A stretch of DNA of 45,490 bases. It comes from Neotamlana sedimentorum. Its GTDB lineage: Bacteria > Bacteroidota > Bacteroidia > Flavobacteriales > Flavobacteriaceae. The DNA is taken from positions 1 through 45,490 of the forward strand of contig NZ_JTDW01000021.1 of the NCBI RefSeq assembly GCF_000943565.1. The letters run 5' to 3'. How positions within the stretch are numbered: position 1 is the stretch's first letter; each line of letters begins with the position of its first letter. Shown here piece by piece: positions 1 to 45,490 of this stretch. The translations under genes were made by a program, and so were the position numbers. Below the pieces are notes generated by a model. That model saw only the letters and a program-made list of their open reading frames with translations, was not told where the DNA came from and searched no databases.

Positions 1-3000
1 AAGTATTGTTGCTTTCCCAGTCAATATCAGAATCTGTAGCTGCAATTAAAGTGCCACCAGCGTTAATTCTATATAAAGCATCACTATTAATAGGGTGGGA
101 GAAAGAAGTAACTTCCCATGAGAAAGTAATGGATTCGGTATCATCATTAAACTCATCATCGTCATCAACTGTAATAGTTACAGAGTAAGGACTGTTAACT
201 TCGGCACCCAAATTAATAGTACCTCCAATTTGACCATTAGTTGGTTCTATAAATAAGCCTGGTGGTAAACCTATAGCAGTATAGTTTAAATTTCCATCAC
301 CTCCTTGAGCGCTAACAACTAAACTTCCATTTAAAGTTTCTCCAGCATAGTTAGTTTGATTTGCCATTGCCTGGACAATAATTGGCGTATTGGATACAGA
401 AACCAATGACATAATTTCAATTGCATTTACAAGAGGGTTGTCTGTATTGTGTAAGAATTCAATATCAAGAACGCCATCTGTTACACTGACTGGATATGAT
501 AGCATTCCAGCAGTTTGGTGACCAAACTCTATAACTAAATCTAATTCTGTATAAGCAGCGTTATTTTCAATTAAAATATTAAAGACACGATCGTCTACAT
601 TTTGTGTACCATCGAACGTATTACATAAATATAAGTTAACCACGTAATCGTCGTTAGGAACGCTTATGCTATATTTCATTTCAGGGGTTGCTAAATCATC
701 GTACCTTTCTGTAGCGAATAAGGACGTAAATAGGGATTCAGAAATATAATCCGGTATAGAATTATGTCTGGTTAAATTAGAGACACCATTTGCATAAACT
801 TTTCCTGTGTTAACGAAAAAGTTTGAACCTGTATAGCTCCCTGCAATATTGTTTTGTTCCCAATTTATTCCAGATTCAGCATCGTTTATAGTTGTTCCTC
901 CAGAGTTTATTCTTAAAAAGGGCTCTAAAGAAACGTCGTTCATAATTACCCAGTTAAAAGTAGTGCTAACATTGTCTGTACTATCACCATCACTATCATC
1001 TACAGTTACTGTTACATTATACGGACTATTATTTGCGGCGGTAAAAGCAATTGTTCCTGTAAATACACCTGTATTCGAATCAATAGAGATTCCTTCGGGT
1101 AATCCTGATGCACTATAAATTAAATCGCCATCACCTCCAGTGGCATTGGCACCAAATGTATTATCTAATATTGTTCCTGTATTATCAATTTGATCAGAAA
1201 TATTCGATAATTCAATAGGATTGGTTTGGTCTTTGGTTACACTTAATACTCCCCAAGTACCTTCTAACTCAACATTAGGAGCGTTTGATGTACCGATAAA
1301 TCCAACAGCTAAATCTTCATTGGATTGCTGAATAGCATTTAAAATTGCACCTTGTGCTAAAATTGTGCCAAATGTTTGTTTTGTATCGTTATCAAAAGTG
1401 TATTCTAAAGTGATTTCTCCGTTGGTTGGATTAATTGTGAAGTTGAAAATAATTAAACCTTCAGGTCTATTATTTATATCGATATTTAAATCAATAGGAG
1501 TTTGAGGAATATCATTAATTTCTTGTTGTACTCTTAAGCCTTGTTGTCTAGCAACAAACTTTATATAATTACTTTGTGTACCATCTCCAATAAAGAAACC
1601 TAATTCACCATTTGGAGCTGATGTATTTCCATACAACTGAAGCGGTTGATTAAAGTTAACTATTTCTCCTTTTACAGTATAAATTCCAGTATTGGTGTCT
1701 GATTGTATACCATATTGAAATGCTTTTTCTTGCGTGTTTGCAGTACCTAATGCAGTACCAGAAGTCATTTGCATAGTCATGGCCCCAATGGCTCCACCTA
1801 AAATATCATTAGGGTTAGGCTCGTTAGGATCATCTCGTCTGTCTATCCAATTAAGCCAGTTACCGTTACCATCACCATTATTCATCATTCCGGTTAAACC
1901 TAAACCTAAATAACCTCCTAAAAGTGGGTTGTCTGAAAATAATTCGTTTATTACAGGTAGCACAAAAGCATCACTACCCGTTTTAGTAAAATCACCTAAT
2001 TGAAAAGGATCATTGATATCTAAAATGCCATCATTATCATCGTCATCATCATGTAAATTCGAAGTCAATGTACCTCCCGCTTCTTTATCGAAATCGGTTG
2101 GCTGCGATCCTCCATTACATGGATCGGTTAAGTTGTCCTCTTCATCTTGATTGGTATAACCATCGTTGTCGTAATCAGCTAATGGGTCGTATTCAAGGTC
2201 ACTAGGGTCAATACATTCAATAAAATCTTGAGGTTCTAATACAGTAATGTTTTGATTAAAGTTGCCCACCCAAATTGTTCCAGGAAAAATATCAGTATCA
2301 CCATTACAGGTTACTCCTAAAACATTACCTCCTAGACCAGATATAAAGCTTTCGGTATAATTACCAACATTACCGTTTTCATCAAGTTCAACTCTACGTA
2401 AAATACCTGTGTTTGTACCAGCTAATAAGTTACCCTGCATGGCACCGTTAAAATTGCTGGCAGTATATTCGTCTATTCCATTAGTATTTGTACCCCAAAT
2501 TAAAATGGCATTATCAACAGGACCGTCAGGATTAACTTCTCCAGGCCCTCTCCAATCACCTTCTACCGGGTTTGCATTACTAATGTCTAACGGAGGCCAA
2601 TCGGCAGGTAAACCAATACTTGAATCGGTTGTTGAGTTTGGGGTAGAGCCGTCTGGGTCATATAACAAGGTTCTAAAAACAGCGCCATTTAATCCGTGTT
2701 GTTCTGGAGCTGTAAATAAACCTGCTCCAGAAGGATTTGCTCTAGTAGGGTTAGGATGCCCACCATAAACACTTCCAAAAATATAGTTGTCTATATCTGT
2801 AGTTACAACATGTAGTTGGTCTTCATTATTAATTTGTTCTCCACCAGAAGGTGTACTACTACCAGGTTCAGAAGAATCATAATTGTTGGTAACATTAGCT
2901 GTACCTTCGTTAATAGGGAAACCTCCCCAACCACCATTGGCACCATTTTCTGTAACATAAACAGCTCCAGAGTTTGTTACTACTAAATCATAAGAGTTTC

Positions 3001-3901
3001 TATAACCTGGTGAGAATATTTGAACTGGGCTTCCAGCTACTATTTTTGCTTGATTTAATCCGTCATTTCCTCCAAAAGGGTCGTTAACGTCTATTCCATC
3101 ATAACCAGGAGCATTTGGGTCTTCAATACCGTTTTCGTTTGGTCTTGTAGGATCATCTAGTGTAGGAAGGTCGTAAATGTAATTTCTACCATTATTATTT
3201 AATATGGGTAAACTTTCAATTTGAGTTAAGTTCACAGTTATAATTGCGGCAGATAAAGCATATTCTGGTAAATATGTGAAATTTTTTGAAGGACTACCAC
3301 CATTTGTGTTTCCTCCCGAACAAACTAATAGGTAATCTTCACCATTTATTTGAGTAAAATCAAGACCGTGTGTTCCGTGATTTTCCTCCGATCGCGGCAA
3401 GCCTCGCACAATGTCTGCAATATCCCAAGACGTTCCGTTCCATATGTATCGTGTTATAATTCCGGAGTTTGTGTCTAGTCCAACATCGCCATGGCTAGAA
3501 CCACCTCCAATTCTATAATCACTAGAAGTAACATATATAATAGGGTTTGATGCTGTTCCTGCAACAGTAATACCAGTAGTTTCTCTATTGGTTGTTGTGT
3601 CTAAACTACCATCATCATTATGATTTTGAATAGTTTGGATATCGTTTAAAGTTTCCTTGGCTACAACTTGATAGGTGCCATTTTCAAGTCGCTCGATGGT
3701 GTATATTTTAATAAGCCCTTCATATTCTACGGTATAAAGGCGACCATCGGGACCAAACATTAAAGCTGTTACTTTATCGGCAGCACCAAATCCATTAAAA
3801 TTTAATGTACTTTGACTGAAATTTTGAGAAAAACTAAAGCTTGAGAATAAAACTAATAGAAGTGTAACAACTCTAAGTTGTCTTAAGTAATTTTTTTCCA
3901 T
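1..3901 (-). CDS. Secreted beta-propeller (sugar dehydrogenase-like) protein with malectin domains, 3' end missing
   Basis: The frame is open from the ATG at 3901 to the left edge, giving at least 1300 residues; the C-terminus lies outside the window. Residues 1-25 look like a signal peptide (charged start, LLLVLF core, ending SFSQ). Residues about 30-560 read like a glucose/sorbosone-dehydrogenase or NHL-type beta-propeller (FGPDGRLYTVEYEG, ENHGTHGLDFTQ). Acidic thrombospondin-3-like calcium motifs follow at about 574-630 (DYDNDGYTNQDEED). About 700-890 is a jelly-roll-like stretch. Two Ig/cadherin-like modules (LPxGxxIxxxTGxxxG, near 930 and 1205) alternate with two malectin-like carbohydrate-binding domains, the first from about 990 (RINSGG) and the second from about 1274 (RINAGG), which is truncated. 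The likely role is extracellular or surface carbohydrate binding. A type IX secretion tail may follow but cannot be seen. Domain names come from recognised motifs; enzymatic activity is not established. Confidence 0.75.
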   Translation of the reverse strand, partial: MEKNYLRQLRVVTLLLVLFSSFSFSQNFSQSTLNFNGFGAADKVTALMFGPDGRLYTVEYEGLIKIYTIERLENGTYQVVAKETLNDIQTIQNHNDDGSLDTTTNRETTGITVAGTASNPIIYVTSSDYRIGGGSSHGDVGLDTNSGIITRYIWNGTSWDIADIVRGLPRSEENHGTHGLDFTQINGEDYLLVCSGGNTNGGSPSKNFTYLPEYALSAAIITVNLTQIESLPILNNNGRNYIYDLPTLDDPTRPNENGIEDPNAPGYDGIDVNDPFGGNDGLNQAKIVAGSPVQIFSPGYRNSYDLVVTNSGAVYVTENGANGGWGGFPINEGTANVTNNYDSSEPGSSTPSGGEQINNEDQLHVVTTDIDNYIFGSVYGGHPNPTRANPSGAGLFTAPEQHGLNGAVFRTLLYDPDGSTPNSTTDSSIGLPADWPPLDISNANPVEGDWRGPGEVNPDGPVDNAILIWGTNTNGIDEYTASNFNGAMQGNLLAGTNTGILRRVELDENGNVGNYTESFISGLGGNVLGVTCNGDTDIFPGTIWVGNFNQNITVLEPQDFIECIDPSDLEYDPLADYDNDGYTNQDEEDNLTDPCNGGSQPTDFDKEAGGTLTSNLHDDDDDNDGILDINDPFQLGDFTKTGSDAFVLPVINELFSDNPLLGGYLGLGLTGMMNNGDGNGNWLNWIDRRDDPNEPNPNDILGGAIGAMTMQMTSGTALGTANTQEKAFQYGIQSDTNTGIYTVKGEIVNFNQPLQLYGNTSAPNGELGFFIGDGTQSNYIKFVARQQGLRVQQEINDIPQTPIDLNIDINNRPEGLIIFNFTINPTNGEITLEYTFDNDTKQTFGTILAQGAILNAIQQSNEDLAVGFIGTSNAPNVELEGTWGVLSVTKDQTNPIELSNISDQIDNTGTILDNTFGANATGGDGDLIYSASGLPEGISIDSNTGVFTGTIAFTAANNSPYNVTVTVDDSDGDSTDNVSTTFNWVIMNDVSLEPFLRINSGGTTINDAESGINWEQNNIAGSYTGSNFFVNTGKVYANGVSNLTRHNSIPDYISESLFTSLFATERYDDLATPEMKYSISVPNDDYVVNLYLCNTFDGTQNVDDRVFNILIENNAAYTELDLVIEFGHQTAGMLSYPVSVTDGVLDIEFLHNTDNPLVNAIEIMSLVSVSNTPIIVQAMANQTNYAGETLNGSLVVSAQGGDGNLNYTAIGLPPGLFIEPTNGQIGGTINLGAEVNSPYSVTITVDDDDEFNDDTESITFSWEVTSFSHPINSDALYRINAGGTLIAATDSDIDWESNNT

Positions 3902-4266
3902 AATAGCGAAATACTGTTAACATAAATAGTTTAAATGTAAAATACTTTTATTTTACAAGTTTGTTTAAAATTTGGGTTTTAAACCTTTGGTTATAATGGC
4001 GCTATTAATCAAAAGAATTTAGGTGTTCGATATTGAGAGAACCTAAATATTTAATACAAATGTATATGTTGATGTTTAAAGAGCTTATCAAAATCTTTAC
4101 ATAGCAGTTATTTTCGTTGAACTGCATGTTTTAATGATGGATTTTTAAAGTTATTGGGTAACTGGCTAAAAAACAGATTTATAGGTTTTTTAAGAGGATT
4201 TGTATTTGTTAAAAAAAGGGTTGTAAATTTATAAAAATTACATTTTAACCTCATTATTTTGATAAT
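3902..4266. other. Intergenic region between the malectin protein and the biosynthetic operon
   Basis: A 365-base A+T-rich stretch with no convincing gene. On the minus strand, TACATTTG at 4064-4057 matches the -7 consensus TAnnTTTG and could serve the malectin-protein gene, but no TTG lies at the usual distance and the leader would be about 150 nt. A weak hairpin (TGTAAATTT/AAAATTACA, about 4224-4245) lies just beyond the end of the phosphopantetheinyl transferase gene but has no clear T-tract. No repeat or attachment site was seen. Confidence 0.4.
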
Positions 4267-5043
4267 TTAGTAATCGGATTTTTTGAGTTCTCTTAAAATA
4301 TAATCTTTGTTTTTAGTTAAGTCTTTGATTTTTAGTTTTTTGTTTGATGATTTCAAATTAATAGCAAAAGCACAGTGGTAGTTATTAACTAAATTCAAAC
4401 TAAAAACTTCCCATTTCCCATTATAAGCAGTATCTAAATTTTTAACATTGTGAGTCCCATTTCTGGAGGGTAGTTGTTTAAAATCATCATCAATCCCGAT
4501 GCCTGAAGCTTTAACAAGAGCTTCTTTTCTCGTCCAAAGTTTGTAAAAAAGCTCATTTGTATTTGAAGTGTTTAAAATTAAATCGGCTTCAGTATTATTA
4601 AATATGCTTGTAATTATTTCGCGTTCTATGGGTTTTGATTTTATTTTTTCGATATCGATGCCAACTTGTGTGTTAGAAAATACTATTGCTGCATATTCTC
4701 CCGAATGCGAAATATTAAAAAACATAGTAGGAGCAGTGTCTACATAAGGTTTTTTATTGGAATCAATTTTAATATTAATTTTAGTGGCAAGTATATTGGT
4801 GTGCTGTTCAAGTAAGAGTTTTAAAATTGTTCTGCAAACAATAAACCTATCACGGTCTTTTTTATGATAATAACGTTGCGCGCGTTTTAGCTCTTCTTTA
4901 TTAATAAGATGTTTTGCATGATCAATTAAAAAATGAAAGTCGGAAATTTTAAAATAATAAATGAAAGTATCTGCCTCATTTAATTCAAAATTTGAAGATT
5001 GATTATAATCAGAACAATATATGGTAGTTTTATTCTCTGGCAT
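4267..5043 (-). CDS. Sfp-type 4'-phosphopantetheinyl transferase
   Basis: 258 residues, the usual size for the Sfp/Gsp family. These enzymes transfer the phosphopantetheine arm of CoA to a conserved carrier-protein serine. The two family motifs are present: GIDIE with the metal ligands D130 and E132, and WTRKEALVKA with W170, E174 and K178. The start codon overlaps the end of the upstream NRPS gene by 14 nt, which implies translational coupling. As the last gene of the operon it is very probably the dedicated activator of the three carrier domains (S544, S1544 and S1012 of the two megasynthases). Its broad-specificity family type and its position support this; it could also serve other carrier proteins in the cell. 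Confidence 0.93.
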   Translation of the reverse strand: MPENKTTIYCSDYNQSSNFELNEADTFIYYFKISDFHFLIDHAKHLINKEELKRAQRYYHKKDRDRFIVCRTILKLLLEQHTNILATKINIKIDSNKKPYVDTAPTMFFNISHSGEYAAIVFSNTQVGIDIEKIKSKPIEREIITSIFNNTEADLILNTSNTNELFYKLWTRKEALVKASGIGIDDDFKQLPSRNGTHNVKNLDTAYNGKWEVFSLNLVNNYHCAFAINLKSSNKKLKIKDLTKNKDYILRELKKSDY

Positions 5044-8000
5044 TTCTTCGATCTATAACTTTTTGAAATACTTGAGCAACTTCTTCTTTATATTCATCTG
5101 CAAAAAGGTTGGCATGGTCTCCAGGAATATAGTGTATGTTTACACCTTTAAGAGCGAACTTTTTCCAACCCAAATGGTTTTTTACTTTTTTGTATGATGT
5201 TTCTTCTGTAGCTCTAAACAAATCAATATTAAAATTTTGAGGTTTTAAATGATATTGCGCTTTAAAACTTTTAATTATGCTTTCGGTTTGCATATAACGT
5301 TCGTACCTAAGTTTTTCTTCTTCGCTACTCCATTCAACTTTATTTATGTAATTAGTTGTGGGTTCAATGTAATATTTCTTTATAAAATCTATTTTTCGTT
5401 TTATATGTTTTTTAAGATTAGTTACACTAGAAAGCATCTCCTTTAAAAAGATAAAACGACGGTTCATACCTTCTGCGAAAATGGCTAATTTTTTTAATCG
5501 ATGCGATTTATAATGAAACTCTGTTTCTATTCTTGTATCGAACAAACCAATCATGCTTAATTTTTTGTTTCTTGCGGTGAGTTGAATGGCCATTTCGTAG
5601 GCTATAATACCGCCAATAGAATAACCTGCAATAGCGAAGGTGTCGGTTTCAGGTTCCATTTCAACTAATGAGTCTACATAAAACGTTGCAAGTTCTTCGA
5701 TCGTTTTATAAGGAAACGTATCTTTTTTTATGACACCTTTTACTTGTATACCAAATACAGGCTGATCGGGATCTAGATTTTCGGCAACGGCATTAAAAAT
5801 TAAAACTTCCATACCAGCGCCATGTACAATATAAACAGGTTTTTTATTGCCTTTAGGTTTTATAGGAATTATTGCTCCTGGGTAGTTTGTTTCTTTTGTA
5901 TTACTATCGGTAATTAGTTTCGAAAATGTTTCAATTGTAGGGTATTCAAATAACGAGGAAATTGGTAGTTCTTTATCAATTTCTTTTTTTATATCGTTCA
6001 TTACCTTTAAGGCAATTAATGAATGACCACCTAATTCGAAAAAGTTACTCGTTATACTTATTTTACTTATTTTTAAATGCTTTTGCCAAATTTTGGCTAA
6101 TAGCTTTTCGGTTTCGTTTTGAGGTGACACAACTTGTGTTTGCGACTCATTTTTCGATGAACTTATTTTTTGTAGCGCATTTTTGTCTATTTTTCCGTTT
6201 GGTGTTTTAGGGAAATTAGAAAGCACATTTATTTCTTGAGGTACTAAATAGGCAGGAAGTTTACTTTCAAGATATTGTTTCCAAGCTGTTATTTCGGCAG
6301 ATTGAATTTTAGTCGTTTTTTCTGGCTTTATAAAAGCAATCAACCTATCGTTGTTAACAATAACAATTGCCGAATTTATTTCGGTGTTTTGCGTTAAGGT
6401 TTGTTCAATTTCACCTAATTCTATACGGTGTCCACGAATTTTTACTTGATTATCCATTCTACCAAGACACAGTATTTCTCCGTTGGGTAGCAGTTTTCCT
6501 AAATCTCCAGTTTTATAAAGTTTGCTCTCACTATAATTAGTATTTATAAACTGCTCTGTTGTTAATTCGGTTCTGTTAAAATAACCGTTTGAAACACCCA
6601 AGCCAGCAATTGAAATTTCGCCTATTACATTTGGTGGCATTAAATGATTTTCTGAATTTAAAATATAAACTTCGGTATTATTTATTGGTTTTCCAATGGT
6701 TATTGTGGTATCGTTTTTAGTTATTTCTGTAATAATAGAATAAATAGTGGTTTCTGTTGGACCGTACATATTCCATAGCGATTTACATCTGTTTAAAATT
6801 TGTAAAGCAAGGTTATTGCTTAAAGCTTCACCGCCACAAAAGGCTTTTATTTCGAGTTTATTATTCCAGCCTGCTTCAATAAGCATTCTCCAAGTAGTTG
6901 GCGTTGCTTGAATAATGGAAACCTGTTCTTTTTTTATGAGTTTTAATAATAAATTACCGTCTCTAGTTGTTTCGGTATCTGCTAAAACAATTGAGGCTCC
7001 GTTTAATAATGGCAAAAACAATTCTACCAACGAAATGTCGAACGAAATGGTGGTAATGGCCAGCATTTTGTCGGATTTTGTGATGCCGGGTTTTTCAGAA
7101 ATACTAAGTAAAAGATTTATTAAATTTTTATGCGTAATGCTAACTCCTTTTGGTTTTCCTGTTGAGCCTGAAGTGTATAAAACATAAGCGTAATCATTTT
7201 GAGAAATCTTTATGTTTGGTTTTGCTGTAGAATGATTGTTAGAATCTTTTAATGCGTCATCTAATGGTATAACTTTAAGATGTTCTGGTTTAGAAATGTT
7301 TAAATTAATACTGGTAATTAAAAATTTAGCTTTCGAATCTTCAAGCATAAATGCAATGCGGTCTTGAGGATATTTGGTGTCTAGCGGAATATAAGCGGCG
7401 CCACTTTGTAAAATAGCAATTAGCGTTGGTAACAAGTTGCTGTTACGATCTATGCAAACGCCGACAAAATCACCCGGTTTTACGCCTTGTTCTATTAAAT
7501 AATGTGTTAGCTGATTTGCTTTAAAGAATAAATCCTGATATGTGACATGCTCGTTATTAAAGCTTAAAGCTAGGTTTTTAGCAGATTTTTCGGCCTGTTC
7601 TTGCAGTAAAATAGGTAAGGCATCTGCTGAAAATTGACTAGTAGTGGCATTTAGTTTTTGGTATGCTTCTAAATAATTTTCTGAAAAAACATCATGCAGC
7701 GGTTGGTTTGGTTTTAAGCAAATTAATTTTATAATAGCCTCAAACTGTTGCATGAAGCTTTTTATGGTTTCTTCTTTAAAAATAGAGGTGTTGTACGACC
7801 ATTCCAGCACCAAATTATTTTCGTTTCCACTAGCATTTAAAAATATTTCGAAAGTTTCAAATGTTCTGGGGTTGCTTTTTAATTTATAAGTTAGATTGTT
7901 GAAAAAAACGCCATTTGTCATTCCCAAATCGATATTAAACACTATGGGAACAAGCGGCACTCGCGACGGGTTTCGTGGTATTGAAATCTTTTTAAGCAGA

Positions 8001-9055
8001 TGTCCGAAGCTAAGTTGTTGATGTTCGTAGGCATCAAACAGAGTCGATTTACGTTGTTTTAAATATTCTGTAAAGGTTTGGTTATTGGTTAAAGTGGCTC
8101 GAAGCGGTAGTAAATTTACACAGTGCCCAATAAGTTGCTGCATACCTGTAACCGATTGGCCTGCTGCTGGTAATCCTATAGTTATGTCGGTTTCTCCAGT
8201 AACTTTAAAAACGAAAACTTCGAATGCCGCTAATAGTGTAGTTACCAAACTAGAATTATTATTTAAACCACATTGTTTTATTAGGTTTAAAGCCTCTTTA
8301 CTTAAAGAAAAATCGAGTCTGTTACTTGCGTAACTTCTAGATTTCGGAAATGAATAATCGGTTGGTAAGTTGTAGTTGGGAATTGAAGATTTATAAGTGT
8401 TTATCCAATAATTTTCAATAGTATTATAAGTGTCGCTTTCAATTAAATCTGAATTTTCATCGGCATAATCACTAAAATTGATACTGTTAGGTAATTCTGG
8501 TAGTTTATTTTGATTATAAGCTGAATATAAAACACCAAGTTCTTGAAGTAAAATGCCTAACGACCAACCATCGCAAATTATATGATGCGCTGTAATGACC
8601 AAAGTGAAGGCTTCTGTGGCTGTTTTTATTAAGCCAAACTTTATTAGCGGCCCTTTTACTAAGTTAAATACGTAATTGGCTTCGTTATTTATAAAATTGT
8701 TTAGGTAAGTGTTGGTTTTAGGGGTTTTTTCTAAAGTTGTGTCTTTAAAAAATAATACTGTTTTTAGATTTTTAAAAACGGTCATAAACTGGCCGTTAGT
8801 ACTAAAAACCGCTCGAAGCGATTCATGACGATTCACTAAATCGTTTACCGATTTTTCTAAATGATCGATATTTAGATTGCCTTCAAAATATACCGAAATA
8901 GACTCGTTATAGGCTCTGTTGGCATCATCGCCACCTAACTTGCAGCTTGTCCAAATTTCATCTTGAGCTTGAGTAGTATGTATAACCTTTTCTATTTCTG
9001 AACCAGAAAAGGGATTAAATGGAGTTGTATTTAGAGTAAATTCAGGGTTTTCCAT
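5030..9055 (-). CDS. Terminal NRPS module, C-A-PCP-TE
   Basis: 1341 residues. The condensation domain (about 20-450) has the catalytic motif HHIICDG (H157, H158, D162). Its N-terminal part (TQAQDEIW near residue 30, then AYNES) resembles the hybrid-type C domains that follow aminotransferase domains in PKS/NRPS proteins. The adenylation domain (about 465-960) shows YTSGSTGKPKG near 625, NMYGPTETT, YKTGDLG and NGKIDK. My manual alignment to GrsA gives the pocket code D-I-V-Q-F-G-M-I-Y-K, closest to the glycine-type code I remember (DILQ-G-IWK pattern). The carrier domain has GGHSL with S1012, and the type I thioesterase (about 1065-1335) has GYSIGG with nucleophile S1146 and GDH near the end. 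It adds the last building block and releases the product by hydrolysis or cyclisation. The substrate call is inference. Confidence 0.93.
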   Translation of the reverse strand: MENPEFTLNTTPFNPFSGSEIEKVIHTTQAQDEIWTSCKLGGDDANRAYNESISVYFEGNLNIDHLEKSVNDLVNRHESLRAVFSTNGQFMTVFKNLKTVLFFKDTTLEKTPKTNTYLNNFINNEANYVFNLVKGPLIKFGLIKTATEAFTLVITAHHIICDGWSLGILLQELGVLYSAYNQNKLPELPNSINFSDYADENSDLIESDTYNTIENYWINTYKSSIPNYNLPTDYSFPKSRSYASNRLDFSLSKEALNLIKQCGLNNNSSLVTTLLAAFEVFVFKVTGETDITIGLPAAGQSVTGMQQLIGHCVNLLPLRATLTNNQTFTEYLKQRKSTLFDAYEHQQLSFGHLLKKISIPRNPSRVPLVPIVFNIDLGMTNGVFFNNLTYKLKSNPRTFETFEIFLNASGNENNLVLEWSYNTSIFKEETIKSFMQQFEAIIKLICLKPNQPLHDVFSENYLEAYQKLNATTSQFSADALPILLQEQAEKSAKNLALSFNNEHVTYQDLFFKANQLTHYLIEQGVKPGDFVGVCIDRNSNLLPTLIAILQSGAAYIPLDTKYPQDRIAFMLEDSKAKFLITSINLNISKPEHLKVIPLDDALKDSNNHSTAKPNIKISQNDYAYVLYTSGSTGKPKGVSITHKNLINLLLSISEKPGITKSDKMLAITTISFDISLVELFLPLLNGASIVLADTETTRDGNLLLKLIKKEQVSIIQATPTTWRMLIEAGWNNKLEIKAFCGGEALSNNLALQILNRCKSLWNMYGPTETTIYSIITEITKNDTTITIGKPINNTEVYILNSENHLMPPNVIGEISIAGLGVSNGYFNRTELTTEQFINTNYSESKLYKTGDLGKLLPNGEILCLGRMDNQVKIRGHRIELGEIEQTLTQNTEINSAIVIVNNDRLIAFIKPEKTTKIQSAEITAWKQYLESKLPAYLVPQEINVLSNFPKTPNGKIDKNALQKISSSKNESQTQVVSPQNETEKLLAKIWQKHLKISKISITSNFFELGGHSLIALKVMNDIKKEIDKELPISSLFEYPTIETFSKLITDSNTKETNYPGAIIPIKPKGNKKPVYIVHGAGMEVLIFNAVAENLDPDQPVFGIQVKGVIKKDTFPYKTIEELATFYVDSLVEMEPETDTFAIAGYSIGGIIAYEMAIQLTARNKKLSMIGLFDTRIETEFHYKSHRLKKLAIFAEGMNRRFIFLKEMLSSVTNLKKHIKRKIDFIKKYYIEPTTNYINKVEWSSEEEKLRYERYMQTESIIKSFKAQYHLKPQNFNIDLFRATEETSYKKVKNHLGWKKFALKGVNIHYIPGDHANLFADEYKEEVAQVFQKVIDRRNARE

Positions 9056-9086
9056 AAATTAAATTGTATTCACTTCACAATTAAGA

Positions 9087-9977
9087 TTACACACGAATCC
9101 CTTTTTTATCTAAGGTTTTCATGAGACGAATCATCTTATTTAAATAGATTTTTGCTAGTTTAGATTTAAAACTACTTCTTTTGTTTAAACTCATTTCTAC
9201 TTCTTTTTGAAATTGATCGAAGTTAGATTGATTTAAACTGTCTTGAGCAATAGAAATTGTTGGCGTTAACGATTTTGCTGTATGCCACCAGCCGCAGGGA
9301 ATAAACAAGGTTTCACCAGGACCAACGGTAAATGTAATTGGAGTTAATTGTTTGGCTTTAGGGAATTTTTCATAATCTATATTGTAAATATTAGGGATTT
9401 CAGAAACCCATAAATTTTCTTTTACTGGATATACAAATTCGGTTTGATGGGGTGGTATTACGGTAAATTCTTTATAGCCTTGTATTTGTGTGATATAGGC
9501 ATGCAAACATAAATAATCGTAATGCACATAAGGGAACATGCCTCCTGGACTTCCAAAGAAAATTTCTAAAGTATCGGCATGACCAAGAAATTTTTTAGGC
9601 ATTAATTTACTGTGACACCAATCTGGCATAGCATATTTAAACCTTGGTGAAACATCTGGAATTAATTCTGGGTAATTTCTATCTATTTGAAGTTTGCAAG
9701 GGTAGGGTGCTGGGTTATCTTCGTTCGCCGTTTCCATTAAATCAATATAATCTGCTAGTTTGAATGTTTTTCCTTCAATCCAAACTTCCCGATCGCCATA
9801 TTTCTCTTTAAAAAACTGTGTCGTAAATTTTTCTTTTGCCTTCCAATCTTTACAAGCATCACCTAAAACTACAGGATAATTTGCAAATAAATGCTTTTCT
9901 GCAAATGCTTCATAAGTAAGGTTGTACTTTTTTTCAACCGTATAATTGCCCACTTTAGCCAATTCAATTGTATCCAT
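9087..9977 (-). CDS. JmjC/cupin_8-type Fe(II) 2-oxoglutarate oxygenase
   Basis: 296 residues matching the JmjC-like cupin_8 family, which usually uses Fe(II) and 2-oxoglutarate to hydroxylate peptides or small molecules. The metal triad is visible as H152 and D154 (HYD) with H232 (GWWHT). The sequence around GPGETLFIPCGWWH is the typical second half of the cupin barrel. The gene lies 5 nt after the upstream megasynthase gene and 31 nt before the downstream one, so it is co-transcribed. Its place exactly between the two megasynthases suggests that it tailors a carrier-bound intermediate or the released product. It could instead hydroxylate a protein. Family and metal site are seen; substrate is inferred. 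Confidence 0.85.
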   Translation of the reverse strand: MDTIELAKVGNYTVEKKYNLTYEAFAEKHLFANYPVVLGDACKDWKAKEKFTTQFFKEKYGDREVWIEGKTFKLADYIDLMETANEDNPAPYPCKLQIDRNYPELIPDVSPRFKYAMPDWCHSKLMPKKFLGHADTLEIFFGSPGGMFPYVHYDYLCLHAYITQIQGYKEFTVIPPHQTEFVYPVKENLWVSEIPNIYNIDYEKFPKAKQLTPITFTVGPGETLFIPCGWWHTAKSLTPTISIAQDSLNQSNFDQFQKEVEMSLNKRSSFKSKLAKIYLNKMIRLMKTLDKKGIRV

Positions 9978-9982
9978 AATTT

Positions 9983-12900
9983 TTATATATCTAACTTAAT
10001 AAAATTACCATTTTCATTATTATCTTCAATAAACCAAGCAGGATTTCCATCTTCATCTAAACCTAATTTAGCTCCTGCAATAGGTGGTGTATTAAGTTCT
10101 GCAGTATTTCTTTTTTTAGTTATTTGAGTTGAACTTTTTGATGTGTTAACGTTAAAAATTCCATTTTCAATTAAGCAATTAACACTATTATTAAAGGCTT
10201 TTATTATAAACCTGAAATCTTCTTCAGTAAAAGCGGTAGTTATAAAACAAGGGAAACCATCCCAAATATGTATGCCTTCATTTCGCAATAAAACAAAAAG
10301 TAGTTCGGAATAAGGGATGTCTTCTAAAAATTTAACGCGCCAGAGCGAACCAAAGTAGTTAACTTGAATAGGTAATTGATGCTGATTAAATATTTGGTTT
10401 ACCTTATCTGCAAATGTTTTTGTAGCGATATTTAAATTAATATGAAGTTTATCGCCTTCATTTATCATATGTAATAAGGACGCTTTTGCTGCCGCTAATG
10501 TTAATGGATGCCTTACAAAAGTACCCGCAAAATAGGTGACACCTACTTCGGGGAACGAGCTATCGCCATATTGCCAAAAACCGCCATCTAGAGCATCCAT
10601 AAATTGTTTTTTACCTACAATAGCGCCAATAGGCATACCGCCTCCAATTACTTTTCCGTAGGTAGAAATATCGGCTTTAATGTTAAATAAGGCTTGCGTA
10701 CCACCAATGTGCATTCTAAAACCTGTAATAACTTCATCGAAAATAAGAACAGCGTTGCTGTTTTGGGTAATTTCTCTTACTGATTTTAAAAATGCAACGG
10801 GTTGAAATTCAGGACGCCTACTTTGTACAGGCTCAACAAGTACGGCCGCAATTTCATGTGCTCTTTCTTTAATTATTTGTAAACTTTCTTCGGTTCCATA
10901 GTCTAAAATTAACATGTTTTGTACAGCTCCAGAAAGAATGCCTGGTGCGGCAGGAAATGTTTTTAATTTTTTCGATCCGCGTACTATAACTTCGTCGTTA
11001 ATGCCGTGATAAGATCCAGAAAACGCAACTATTAAGGAGCGACCTGTTACGGTTCTGGCAATTCTCATAGCTCCTAATACGGCTTCAGACCCTGTGTTGC
11101 ACAAGGCTGCGCGATCTTGGTTTGTGGCCTCACAAAGTAGTTTACAAACATCTCCAGCCAAAGGGTGTTGCGGACCAACTTCGTAACCTAATTCTATTTG
11201 ATTTTTTAAAGCTTCTTTTATAAATTCTGGCTGATGGCCAAAAAGGCAAGAACCAAACCCATTGAGTGCATCGATATATTGGTTGCCATCAATATCCCAA
11301 AGTTTATTTCCTTTCGATTTTTCTATAACAATAGGGTAAATAAGCTCTTTTACTGTTGGCTTAAAGCCACTCACCACACGAGGATCGGCCATGTGTTTTC
11401 GGTGTTCTTGAGTGAAATTTTTACTGGCCTTAGTTTTGTTATTATAATCTGTAATTAATTGTTTTAAAAAGTCCGATTGCTGTTCGGCTAGCTCGGTTGA
11501 TTGTTTTTCAATTTTAGGAGAAGCTCCAAAGGGTTTTTTATGCTCTTTTTGTTCTTCTTCTGTTAAAATGGTATGCTTGCTTTCTGCTTTAACAAATTGG
11601 TTTGCGCTAGAATTATCTGCACTATAATTAGGGTTTATTATTGGTGTAGCACTATTTCCTTTTTGAAGTAATTCAACTTGCTTTCCTAATAACTGAAGTT
11701 GTTGCGTAATTAAGTCTAACGCCGTATGATTAGTTGATTCGTTAAATTGATTATTGTTTGATTGATTTAAATTAACGAGATTATTATTTGCTAATTGTTG
11801 CGTTGCATAAGCTTCTTTTGGAAGGTGATTATCTAAAAAAGAGGCAAGAAGTTCGGGAGAACTTAGCTCTTCATTTAACTGGCGGAATGAAATAGGAATA
11901 TTAAATTCGTTTTTGCAGGTTAAAGCAATTTGAGTTAATATTAAAGAATCGAGTCCGAGTTCTAGGAAACTATAATTGTAATCGGTAGATTCAATTTCTA
12001 TTCCCGATGAATTGGTAATAATTTCAGAAATTTTATTAAGTAATGCAGGTTTCCTCATTGGTGTAATCTTGTTTGTCTGTTCGGCTACTGGACTATTGTT
12101 TTCAATTAGTGTACTCTGTTTATTTTCTTCAATAAAAGATACATTTTGATGTGGTGTAATTGGTTCTATCCAGCATAATTTTCTATCGAATGCGTAAGCA
12201 GGAAGGTTAAGTCGTTGTATGTTTTTGGTATTAAAAAACGAGTCCCAGTTAACCGATATGTCGTTTATCCATAATTGCCCAACGGTGTTTAGTATAAGGT
12301 CGTAAGCGGTTTCTTTATCCTTCGGAATGGTTAAACTTGGTAAAACTATTTTATGTTTAGCTAGTGTTTGTTGTTTGGTTAACGTCGTAAGTGCTTTGCC
12401 AGGTCCAACTTCTAATAAAGCAACATCGTTAAGATTTAATATTGTTTTTATGGCTTCTGAAAACTGTACTGTTTCTCTTAAATGATTAACCCAATAATCC
12501 GGATTAGTCGCTTCTTCTGCTTTTAACCATGTGCCAGTTACAGTTGATGAAATTGGTATTGAAGGAGCATTCAATTCCATGTTTTTAAAGACCTTTTTAA
12601 AGTCGTTTAGTATAGGATTCATCATACTTGAATGAAAAGCATGACTGGTTAAAAGTTGTTTGTTAACAATATTATCCTGTGATAATTTAGCGCTAAAGTT
12701 TTTTATAGCCTCGTCTTCGCCGGAAACAACACATAAAACACTGGAGTTTGCTGCAGCTATAGAAAGAGATTTTGGTAAAATAGGTTTTATATCTTCAACC
12801 GAAAGTCTTACAGAAAGCATACTTCCTTTAGGTAATTCACTAACAAGTTTTCCTCTGGTAGCTATTAATTTTAAGGCATCTTCTAGACTGAAAACACCTG

Positions 12901-15900
12901 CTAAATGTGCTGCAACAAATTCCCCAATACTATGTCCACAAAACGCAGTAGGTTTTAAACCCCAATGCAACCAAAGTTGAGCTAAAGCATATTCTATAAT
13001 AAATAAAGCAGGTTGGGTGTATTTGGTGTCTTTTAGAAGCGTTTTGGCTGTTTCATTGCTGTTGTTAGGGTAAATTATATTTCTTATATCTTCATTAAGA
13101 ATTGGGATTAATATTAAGGCACATTTATCGACAGCTTCTTTAAAAACTGGTTCGTTTTCGTATAAAGCTTTCCCCATGTTTAAAAATTGAGCACCTTGAC
13201 CAGGAAACATAAACACCAATTCACTAGGTGAATATGTGTTTGTGTTAACGGGTTTAAAATCCTTAAGTTTTAATTGATCGATAGCATTTTCAACCGAGTC
13301 TGTAATTATATATTTTCGATGTTTAAACTTCGCTCTAGTTTTATTTAGGGTATAGGATAGACGGCCTAAATGTGTTTCCGGATTTTGTTCTAAATAGGTT
13401 ATTAAACTATCGGCATATGCGTTTACACTTGTTTCGGTTTTAGCAGACCATGGTAAAATATAACTGAATTTGGTAGGGGTAATGGTGTTATTGTTATTCT
13501 CAAATTCTTCTAAAACAACATGAACATTTGTGCCACCAACACCAAACGAACTTACACCAGCTCGTCTTACTGTAGCGGATTTCCAGTTTTGTAATTGAGC
13601 GTTCACATAAAACGGACTATTTTTAAAGTCTATTTGTGGGTTAGGGGTTTTATAACCAAGCGATGCAGGAATTTGTTTGTTGTGTAAAGCTAAAACCGAT
13701 TTTATTAACCCTGCAACGCCTGCAGCTGCCGTTAAATGCCCCATGTTGCTTTTTATAGACCCTATGGCGCAGAATTGTTTTTCTTCTTGTTCACCAAAAG
13801 CATCATTTAACCCTTCAAATTCAATAGGGTCGCCAATTGGTGTCGCAGTACCATGAGTTTCAACATAACTAATGGTTTCAGGTAAAACATCGGCATCAAA
13901 TAATGCCTTTTTTATAGCGTTTGTTTGTCCTGTAGCATTTGGAGCAGAAAAACTGCCTTTGTTTCCGCCATCGTTATTAATGCCTATACCTTTTATTATT
14001 CCGTAAATAGTATCAGCATCGTTTTGGGCATCTTCTAAACGTTTTAATAATACAACTCCTGCACCATCACTAAAAACGGTGCCTTTTCCTTGGGCGTCGA
14101 ACGAGCGGCAATGACCATCTGGACTCATAATTGAGCCTTCTTGATATAAGTGTCCAGAATTAATAGGAGCGGTTACACTGGCTCCACCAGCAATGGCGAC
14201 TTCACATAAATTATTTCGAAGCGCTTCTACAGCATGAGCAATAGCTAACAACGATGTAGAGCATGCCGAATGTACACTTACCGCTGGTCCTTTTAAATTT
14301 AAATGATATGCGGTTCGTGTGGCGATATAGTCTTTTTCGTTAACAGAATCGGCTTGAATGTCGCCAATACTATTTAAAACATCTTGATTTGGTAATATGT
14401 TTTTCTTGAAATAGCTATTCATTCCAACCCCGGCATAAACACCTACACTACCATTAAAATGTTCGGGTAAATAGCCAGTTTGTTCTAAAACCTCCCAAGC
14501 AATTTCTAAAAATAAGCGTTGCTGCGGATCCATACACGCAGCAAGCTTAGGGTTTAAGCCAAAAAAGGCAGCATCAAACGTTTTTGCAGTTGGTATAATG
14601 CCGCGTGCTGCTACATACTGCGGATTGTTTTTTATATGTTCTGGAATCGTTTTATCTAATTCTTCATGAGAGAAAAAACGAATGGTTTCTTTAGCATTTT
14701 TTAAAACATCCCATAACTCGGTTATTGTATTGGCTCCAGGAAATCTTCCAGACATACCAATAATGGCAATATCTCGGTTGTCTAAACTCGTGATTTTTTT
14801 AAAGAATTGATTCTTGGTATCTAAAGTTTTACCTTCTAAAATGAAACTTAATGCTTCAATGGTAGGAAATTGATAAATTTTAGTAACCGGAAGTTTTTTG
14901 TTTGTTTCTTTTGATATTTTAATGCTTATTTTTTGGGCTAGGAGCGAAGTGCCGCCCATATCAAAAAAATTATCGTAAATACCTATTTCTGGAATGCCTA
15001 ATAAGTCTTCCCAAATTTTAACAATTATTTTTTGAGTTTTAGTTGTTGCTTTTTTTAATACAGGTGCGTTTTCTGGACGTTTATATTCTGGTTTAGGTAG
15101 TGCTTTTTTATTGATTTTTCCGCTTGCTGTACGCGGAAAATCTTCAACTTCAATAAATAAAGAAGGCATCATGTATTCTGGTAAAACATTACCTGTTTCT
15201 TCTTTAATTTTAGAGATGGAAAGGTGTTTATTGTTAAATTGAACGTAAGCTACCAACTGTGTTTGTTGCATGTTTTGTACAGCTAAAACAACAGTTTGTT
15301 GCACGTTATTTATATTGTTTACAGCAATTTCTATTTCGGCTAATTCTATTCTATGACCACTAATTTTTACTTGGTCATCTTGTCGTCCTAAAAATTCGAT
15401 ATTTCCATCGGGTAAATATTTTGCAATATCACCAGTTCTATAAATTTTTAGTGTTTTACCATCAGCATTGGTCCAGTCTACAAACTTTTCGTTTGTTAGG
15501 GAAGGATTATTTAAATAACCTTCGGCTAAGGGTGTGCCAGTGATACATAATTCACCTTGCTCCCCGTTAGGTAAAGGTTTTAAATCTTTATTTAAAATTA
15601 AAATTTCTGCATTTAAAATAGGTTTACCAATAGAAGGTAAAGCGGGCCATGTGTTTGGAGGGCCAGTTAATTTTAGCTCGGTTACAACATGGCATTCTGT
15701 AGGACCATATTGGTTATATAAAATACAATGGTTTAAATTATTAAAAAATGTTTTTATTTGAGGCGTTATTTTAAGTTGTTCTCCAGCGGCCATAATTTCT
15801 TTCAATGATTCTGGATATACATTGGTGTTTACAGCTATCTCTGCTATGGCTTGCAAAGCAGCAAAAGGTAAAAATAGTCGGTTTACTTTTTGCTGTTTTA

Positions 15901-16576
15901 TATAAACAAGCAAATCGTCCATATTTAACCTTAGGGAATCGTTAATTAAAACGAGAGTGCCTCCAGAGTTAAAGGTTGCCATAATTTCTTGAAAAGACAC
16001 ATCGAAACTTAAAGGAGCAAATTGTAATGTTTTAGTATGGATTGTACTAACCGAATTATTGTTTTGCCATTCCAATAGGTTAAAAATAGCGTTTTTGCCC
16101 ATGCTAACCCCTTTAGGTTCACCCGTTGAACCAGATGTGTATAAAATATATGCTAAAGAATTAGGAGTATTTTTATCTTCTAAATTAGAAGCATTGTAGT
16201 TACTGTTTACGGTTAATAAACCTAAACTATTTGCTTTAGCTTCTTCGGCTTCATCTGTTAAACAAACTTTTAGTTTTGCATTATTAATTATAGCATTTAA
16301 TCGTTGGTTGGGGTAGTTAAAATCTAAAGGTAAATAAGCTTTATTGGCTTTAAATAAAGTTAATAGGTTAATTATTTGATCAATACTTCTAGTTGTGGAA
16401 ATACCTACAATTTGTTCTTGAGCAATTAATCTATTTATTTTATTATGTCTTCTATTAACTTCGAGAGCAGCTTGTTTATAGGTTATGCTTTTGTTATTTA
16501 GAACAATACAGACATTGTCGGGATAACGGTTTGCAGTATTTTCAAATAATTGGTATAAATTGGTTTGAGGCATCAT
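9983..16576 (-). CDS. Hybrid NRPS/PKS megasynthase, A-PCP-KS-AT-ACP-aminotransferase
   Basis: 2197 residues. An adenylation domain begins at residue 1 with no starter C domain, so this is the loading module (YTSGSTGEPKG near 146, NQYGPTE, YRTGD, SGKINKKAL). My manually aligned pocket code is D-V-Q-F-M-A-Q-V-V-K, nearest to remembered proline codes (DVQF-A-H-V). Then follow a carrier domain (GGTSL, S544); a ketosynthase with SACSTS (C772), H908 and H947; an acyltransferase with GHSIGE (S1216) and HAFH (1312-1315), the malonyl-type signature; an ACP (GLDSL, S1544); a Q/N-rich linker; and a class III PLP aminotransferase (about 1690-2130) with FDEVITGF and PLP lysine K1975 (YGKVIGGG). No KR, DH, ER or MT lies between AT and ACP, so the aminotransferase should act on a beta-ketone. 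The tail (GNPAWFIED) is the linker usually found between such a domain and a C domain. The start ATGATG follows an AGGAT purine stretch. Confidence 0.94.
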   Translation of the reverse strand: MMPQTNLYQLFENTANRYPDNVCIVLNNKSITYKQAALEVNRRHNKINRLIAQEQIVGISTTRSIDQIINLLTLFKANKAYLPLDFNYPNQRLNAIINNAKLKVCLTDEAEEAKANSLGLLTVNSNYNASNLEDKNTPNSLAYILYTSGSTGEPKGVSMGKNAIFNLLEWQNNNSVSTIHTKTLQFAPLSFDVSFQEIMATFNSGGTLVLINDSLRLNMDDLLVYIKQQKVNRLFLPFAALQAIAEIAVNTNVYPESLKEIMAAGEQLKITPQIKTFFNNLNHCILYNQYGPTECHVVTELKLTGPPNTWPALPSIGKPILNAEILILNKDLKPLPNGEQGELCITGTPLAEGYLNNPSLTNEKFVDWTNADGKTLKIYRTGDIAKYLPDGNIEFLGRQDDQVKISGHRIELAEIEIAVNNINNVQQTVVLAVQNMQQTQLVAYVQFNNKHLSISKIKEETGNVLPEYMMPSLFIEVEDFPRTASGKINKKALPKPEYKRPENAPVLKKATTKTQKIIVKIWEDLLGIPEIGIYDNFFDMGGTSLLAQKISIKISKETNKKLPVTKIYQFPTIEALSFILEGKTLDTKNQFFKKITSLDNRDIAIIGMSGRFPGANTITELWDVLKNAKETIRFFSHEELDKTIPEHIKNNPQYVAARGIIPTAKTFDAAFFGLNPKLAACMDPQQRLFLEIAWEVLEQTGYLPEHFNGSVGVYAGVGMNSYFKKNILPNQDVLNSIGDIQADSVNEKDYIATRTAYHLNLKGPAVSVHSACSTSLLAIAHAVEALRNNLCEVAIAGGASVTAPINSGHLYQEGSIMSPDGHCRSFDAQGKGTVFSDGAGVVLLKRLEDAQNDADTIYGIIKGIGINNDGGNKGSFSAPNATGQTNAIKKALFDADVLPETISYVETHGTATPIGDPIEFEGLNDAFGEQEEKQFCAIGSIKSNMGHLTAAAGVAGLIKSVLALHNKQIPASLGYKTPNPQIDFKNSPFYVNAQLQNWKSATVRRAGVSSFGVGGTNVHVVLEEFENNNNTITPTKFSYILPWSAKTETSVNAYADSLITYLEQNPETHLGRLSYTLNKTRAKFKHRKYIITDSVENAIDQLKLKDFKPVNTNTYSPSELVFMFPGQGAQFLNMGKALYENEPVFKEAVDKCALILIPILNEDIRNIIYPNNSNETAKTLLKDTKYTQPALFIIEYALAQLWLHWGLKPTAFCGHSIGEFVAAHLAGVFSLEDALKLIATRGKLVSELPKGSMLSVRLSVEDIKPILPKSLSIAAANSSVLCVVSGEDEAIKNFSAKLSQDNIVNKQLLTSHAFHSSMMNPILNDFKKVFKNMELNAPSIPISSTVTGTWLKAEEATNPDYWVNHLRETVQFSEAIKTILNLNDVALLEVGPGKALTTLTKQQTLAKHKIVLPSLTIPKDKETAYDLILNTVGQLWINDISVNWDSFFNTKNIQRLNLPAYAFDRKLCWIEPITPHQNVSFIEENKQSTLIENNSPVAEQTNKITPMRKPALLNKISEIITNSSGIEIESTDYNYSFLELGLDSLILTQIALTCKNEFNIPISFRQLNEELSSPELLASFLDNHLPKEAYATQQLANNNLVNLNQSNNNQFNESTNHTALDLITQQLQLLGKQVELLQKGNSATPIINPNYSADNSSANQFVKAESKHTILTEEEQKEHKKPFGASPKIEKQSTELAEQQSDFLKQLITDYNNKTKASKNFTQEHRKHMADPRVVSGFKPTVKELIYPIVIEKSKGNKLWDIDGNQYIDALNGFGSCLFGHQPEFIKEALKNQIELGYEVGPQHPLAGDVCKLLCEATNQDRAALCNTGSEAVLGAMRIARTVTGRSLIVAFSGSYHGINDEVIVRGSKKLKTFPAAPGILSGAVQNMLILDYGTEESLQIIKERAHEIAAVLVEPVQSRRPEFQPVAFLKSVREITQNSNAVLIFDEVITGFRMHIGGTQALFNIKADISTYGKVIGGGMPIGAIVGKKQFMDALDGGFWQYGDSSFPEVGVTYFAGTFVRHPLTLAAAKASLLHMINEGDKLHINLNIATKTFADKVNQIFNQHQLPIQVNYFGSLWRVKFLEDIPYSELLFVLLRNEGIHIWDGFPCFITTAFTEEDFRFIIKAFNNSVNCLIENGIFNVNTSKSSTQITKKRNTAELNTPPIAGAKLGLDEDGNPAWFIEDNNENGNFIKLDI

Positions 16577-16736
16577 TTATCCTAAGTTTATTACAACTTA
16601 ATATTAGCGATTTTTAATAAGAATAAATGTAAAGATAAATTTTGTGAGTAATGCCTAGAAATCTCTACCAAGTAATAATTATCGATAAAGTGCAGGAAAT
16701 TTAACTGTAGTCAATGTGTTTTTAAAGGAGATAAAG

Positions 16737-16821
16737 TGCGCACGAGAAGATTCGAACTTCCACATTCTAAACGAATACTGGCCCCTCAAGCCAGCGCGTC
16801 TACCAATTCCGCCACGTGCGC
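16737..16821 (-). tRNA. tRNA-Leu (anticodon GAG)
   Basis: 85 nt with a long variable arm as expected for leucine tRNA. The acceptor stem GCGCACG/CGTGCGC pairs perfectly and is followed by discriminator A; no CCA is encoded. The anticodon stem CTGGC/GCCAG encloses the loop TTGAGGG, which gives anticodon GAG. The T arm GTTCGAATC is intact. It lies downstream of the tRNA-Lys gene and its terminator, and its 3' end faces the biosynthetic operon. Confidence 0.96.
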
Positions 16822-16864
16822 GGTTTTTGTATTGCTAAAATAAGCGTTTATTATAATTTTAAGC

Positions 16865-16898
16865 AAAAAAAAAACCTTGTTAGTTTAACAAGGTTTTT
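16865..16898 (-). terminator. Intrinsic terminator of tRNA-Lys
   Basis: A perfect 13-bp stem (16870-16882 with 16886-16898, core AACCTTGTTA/TAACAAGGTT) with a 3-nt loop. On the minus strand it is followed by a T-tract given by the A-run from about 16874 down to 16865. It begins two bases after the tRNA-Lys gene, so it should end that transcript before tRNA-Leu. Confidence 0.85.
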
Positions 16899-16899
16899 G

Positions 16900-16972
16900 T
16901 GACCGGGCTGGGGCTCGAACCCAGGACCCTCTCCTTAAAAGGGAGATGCTCTACCAACTGAGCTACCCGGTC
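16900..16972 (-). tRNA. tRNA-Lys (anticodon TTT)
   Basis: 73 nt including the discriminator A; no CCA is encoded. The acceptor stem GACCGGG/CCCGGTC, D arm GCTC/GAGC, anticodon stem TCTCC/GGAGA with loop CTTTTAA, and T arm with TTCGAGC are all well formed. The loop gives anticodon TTT. A strong Bacteroidota-type promoter lies about 34 nt upstream and an intrinsic terminator directly downstream. Confidence 0.96.
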
Positions 16973-17005
16973 TTGCAAGGCGATAATGTTTCTCGTTTGC
17001 GGGTG

Positions 17006-17035
17006 CAAATATAGAACCTTTATTCAATTAAACAA
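17006..17035 (-). promoter_or_regulatory. Promoter of tRNA-Lys
   Basis: On the minus strand TTG (17035-17033), a 19-bp spacer and TATATTTG (17013-17006) match the Bacteroidota consensus TTG-N19-TAnnTTTG. The -7 element ends 34 nt before the tRNA-Lys 5' end. Confidence 0.75.
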
Positions 17036-17112
17036 TACTTTTTTTAAAATTTTTTTCGTTTTTTTGCACCCGCTTATTCTATGTTTTTAATAATCAATTT
17101 GTAAGGTAAAAA

Positions 17113-17634
17113 ATGATAATAATTTTAATTGGGTATATGGCTTCTGGAAAGTCTACAATAGGTAAAAAATTGGCCGAAAAGCTTAAATGCGATTTAGTAG
17201 ATTTAGATGATTATATTGAAGAAAAGGAACAATTAACCGTTACAGAAATTTTTAAAAATAAAGGAGAAATCTATTTTAGAAAGCAAGAAACGCATTATTT
17301 AAAAGAATTATTAGCTTCGGAGTCTCAAATTATTTTATCCCTCGGTGGCGGCACACCTTGTTTTGGAAATAATATGGAGCTAATTTTAAATGAAGAACAT
17401 GCAACTAGTATTTATTTAAGAGCTTCGTTACCAACATTGGTTAAAAAACTAATTAAAAAGAAAGCCAAACGACCATTAATTGCACATCTTGAAACAGAGG
17501 AGGAGCTTACCGAGTTTATAGGCAAGCATTTATTTGAGCGTTCTGCATTTTATAATCAGGCAGAAGTTGTTATTTCAACCGATAATAAATCAAAAAAGGA
17601 TATTGTAAACGAAATTACTACGAAGCTATTCTAA
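17113..17634 (+). CDS. aroK: Shikimate kinase
   Basis: 173 residues, the normal size for a monofunctional shikimate kinase. This cytoplasmic enzyme phosphorylates shikimate with ATP in the chorismate pathway to aromatic amino acids. Visible features are the P-loop GYMASGKST (residues about 7-15), the acidic VDLDDYIE stretch that binds magnesium and shikimate, the FRKQE segment with the substrate-binding arginine, the LGGGTP motif, and the lid/adenine region near KRPLI and FERSAFY. Its 3' end overlaps the convergent phosphoribosyltransferase gene by 9 nt. A possible plus-strand promoter overlaps a repeat mirrored in the tRNA-Lys promoter. The family call is very secure. Confidence 0.95.
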   Translation: MIIILIGYMASGKSTIGKKLAEKLKCDLVDLDDYIEEKEQLTVTEIFKNKGEIYFRKQETHYLKELLASESQIILSLGGGTPCFGNNMELILNEEHATSIYLRASLPTLVKKLIKKKAKRPLIAHLETEEELTEFIGKHLFERSAFYNQAEVVISTDNKSKKDIVNEITTKLF

Positions 17635-18129
17635 AATGGCCTCAAAAGTTTTACCTTCTAACACAATATTAATGTGCTCGTGTAACGATGTTGACAACGA
17701 AATACCTTTAAAATCGGCTTTTACGGGATATTTTTTATGATTTCTGTTTACTAAAACAGCTGTTTTAAATTGTTTTAAAGGCACATTTAAAAAATGTTTA
17801 ACGCCATAAATTAAAGTCGTTCCAGAGTTTAAAACATCATCGACTAAAACAACCGATTTATTCATGTAATCTGCTTCCGAAACCGAAGTTTTTATCTCGG
17901 CAAGCGGATTTTTTTTATCGATACTAACTTTACAAAGTATAGGCTTTATGCTCGAAATTTTTTCAAGCATACTTTTCAATTTTTTTGCAAAAATATAGCC
18001 ATTTTTATCAATACCAGCCAAAACCACCTCGGTTTCGTAAACGTTGGTTTCATATATTTGAAAAGCAATGCGTCTTATCTTATCATTTATTTCTTCATGA
18101 TTAAGTATAACATTATTCTTCACCGTCAT
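17626..18129 (-). CDS. Phosphoribosyltransferase family protein (PRTase type I)
   Basis: 167 residues. The PRPP-binding motif of type I phosphoribosyltransferases is clear (VVLVDDVLNSGTT, about residues 92-104), and VVLAGIDKNG upstream is the first flexible-loop region. The overall layout resembles PyrR or hypoxanthine-type enzymes, but the nucleobase cannot be assigned from the sequence. No PyrR-type RNA-binding role is implied, since no pyrimidine genes are nearby. It is followed on the same strand, after 30 nt, by no further gene; the S4-domain gene lies upstream and the two may be co-transcribed. The gene converges with aroK. Confidence 0.85.
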   Translation of the reverse strand: MTVKNNVILNHEEINDKIRRIAFQIYETNVYETEVVLAGIDKNGYIFAKKLKSMLEKISSIKPILCKVSIDKKNPLAEIKTSVSEADYMNKSVVLVDDVLNSGTTLIYGVKHFLNVPLKQFKTAVLVNRNHKKYPVKADFKGISLSTSLHEHINIVLEGKTFEAILE

Positions 18130-18159
18130 AATTGTAAATTGTAAAATTAAGTCATAAAA

Positions 18160-18531
18160 TTACTCATTTTCATCATAAAAATCATCAATATCGCGCCTAT
18201 CTTTTTTAGTAGGTCGTCCGGTACCTTTTTTACGATAATAATCTTTCGAGAATTTTAGTAGCTCTTGAGCCTCAAATTCAGTTTTTGGTGTAATGTCGGT
18301 TCTGTAAATATCAACCAGTTTTGCACCAACTCTATTGGGTGGAATATCGTTAACCTTAAGCTTGTAGTTAATTTGATTTTTTCTTACATCAATAGTATCT
18401 TGGGCATAAACCTCTCGACTAGGTTTTACCGAATCACCATTAATTCTAACTTGTCCTTTTTTGCAAGCTGTTGTAGCTAAACTTCGCGTTTTGTAATACC
18501 GTACACACCATAAAAACTTATCAATTCGCAT
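18160..18531 (-). CDS. hslR: S4-domain RNA-binding protein, Hsp15/HslR-like
   Basis: 123 residues. The N-terminal S4 domain (MRIDKFLWCVRYYKTRSLAT through about residue 65) is the classic start of the Hsp15/YbeB-independent HslR group, with the KGQVRINGD turn that binds RNA. The lysine- and aspartate-rich tail (RPTKKDRRDIDDF) is typical of the family. In E. coli, Hsp15 binds stalled 50S subunits that still carry nascent peptidyl-tRNA. It lies 30 nt upstream of the phosphoribosyltransferase gene on the same strand and is divergent from the FKBP lipoprotein gene. The HslR name rests on size and motif similarity. Confidence 0.85.
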   Translation of the reverse strand: MRIDKFLWCVRYYKTRSLATTACKKGQVRINGDSVKPSREVYAQDTIDVRKNQINYKLKVNDIPPNRVGAKLVDIYRTDITPKTEFEAQELLKFSKDYYRKKGTGRPTKKDRRDIDDFYDENE

Positions 18532-18585
18532 ATTTTTATTATAAAAACTACGTTAATGTTATTGTGCAAGAATGTATTAAAATTG

Positions 18586-18593
18586 TATCTTGC
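18586..18593 (+). promoter_or_regulatory. Possible -7 element of the FKBP lipoprotein gene
   Basis: TATCTTGC, one base from TAnnTTTG, with TTG at 18562-18564 (21-bp spacer). It ends 20 nt before the chosen ATG at 18614. It also argues against the upstream TTG codon at 18590, which would lie inside the promoter. Confidence 0.4.
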
Positions 18594-18613
18594 GCCTTCA
18601 AAAATACGCAATA

Positions 18614-19612
18614 ATGAGATTAGAAAAAGTTACTTTATTAATTTTAGTATTAATTATTGGTTTTGTGTCTTGTAAAAAAGATGACGACGCAACAACTACA
18701 ACTATCGAAATTAGAGATAGAGACGAGCAACAAGAAGATGATAAGGATTCTTTAGTAGATTATTTAAGTACGCATTATTATAATAAAAGTGATTTTGATG
18801 GCAATACAAACCCTAAAATTGCCGATTTAGTATTTACTGAAATTACAGATGAGGTTATATCGAGTGATGCAGATTCATTATTAATTAATGCTGTTGAAAC
18901 AAGAACTGTGGTTTATTCTGAAACAGATTACGAATATTACGTTTTAGTTTTAAATGAAGGTTATGCCGAAGGTAAATCGCCTAATTTTTCCGATAATATA
19001 TTGGTAAGTTATGAAGGTTTAGATCTTTACGATGAGGTGTTCGATAGTTCGGTAAGTCCTGTTGAATTTGATATGATTGGCGACGGAATAAACACCTTTG
19101 GTTTAATACCAATTTGGAGAAAAGTATTGCCAAGTTTTAAAGTTGCTGAAGGTTTTGTTGAGCAGCCAGATGGTGTTGTAGATTATTTTAACCACGGCAC
19201 AGGTGTTATGTTTGCACCTTCTGGTTTAGCCTATTTTGCAAGTGCTATTACTGGAGTTTCTGCTTATTCCCCTTTGATTTTTAAGTTTGAATTGTATAAT
19301 ACTTTTGTAAACGATCACGATGGCGATGGTGTACCATCGTACTTAGAAGATATTTTTACAGTTGATGGTGTTGCGGGAAGCGATGGCGAATTTACAATTG
19401 ATTATGATGATTTAGAGAATGCTAATGATGATGATACGGATGGTGACGGAACTCCTGATTATGTTGATTTTGATGATGATGGAGACGGCGTAGCTACAAT
19501 TTATGAAGATATAGATGAAGACGGCGACCCAACTAACGACGATTCAAACGGCAATGGTATTCCTAATTACCTCGATGCAGACGATACGTTATCTACTTTA
19601 GACGACGAATAA
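18614..19612 (+). CDS. FKBP-type peptidyl-prolyl isomerase lipoprotein with calcium-binding tail
   Basis: 332 residues from the ATG at 18614. This start places a clean lipoprotein signal (MRLEKVTLLILVLIIGFVSC) directly at the N-terminus; an in-frame TTG at 18590 would add eight residues in front of it. An acidic stretch follows the lipid-anchor cysteine, as often seen in surface lipoproteins of this group. Residues about 130-230 show an FKBP-like fold (ILVSYEG, VFDSS, FAPSGLAYF, PLIFKFELY), the fold of prolyl isomerases acting on exported proteins. The C-terminal 90 residues are rich in DGDGVP-type thrombospondin-3 repeats that bind calcium. The canonical drug-binding aromatic residues are only partly conserved, so activity is uncertain. 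Confidence 0.8.
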   Translation: MRLEKVTLLILVLIIGFVSCKKDDDATTTTIEIRDRDEQQEDDKDSLVDYLSTHYYNKSDFDGNTNPKIADLVFTEITDEVISSDADSLLINAVETRTVVYSETDYEYYVLVLNEGYAEGKSPNFSDNILVSYEGLDLYDEVFDSSVSPVEFDMIGDGINTFGLIPIWRKVLPSFKVAEGFVEQPDGVVDYFNHGTGVMFAPSGLAYFASAITGVSAYSPLIFKFELYNTFVNDHDGDGVPSYLEDIFTVDGVAGSDGEFTIDYDDLENANDDDTDGDGTPDYVDFDDDGDGVATIYEDIDEDGDPTNDDSNGNGIPNYLDADDTLSTLDDE

Positions 19613-19620
19613 GAATAATA

Positions 19621-19753
19621 AAAAACCATCTCGAAACCGGTTAACAAATGTCATTCTGAATTAATTTCAGAATCTTAGTTTATCTTAAACTAAATTTGTT
19701 AAGATCCTGAAACAAGTTCAGGATGACAAATCGGGTTTCTAGATGGTTTTTTT
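19621..19753. terminator. Bidirectional terminator split by a palindromic repeat
   Basis: The outer arms AAAAACCATCTCGAAACC (from 19621) and GGTTTCTAGATGGTTTTT (to about 19753) pair almost perfectly and lie between two convergent genes, with an A-run on the left and a T-run on the right, so they look like a bidirectional terminator. Instead of a short loop, about 90 bases (19641-19730) are found between the arms. These form their own imperfect inverted repeat (GTCATTCTGAA and CAGAATCTTA against AAGATCCTG and TTCAGGATGAC). Confidence 0.7.
19641..19730. repeat. REP/MITE-like palindromic element
   Basis: About 90 bases whose two halves are imperfect inverted copies: AAATGTCATTCTGAA then TTTCAGAATCTTA on the left, and TAAGATCCTGAAA then TTCAGGATGACAAA on the right. 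The CCTGAA-type palindromes resemble dispersed intergenic repeats I recall from flavobacterial genomes. Only one copy lies in this window, so repetition in the genome cannot be shown here. Confidence 0.55.
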
Positions 19754-19771
19754 ATGCAGTAATTTAAAGGT

Positions 19772-20359
19772 CTACAAAATAATAGACAAACTCAAAATTA
19801 ATTGATCTGGACGCGTATCTAGTCGGTCTTGAGTAGTTACATTACTATGAATAAATTCGGTTTCATTATCGTTAAAACCACGTTCGTAACGCAAGTCAAT
19901 ACCAATCTTTTTTAAACTTAATCCAATACCAAAATTTAAACCTACCGAGAAATCTTCTTCAATTTCTCCTAAAGTAATATCGTCAAATTCCGAATCTAAA
20001 ATATATTGTAACGATGGGCCTGCAAAAACACTAATTGGGCCAATAATTTTGGCGCCCAATAAAATAGGAGCATCTAGTTTTTGCATGCTAAATTCATCAT
20101 TTCTATAATCACTTTTTGTGCTTGTATAAACCAATTCTGGTCTAAAAAATACTTTAGTACCCATTTTTCCAAAAATTCCAAAATGATAACCAATATTTCT
20201 ATCTGGGTGTTCGTACGAGTTGGCTGCCGAGTTAAAATAATCGCCATTTGCACTATAGTTAATGCCACCTTTTATACCAAAACCACTAGCCGTTTGCGCC
20301 ATAGTTAATGCAGGAATACTAACAATTGCAATTAAAACTAAAATTAGTTTTTTGCTCAT
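19772..20359 (-). CDS. Outer-membrane beta-barrel protein (porin-like, PorT-type family)
   Basis: 195 residues from the ATG at 20359, where a good signal peptide begins (MSKKLILVLIAIVS, cleavage after TMAQ). An upstream in-frame ATG at 20407 would add 16 polar residues before it and is less likely. The mature part alternates hydrophobic and polar residues in the pattern of an eight-stranded barrel: FGIKGGINYS, YHFGIFGKMG, VFFRPELVYTS, LDAPILLGAK, ISVFAGPSLQY, VGLNFGIGLSL, IGIDLRYERGF, and a C-terminal strand LILSLSIIL. This matches the outer-membrane beta-barrel families common in Bacteroidota. Function is unknown, and no partner gene is adjacent. Confidence 0.8.
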   Translation of the reverse strand: MSKKLILVLIAIVSIPALTMAQTASGFGIKGGINYSANGDYFNSAANSYEHPDRNIGYHFGIFGKMGTKVFFRPELVYTSTKSDYRNDEFSMQKLDAPILLGAKIIGPISVFAGPSLQYILDSEFDDITLGEIEEDFSVGLNFGIGLSLKKIGIDLRYERGFNDNETEFIHSNVTTQDRLDTRPDQLILSLSIIL

Positions 20360-20623
20360 TAAAGTTTTACAATTTACACGATGTTGATTTGTTTTAAAAA
20401 TGTTCATAATGTTCGTTTTTAAGATTTCGTTTGTACAATCAAAAACGTTGCCAAACCAATATTATTTTCTAACTTCTTTAAATTAAACAAAGTTTTCTAT
20501 GCTTAAAAATAGAATATTCAATCAAATTATTCTTCTTAAATAGTTTTAAAATGTCGTAATATTTTTATCTCCTTTACGGGGAATAAATTCGGCTTTAATA
20601 ATTAATTTCATTTTTATAGTGAT

Positions 20624-20631
20624 TATCTTTG
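20624..20631 (+). promoter_or_regulatory. -7 promoter element of tgt
   Basis: TATCTTTG exactly matches TAnnTTTG and lies 20 nt before the tgt ATG at 20652. No TTG is present at the usual -33 position. Confidence 0.55.
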
Positions 20632-20651
20632 CAGCCTTACAGAAGGAACTG

Positions 20652-21782
20652 ATGAAATTTGAATTAAACGCAAAAGACCCCAATAGCAAAGCCCGAGCCG
20701 GTAAAATAACTTTAGATCATGGGGTTATAGAAACTCCAATATTTATGCCTGTTGGCACTGTAGCCACTGTTAAAGGTGTGCATCAGCGCGAATTAAAAAA
20801 TGATATAAATCCAGACATTATTTTGGGTAATACATATCATTTGTATTTACGTCCGCAAACTCAAGTGCTTGAGAAAGCAGGAGGACTTCATAAATTTATG
20901 AATTGGGATCGCAATATTTTAACCGATTCTGGAGGTTACCAAGTTTATTCACTTTCGGCGAACAGAAAAATTAAAGAAGAAGGAGTAAAATTTAAAAGCC
21001 ACATCGATGGAAGTTATCATACGTTTACTCCAGAAAATGTTATGGAAATTCAACGGACTATTGGTGCCGATATTATTATGGCTTTCGATGAGTGTACGCC
21101 ATATCCTTGCGATTATAATTATGCCAAACGTTCTATGCATATGACGCATCGATGGTTAGATAGATGCATAAATCATCTTGAAAAAACGCCATTAAAATAT
21201 GGGTATAATCAAGCTTTTTTCCCAATTGTACAAGGTAGTACGTATAAAGATTTAAGACAACAATCGGCAGAATATATAGCAAATTCTGGGGCTGTTGGTA
21301 ATGCTATAGGCGGGCTTTCGGTTGGAGAACCTGCCGAAGAAATGTATGCTATGACCGATGTGGTTTGTAGCATTTTACCAGAAGAAAAGCCCAGATATTT
21401 AATGGGTGTAGGTACACCAATCAATATTTTAGAAAATATAGCGTTAGGTGTAGACATGTTCGATTGTGTTATGCCAACTAGAAATGCTAGAAATGGCATG
21501 TTATTTACAGCACACGGAACTATAAATATTAAAAATTTAAAATGGGCTGAAGATTTTTCACCTATCGACGAAATGGGTATAACATTTGTAGATACCGAGT
21601 ACAGTAAAGCTTATTTAAGGCATTTATTTACGGTTAATGAGTTGCTAGGTAAGCAAATAGCAACAATTCACAATTTAGGGTTTTACCTGTGGTTGGTTCG
21701 CGAAGCTAGAAAACATATATTAGCAGGAGATTTTAGAGCGTGGAAAGATAAAATGGTAAAACAAATGGACAAACGATTATAA
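20652..21782 (+). CDS. tgt: tRNA-guanine transglycosylase
   Basis: 376 residues from the ATG at 20652 (MKFELNAKD), the normal length. A GTG at 20619 also opens the frame but lies before the promoter element. The enzyme exchanges guanine 34 of tRNAs with GUN anticodons for preQ1, the first tRNA step of queuosine synthesis. Visible motifs are TDSGGYQVYSL with the general base aspartate, GGLSVGEP, and DMFDCVMPTRNARNG with the nucleophilic aspartate. The region that normally carries the C-x-C-x2-C zinc ligands (about residues 305-318, DEMGITFVDTEYSKAY) contains no cysteine, although the later histidine (H340, ATIHNL) is kept. So the zinc site appears to be lost. The rest of the fold is well conserved. 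Confidence 0.95.
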   Translation: MKFELNAKDPNSKARAGKITLDHGVIETPIFMPVGTVATVKGVHQRELKNDINPDIILGNTYHLYLRPQTQVLEKAGGLHKFMNWDRNILTDSGGYQVYSLSANRKIKEEGVKFKSHIDGSYHTFTPENVMEIQRTIGADIIMAFDECTPYPCDYNYAKRSMHMTHRWLDRCINHLEKTPLKYGYNQAFFPIVQGSTYKDLRQQSAEYIANSGAVGNAIGGLSVGEPAEEMYAMTDVVCSILPEEKPRYLMGVGTPINILENIALGVDMFDCVMPTRNARNGMLFTAHGTINIKNLKWAEDFSPIDEMGITFVDTEYSKAYLRHLFTVNELLGKQIATIHNLGFYLWLVREARKHILAGDFRAWKDKMVKQMDKRL

Positions 21783-21854
21783 ATACAGATCATTTGTCAA
21801 TTAATAAAGAATAGTTTTTAACACAATAAGCATTTTTTTAGAGGCTAAAAGCAA

Positions 21855-22931
21855 ATGAAAATATTAGACTGGTACATATTAAAGCGTTATTTACTTACAT
21901 TTTTTATGATGTTATTACTGTTTATTCCTATTGGAATTACAGTGCATTTAGCCGAAAAAATTGGTAAAATCCTTGAAAACGAAGTGCCACTAAACGAAGT
22001 GCTTTTGTATTTATTAGACTTTACCATTTATTTTGCACACATTCTATTTCCTTTATTTTTATTTATTTCTGTAATTTGGTTTACATCAAAACTAGCCAAT
22101 AATACCGAAGTTATTGCCTTTTTAAGTTCTGGTGTATCTTTTTATAGGTTTTTACGCCCGTATATGATTGGGGCAACCATAGTTGGAATTTTAGCCATTG
22201 TTTTAGGCTTGTTTTTAGCGCCAAAGGCCAGTGAAGGTTTTAATAACTTTAGTTATAAATATTTTAAAAGGAATAAAGGTGTTGTTGAAAACACCAATGT
22301 TTTTAGACAAATTAACGACAACGACATTATTTATGTGAGTTATTTTGATGTAAAACGAAACAAAGGTTCTAATTTTACTTTAGAGCATTTTGAAGACGAC
22401 CAATTAAAATACAAAATGTATGCTTCAAATATTATATACAACGAAGCAGACTCCACATATACGCTAACAAATTACGTTAAGCGAACCATTGGTGAAACCA
22501 ACGATGAGCTTGAAATTTTAAAGAAAAAAGATACCGTTTTTAGTTTCGAGGTAGACGATTTAATTCCTGAAATTTTCGCGGCCGAAACTAAAATGTACGG
22601 CGACTTAAAACGCTTTATTGCAAAAGAAGAGTCTAGAGGATCATCGAATGTGGGGCGTTTTAAATTGGTTTTGTATCGAAAATGGAGTTTACCAGTTTCT
22701 GTATTTATTCTAACTTTAATTGCCGTAGCCGTATCGTCTATTAAACGTCGTGGAGGCATGGGTGTTAATTTGGCTTTGGGTATTTGTATAGCCATGGTTT
22801 TTGTGTTTTTCGATAAAATTTTTAGCGTTATGGCAGAACAGTCCAATTTCTCACCAATAATTGCTGTTTGGTTTCCAAACTTTATTTTTAGCATCTTAGC
22901 TATTTATTTGTTATACAATGCCAAGCGCTAA
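21855..22931 (+). CDS. lptG: LptF/LptG-family permease
   Basis: 358 residues. The arrangement is typical of LptF/LptG: an N-terminal membrane block (ILDWYILKRYLLTFFMMLLLFIPI and two more segments to about residue 105), a periplasmic beta-jellyroll-like region (about 130-275), and three C-terminal membrane segments. LptF and LptG form the inner-membrane part of the LptB2FG exporter that moves lipopolysaccharide to the periplasmic bridge. The conserved start (LDWYILKRYL) and the FLSSGVSFYRFLRP coupling-helix region support the family. I use lptG tentatively, since F and G paralogues are hard to tell apart here. Its end overlaps the next gene by 14 nt, and tgt lies just upstream. Confidence 0.87.
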   Translation: MKILDWYILKRYLLTFFMMLLLFIPIGITVHLAEKIGKILENEVPLNEVLLYLLDFTIYFAHILFPLFLFISVIWFTSKLANNTEVIAFLSSGVSFYRFLRPYMIGATIVGILAIVLGLFLAPKASEGFNNFSYKYFKRNKGVVENTNVFRQINDNDIIYVSYFDVKRNKGSNFTLEHFEDDQLKYKMYASNIIYNEADSTYTLTNYVKRTIGETNDELEILKKKDTVFSFEVDDLIPEIFAAETKMYGDLKRFIAKEESRGSSNVGRFKLVLYRKWSLPVSVFILTLIAVAVSSIKRRGGMGVNLALGICIAMVFVFFDKIFSVMAEQSNFSPIIAVWFPNFIFSILAIYLLYNAKR

Positions 22932-23814
22932 TTTAAAAAGCTACTTACATTTACATCTATTAGTTTTAATAGCTGGTTTTACGGCTATTCTAGGAGAACT
23001 AATTTCTATTACTGCAGTACCATTAGTTTGGTTTCGTATGGTATTTGCTTCGGTTTTAATGCTTATTTATGTTAAAGTTGCCAAAATAAGTTTAAAAATT
23101 GAGTTAAAGTCCGTTTTAAAGCTAGCGCTTGCAGGAATAATTATTGCTTTGCACTGGATTACTTTTTTTGGAGCTATCGATGTGGCTAATATTTCCATTG
23201 CGTTAGCCATGTTTTCTACGGGTGCTTTTTTTGCATCTTTTATAGAACCCATTATTTACAAACGTCGCATTATTTGGTACGAAATTCTTTTCGGATTAAT
23301 TGTAGTTATTGGTGTTGTTATTATCACACAAAGCGAACTAAAATATTTAAAGGGTATTATATTAGGTATTCTTTCAGCATTTTTGTCCTCGTTATTTGCA
23401 GTGTTAAACGGTAGTTTTTTAAAAAAACATTCGGCTACAGTAATATCGTTTTACGAGTTTTTAAGCGGTGTTTTGTTTATTTCAGTTTATATCTTTATTT
23501 TTAAAGAAGGGTTTTCTGTACAGTTTTTTAGTTTGAGCAAACCCGATTTTTTGTATCTGTTTATTTTAGCATCTGTTTGTACTACTTATGCCTTTATCGC
23601 TTCAGTTTACATAATGAAGGATATTAGCCCGTATACCGTTGTGTTAACCTATAATTTAGAACCTATTTATGGTATAATTTTAGCCGTAATATTATTCCCT
23701 GAAAAGGAAAAAATGACACCAAATTTTTACTTAGGAGCTAGCATTATTTTAAGTGTTATTTTGTTAAATGCAGCTTTAAAATATAGAAGAAAGCGAAAAA
23801 CAAAACTTACTTAG
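22918..23814 (+). CDS. EamA/DMT-family membrane transporter
   Basis: 298 residues with about ten hydrophobic helices in two repeats of five, the hallmark of the drug/metabolite transporter (EamA) family. The first repeat includes PLVWFRMVFASVLML and the glycine-rich HWITFFGAIDVANIS segment; the second has AVLNGSFLKKH and TYNLEPIYGIILAVILFPE near the end. The protein ends with a basic cytoplasmic tail (RRKRKTK). Members export amino acids or other small metabolites, but the substrate cannot be read from the sequence. The start overlaps the LptF/LptG-type gene by 14 nt, so the two are translationally coupled. Confidence 0.87.
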   Translation: MPSANLKSYLHLHLLVLIAGFTAILGELISITAVPLVWFRMVFASVLMLIYVKVAKISLKIELKSVLKLALAGIIIALHWITFFGAIDVANISIALAMFSTGAFFASFIEPIIYKRRIIWYEILFGLIVVIGVVIITQSELKYLKGIILGILSAFLSSLFAVLNGSFLKKHSATVISFYEFLSGVLFISVYIFIFKEGFSVQFFSLSKPDFLYLFILASVCTTYAFIASVYIMKDISPYTVVLTYNLEPIYGIILAVILFPEKEKMTPNFYLGASIILSVILLNAALKYRRKRKTKLT

Positions 23815-23836
23815 CAATTAAAAGCCATAAAGTTTT

Positions 23837-23844
23837 TATATTTG
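23837..23844 (+). promoter_or_regulatory. -7 promoter element of accA
   Basis: TATATTTG matches TAnnTTTG and lies 39 nt before the accA start codon. There is no TTG at the expected upstream distance. Confidence 0.5.
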
Positions 23845-23883
23845 TACACTAACCAAAATTTAAAAAATCATTAATAAATTCTT

Positions 23884-24837
23884 ATGGAATATTTAGAATT
23901 TGAACTCCCAATAAAAGAACTAGAAGACCAATTAGACAAATGTAAAATTATTGGTGAAGAGAGTGAAGTAGATGTTACTGAAACCTGTTCACAAATAGAA
24001 AAAAAACTTGCAGAGACTAAAAAGGATCTTTATAAAAACTTAACACCGTGGCAGCGTGTACAATTATCGCGTCACCCTAACCGTCCTTATACGTTAGATT
24101 ATATTAAGGCAATTTGTGGCGATTCGTTTTTAGAATTGCATGGCGACCGAAATATTAAAGACGATAAAGCTATGGTTGGTGGTTTAGGTAAAATTGGCGA
24201 TCAAAGTTTTATGTTTATTGGTCAGCAAAAAGGCTACAACACAAAAACAAGACAGTATAGAAATTTTGGTATGGCGAACCCAGAAGGGTATCGAAAGGCA
24301 TTACGATTAATGAAATCAGCCGAAAAATTTGGTATTCCTGTTGTCACTTTTATTGATACTCCTGGTGCGTATCCAGGTCTAGAAGCCGAGGAACGCGGTC
24401 AAGGAGAAGCTATTGCAAGAAATATTCTTGAAATGACGCGTCTTGAAGTGCCAATTATTTCTGTTATTATTGGAGAAGGAGCATCGGGTGGTGCATTAGG
24501 TATTGGTGTAGGAGATAAAGTGCTTATGTTAGAAAACACTTGGTATTCTGTTATTTCACCAGAAAACTGTTCGTCTATTTTATGGCGTAGTTGGGAATAT
24601 AAAGAACAAGCAGCCGAGGCTTTAAAGTTAACAGCTAGCGATGCTAAAAAAATTAAAGTTGTAGACGAAATAATTAAAGAACCTGTTGGCGGAGCACATA
24701 GAGATAGAGCAAAAACGTTTGTTACTGTTAGTAATAAAATTGTTAAAACCTATGAAGCTTTAAAAACGTTATCGACCAAAGATTTAGTGGCGCAACGAAT
24801 GGAGAAGTATTCGCAAATGGGTGTGTTTAAGGACTAA
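23884..24837 (+). CDS. accA: Acetyl-CoA carboxylase carboxyltransferase subunit alpha
   Basis: 317 residues, the standard AccA length. With AccD it transfers the carboxyl group from carboxybiotin to acetyl-CoA to make malonyl-CoA, the first committed step of fatty-acid synthesis; malonyl-CoA is also the expected extender unit of the PKS module in this window. The N-terminal helical region ([13 protein letters not shown]) is followed by the crotonase-like core with [31 protein letters not shown], and the oxyanion-hole region [24 protein letters not shown] is also characteristic. A possible -7 element lies upstream, and a terminator hairpin follows. Confidence 0.97.
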
Positions 24838-24858
24838 TCCAAAAAAATACATATTTAA

Positions 24859-24894
24859 TAAAAAATCTGTAGTTAACAACTTCAGATTTTTTTT
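24859..24894 (+). terminator. Intrinsic terminator after accA
   Basis: The hairpin AAAATCTGTAGTT / AACTTCAGATTTT has one internal T-T mismatch and a short AAC loop, followed by a T-run ending at 24894. It starts about 20 nt beyond the accA stop codon. The A-run on its left could allow weak activity on the other strand. Confidence 0.8.
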
Positions 24895-24993
24895 GTGCTT
24901 ATTAACAATATATTTAAGTTATTAACAGTTAAATTGTTAACGCTTAGTGAACAATCCTCACTATTTTTTAAACTAATTTCATTTCTTTTTACT

Positions 24994-25001
24994 TACTTTC
25001 G
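24994..25001 (+). promoter_or_regulatory. Possible -7 element of dnaB
   Basis: TACTTTCG is one base from TAnnTTTG. It ends only 5 nt before the dnaB ATG, so a transcript from here would have almost no leader. The TTAAC-rich stretch upstream (24902-24940) includes the small palindrome TTAACAGTTAA. Confidence 0.3.
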
Positions 25002-25006
25002 TAGCT

Positions 25007-26545
25007 ATGAAACAACCTAATCATTTACAAGGATATAAAGTTGATAGAAGCACACTTATTAACTTAGAGAAGGGGAAAATTCCACCTCAAGCTCTTGATT
25101 TAGAGGAGGTTGTGTTGGGAGCTATGATGATTGACAAAAAAGGTGTTGATGAAGTAATTGATATTTTAAGTGCAGATGCTTTTTACAAAGAAGGGCATAA
25201 ACATATATTTGAAGCTATTTTTCAGTTATTCGAAAATAGCGAACCTATAGACTTATTAACAGTTTCCTCACAGTTAAAGAAAAGTGGAAAACTAGAACTT
25301 TCAGGTGGCGACTTTTATCTTATTTCTTTAACACAAAAAGTGTCTTCTTCGGCACATATTGAGTTTCATGCGCGTATTATTTTACAGAAATATATTCAGC
25401 GTAGTTTAATTAAAATTTCAAGTGAAATTATTGAAGAAGCTTATGACGAAACTAAAGACGTTTTTGATTTATTAGATACTGCTGAATCTAAACTTTACGA
25501 AGTTACACAAGGAAACATAAAAAAATCTAGTGAAACGGCGCAAGAATTAGTAATTCAAGCTAAAAAGAAAATTGAAGAAATTTCCAATAAAGAAGGCTTA
25601 AGTGGTATTCCAACTGGCTTCACAAAACTGGATAAATTAACTTCGGGATGGCAACCATCAGATTTAATTATTGTGGCTGCTCGTCCGGGTATGGGTAAAA
25701 CAGCCTTAACCTTATCTATGGCGCGAAATATTGCTGTCGATCAAAATATGCCAGTGGCTTTTTTCTCGTTAGAAATGGCTTCAGTACAGTTAATTACGCG
25801 TTTAATTTCGAGTGAAACTGGGCTTTCTTCAGAAAAATTAAGAACAGGTAAATTAGAAAAACACGAGTGGGAACAACTTAACGTAAAAGTTAAAAGTTTA
25901 GAAAAAGCACCATTGTTTATTGATGATACTCCGTCACTTTCCATATTCGATTTACGTGCCAAAGCACGCCGTTTGGCTTCGCAGCATGGCATTAAATTAA
26001 TAATGATTGATTATTTGCAATTAATGACAGGAGGAAATAGTCATGGCGGTAACCGTGAACAGGAAATATCTATGATTTCGCGTAACCTTAAAGCCTTGGC
26101 AAAAGAACTTAATGTGCCGGTAATTGCATTATCGCAGTTATCGCGTGCTGTGGAAACCCGTGGCGGGAGTAAACGTCCTTTACTTTCCGATTTACGTGAA
26201 TCTGGAGCAATCGAGCAAGATGCCGATATTGTTAGCTTTATTTACCGTCCGGAATACTATAAAATTGATGAATGGGATGATGAAGAACGTTCGCCAACCG
26301 AAGGTCAGGCCGAATTTATTATTGCTAAACACCGTAACGGTGGCTTAGAGAATATTCGATTGAAATTCTTAGGACACTTAGGTAAGTTTGATAATTTAGA
26401 TGATTTCGATTCGCCTTTCGAATTTCATTCTAAAATGAATAATAGTTCAGATGATGGTTTTTCCTCAAGTAATTTTAGTGCTACACCAGATCAAGCTTTT
26501 GGAAGTGCTTTAAATGATCAGAACGATGATGAAGTACCGTTTTAA
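25007..26545 (+). CDS. dnaB: Replicative DNA helicase DnaB
   Basis: 512 residues. The N-terminal domain (about 30-135; PPQALDLEEVVLGAMMID) is the primase-interacting collar, and the C-terminal RecA-like motor (about 200-465) has the Walker A motif ARPGMGKTAL, FFSLEMAS, the Walker B region LIMIDYLQLM, ALSQLSRAVE and the DLRESGAIEQDAD arginine-finger segment. DnaB unwinds DNA ahead of the replisome as a hexamer. The last 45 residues are Ser/Asp/Asn rich, ending DDEVPF, a low-complexity tail of unknown role. The first 25 residues before the collar (MKQPNHLQGYKVDRS) fit my memory of flavobacterial DnaB, which supports the chosen start. Confidence 0.97.
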   Translation: MKQPNHLQGYKVDRSTLINLEKGKIPPQALDLEEVVLGAMMIDKKGVDEVIDILSADAFYKEGHKHIFEAIFQLFENSEPIDLLTVSSQLKKSGKLELSGGDFYLISLTQKVSSSAHIEFHARIILQKYIQRSLIKISSEIIEEAYDETKDVFDLLDTAESKLYEVTQGNIKKSSETAQELVIQAKKKIEEISNKEGLSGIPTGFTKLDKLTSGWQPSDLIIVAARPGMGKTALTLSMARNIAVDQNMPVAFFSLEMASVQLITRLISSETGLSSEKLRTGKLEKHEWEQLNVKVKSLEKAPLFIDDTPSLSIFDLRAKARRLASQHGIKLIMIDYLQLMTGGNSHGGNREQEISMISRNLKALAKELNVPVIALSQLSRAVETRGGSKRPLLSDLRESGAIEQDADIVSFIYRPEYYKIDEWDDEERSPTEGQAEFIIAKHRNGGLENIRLKFLGHLGKFDNLDDFDSPFEFHSKMNNSSDDGFSSSNFSATPDQAFGSALNDQNDDEVPF

Positions 26546-26589
26546 GGCCTGAAACTTACTTTCTTAAAATTTAATCTTTCAAAGTAACT

Positions 26590-27603
26590 ATGCTAAAAGA
26601 GCGTAAAACTACTAATATTTTACTTTTAATTATCGTAATTCCTATTGTGTTTTACTTGTTAAAAGTGCTATCTTTTATATTTATTCCATTGGTTTTTGCC
26701 ATGTTCATAGCCTTGTTGTTTCTGCCAATTATGCGCGGTTTGTCTAAACGAAAAGTGCCTAAAGTAGTTAGCATAATAATAGTTTTTTTGTTAATTTCTT
26801 GTGGTTTAGCTGTAGGGATTGAACTTATAAAACTTTCTAGTAAACAAATATTATCTAGCGACACTACGTTTTTTACTGATGCTGAAGTTAAACTTAATCA
26901 AGCGACCGTATATTTAGAAAATACTTTTGGTTTAGTTATAAATAGAGATAAAAGTTTAATATCTCAATTTGTAAAAAAGGAAAATATAGGAACAACAGTT
27001 GGGTTTTTAAATAAATTTTTAACTGGCGTATTAATGACCGTTTTTTTCGTAGTGTTATTATTAGCAGAATCTATTAACATGCACGATGTTTTAAACAAGG
27101 TAGTTTTAAAGCAAAAAAGAACCTCGTTGTTAACCTATAGTAAAATTCAAAAAGAACTAAATACTTTTATAAAGGTAAAGTTTTTAGTAAGTTTTTTAAC
27201 TGGTGTTGGCACCGGATTGGCTTGCTATTTTTTCGATGTGAGTTTTCCAATTTTCTGGGGTCTTTTTGCTTTTGTTATTAATTTTGTGCAAATGGTAGGC
27301 TCGTTTATTGCCGTATTATCGTTGTCAGTTTTTGCGTTTATAGAGCTCGATCCAACAAGTATTTTATTTTTCTTTATTTTAGTTATTTCTGGTGTTCAGG
27401 TGTTATTTGGAGCGATTTTAGAACCTATATTTATGGGGAAATCTTTTAAAATAAACGTAATTACCGTTTTAATAATGCTCATGTTTTGGGGCTTTTTATG
27501 GGGAATTCCAGGTTTAATTATGGCCATTCCAATTACGGTTTTTCTCAAAATTATTTTTGAGCAATTTCCTAGTACCAAACAAATATCTGATTTAATTTCT
27601 TAG
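26590..27603 (+). CDS. AI-2E/PerM-family membrane permease
   Basis: 337 residues with about eight membrane helices: two pairs in the first 75 residues, a soluble or membrane-associated stretch (about 80-140), then four to five helices to the end. Family signatures are visible in GVGTGLACYFFDVSFPIFWGLFAFVINFVQMVGSFIA and in ILEPIFMGKSFKINVITVLIMLMFWGFLWGIPGLIMAIPI, both typical of the AI-2E family transporters (TqsA/PerM). Different members export signal molecules or exchange ions, so the substrate is open. It lies 44 nt after dnaB on the same strand and may be read through from it. Confidence 0.88.
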   Translation: MLKERKTTNILLLIIVIPIVFYLLKVLSFIFIPLVFAMFIALLFLPIMRGLSKRKVPKVVSIIIVFLLISCGLAVGIELIKLSSKQILSSDTTFFTDAEVKLNQATVYLENTFGLVINRDKSLISQFVKKENIGTTVGFLNKFLTGVLMTVFFVVLLLAESINMHDVLNKVVLKQKRTSLLTYSKIQKELNTFIKVKFLVSFLTGVGTGLACYFFDVSFPIFWGLFAFVINFVQMVGSFIAVLSLSVFAFIELDPTSILFFFILVISGVQVLFGAILEPIFMGKSFKINVITVLIMLMFWGFLWGIPGLIMAIPITVFLKIIFEQFPSTKQISDLIS

Positions 27604-27659
27604 CATAAATCTTCTAGTTTTATTACCTTTCTTTTTCAATTCAATAAAAAGAAAAATCT

Positions 27660-28580
27660 ATGGTTCATGGAACTCATAATGCTTTAGAAGATATCCGGAA
27701 TAAGAATATAAAAATTTACATTAATGGCGAGTTTTTCTCCAGAAATGATGCTAAAATTTCAGTTTTCGATAGCGGTTATTTAGTAGGAGATGGTATTTGG
27801 GAAGCCTTACGTTTACATAATGGCGTTTTAGTTTTTTTAGAGGACCATTTTGAACGACTATGGCAAGCTGCTGCAACTGTTGGTATAACATTTCCTTTTA
27901 CAAAAGAAGCATTAGAAAAAGAGGTTTGGAACACCTTAAAATTAAATAATATGCATGATGATGTGCACGTACGCATCATGATTACCCGAGGAATTAAAAA
28001 AACACCATCTCAAGATCCTAGATTAACCATATCTGGTCCAAATGTGGTTATTGTTCCAGAATTTAAAAAAGCATCAACCGAAAGTAAAGAAAAAGGAATT
28101 ACCTTATTTACAAGTACCATTCGTCGTGGTTCGCCAGATTATTTAGATCCTAGATTAAATTGCCACAGTAAACTTCACGAAGTTCAAGCCCTTATACAAG
28201 CTATTGAAGCTGGTGCCGATGAAGCTTTAATGCTAGATGTAAACGGCTTTGTTTCTACATGTAATGCTACTAACTTTTTTATTGTAACAAATAATGAAGT
28301 TTGGACCTCGACTGGTGCATATTGTATGAATGGTATTACCAGAGCAAAAGTAATTGAAGCTTGTGAAAAAAATAATATTATTTGTAAACAAAAAGACTTT
28401 TCTCTTTTTGATGTTTACGGAGCCGATGAAGCCTTTGTTACCGGAACTTTTGGTGGTTTAACACCGGTTACTAAAATTGACGGACGAACTATTGGGAAAA
28501 AATCTTATGGTGATTTTACCAGAAAACTAAGCACTTTGTATAACAACTTAATTGAAGATTACGTAAATAATAACGGTTAG
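27660..28580 (+). CDS. Class IV PLP aminotransferase, BCAT-like subfamily
   Basis: 306 residues with the fold-type IV aminotransferase pattern: an N-terminal GYLVGDGIWEALRL segment, a central arginine, the PLP lysine K171 in CHSKLHEVQAL, and GITRAKVIEAC near the phosphate-binding turn. Branched-chain and D-amino-acid aminotransferases belong here. The position that is normally a glutamate contacting the PLP ring nitrogen (GYxSEGxxENxF) reads GFVSTCNATNFF, so T200 replaces it. That suggests a distinct subgroup rather than ordinary IlvE. The gene is followed one base later by a sulfotransferase-like gene; I recall plant BCAT-like proteins in which similar domains are fused. The exact substrate is unknown. 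Confidence 0.85.
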   Translation: MVHGTHNALEDIRNKNIKIYINGEFFSRNDAKISVFDSGYLVGDGIWEALRLHNGVLVFLEDHFERLWQAAATVGITFPFTKEALEKEVWNTLKLNNMHDDVHVRIMITRGIKKTPSQDPRLTISGPNVVIVPEFKKASTESKEKGITLFTSTIRRGSPDYLDPRLNCHSKLHEVQALIQAIEAGADEALMLDVNGFVSTCNATNFFIVTNNEVWTSTGAYCMNGITRAKVIEACEKNNIICKQKDFSLFDVYGADEAFVTGTFGGLTPVTKIDGRTIGKKSYGDFTRKLSTLYNNLIEDYVNNNG

Positions 28581-28581
28581 A

Positions 28582-29307
28582 ATGAAAGATATAACAAGAA
28601 TTTACTTGTGGTCTGGACCGCGAAATATTTCAACAGCTTTAATGTATGCTTTCGCGCAGCGTGAAGACACCAAAGTTTTCGATGAACCTTTGTACGCATA
28701 TTATTTAAGTAATACACAAGCTAAGGAATATCATCCGGGGTCGGAAGACATATTAAAGTCTATGGAAAACAATGGTGAAAAAGTGATTGAATCGATGATG
28801 AAAGAAACAAGTAAACCCGTTTTATTCTTTAAAAACATGACGCATCATTTGTTAGATTTAGATCGGGAGTTTATGAAGGATGTAGTTAATGTAATTTTAA
28901 TTCGAAATCCTGAAGACATGATTCCTTCATTCGCAAAAGTTATTGAAAACCCAACTATTAACGATATTGGGTATGCACAGCACAGTGAATTAATAGCTTA
29001 TTTTAAATCGAATAATATTAAACCAATTGTGCTCGATTCAACAAAACTATTACAAAATCCTGAAAAGGTGTTACGTGCGTTTTGTAATAAAGCCAATATT
29101 GATTTTAACAAAAATATGCTACAATGGAACATAGGAGCGAGGCCAGAAGATGGAGTTTGGGCGAAATATTGGTATGCTAATGTGCATAAAAGTACAGGAT
29201 TTTCAAAATATAAAAAGAAAACTGAAGCATTTCCAGAGTACTTATTGCCTTTGCTGGAAGAATGCCAGCCGCATTACAACAAGCTTTTACCATATGCTAT
29301 AAGTTAA
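28582..29307 (+). CDS. Sulfotransferase-like P-loop protein
   Basis: 241 residues. The N-terminus YLWSGPRNISTALMYAFAQ has the form of the 5'-phosphosulfate-binding loop of sulfotransferases, and LIRNPEDMIPSFAKV (about residues 110-124) resembles the 3'-phosphate-binding arginine/serine motif. FDEPLYAYYL and FKNMTHHLLD are also typical of this subgroup. The gene starts one base after the stop of the class IV aminotransferase, so the two products likely work together. Whether it transfers sulfate from PAPS or uses another phosphorylated donor is not known. The fold call is good and the function is open. Confidence 0.75.
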   Translation: MKDITRIYLWSGPRNISTALMYAFAQREDTKVFDEPLYAYYLSNTQAKEYHPGSEDILKSMENNGEKVIESMMKETSKPVLFFKNMTHHLLDLDREFMKDVVNVILIRNPEDMIPSFAKVIENPTINDIGYAQHSELIAYFKSNNIKPIVLDSTKLLQNPEKVLRAFCNKANIDFNKNMLQWNIGARPEDGVWAKYWYANVHKSTGFSKYKKKTEAFPEYLLPLLEECQPHYNKLLPYAIS

Positions 29308-29343
29308 ACAATGAAACTCTTAAATTTTAGTTACTTTTACTTA

Positions 29344-30603
29344 ATGAAGAAGCCCTTAGCCATAATTTTGTTCCTGTTATTTTACTTAAATACGTATGCA
29401 TCGTACATACTTGTACCAATGGATGCCGATTCTCAAAAAAATCATTTAAAAGCTTACGGTATAACTTACTGGACTTTAAATAGGCAACTAAAAGTAAAGT
29501 GGTTATTAAATTATAGAGGTGGTTCTTTTTTATTGCCAGACACCGAAGAAATACAGCGCGAATGCCAAATACGAGGCGTAAGTTTCGAAGTTATCTCCAA
29601 TAGTAAGGCTGAAAATATATTACAAGAAATAAGTAGCCCAAGTAAAAATATGGATGCCGTTGTGTTAGAAAAAGCACCTAAAATTGCTGTTTATACACCC
29701 GATGGAAAACAACCGTGGGACGATGCCGTAACTATGGTTTTAAAATATGCCGAAATACCTTATGAAACAATTTACGATGAAGAAGTACTTAACGATGGCC
29801 TTTTAGCCTTCGATTGGTTGCATTTACATCATGAAGATTTTACTGGACAATATGGAAAGTTTTATGCACAGTATCGGTCAGCATCCTGGTATATAGAAGA
29901 AAAGAAAACCGCCGAAAGTAGAGCCAGACGTTTTGGTTTTGATAAAGTATCTGAAGAAAAGTTAGCCGTAGCTTTGAAGATTAGAAATTATGTAGTTGGT
30001 GGCGGTTTTATGTTTGCTATGTGCAGTGCAACCGATAGTTTTGATATTGCTTTGTCGGCCGAAGGAGTAGATATTTGCGAACCTATGTTTGATGGCGATG
30101 GGAGCGATCCTGGATATCAAAATAAAATAGATTATAATAAAACTTTTGCCTTTACTAATTTTACTTTAGAAAGAAGTCCAACAGTTTACGAGTTTTCATC
30201 AATAGATATGACTCAAAAGCGACGAATTCCAAAGACAAGCGATTATTTTACACTTATGGAATACTCGGCGAAATGGGATCCAATTCCAACCATGTTATGT
30301 CAAAACCATACGGCTTTGGTTAAAGGTTTTATGGGACAAACGACGTCTTTTTCTAGAGACGAAATTAAATCGAATGTATTAGTAATGGGAGAAACTAAGG
30401 TAAACGGAGAAGCCAAATATATTCACGGTATAAAAGGCAAAGGCTTTTTTACGTTTTATGGCGGCCATGATCCCGAAGATTATCAGCATAAAGTTGGCGA
30501 TGCGAAAACCGAACTCGATTTACATCCAACATCGCCAGGATATAGGTTAATATTAAATAACGTATTATTTCCTGCTGCTAAAAAGAAAAAGCAAAAAACC
30601 TAA
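29344..30603 (+). CDS. Exported protein of the 'asparagine synthetase B-like' family, function unknown
   Basis: 419 residues from the ATG at 29344, which gives a clear signal peptide (MKKPLAIILFLLFYLNTYAS); an ATG at 29311 would put 11 extra residues before it. The sequence matches a Bacteroidota family that databases often label asparagine synthetase B, but I see neither an N-terminal cysteine nucleophile nor an SGGxDS ATP-pyrophosphatase motif. Recognisable segments are KAYGITYWTLN, NYRGGSFLLPD, FDWLHLHHEDFTGQYG, and GFFTFYGGHDPEDY near the end, the last reminiscent of ThuA or glutamine-amidotransferase-like folds. The protein is probably periplasmic or surface-exposed. It follows the sulfotransferase-like gene by 36 nt and may share its operon. 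No reaction can be named. Confidence 0.75.
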   Translation: MKKPLAIILFLLFYLNTYASYILVPMDADSQKNHLKAYGITYWTLNRQLKVKWLLNYRGGSFLLPDTEEIQRECQIRGVSFEVISNSKAENILQEISSPSKNMDAVVLEKAPKIAVYTPDGKQPWDDAVTMVLKYAEIPYETIYDEEVLNDGLLAFDWLHLHHEDFTGQYGKFYAQYRSASWYIEEKKTAESRARRFGFDKVSEEKLAVALKIRNYVVGGGFMFAMCSATDSFDIALSAEGVDICEPMFDGDGSDPGYQNKIDYNKTFAFTNFTLERSPTVYEFSSIDMTQKRRIPKTSDYFTLMEYSAKWDPIPTMLCQNHTALVKGFMGQTTSFSRDEIKSNVLVMGETKVNGEAKYIHGIKGKGFFTFYGGHDPEDYQHKVGDAKTELDLHPTSPGYRLILNNVLFPAAKKKKQKT

Positions 30604-30607
30604 AGAT

Positions 30608-31048
30608 TTAATCTACCTGAATAAGAATTCGCTTAAAATCATAAATAAATCCGTCGCTTACGCTTCCTGTAGAAAGTTGAGTGCCATCGAGCGTAAAATC
30701 GCCCACCGATGTAAACGTTACCAAGCCATATTCGGTGCCATTAATAGTTAAATACAAATAGCCACCAATCTCTTCTTCAACATAGGTATAAGTTCCTGTA
30801 GCAAGGCAATCTTCTTTTGTATCGTCTGTATTTTGGTTGTTAATAGTTAGCGTATTATTTGTGCCATCAAACTCCCAAATAATAGTGTTTAATTCAAATT
30901 CGTTTGTAATTCCAGCAACACCGCCATTTGTTTCAACTAAATGCCATTCTTCTCTGTAGTTTAAAATGTCATCAGAGATGTCAGATGCATCATTACAATT
31001 TGTAAACAATGTTATTAAACAAATAAATGCTATTAAATTCAGTTTCAT
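30608..31048 (-). CDS. Lipocalin-like lipoprotein
   Basis: 146 residues. The first 18 residues form a lipoprotein-type signal with a cysteine at residue 18 (MKLNLIAFICLITLFTNC), although TNC is an imperfect lipobox. The mature part contains the pattern of small lipocalin-like proteins of Bacteroidota: W-x-L-V-E-T near the start (EEWHLVET), then antiparallel strands such as TIIWEFDGTNNTLTINN, GTYTYVEEE and GYLYLTING. Ligand and role are unknown. It is convergent with the preceding exported protein gene, with only 4 nt between the stop codons, and divergent from yjbQ. Confidence 0.7.
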   Translation of the reverse strand: MKLNLIAFICLITLFTNCNDASDISDDILNYREEWHLVETNGGVAGITNEFELNTIIWEFDGTNNTLTINNQNTDDTKEDCLATGTYTYVEEEIGGYLYLTINGTEYGLVTFTSVGDFTLDGTQLSTGSVSDGFIYDFKRILIQVD

Positions 31049-31164
31049 ACTTTTTTTGTGCTTATGTTTTTTTATTTAGATGATGATTAGCTTAAAAGGT
31101 TGCGTTACAATTTTAAAAATTATTAAGTTCGTAGTTATATTGTGAGGATTTAAAAATAGATGGC

Positions 31165-31587
31165 ATGACCTTTTTTCAAAAAGAAATAAAACTACCAAGT
31201 TTTAAACGCGGTTTTCATTTAATTACTACTGAAATTTTAGAAGCATTACCCGAAATATCCAATATTAACATTGGGCAGTTACAAGTTTTTATAAAACATA
31301 CTTCGGCGAGTTTAACTATAAATGAAAATGCCGATTATACCGTGCGATTAGATTTTGAAAGTTATTTTAATAAAATGGTTCCAGAAAACGCACCATATTA
31401 TAAACACACTTACGAAGGGCCAGACGACATGCCTGCACATATAAAAGCATCATTATTAGGTGCTTCGGTACAAATTCCAATTACAAATGGTAAGCTTAAT
31501 TTAGGAATTTGGCAGGGTATTTATTTATGTGAACATAGAGATTATGGTGGCTCTAGAAAAGTTGTTATTACGGCATTTGGAAATTAA
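31165..31587 (+). CDS. yjbQ: YjbQ family protein (UPF0047)
   Basis: 140 residues, the usual length of the YjbQ/UPF0047 family. The conserved FIKHTSASLTINENAD segment, the GPDDMPAHIKASLLG motif with its histidine, and GIWQGIYLCEHRD near the C-terminus are all present; these residues line a possible metal-dependent active site. Some members have thiamine-phosphate synthase activity in vitro, but the cellular role of the family is not settled. Its stop codon overlaps the convergent HAD phosphatase gene by 4 nt. Confidence 0.92.
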   Translation: MTFFQKEIKLPSFKRGFHLITTEILEALPEISNINIGQLQVFIKHTSASLTINENADYTVRLDFESYFNKMVPENAPYYKHTYEGPDDMPAHIKASLLGASVQIPITNGKLNLGIWQGIYLCEHRDYGGSRKVVITAFGN

Positions 31588-32387
31588 AGTTTAGCTTTAA
31601 GTAGTTTGCCGATAATATGTTCTACGCCAAAATCGTTGTTACTTTTGGTGCTATAATTTGCAGTTTGCTTTACATTATCGTGAGCGTTTTCCATGGCAAA
31701 ACTAAATTCGGCAAGTTTTAACATTTCTAAATCGTTGTTATAGTCGCCAAAAACCATAGTTTCTTTTTCCGAAATATTAAAAGTGTCTTGTAATAATTTT
31801 AAAGCATGACCTTTGTTTGCTAATGTATCAGAAATATCTAACCAGTTTTTCCCGGAAATTTTAATTAAAAAATCCTTTTCAAATGATTTAACTAAAGGAT
31901 AGATGAATTTTTCGGAATCTTCAGAATGGTATAGCGCAACTTTCATAATGTCTTCTTCAATTTCGTTAACACTATCAATAACTTTAAAAGTAGGGTAGTA
32001 TTCAGATAAAACAGAAATATATCCAAAAGAATTACTTTTAAAATAACCTTTGCTTTTGGTACAAAAAACAGGATGTATGTGGTTGTTATCGTCTATTATT
32101 TTTTCGAGTTTGTATAAATTTGTTTTGTTAATTGGGGTAGAGAGGAGTTGCTGGTTTTTATTAATTACTAAGCCACCATTTTCTGCAACAACAATAATAT
32201 CGTTTTTAATTGTGCTTAACTTATCAATTATACTGTAATACGGACGGCCACTGGCGGCAACAAACATAATGTTGTGTTTTTTTAAGTCTTCAAATTGTTT
32301 AAAAAATAAGTTGCTTACTTCGTGGTTGGAGTTTAGTAGCGTGCCATCCATGTCGCTTACTATAAGTTTAATTTTCGATAAATCCAT
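31584..32387 (-). CDS. Cof-type HAD-IIB phosphatase
   Basis: 267 residues. HAD motif I is IVSDMDGTLLN with the nucleophilic aspartate pair D12/D14, motif II is VAASGRPYY, and motif IV is VFGDYNNDLEM; the region from about 85 to 185 is the Cof-type C2 cap. Enzymes of this subfamily dephosphorylate sugar phosphates, flavin precursors or related metabolites, and specificity cannot be read from the sequence. The gene follows the rplT operon on the same strand but is separated from it by a terminator. Confidence 0.9.
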   Translation of the reverse strand: MDLSKIKLIVSDMDGTLLNSNHEVSNLFFKQFEDLKKHNIMFVAASGRPYYSIIDKLSTIKNDIIVVAENGGLVINKNQQLLSTPINKTNLYKLEKIIDDNNHIHPVFCTKSKGYFKSNSFGYISVLSEYYPTFKVIDSVNEIEEDIMKVALYHSEDSEKFIYPLVKSFEKDFLIKISGKNWLDISDTLANKGHALKLLQDTFNISEKETMVFGDYNNDLEMLKLAEFSFAMENAHDNVKQTANYSTKSNNDFGVEHIIGKLLKAKL

Positions 32388-32451
32388 ATAAAATTATTAG
32401 TGTGTAAAAATACAGTTATCTTAATAATGTGATGTTTAATAATTATTAAAT

Positions 32452-32489
32452 AAAAAAAATCCAACTCGTAAAAGTTGGATTTTTAATTA
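32452..32489 (-). terminator. Intrinsic terminator of the thrS-infC-rpmI-rplT operon
   Basis: On the minus strand AAAATCCAACT, a short TTTACG loop and AGTTGGATTTT form a strong hairpin followed by a T-run (the A-run at 32452-32459 on the plus strand). It lies about 30 nt downstream of the rplT stop codon and before the HAD phosphatase gene. Confidence 0.87.
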
Positions 32490-32519
32490 AGCGAATATGT
32501 TTTACAATAGGCTAAAGCC

Positions 32520-32864
32520 TTATTTTACTTTTTCTACAACAGCTTTAAAAGCTTCAGGGTTATTCATAGCTAAATCGGCTAAAACCTTACGGTTTAATTC
32601 GATTTCGTTAGCTTTTAATTTCCCCATAAATTGAGAATAAGATAAACCATGTAAACGGGCACCTGCATTTATACGGGTAATCCATAAAGCACGGAATGTT
32701 CTTTTTTTGTTTCTACGGTCTCTGTACGAGTATTGCATCGCTTTATCAACCGCGTTTTTTGCTACTGTCCAAACGTTTTTACGACGTCCAAAGTAACCTT
32801 TTGCTTGTTTTAGAACCTTTTTTCTACGGGCTCTTTTTGCTACAGAATTTACTGATCTTGGCAT
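32520..32864 (-). CDS. rplT: 50S ribosomal protein L20
   Basis: 114 residues, the normal L20 size. The protein begins [21 protein letters not shown] with the basic N-terminal extension that binds 23S rRNA, and continues with the globular domain [21 protein letters not shown]20 is needed for early assembly of the large subunit and in many bacteria represses its own operon by binding the mRNA. It is the last gene of the thrS-infC-rpmI-rplT operon, 123 nt after rpmI, and is followed by an intrinsic terminator. Confidence 0.97.
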
Positions 32865-32987
32865 AATTTTAAATGTTTTTGTAGAGGGCGACCTAATTTA
32901 GGTACTTTTAACTCGGTACTTTTAATTATTGTACGTTGTTGCCACACTCCAGGGTTTATAAATTGTTTTAACCGATTAAAAGCAATG

Positions 32988-33185
32988 TTACTTTAAACGC
33001 ATCATTGTTTTAATGTTATTCTCGTCAGCCTTATGTACTAATGTATCATGGGTTAACGCTAGCTTACGCTTTTTCGACTTCTTTGTTAAGATGTGACTTT
33101 TAAAAGCGTGCTTTCTTTTAATTTTACCAGTACCAGTTAGCTTAAAGCGTTTTTTGGCACTAGATTTTGTTTTCATTTTAGGCAT
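32988..33185 (-). CDS. rpmI: 50S ribosomal protein L35
   Basis: 65 residues, very basic, with the typical start [20 protein letters not shown] and the segment [19 protein letters not shown]. It is a component of the large ribosomal subunit. It lies in the conserved order infC-rpmI-rplT, about 100 nt after infC, and that gap contains a hairpin that may have a regulatory role. Confidence 0.96.
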
Positions 33186-33222
33186 TTTTTTTCCTAGTTT
33201 TAATTATCGCTTAATTATTTTT

Positions 33223-33253
33223 AATGCTGAACTGGTAATACCAATTCAGCATT
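33223..33253 (-). promoter_or_regulatory. Hairpin in the infC-rpmI leader
   Basis: AATGCTGAACTGG, loop TAATA and CCAATTCAGCATT form a 13-bp stem with a single mismatch, located in the gap between infC and rpmI. It lacks a following T-tract on the minus strand, so it is not an ordinary terminator. L20-dependent control sites are known in infC-rpmI-rplT operons of other bacteria, which makes a control element possible here. Confidence 0.45.
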
Positions 33254-33287
33254 TTATTGTCTATTCCTGAAAAAAATCAGGTGGTGA

Positions 33288-33836
33288 TTAACTTTTATGC
33301 GGAGCGATAAACATAGTCATACGTTTACCTTCCAGTTTAGGCATTTGTTCTACCTTGCCGTATTCTTCTAAATCTTGCGCTAAACGAAGCAATAAAATTT
33401 GTCCTTGTTCTTTAAAGATGATTGAACGTCCTTTAAAAAATACAAAGGCTTTTAATTTAGCACCTTCTTTTAAGAATTTTTCGGCATGTTTCTTTTTAAA
33501 TTCGTAATCATGATCGTCGGTTTGAGGACCAAAACGAATTTCTTTAATCGTTACTTTACTAGCTTTGGCTTTTAAAGCTTTATCGCGTTTCTTTTGTTCG
33601 TAAAGAAACTTTTTATAGTCCATAACTTTACAAACAGGAGGTTCCGCATTTGGCGAAATCTCAACAAGATCTAAGCCTAACTCATCTGCAATTCTTAAAG
33701 CATTACCTTTTGTGTAAATGCCCATTTCAACATTGTCTCCAACAAGACGTAGTTTTTGTGCAGTAATTTTAGAATTAATTTTATGTTTGTCTTCTTGTAC
33801 AACGCGTCTTGGTTGCTGTCTTCTTCTAATTGCTAT
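33288..33836 (-). CDS. infC: Translation initiation factor IF-3 with ATA start codon
   Basis: 182 residues if translation begins at the ATA codon at 33836-33834. The first in-frame ATG (33725) would give only 145 residues and cut into the N-terminal domain. The reading frame above that ATG is open and encodes typical IF-3 sequence: [11 protein letters not shown], then [18 protein letters not shown], then [25 protein letters not shown]. No ATG, GTG or TTG lies in frame in that stretch, and only ATA at the expected site (before GCA ATT AGA) or a nearby ATT can serve. In E. coli, infC starts with AUU, and IF-3 uses this to control itself. IF-3 prevents premature subunit joining and proofreads the start codon. 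The gene lies 40 nt after thrS. Confidence 0.92.
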
Positions 33837-33876
33837 GGCGTAATAATTTTAAATTAAACTTTATATAATATGTTTC

Positions 33877-35811
33877 TTAAAACGATTTTAACGTTTTTTG
33901 TATGTCGGTTTTTATAATATTTACAAATTCGTCTATAGAAATCATGCCTAAATCTTCACCTCCATGTTTACGAACCGTAATTTTGCCTTCTTGCTCTTCT
34001 TGTTCACCAATTATAAGCATATACGGATGTTTCTGTAATTCGGATTCTCGAATTTTCTTTCCAATAGTCTCATTTCTATGGTCTACAAGGGCGCGAATTT
34101 CGTGATTTTCTAGCAAATTTAAAACTTTTTCGGAGTATTTTTCATATTTCTCACTTATTGATAATATAATTGCCTGTGTTGGCATTAACCATAACGGGAA
34201 ATTTCCTCCTGTGTGTTCTAAAAGTAAAGCTACAAAACGCTCTAAACTACCAAAAGGAGCACGATGAATCATTATTGGTCTATGAGATTCATTATCACTG
34301 CCTTTATAGCTTAAATTAAATCGTTCTGGCAAGTTGTAATCTACTTGAATGGTTCCTAGCTGCCAACGTCTTCCTAAGGCATCTTTTACCATAAAATCTA
34401 GCTTCGGACCGTAAAATGCAGCTTCGCCTTCTTCAATTACATAATCTAAACCTTTATCTGAAGCAGCATTAATAATGGCTTGTTCTGCTTTTTCCCAGTT
34501 TGCAACCTCACCGATGTATTTGTCGGGATTTTGAGGATCCCTTACAGATACTTGTGCCGTAAAGTTTTCGAAACCTAAAGACCCAAAGACATAAAGGACT
34601 AAATCTATTACGTTTTTAAATTCTGAGTCTAACTGATCTGGTGTACAAAAAATATGAGCATCATCTTGGGTAAAACCGCGAACGCGAGTTAAACCATGTA
34701 ATTCGCCACTTTGTTCGTAACGATATACGGTACCAAATTCGGCATAACGAACAGGCAAATCTTTATAGCTCCATTGGAAATTATTGTAAACTTCACAGTG
34801 GTGCGGGCAGTTCATGGGTTTTAATAAAAACTCTTCGTCTTCTTTTGGCGTGGTAATAGGTTGAAAACTATCTTCGCCATACTTAGCATAATGCCCAGAA
34901 GTAACATAAAGTTCTTTTTGTCCAATATGTGGTGTTACCACCATTTCGTAACCGGCTTTCTTTTGTGCAGCTTTTAGGAAATTTTCTAAACGTTCGCGCA
35001 ACGCGGCTCCTTTTGGAAGCCATAATGGTAAGCCTTGACCAACTTTTTGTGAGAAGGTAAATAATTCTAGTTCTTTACCTAGTTTTCTGTGATCTCGTTT
35101 TTTAGCTTCTTCGAGTAAGTTTAAGTATTCGGTTAATTCTTTTTGTTTCGGGAACGAAATTCCATAAACACGTGTAAGTTGTGGTTTGTTTTCATCACCA
35201 CGCCAATACGCACCAGCAACACTTAAAATTTTTACAGCTTTTATAATACCAGTGTTTGGTATATGTCCACCTCGACATAAATCGGTAAATGTAGAATGAT
35301 CGCAAAATGTAATTGTGCCATCTTCTAGATTTTGAATGAGTTCGGTTTTAAACTCGTTGCTTTTATAAAGTTCAAGAGCTTCAGCTTTTGTAGCAGAACG
35401 CATGCTAAAGTCGTGTTTTCCACGAGCTATTTCTAGCATTTTGTTTTCGATAGCTTTAAAGTCTTTATCAGAAATAGATGTTTCTCCAAAATCTACATCA
35501 TAATAAAAACCGTTTTCAATTGCTGGCCCTATGGTGAGTTTTGCGTTTGGATACAATTCTTGAATAGCCTGAGCTAAAACATGGGCAGAACTGTGCCAAA
35601 ATGCTGTTTTGCCTTCATCGTCTCTCCATGTGAATAATACTAAATTACCATCTGTCGTTAAAGAGGTTACAGTTTCTATAGTTGTACCATTGTATCTTGC
35701 AGATATAACGTTTCTTGCAAAACCTTCACTTATACTCTTAGCGACATCCATAGGTGTTACGCCTTGTTCAAATGTTTTTACCGTGCCATCGGGTAACGTA
35801 ATATGTATCAT
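33877..35811 (-). CDS. thrS: Threonine-tRNA ligase
   Basis: 644 residues, full length. An N-terminal TGS domain ([20 protein letters not shown], to about 60) is followed by the editing domain with [10 protein letters not shown] and the zinc-type [12 protein letters not shown] region (residues to about 225), and by the class II catalytic core: motif 2 in [25 protein letters not shown], the zinc cysteine in [10 protein letters not shown], and motif 3 in [13 protein letters not shown]-terminal anticodon-binding domain completes it. It charges tRNA-Thr and edits mischarged serine. It heads the thrS-infC-rpmI-rplT operon behind a strong promoter. Confidence 0.98.
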
Positions 35812-35832
35812 AAATTAAATTGAAATTCTGTG

Positions 35833-35863
35833 CAAAGATAATAGTATATAAATAGACTTACAA
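35833..35863 (-). promoter_or_regulatory. Promoter of the thrS operon
   Basis: On the minus strand TTG (35863-35861), a 20-bp spacer and TATCTTTG (35840-35833) match the Bacteroidota promoter consensus. The -7 element ends 21 nt before the thrS start codon. Confidence 0.75.
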
Positions 35864-35945
35864 TATTATATGAGTCTATAATTTTAAATAATTATGGATG
35901 TTTTTATGGAAATTACTATTACGATTGAGTAAATGTGCTTGTTTT

Positions 35946-35970
35946 ATTAAACGTATAAATAACGTTTAAT
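35946..35970. promoter_or_regulatory. Upstream operator-like inverted repeat of the polyol operon
   Basis: ATTAAACGT, a 7-nt spacer and ACGTTTAAT form a perfect 9-7-9 inverted repeat. The same arms and the same spacing recur at 36097-36121. It lies about 115 bp upstream of the -7 element and may be an auxiliary operator for looping. Confidence 0.75.
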
Positions 35971-36083
35971 AAATTTTATTGATTTATTTTTGTTAAAATT
36001 TAAAATTTCTTAAACTTTCTTTAAAAATAAGCTGTTTTGTTGATTTTTATGTGATTTTTTAAAATTTATATTCAAATCTATTA

Positions 36084-36091
36084 TATATTTG
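36084..36091 (+). promoter_or_regulatory. -7 promoter element of the polyol operon
   Basis: TATATTTG matches TAnnTTTG exactly. The second operator-like repeat begins 6 bases after it, so the expected transcription start falls inside the repeat. No TTG is found at the usual -33 distance, which may mean that the promoter needs an activator or is weak. Confidence 0.6.
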
Positions 36092-36096
36092 TAGTT

Positions 36097-36121
36097 ATTA
36101 AACGTTGTATGTACGTTTAAT
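36097..36121. promoter_or_regulatory. Operator-like inverted repeat at the polyol operon start site
   Basis: A second perfect copy of ATTAAACGT-N7-ACGTTTAAT. It covers the predicted transcription start and ends 26 nt before the ATG at 36148, a position where a bound protein would block transcription. Confidence 0.8.
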
Positions 36122-36147
36122 AAATTACCACTACTAAATAAGATGTT

Positions 36148-37053
36148 ATGATTAAAAATGAATTTACTTTTGTAAAAGAGCTGGGTGTTGCTTGTAATAC
36201 TAAAACGCTTGATTGTATTTATTCCATGATGCGAAGCGCGGTTTTGCTGTTTGGGTTGTTTATCTTTATGTTTTTAAGTCCTAGCGATATATTGGCGCAG
36301 GATGTTAATAATCCAGATCTAGTGGATAATTACAAGGCTTTTACTGCAGGTGGGCACTTAAAAAACATGCATATTTGGCATGGGTTTGTAGTACATCCTG
36401 GAGCTATTTTTGCTACTAATTTAGAATACAATACTGGAAATAAGAAGTTTACCTTTGGTTTTTGGGGCGGTGCAAGTTTTACGACTGTTGATGTTTATAA
36501 CCCGGATGCTAATCAATATGTAAGTGCCAATTATAAAGAGTTTTCTATTTATGCGGTTTATAGGTTTTCCGATAAATTCTTTGTTGAAGCAGTAACTCAT
36601 AATAACTATACTGGTGTAGAAGAGCGCGGAGATGTTCTGCATTATTGGAGTTATGACAAAACACAAGGATACAATTTTGTCGACTTAAACTTTGGTTATA
36701 ATATTACAGATAATACCTTACTTTATTTAGCGACTATTTTGGCTGGACGATCTGGTGATTACGAAGTACAAATCGATGGTTCTTTAAAAGATTCTTGGAC
36801 GCATTATTTCGAAATAAAAAGTAAAGTATGGCAGAAAAACGATTATAATTTATCTTTATTCGCTGGAGGTGCTTGGTCGTTTTTTACCGATAAAACATTT
36901 TACACGCAAGGTGCTGGTAACCTAATAAATATTGGTGCTGCATTGTCTAAAAATATACATATTGGAAGTTATAAAATGCCTGTTGAAGTAACCGCTATGT
37001 GGAATCCAGAACAGGAAAAAACTGTATTGCAGTTAGATATAACCTTATTTTAA
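36148..37053 (+). CDS. Outer-membrane beta-barrel protein of the polyol operon
   Basis: 301 residues from the ATG at 36148. A signal-peptide-like core (SAVLLFGLFIFMFL, ending ILAQ at about residue 51) starts late; the ATG at 36226 (MMRSAVLL) would give a conventional signal peptide and remains a possible start. The mature part is rich in amphipathic, aromatic-ended strands: FTFGFWGGASF, FSIYAVYRFSDKFFVEAV, FVDLNFGYNI, LLYLATILAG, YNLSLFAGGAWSFF, INIGAALS, and a terminal TVLQLDITLF ending in phenylalanine, as expected for an outer-membrane barrel. As first gene of the operon, 27 nt before the binding-protein gene, it could be the outer-membrane channel for the transported polyol. That role is inferred from position. 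Confidence 0.75.
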   Translation: MIKNEFTFVKELGVACNTKTLDCIYSMMRSAVLLFGLFIFMFLSPSDILAQDVNNPDLVDNYKAFTAGGHLKNMHIWHGFVVHPGAIFATNLEYNTGNKKFTFGFWGGASFTTVDVYNPDANQYVSANYKEFSIYAVYRFSDKFFVEAVTHNNYTGVEERGDVLHYWSYDKTQGYNFVDLNFGYNITDNTLLYLATILAGRSGDYEVQIDGSLKDSWTHYFEIKSKVWQKNDYNLSLFAGGAWSFFTDKTFYTQGAGNLINIGAALSKNIHIGSYKMPVEVTAMWNPEQEKTVLQLDITLF

Positions 37054-37080
37054 TAATACACTAAACTAAATAATATTAAT

Positions 37081-38127
37081 ATGAAAACAACAAAACAAAT
37101 TTGGAATGTTTTTTTAATGTTGCTTCTGGTTATAACTGTGATAAATTGTGCAGAACCACTGGAAGGGAATGGCTCGAAAAACCAAAGTGATGACGCTCAA
37201 GGCGAAATTATTGCTAGTAAAATTGATTTAACTGGAAAAAAAATCGGCTATTGTACACCATCATTAAATGCACCGTATTATCAAGCATTATTTCAAAGTG
37301 TGAAAGCTAATACAGAAAAAAACGGAATGATTTTTTTATCGGCCGATGGTCAAGACGATATTAATAAACAGGTAGCTGCTGTTGAAGATTTAATAACCAA
37401 AGGGGTTGATGCCTTATTGCTTAACCCAAAAGATCCTGAGGCTTTAGTAGGTGTAACTAAATTGGCAAAAAAAGCTGGTATTCCTGTTTTTATCCTTGAT
37501 AGCTCTATTAACCCTGATGCGGAGTTTGTAACTACCATACAATCCAACAATCATGCAAACGGCGCATTAGCAGGAGAATGGCTTGCTAAAAAATTTGGTC
37601 GACAAAAAATGAATATTGCCTTACTTAGCGGTAATGCTGGTAATCCTGTTGGTAGAACACGTAAACAAGGCCTTTTAGAAGGAATAACCGAAGAGCAATT
37701 ACGCAGTATTGGTAAAATAGATTTAAATGTAAAAACCCAAATGTATACAGATTGGTCTTACGCCGGTGGTTTAAAAGCAATGGAAGATGTGTTGGTGGCT
37801 CACCCAGATATTAATGTGGTTATTACAGAATCTGATGTTTGTGTTTTAGGAGCTATTAAAGCCATTGCACAAGCCGGTAAAACCGACGATATTTTAATTG
37901 TGGCTGCTGCCGATGGACAAAAGGAAGCCATTAAATATATTATGGAAACCGATTTTTATGGTTGTACAGCAATGAACAGCCCAGTGCAAATTGGTAAAAA
38001 TGCAGTAGAATACGCTATTCAATATATGAATGGTAAACGGGATTTCCCAAAAACGTCTTTTACACCACCCGTATTAATTACTAAGCAGAACGCTTCTAAG
38101 TATTATAACCCGAAAGCTATTTTTTAA
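37081..38127 (+). CDS. Sugar/polyol ABC transporter substrate-binding lipoprotein
   Basis: 348 residues. A lipoprotein signal ends at the cysteine of VINC (residue 23), followed by a flexible linker and a ribose-binding-protein-like domain of the LacI-type periplasmic fold: KIGYCTPSLNAPYYQALF, FLSADGQDDINKQVAAVEDLITKGVDALLLNP, GIPVFILDSSI, VVITESDVCVLGAIKA and FYGCTAMNSP. It should capture the ligand in the periplasm and deliver it to the permease. Anchoring to the membrane by lipid is unusual compared with the soluble E. coli homologues but common in Bacteroidota. The neighbouring dehydrogenase and fructokinase suggest mannitol or a related polyol; the ligand is inferred. Confidence 0.9.
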   Translation: MKTTKQIWNVFLMLLLVITVINCAEPLEGNGSKNQSDDAQGEIIASKIDLTGKKIGYCTPSLNAPYYQALFQSVKANTEKNGMIFLSADGQDDINKQVAAVEDLITKGVDALLLNPKDPEALVGVTKLAKKAGIPVFILDSSINPDAEFVTTIQSNNHANGALAGEWLAKKFGRQKMNIALLSGNAGNPVGRTRKQGLLEGITEEQLRSIGKIDLNVKTQMYTDWSYAGGLKAMEDVLVAHPDINVVITESDVCVLGAIKAIAQAGKTDDILIVAAADGQKEAIKYIMETDFYGCTAMNSPVQIGKNAVEYAIQYMNGKRDFPKTSFTPPVLITKQNASKYYNPKAIF

Positions 38128-38144
38128 TCCAAAACTTTTTAATT

Positions 38145-39668
38145 ATGAAAAATGATAAAAGCAAGTATCGTTTAGAAATGATGGGTATTTCAAAAAGTTT
38201 TGGACCTGTTTCCGTACTTAAGAATGTAAACATTAAGATAGGTCATGGTGAAATTCATGCTTTACTTGGTGAAAATGGAGCAGGAAAATCTACCTTAATG
38301 AAAATTTTAAGTGGTGTACACCAAAAGGATTCTGGAAAAGTTATTTTAAACGGCACCGAGATAAATCCGAAAAATACTCATGATGGTCAGGTTTTAGGAA
38401 TTAGTGTAGTGTATCAAGAATTGTCTTTAGTTAACGATTTATCGGTTGCCGAGAATATTTATTTGCACAAATTGGGTTCCAGTAAATTTTGGATGAATTG
38501 GAATCAAATTACTGAAAATGCACAAAAACTAATCGATTCTTTAGGTTTTAAAATTGATGCTTTTGCTATTGTACGAGATTTAAGTATTGTGCAAAAGCAA
38601 GTTGTGGAAATTGCTAAGGCTTTGGCAGAGGATACTAAAGTGTTGGTTTTAGATGAGCCTACAACGGTTTTCGACCCACAAGATGCACAAAAATTGTTCG
38701 ACAATTTAAACAGGTTAAAAAATGAAGGTGTTTCAATTATATACATTTCTCATCATTTAGAAGAAATTTTTAAAATTGCCGATACTATTACGGTGCTTCG
38801 AGATGGTGTAGATACTGGAACTTTAGCGGTTTCAGAAACAAATCCAGACGATGTTATTCGTTTAATGATTGGTCGAGAGTTAAAAGATATGTTCCCGAAA
38901 AGAGATATCGAAGTTACTGATGACGTAATACTTGAAGTTAAAAATTTATTTGGTAAAGACAATATTGTTAATAATGTAAGTTTTTCGGTTAAACCAGGAG
39001 AAGTTTTAGGAATTGCAGGTTTAGGAGGCAGTGGACGTACAGAAATGGCTAAACTTATTTTTGGTGCCGAAAAGAAACAATCTGGAACTATTATTTTAAA
39101 CGGAAAAGAGGTTAAAACTAATTCTCCAGTTGATGCGGTTGGTTTAGAAATAGGTTTTGTGTCTGAAGACAGGAAAGAGGAGGGGGTGTTTTTGCCACTT
39201 TCAATACGAAAAAACATTAGCGTTACTAGTTTCAACGCTATCTCTAATCGTTTTGGTTTTTTAGATATTAAAAAGGAATTTTCAAATGTATTGGGACTTA
39301 TTGGTAAATTAAATATTAAAACTCCAAGTTCCGAAATCGATGTAAAAAACTTAAGTGGAGGTAACCAGCAAAAAGTAGCTTTAGCGAAATGGTTAAGTAT
39401 CGATAGTAAAGTGATTTTTATTGATGAGCCAACGCGAGGCGTCGATGTGGGTGCAAAAGTTGAAATTTATAACCTTATTAACGAAGTCGTTAAAAAAGGT
39501 GTTGGTGTCGTGGTTATATCTTCAGATATGCCAGAAATTATGGGAATAGCAGATCGTATTTTAGTAATGCACCAAGGAACTATTTTTGGCGAACTAGCTA
39601 AAGAGCAATTTTCTGAAGAAAATATTCTACGCTATTCTATAGGCAAACCACTAAAACAAATTACCTAA
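38145..39668 (+). CDS. Sugar ABC transporter ATPase, two-domain RbsA/MglA type
   Basis: 507 residues with two fused ATPase domains, as in the CUT2 family. Domain 1 has Walker A GENGAGKST, signature LSIVQKQ and Walker B VLVLDEPTT. Domain 2 has the degenerate Walker A-like GLGGSGRTE, an intact signature LSGGNQQ and Walker B IFIDEPTRGVDVGAK. The asymmetry between the two sites is usual for this family, in which one site is largely non-catalytic. The gene follows the binding-protein gene by 17 nt and precedes the permease gene by 24 nt. It powers import through the adjacent permease. Confidence 0.94.
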   Translation: MKNDKSKYRLEMMGISKSFGPVSVLKNVNIKIGHGEIHALLGENGAGKSTLMKILSGVHQKDSGKVILNGTEINPKNTHDGQVLGISVVYQELSLVNDLSVAENIYLHKLGSSKFWMNWNQITENAQKLIDSLGFKIDAFAIVRDLSIVQKQVVEIAKALAEDTKVLVLDEPTTVFDPQDAQKLFDNLNRLKNEGVSIIYISHHLEEIFKIADTITVLRDGVDTGTLAVSETNPDDVIRLMIGRELKDMFPKRDIEVTDDVILEVKNLFGKDNIVNNVSFSVKPGEVLGIAGLGGSGRTEMAKLIFGAEKKQSGTIILNGKEVKTNSPVDAVGLEIGFVSEDRKEEGVFLPLSIRKNISVTSFNAISNRFGFLDIKKEFSNVLGLIGKLNIKTPSSEIDVKNLSGGNQQKVALAKWLSIDSKVIFIDEPTRGVDVGAKVEIYNLINEVVKKGVGVVVISSDMPEIMGIADRILVMHQGTIFGELAKEQFSEENILRYSIGKPLKQIT

Positions 39669-39692
39669 TTAAACTAAATAAAATATTTTAAA

Positions 39693-40661
39693 ATGACTTT
39701 ATCATTAAAAGAGCAGCTTAGTAGCCCAAGGGGACTACTAAAGTTATTAGTTAAATATAATACTATTTTCATTTTCGTTCTGTTGTTGATTTTTTCGGCA
39801 GTTATTTCCGATGTGTTTTTTACATCAGTAAACCTATCAAACTTATTAAAACAAGTGTCTGGTATTGGTGTAATAAGTATAGGTATGCTTTTGGTTATTT
39901 TAACTGGAGGTATCGATTTGTCGGTTGGATCCATGGTGGCTTTATTAGCTGTAATTTTTGCCATATTCATTAATTTATTTGCATTACCATTGGCAATTGT
40001 GCTAACCGTTGTACTTGGTTTTGCTATTGGAAGTTTGTCAGGCTATTTGGTGGCTTTTCAAAAAATGGCGCCATTTATTGCAACTTTAGCTTTAATGACG
40101 GTGGCTCGTGGTATGGCTTTTATTTATTCTAAAGGTTCTCCTATTACTTTTTCAACCAAAGGAGGTTTGTTTATGTCAAATTTTGCAAACAATTCTACAT
40201 TAGGTATTCCAAATATTGCAATTGTTTTCTTTTTAATAGTAATCTGCGCTATGGTTTTATTGCGTTATAATGTATTTGGAAGATTAATTATAGCTATGGG
40301 AAGTAACGAGGAAGCTTCTCGTTTATCTGGAATTAACGTAAAAAAATATAAATTTTTAGTATATGCTATTTCTGGAGCTTTGGCTGCTGTGGCTGCTATA
40401 ATTGTTGCGTCTAGAACAAATCTAGGTTCGCCAAATATGGGTATGGCGTGGGAGCTCGATGCTATTGCTGCTGTAGTTATTGGTGGAGCCAGTTTAAATG
40501 GAGGAAAAGGAACAGCTATAAATACGTTAATGGGGGTTTTAATACTTGGCCTTATCGGAAATATTTTAAACTTATTAAATGTGCCATCTTATCCACAACA
40601 AGTTGTAAAAGGAGGTATTATAATTTTTGCTGTGTTATTACAGCGTTTCGAAAACAAATAA
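39693..40661 (+). CDS. Sugar ABC transporter permease, RbsC type
   Basis: 322 residues with about nine to ten hydrophobic helices. The family pattern is clear: ISIGMLLVILTGGIDLSVGS in the second or third helix, APFIATLALMTVARGMAF, MGSNEEASRLSGINVKKYK in the cytoplasmic coupling loop that meets the ATPase, and GGASLNGGKGTAINTLMG. It acts as a homodimer in the inner membrane with the two-domain ATPase. It is followed only 4 nt later by the dehydrogenase gene, so transport and catabolism are tightly linked. Confidence 0.94.
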   Translation: MTLSLKEQLSSPRGLLKLLVKYNTIFIFVLLLIFSAVISDVFFTSVNLSNLLKQVSGIGVISIGMLLVILTGGIDLSVGSMVALLAVIFAIFINLFALPLAIVLTVVLGFAIGSLSGYLVAFQKMAPFIATLALMTVARGMAFIYSKGSPITFSTKGGLFMSNFANNSTLGIPNIAIVFFLIVICAMVLLRYNVFGRLIIAMGSNEEASRLSGINVKKYKFLVYAISGALAAVAAIIVASRTNLGSPNMGMAWELDAIAAVVIGGASLNGGKGTAINTLMGVLILGLIGNILNLLNVPSYPQQVVKGGIIIFAVLLQRFENK

Positions 40662-40665
40662 AACA

Positions 40666-42150
40666 ATGATTAATTTAAATTCAAATAATTTAACCGAAAT
40701 TTCTAAAAGTGTTTCGGCTCCTAATTACAACCGTTCTAATATTAAATCGGGTATTGTTCATGTTGGTATTGGTGGATTTCACAGAGCGCACGAAGCCTTT
40801 TATATAGATGAGTTATTACGTAGAAATGAAGCGCGTAATTGGGGAATTTGCGGTGTCGCATTATTAGAATATGACACAAAAATATATCAAACTTTAAAAT
40901 CACAAGACGGTTTATACACTTTAATTGTTAAAGAATTAGATGGTTCACTGTCAAATCGTGTTATCGGTTCTATAATAGACGTTATGTTTGCGCCCGAAAA
41001 TCCATGGGCCGTAGTAGAAAAAATGGCAAGCCCAGAAACAAAAATAATTACACTAACAATAACCGAAGGTGGTTATAATTTTAATGAGGCTACTGGGGAG
41101 TTTGTTGTCGAAAACCCATTAATTCAACATGATTTAAAAAATCCAAAAACACCTAAAACTGTTTTTGGATATTTAACACAAGCGCTTAAACTTAGAAAAG
41201 ATAATAATCAGGAAGGTTTAACCATACAGTCCTGCGATAATATACAAGGTAACGGTCATGTCACTAAAAAAATGCTGTTAAGCTTTATTGAGCATGCCGA
41301 ACCAGAACTAGTGTCTTGGATTGAAAAAAACGTTTCTTTTCCAAATAGTATGGTCGATAGAATTACACCGGCCACGGTGCCTTCAGATATTTCAATTTTA
41401 AAAGATACAACTGGAATTATCGATGAGTGGCCTGTAGTTTGTGAACCATTTAAGCAATGGGTTATTGAGGAAGATTTTGTAGCAGGAAGACCAGCATGGG
41501 AAAAAGTAGGAGCGCAATTTGTTGATGATGTAGTGCCATACGAAAAAATGAAACTCACTTTATTAAACGCGGGTCATTCCGTATTGGGAATTTTAGGAGC
41601 TTTAATAGGTTACAATACTATTGACGAAACTGTTCATGACGAAGATTTGAGTTTATTCTTAAAAACATATATGAATAAAGAAGTAACACCAACATTAGGA
41701 AATTTAAAAGGTGTTAATTTAGATGAGTATAAACAAACGCTTTTAGAGCGTTTTGGAAATACACATATTAAAGATCAAGTTGAGCGTATTTGTTCGGAGA
41801 GTTCTGCAAAAATCCCAAAGTTTATTTTACCAACGGTAATTTCTAATTTAAAAAATAACGATCCGGTAGATTTAGCTGCATTTGTTTTAGCTGCCTGGGC
41901 GGTTTATAGTTTAGGTGAAAACGAAAAAGAAGAAGATATAATTATAAAGGACGCTATGGAAACAGTTTTAAAACAAAAAGCGAATGAGGCTAAAGTGAAT
42001 CCTAAGTTGTTTTTAGAGCTGGAATCTATTTTTGGAGATTTAAAATCCTCTAAAACATTTGTAGATAGTTTTGAAAATGCTTACAAAAACATATCCGAAT
42101 TTGGAGTTAAAAAAGGTATTTTTGAGTTAAATAAGAGTTTAATAAAATAA
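40666..42150 (+). CDS. Mannitol 2-dehydrogenase family protein (first copy)
   Basis: 494 residues from the ATG at 40666 (MINLNSNNL); an in-frame ATG at 40627 would overlap the permease gene. The protein belongs to the long-chain polyol dehydrogenases, which oxidise polyols such as mannitol to fructose with NAD. The nucleotide-binding turn VGIGGFHRAH lies near residue 33, and the catalytic K-x4-N-x2-H motif is complete: K296, N301, H304 (KLTLLNAGH). The downstream gene encodes a fructokinase, which fits the route mannitol to fructose to fructose 6-phosphate. Arabitol or sorbitol are less likely alternatives. It resembles the second copy at 43106-44590 throughout its length. Confidence 0.91.
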   Translation: MINLNSNNLTEISKSVSAPNYNRSNIKSGIVHVGIGGFHRAHEAFYIDELLRRNEARNWGICGVALLEYDTKIYQTLKSQDGLYTLIVKELDGSLSNRVIGSIIDVMFAPENPWAVVEKMASPETKIITLTITEGGYNFNEATGEFVVENPLIQHDLKNPKTPKTVFGYLTQALKLRKDNNQEGLTIQSCDNIQGNGHVTKKMLLSFIEHAEPELVSWIEKNVSFPNSMVDRITPATVPSDISILKDTTGIIDEWPVVCEPFKQWVIEEDFVAGRPAWEKVGAQFVDDVVPYEKMKLTLLNAGHSVLGILGALIGYNTIDETVHDEDLSLFLKTYMNKEVTPTLGNLKGVNLDEYKQTLLERFGNTHIKDQVERICSESSAKIPKFILPTVISNLKNNDPVDLAAFVLAAWAVYSLGENEKEEDIIIKDAMETVLKQKANEAKVNPKLFLELESIFGDLKSSKTFVDSFENAYKNISEFGVKKGIFELNKSLIK

Positions 42151-42152
42151 TT

Positions 42153-43037
42153 ATGACAAAAATAACTTGTTTCGGAGAAATTTTATGGGATGTTTTTCCT
42201 AATCATGAAAAAATTGGTGGCGCACCATTAAATGTCGCTGCAAGATTAAAATCGTTCGATAACGATGTGTCTATGATTAGTAAAATTGGTGAAGATGAAA
42301 AAGGAGAGAAGCTAATCGAATTTTTAAAACAAAGAGAAATTAATGTTGAAGGTGTACAAGTAGATCCAGCATATAAAACCGGGAATGTTACTGTAATGCT
42401 TAACGAAAAAGGTTCGGCATCGTACGATATCGAGTACCCGCGTGCTTGGGATAAAATAAAATTCACCAACACATTAAAAACATTAGTAGAGTCATCCGAT
42501 GTTTTTGTGTTTGGTAGTTTGGTAACCCGCGACGAGGTTTCTCGTAATACACTTTACGATTTAGTTAAAGTTGCCAAAACTAAAATTTTCGATGTTAATT
42601 TAAGAGAACCTTATTATACCAGCGAAATTTTAGAGTATTTAATGAATGAGGCCGATTTTATAAAGTTTAACGATGACGAAATTTTTGAAATCGCCAAAAA
42701 GCTAAATTCAAATGCACAGTCTTTAGAGCAAATAGTTCGTTTTATTGCAGATAAAACCAATACTAAAACTATTTGTGTAACTAAAGGTAGGCACGGTGCT
42801 ATATTGTTTTATAACGATGTGTTTTACTATAATAGTGGTTATCAAATTGTAGTGAAAGATACAGTTGGTGCAGGCGACTCGTTTCTTGCATCTTTAATTA
42901 ATAAGTTATTTAAAAACGCTTCACCTCAAGACGCAATAAATTTTGCTTGTGCTGTTGGTGCCTTAGTTGCCAGTAAAGAGGGGGCAAATCCAGAATTAAA
43001 ACCCGAAGAAATTACTGCAATTATGGGAAATAGTTAG
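42153..43037 (+). CDS. Fructokinase, PfkB family
   Basis: 294 residues. The PfkB/ribokinase fold is marked by GGAPLNVAARLKSF near residue 22 and by the C-terminal DTVGAGDSFLASL with catalytic base D242. CFGEILWDVFP at the start is typical of bacterial fructokinases. The start codon lies 2 nt after the dehydrogenase stop codon, so the two are coupled; fructose made from mannitol would be phosphorylated to fructose 6-phosphate and enter glycolysis. It is the last gene of the operon and is followed by a strong terminator. Confidence 0.91.
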   Translation: MTKITCFGEILWDVFPNHEKIGGAPLNVAARLKSFDNDVSMISKIGEDEKGEKLIEFLKQREINVEGVQVDPAYKTGNVTVMLNEKGSASYDIEYPRAWDKIKFTNTLKTLVESSDVFVFGSLVTRDEVSRNTLYDLVKVAKTKIFDVNLREPYYTSEILEYLMNEADFIKFNDDEIFEIAKKLNSNAQSLEQIVRFIADKTNTKTICVTKGRHGAILFYNDVFYYNSGYQIVVKDTVGAGDSFLASLINKLFKNASPQDAINFACAVGALVASKEGANPELKPEEITAIMGNS

Positions 43038-43068
43038 CAGAAAGTTTGTTTATATAGTTGTTGTTTAG

Positions 43069-43097
43069 GGCTTCACACGTAGTGAAGCCTTTTTTTT
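43069..43097 (+). terminator. Intrinsic terminator of the polyol operon
   Basis: GGCTTCAC, loop ACGTA and GTGAAGCC form a perfect 8-bp stem, followed by eight T residues ending at 43097. It lies about 30 nt after the fructokinase stop codon and just before the end of the convergent dehydrogenase gene. Confidence 0.92.
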
Positions 43098-43105
43098 GTT
43101 ATATG

Positions 43106-44590
43106 TTATGCTTTACATATAATATTAATACAAGTTTTAATATCATTATTGCGCAAAAGGTTTAATGATGTTTTGTAGCTTTCAGTAAATGTTTCATTTT
43201 TACTTAAATCTCCAAAAACCGATTCTATTTCTAAAAACTTTAACGGGTTTTGGTAAGATAGTGCAGCGCTTCTAATTAAAGTGCCACTAATATTATCATT
43301 AATATTGTACGAAGTTTTGCTATCATTTAAACCATCGTTATATCTACACCAAGCAGCAATTATAAATGCTGCCTTTGTAATGGTTTTCTTTTGCTTAAGT
43401 AAATCTTTAATTGTTGGTAATATAAAAAGAGGAATTTTGGACGAGCTTTCCGAACAAATACGAGAAAGCCTATCATTTAAATATGGGTTTTGGAATCGGG
43501 TAACTAAGTTGTGTTGGTAGCTCTTTATGTTTTCGGTATTCAAATCACTTAAAGTTGGTAATACTTCATCATTCATATAAAGCGTTAAAAACAGCATGAG
43601 GTCATCATCGGTTGCAGACTCATAAACATTTTTATAACCACAAATGGTACCTAAAATACCTAAAATACTATGTCCGGCATTTAGTAATCTTAATTTCATT
43701 CTTTCAAAAGGAGAAATCGAATCTGTAAAGTTAACACCAACTTTTTCCCATGCCGGTTTTTCTTGTAAAAAACGATCTTCTATAATCCATTGGCTAAACG
43801 ATTCACTAATTACCGGCCATTGGTCGTCTATAGCAAATTCGTTTTTCAAGGCATCAATATCTTTAAAATCTGTAACTGTGGTAATTCTATCCACCATGCT
43901 ATTAGGAAAAGTCGTGTTTTTGCTTATCCAATCGAGTAATTCGGGTTCTGTTTTGCTAACATAATTAAAAAGCGCTTCCTTAATAGTGTCGCCATTAGCT
44001 TTAATATTGTCGCAAGAAAGTATAGTGCAACCCGGTAAATTACGTAGCTTTCTTAATTTTAAAGCCTGAGTTAAATATCCAAAAACTGTTTTGGGCTTAA
44101 AAGGCGTTTTAATATCTTCTTCTATAAAAGGGTGGTTAATGTTAAACGCACCAGTTACTTCGTTTAATTGGTATCCATCTTCTGCAATAGTTAACGAAAT
44201 AATTTTAATATCTGGGTTTGCCATTTTTTCAATAACAGCAAGCGGATTTTCAGGGCCAAAAAAGTATTCTACTATCGATCCAATTATTCTGGCTTTGTGG
44301 TTGCCTTCAGGATCCTTCGTATATAATGTATAAAGACCATCTTGATCTTTTAAAATATTATATATTTTTCTGTCGGTTTCTAATAAATCAACACCACAAA
44401 TACCATAATTAAGTTCGTTAAACTTATCAATTAGTTCATTTGTATAATAAGCTTGGTGCGATCTATGAAAATTACTAACCCCAATATGTAAAATACTTGT
44501 TTTAATAAGGTCTCTATTAAAGGTAGGTGTTAAAACTGTTTCTGGTAACAGTTTTAAGTTTTCCATATTAAGCTGGTACGTTTTAGTCAT
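43106..44590 (-). CDS. Mannitol 2-dehydrogenase family protein (second, divergent copy)
   Basis: 494 residues from the ATG at 44590; the ATG at 44566 (MENLKLLPE) is an alternative. It is a paralogue of the enzyme at 40666-42150 and has the same catalytic motif, K299, N304, H307 (KLRLLNAGH). Its nucleotide-binding turn reads HIGVSNFHRSH, with serine where the first copy has the second glycine of GxGxF. That may alter cofactor binding or specificity. It stands convergent to the polyol operon and divergent from the Nudix-type regulator. It may handle a second polyol such as arabitol, or be differently regulated. Confidence 0.88.
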   Translation of the reverse strand: MTKTYQLNMENLKLLPETVLTPTFNRDLIKTSILHIGVSNFHRSHQAYYTNELIDKFNELNYGICGVDLLETDRKIYNILKDQDGLYTLYTKDPEGNHKARIIGSIVEYFFGPENPLAVIEKMANPDIKIISLTIAEDGYQLNEVTGAFNINHPFIEEDIKTPFKPKTVFGYLTQALKLRKLRNLPGCTILSCDNIKANGDTIKEALFNYVSKTEPELLDWISKNTTFPNSMVDRITTVTDFKDIDALKNEFAIDDQWPVISESFSQWIIEDRFLQEKPAWEKVGVNFTDSISPFERMKLRLLNAGHSILGILGTICGYKNVYESATDDDLMLFLTLYMNDEVLPTLSDLNTENIKSYQHNLVTRFQNPYLNDRLSRICSESSSKIPLFILPTIKDLLKQKKTITKAAFIIAAWCRYNDGLNDSKTSYNINDNISGTLIRSAALSYQNPLKFLEIESVFGDLSKNETFTESYKTSLNLLRNNDIKTCINIICKA

Positions 44591-44645
44591 AACTAAGGTA
44601 TTGGTAAAAACTTATAAATAATAGAGTAAAAAAATATATAATGCT

Positions 44646-44653
44646 TAAGTTTG
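44646..44653 (+). promoter_or_regulatory. -7 promoter element of the Nudix-type regulator gene
   Basis: TAAGTTTG matches TAnnTTTG exactly. It is followed immediately by the operator-like repeat at 44654-44678, the same order as at the polyol operon. No -33 TTG was found at the usual distance. Confidence 0.5.
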
Positions 44654-44678
44654 TAAAAGCGTAAATTTAACGTTTTTA
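44654..44678. promoter_or_regulatory. Operator-like inverted repeat before the Nudix-type regulator gene
   Basis: TAAAAGCGT, a 7-nt spacer and ACGTTTTTA form an imperfect 9-7-9 repeat. Its core AA(G)CGT-N7-ACGTTT matches the core of the two perfect repeats at the polyol operon. It lies between the -7 element and the start codon at 44685, so a bound protein would block the gene's own transcription. Confidence 0.55.
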
Positions 44679-44684
44679 ATTGAG

Positions 44685-45410
44685 ATGGATTTTAGAAAAA
44701 TCGATAATTTATCGGTCGACTGTGTTTTGTTAAAAATAGAAAACAAATCATTAAAAGTTTTGTTGCGAAAACGAAACCTAAACCTGTTTACCGAAAACTT
44801 ACCAATAGTAGACGATTGGGTGTTGCCTGGGCATTATGTTTTAAAAAGCAATAACCTAGGCGAAACAGCAAATCGAGTTTTCGAAGAACTTACAGGCGAA
44901 AAACATCTTAATAAAAACCAATTTCGAGCTTACGGTAACGCAGCTCGAATAAATACCGAAACCGATTTACTTTGGGTTCGTAGTCGAGGAGCCACCACGC
45001 GAACCATCACCGTAGCGTATTACCTTATATTAGCATCCAATAAAAAACTATTAAACTCGAACGGGGTAGAGTGGTTTAATATAAAAAACCTTCCACAGTT
45101 AGGGTTCGATCATAAAAAAATAATCACCGATGCATTCGACGATATAAAGAGTAAAATCAATACCGAACCATTGGTATTTAACTTTATGCCCGTAAAGTTC
45201 ACGCTCAACGAACTTCAAACAGCATTCGAAGTCCTACTCGATACAGAGCTCGATAATCGCAACTTCCGAAAAAAAATAACAAGCAAGTCATATATAGTAC
45301 CATTAGAAGAAAAACGCAAAGGGCAATCCAAAAAACCATCACGACTTTATATGTTTAGTAACGATGTCTACAATCAAATTGTCGAAACAGGTTATATCAT
45401 TAACATCTAA
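44685..45410 (+). CDS. Nudix-type (NrtR/AraR-like) transcriptional regulator
   Basis: 241 residues. The N-terminal Nudix-like domain (about 10-140) is followed by a C-terminal winged-helix domain (about 155-235, FTLNELQTAFEVLLDTELDNRNFRKK), the layout of the NrtR family. The Nudix box is degenerate: in GETANRVFEELTG the first glutamate of RExxEE is V and the second of the EE pair is L, so hydrolysis is unlikely and the domain probably senses a ligand. Members in Bacteroidota regulate sugar catabolism (AraR-type) and bind palindromic sites. The gene is divergent from the second dehydrogenase and next to the polyol operon, whose operator-like repeats resemble the one before this gene. It is therefore the best candidate regulator of the locus. 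Confidence 0.85.
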   Translation: MDFRKIDNLSVDCVLLKIENKSLKVLLRKRNLNLFTENLPIVDDWVLPGHYVLKSNNLGETANRVFEELTGEKHLNKNQFRAYGNAARINTETDLLWVRSRGATTRTITVAYYLILASNKKLLNSNGVEWFNIKNLPQLGFDHKKIITDAFDDIKSKINTEPLVFNFMPVKFTLNELQTAFEVLLDTELDNRNFRKKITSKSYIVPLEEKRKGQSKKPSRLYMFSNDVYNQIVETGYIINI

Positions 45411-45425
45411 AAAGTATAAATAAGG

Positions 45426-45490
45426 CCTTCCCGCGCCCAAAAAAGGTTGTCGGGGTCGGGCTTTCCGCTATATTTTTTTGTACGTACCTT
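45426..45490. other. Start of a G+C-rich intergenic element, cut by the window edge
   Basis: After the regulator gene the composition changes sharply: GGCCTTCCCGCGCCC, then GTCGGGGTCGGGCTTTCCGC, then a T-run at about 45471-45478 and TACGTACC. This is much richer in G+C than anything else outside the tRNA genes here. I recall similar TCGGGCTTTCCGC sequences recurring in flavobacterial genomes, but cannot verify that. No coding frame or RNA family can be assigned with the part visible. Confidence 0.45.

Follow-up and report, generated by a model that had tools for sequence, protein, structure and literature searches.

A four-gene assembly line of Neotamlana sedimentorum, predicted to join a proline-derived beta,gamma-diamino acid to glycine, represents a widespread Bacteroidota family

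The window analyzed here, i.e., the whole 45,490-nucleotide stretch of DNA and one entire contig (C15), carries a four-gene NRPS-PKS operon. As we read it, with moderate confidence, this line would extend proline with malonate, aminate the beta carbon, join the resulting unit to glycine and release the product through a thioesterase, with hydroxylation of the proline unit. The core is predicted to be 3-amino-3-(pyrrolidin-2-yl)propanoyl-glycine, probably hydroxylated, which would make it an amino analogue of the “Det” residue known from detoxins. We infer the chemical steps and the product alike from what was observed, namely genes, domains, intact residues, conservation, starter exchange, and an association between cupin and proline.

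Operon and predicted chemistry

The four co-directional genes lie on the minus strand (16576-4267) with intergenic gaps of 5, 31, and -14 bases. Domain calls (Pfam, cut-off E 0.001) gave A-PCP-KS-AT-ACP-AMT for the hybrid P0004 (2197 aa, 16576-9983, minus strand), with the AMT fused downstream of the PKS ACP, and C-A-PCP-TE for P0002 (1341 aa, 9055-5030, minus strand), encoded close by on the same strand. At this cut-off, no KR, DH, ER, MT, or N-terminal C domain was found in either protein, including a KR in P0004 that could reduce the beta-ketone ahead of the AMT. These domain orders, with a malonyl-type AT and no starter C domain, are those of the original prediction and were borne out by Pfam, with catalytic residues intact. 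Its text had not included two further operon genes, encoding a Cupin_8/JmjC protein and an Sfp-type PPTase (Table 1).

Table 1. Domains, accessory genes, and right border of the operon, in window coordinates
Feature	Position	Strand	Details
A1 adenylation	15092..16546	(-)	P0004 residues 11-495; pocket DVQFMAQVV(K), proline-like; Pfam
Loading-module PCP	14846..15025	(-)	P0004 residues 518-577; Ser544; Pfam
KS + C-terminal extension	13304..14776	(-)	P0004 residues 601-1091; Cys772, His908, His947; Pfam
AT, malonyl-type	12359..13216	(-)	P0004 residues 1121-1406; Ser1216; HAFH 1312-1315; Pfam
ACP	11807..12064	(-)	P0004, second PP-binding stretch, placed by Ser1544; limits approximate; Pfam
AMT, class-III PLP aminotransferase	10265..11338	(-)	P0004 residues 1747-2104; Lys1975, Asp1947; Pfam Aminotran_3
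Cupin_8/JmjC Fe(II)/2-oxoglutarate hydroxylase	9087..9977	(-)	His152, Asp154, His232, Lys169; Pfam
C domain	7688..8992	(-)	P0002 residues 22-456; motif HHIICDG; Pfam
A2 adenylation	6191..7606	(-)	P0002 residues 484-955; pocket DIVQFGMIY(K), glycine-like; Pfam
PCP	5912..6103	(-)	P0002 residues 985-1048; Ser1012; Pfam
TE	5063..5839	(-)	P0002 residues 1073-1331; motif GYSIGG; Pfam
Sfp-type 4'-phosphopantetheinyl transferase	4267..5043	(-)	Pfam ACPS + AASDHPPT_N
tRNA-Leu(gag) + tRNA-Lys(ttt)	16736..16972	(-)	right border of insertion site

As also claimed originally, Pfam found no exporter or resistance gene within the four-gene operon. Among ten scanned flanking ORFs, none past 24837, an EamA gene (22918-23814) is the sole transporter-family gene of its kind, and we rejected it as the cluster exporter: an 88% homologue occupies the equivalent position in the same-genus genome G003. 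The left end of the window interrupts a malectin/He_PIG gene, and at the start of contig C3 a cut He_PIG/Kelch/Por-secretion-tail ORF precedes a GDP-mannose dehydratase, so that the two contigs probably meet there. The core genes appear complete, and from these end genes we rejected a truncation of the core by the contig edge. A genome-contig search with the whole-length protein as query returned zero relatives.

In the proposed route, the PPTase would arm the carrier domains and A1 would load an amino acid, here predicted to be proline, onto the first PCP. The KS-AT pair would then combine the prolyl unit with malonate into 3-oxo-3-(pyrrolidin-2-yl)propanoyl-ACP, whose beta-ketone the fused AMT would turn into an amine. 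The C domain of P0002 would couple this beta,gamma-diamino acyl unit with the A2 residue (glycine predicted), the TE would free the pseudo-dipeptide in linear or cyclised form, and the Cupin_8 enzyme may hydroxylate the proline-derived unit.

Conservation of the catalytic residues is consistent with a working line. Across 78 family members, the carrier serines Ser544 and Ser1544, the KS residues Cys772, His908, and His947, and the AMT residues Lys1975 (the PLP lysine) and Asp1947 are invariant, while the AT motif HAFH, which we take to be the malonyl-type signature, is kept in 77/78. In P0002 relatives, the C-domain HHxxxDG occurs in 70/73 aligned sequences, and both Ser1012 of the PCP and the TE motif GxSxGG in 73/73. 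The solved structure nearest to the AMT is the MycA AMT (6kfu, 410 bits, vs 181 bits for glutamate-1-semialdehyde aminomutase, GSAM), and this match, together with the invariant catalytic lysine, supports the earlier claim that a MycA-type AMT aminates an unreduced beta-ketone.

Pocket codes were read by alignment to GrsA PheA, with the tenth letter K appended rather than read, and their meanings beyond the cited codes are presumed. The best single-domain PDB match of A1 is TycB1 (9bfd_B), which we take to load proline. The A1 pocket has Asp235, and its code DVQFMAQVV agrees at 8/9 read positions with DVQFVAQVVK, a published proline code (PMC9113097); a proline starter is predicted on this basis. 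Because the pocket is proline-like, the gamma nitrogen would be that of the pyrrolidine ring rather than a free primary amine, which corrects the original idea of a diamino acid formed by beta-amination but leaves its logic in place. The A2 pocket departs at 3/9 read positions from DILQLGMIWK, named as a glycine code in PMC12283262, and its position 299 is F in two readings and C in another. Among 70 readable relatives, 46 fit DILQ[LI]G[MVL][IV]W, 53 fit the looser D[IM].Q.[GC], and 17 fit neither. The acceptor is probably glycine, and the P0002 sequence agrees with the expectation of one acceptor amino acid followed by TE release.

A Bacteroidota family with exchanged starters and an optional hydroxylase

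The arrangement had been thought unusual, a view we reject given the breadth of the family: 581 loci were confirmed, and the best 80 of them, all named Bacteroidota loci and not a random sample, were compared. Of the hybrid proteins in these 80 loci, 77 exceed 2100 aa, and 71 of the 77 have an NRPS partner downstream on the same strand, in some cases with a cupin gene between the two. Flavobacterium sp. 245 (L129) shares the gene order of the window. The KS-to-AMT part is uniform across the family while the starter A domain is exchanged: mean A-core identity is 66% within proline types vs 37% across, and mean KS identity 68% vs 67%. Proline-type pockets account for 43 of the 72 starters readable in the best 80 of 581 loci.

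The PDB matches of the Cupin_8 protein are JMJD5, JMJD6, and FIH. Its residues His152, Asp154, His232, and Lys169 are invariant across 17 family cupins and presumably serve as the HxD...H metal triad and the 2OG-binding lysine, as in FIH and JMJD6. With such an Fe(II)/2OG hydroxylase encoded in the operon, hydroxylation of the product is probable. Among the same 72 starters, a proline-type A1 was found in 12/13 cupin-bearing loci (the exception being L130) vs 31/59 cupin-less ones (Fisher p 0.007, uncorrected for kinship); of six starters read beyond these, all from cupin-less loci, five are non-proline and one is proline-type. In the core tree, a proline-type locus with the cupin between its core genes is paired with a cupin-less, non-proline sister in L139/L134, L155/L131, and window/L128, the last of which joins long branches, with other loci nearer to the window by distance. 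The cupin also lies between the core genes in L126 and L140, whose nearest proline-type relatives go without it and offer no contrast. Since 31 proline-type loci in the best 80 of 581 have no cupin inside their fetched flanks, hydroxylation appears optional within the family.

A methyltransferase gene adjoins 26/80 relatives (best 80 of 581), and genes of the Variovorax and Jannaschia relatives are annotated as TIGR04325 methyltransferases. In the window, a methyltransferase was rejected as part of the cluster, with only a weak 23% match elsewhere in the genome; P0005 matched no NCBIfam model at E 1e-5 and, by that test, is not TIGR04325.

Alternative products and roles

The fused AMT falls in the same enzyme family as GSAM (HemL match, 251 bits), whose reaction passes via a vicinal diamine, and a 4-amino-3-oxoacyl chain is an alpha-amino ketone of the GSAM kind. 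The domain could thus act as an aminomutase, shifting the amine from the gamma to the beta carbon by way of a vicinal diamine and leaving a gamma ketone. We hold this to be quite improbable, as the MycA AMT is far closer than GSAM and the reaction would be possible for primary-amine starters only, while proline is the commonest starter code and, by our reasoning, its ring nitrogen is unable to migrate in this way. Slightly less improbable, though still unlikely, is an early exit in which the gamma nitrogen attacks the ACP thioester to yield 4-aminopyrrolidin-2-ones or, with proline, 1-aminopyrrolizidin-3-one, a lactam with a loline-type ring skeleton. Closure of a five-membered ring is chemically easy, and N-acyl protection is absent because no starter C domain stands ahead of A1; however, such a shunt would need neither the second protein, kept downstream of most hybrids, nor its conserved HHxxxDG and TE motifs. 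Least probable of all, in our judgment, is an inactive AMT with a beta-keto amide or tetramate-like ring as product. Amination-free lines do exist, since G003 carries at the same insertion site an AMT-less PKS-NRPS variant that resembles the window in its A-PCP-KS-AT hybrids (46-49% identity), its C-A-PCP-TE protein (44%), and its PPTase, but differs in having two PKS modules, no AMT, and no cupin in the cluster. The invariance of Lys1975 and Asp1947, and the rank of the AMT as the best conserved of the compared domains (pairwise means 70-73%), argue against inactivity.

Rather than a free secreted metabolite, the line may make an acyl group that decorates a cell-surface polysaccharide or LPS, a role we regard as conceivable but doubtful. 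Under this reading, the absence of exporter and resistance genes would be no puzzle, and the exchange of starters would represent antigenic or phage-escape variation. Polysaccharide markers (Wza, Wzc, Wzx, sugar transferase, glycosyltransferases, GDP-mannose dehydratase, and a GDP-fucose-synthase-like epimerase, “GDP-fucose synthase” being our label for the NAD epimerase adjoining GDP-mannose dehydratase) lie near 31/80 loci (best 80 of 581) and in 6/16 neighbourhoods of a second genome set, vs 0/19 control stretches (20 kb each; 12 of those genomes); the two sets overlap, and their counts are not added. However, the 18 markers were themselves chosen from neighbourhoods of this kind, and related loci have inherited them in common. 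Of the four plasmid relatives inspected, Variovorax VAI-C and Jannaschia adjoin export, autokinase, GT, or flippase genes, whereas Variovorax RA8, with RND/TolC efflux genes nearby, and Spirosoma linguale showed no polysaccharide genes. Likewise, the insertion site in the genus of the window adjoins a GDP-mannose dehydratase, yet G001 and G002 share this border without the cluster, and capsule regions are general landing sites of foreign DNA. The window's contig holds none of the markers, and no attachment enzyme for the product was found.

A little more doubtful still is the broadest form of this idea, a phylum-wide combinatorial pathway for vicinal-diamine acyl-glycine units of surface glycans, in which a fixed KS-AT-ACP-AMT/C-A-PCP-TE chassis would receive a swapped starter and an added hydroxylase or methyltransferase. 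If true, a bacterial surface would be varied by changing a single assembly-line domain, and the window would hold the hydroxylated proline type, “aminodetoxinine”-glycine.

The favored reading, a line that aminates a prolyl-malonate ketone, would if true mean that beta,gamma-diamino acids, to our knowledge uncommon among natural products, can be made by a genetically encoded route. The natural series of starter-A exchanges could be useful for assembly-line engineering, and a family this common in Bacteroidota is testable in culturable Flavobacterium, Pedobacter, and Mucilaginibacter.

Relation to known assembly lines

Among open-licence PMC papers, we found no characterised cluster of the same domain order and no published product. 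Known AMT lines (mycosubtilin, iturin, microcystin) start mostly from fatty or aryl acids, and in MycA, which uses a fatty-acid starter, enzymology has placed AMT action on the ACP-bound beta-ketone. The window resembles these lines in placing a fused class-III AMT behind the ACP, to act on a beta-ketone left unreduced, but starts from an amino-acid A domain and is limited to a single extension and a single acceptor residue. An amino-acid starter combined with beta-amination would yield a vicinal diamine. In guadinomines the diamine has a different origin, an aminomalonyl unit. The likeness to guadinomines is one of metabolites: their vicinal diamine matters for activity (PMC6963908).

The nearest published logic found is the Det residue of detoxins, rimosamides, and miramides, likewise built from proline and one malonate, with the pyrrolidine hydroxylated by a separate dioxygenase (PMC9503745, PMC12828459). 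There, the ketone of Det is reduced by a KR and the product is a depsipeptide, the miramide line reading A-T-C-A-T-KS and KR-T-TE with a TauD-like dioxygenase (PMC9503745, PMC12828459). By pocket code and domain order, the window has a proline-type A domain feeding a KS, and by Pfam it lacks both the KR and the TauD-like dioxygenase. Compared with the Det lines as described there, it has an AMT in place of the KR, a Cupin_8 enzyme in place of TauD, and proline as the starter.

Operon structure and predicted chemistry

The biosynthetic genes of the window form a co-directional four-gene set with gaps of only 5, 31, and −14 bases, which suggests a single operon. The original prediction gave the domain list of both megasynthases correctly and placed both in the cluster, but omitted the hydroxylase and PPTase genes. 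The condensation domain encoded here is the sole one detected in the 3.96-Mb genome. Immediately downstream of the PPTase gene, a large malectin/He_PIG (carbohydrate-binding) protein (2-3901) is interrupted by the contig end; its other end is probably the interrupted He_PIG/Kelch ORF, carrying a Por secretion tail, with which contig C3 opens.

Genes of the Neotamlana sedimentorum cluster
Feature	Coordinates	Strand	Length
Hybrid A-PCP-KS-AT-ACP-AMT	16576-9983	minus	2197 aa
Cupin_8/JmjC protein	9977-9087	minus	
C-A-PCP-TE NRPS	9055-5030	minus	1341 aa
Sfp-type PPTase	5043-4267	minus	

Across 78 aligned hybrids (window plus 77 relatives), the PCP and ACP Ser, KS Cys/His/His, AT Ser/His, and AMT Lys and Asp were invariant, and the AT motif HAFH was found in 77. 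The 73 aligned partner NRPSs displayed the carrier Ser and TE GxSxGG in all cases and the C-domain HHxxxDG in 70. This conservation argues for an assembly line maintained under constraint rather than a relic. For the C-terminal part of the hybrid, structures of the MycA AMT (mycosubtilin) scored 410 bits vs ≤181 bits for glutamate-1-semialdehyde aminomutases. Amination of a beta-ketoacyl-ACP by MycA is established, and this match is the best support for a predicted beta-amination.

The pocket of A1, the starter adenylation domain, reads DVQFMAQVV, and its top single-domain score among PDB chains was to TycB1 (326 bits); DVQFVAQVVK and DVQFVSQVMK are given as proline codes in the excerpted text of PMC9113097. 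A2, the acceptor domain, reads DIVQFGMIY (position 299 being C in one of the readings), while 46 of 70 readable relatives display DILQ[LI]G[MVL][IV]W, and an excerpt of PMC12283262 lists DILQLGMIWK as a glycine code. A2 thus likely selects glycine, although this is the weaker assignment; some relatives carry clearly different acceptor codes, e.g., DVQYMAQVV in L154, L165, and L171. The chemistry originally predicted, i.e., a beta-aminated, amino acid-started chain joined to one more amino acid, is essentially sound, but needs refining: the likely product is a pyrrolidine-based 3-amino acyl-glycine, probably hydroxylated.

A Bacteroidota family with variable starter domains

The arrangement had been considered unusual and instead represents a common Bacteroidota family. 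Among 397 Flavobacteriaceae genomes (own included), 12 others encode full-length homologues and one more is interrupted at a contig end, while a phylum-wide sample of 395 genomes contained homologues in 12 besides the window's own. Of 581 confirmed loci, the best 80 were kept, all of them Bacteroidota by title (Winogradskyella, Maribacter, Gelidibacter, Flavobacterium, Robiginitalea, Mucilaginibacter, Pedobacter, Hymenobacter, Spirosoma, and others), and 77 of these 80 encode a hybrid >2100 aa, with a PPTase in 61 and a downstream same-strand NRPS >1000 aa in 71. Exceptions had the NRPS upstream (L111, L116, L117), split over several reading frames (L124), not seen (L145), or lost to a contig cut (L160). 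No description of such a family was found in open-licence PMC papers.

Release proteins reach 2420–2807 aa in L133, L138, L146, and L183 (usually ~1330), with two C, two A, and two PCP domains plus TE in a domain scan of L133, so that the products of some members are probably longer. In L164, the NRPS itself contains a methyltransferase domain. Separately, a class-I methyltransferase (~285 aa; just a weak 23% match in the window genome) lies upstream of the cluster in 26/80 loci, within L110-L174, alongside a membrane-type protein (~266 aa) in 16, whose L080 homologue is Rce1-like (Pfam). A Pycsar-effector-like protein (PycTM and HD domains; L186:302-1510) adjoins one cluster, and its family occurs near 6 loci. 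Another Flavobacteriaceae genome (G022:C8, L032/L033) encodes a large cluster with TauD, many NRPS modules, and a KS-ACP-AMT-C protein, mycosubtilin-like in that protein.

Beyond the phylum, a plasmid search (E 1e-100) returned 591 records; in 7 of them a single site matches ≥80% of the query, and four were inspected. Variovorax VAI-C has the same hybrid domain order, with an A1 we take to be valine-like. Its partner combines a glycine-like A2 with doubled C and carrier domains and lacks a TE, so product release would differ. Variovorax RA8 has a 2OG-Fe(II) oxygenase gene ahead of the hybrid, the Jannaschia hybrid is part of a fused 3192-aa protein, and an annotated NRPS partner was absent from the inspected stretch of Spirosoma linguale (which does belong to Bacteroidota).

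The A1 code was exactly DVQFMAQVVK in 38 of 72 readable domains (window included) and in one of six read later, and 43/72 were proline-type by the test definition; the remainder are presumably asparagine-, threonine-, and valine-like, plus unassigned types. Mean A-core identity was 66% among proline types vs 37% between proline and other types, while KS (68 vs 67), AT (57 vs 56), and AMT (73 vs 70) were nearly level, indicating that the loading domain has been exchanged on a constant chassis.

Candidate substrate of the cupin

The cupin matches JMJD5, JMJD6, and FIH, and its HxD...H and Lys are invariant in 17 family sequences. It lies between the megasynthase genes in the window, Winogradskyella L126/L140, Flavobacterium L129/L136/L139, and Robiginitalea L155; other loci have upstream copies. 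A1 was proline-type in 12/13 loci with any cupin, vs 31 proline and 28 other without (p 0.007, kinship ignored), and between-type cupins occurred in 7/43 proline-type vs 0/29 other loci (p 0.022, kinship ignored). In the core tree, cupin-between/proline loci had non-proline, cupin-less sisters in L139/L134, L155/L131, and window/L128 (long branches), while L126 and L140, among proline types without between-cupin, provide no contrast. L139 keeps its between-cupin with a first downstream NRPS pocket that is not glycine-like, so the cupin more probably acts on the proline-derived unit.

Genomic context and role

Two same-genus genomes (G001, G002) lack the cluster, and GDP-mannose dehydratase there adjoins tRNA-Leu, tRNA-Lys, and shikimate kinase. 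In a third (G003), the same gap holds another hybrid cluster, L029/L030 (A-PCP-KS-AT-ACP with an extra carrier, C-A-PCP-KS-AT-ACP, C-A-PCP-TE, and PPTase), which differs in lacking AMT and cupin; both its C-A modules have glycine-like codes, and its NRPS is 44% identical to that of the window, no nearer than those of other genera (15 compared, 42–50%). This position resembles a hot spot on the tRNA side where clusters were acquired separately.

Rather than a free metabolite, the product could be an acyl substituent of surface polysaccharide, which we consider unlikely. Exo/capsular polysaccharide markers occurred near 31/80 loci and in 6/16 neighbourhoods of an overlapping set vs 0/19 controls (20 kb each), but this test is partly circular because its 18 markers were picked in neighbourhoods of this kind, and common descent accounts for shared markers in many loci. 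Distinct contexts do recur: Wza-Wzc-Wzx in Maribacter, GDP-mannose dehydratase genes in other Flavobacteriaceae, glycosyltransferases in Mucilaginibacter and Pedobacter, and capsule-type genes in one Variovorax and Jannaschia. However, markers were absent from the short flanks of 49/80 loci, from the window's own contig, and from the annotation of Variovorax RA8 and Spirosoma linguale; no enzyme attaching the product is known, and the G234 relative has HlyD and ABC-2 transporter genes close by.

The assembly line is new as a variant among already known AMT-containing hybrid lines. For detoxin-like compounds, excerpts of PMC12828459 and PMC9503745 describe a pyrrolidine hydroxylation that parallels the proposed cupin step.
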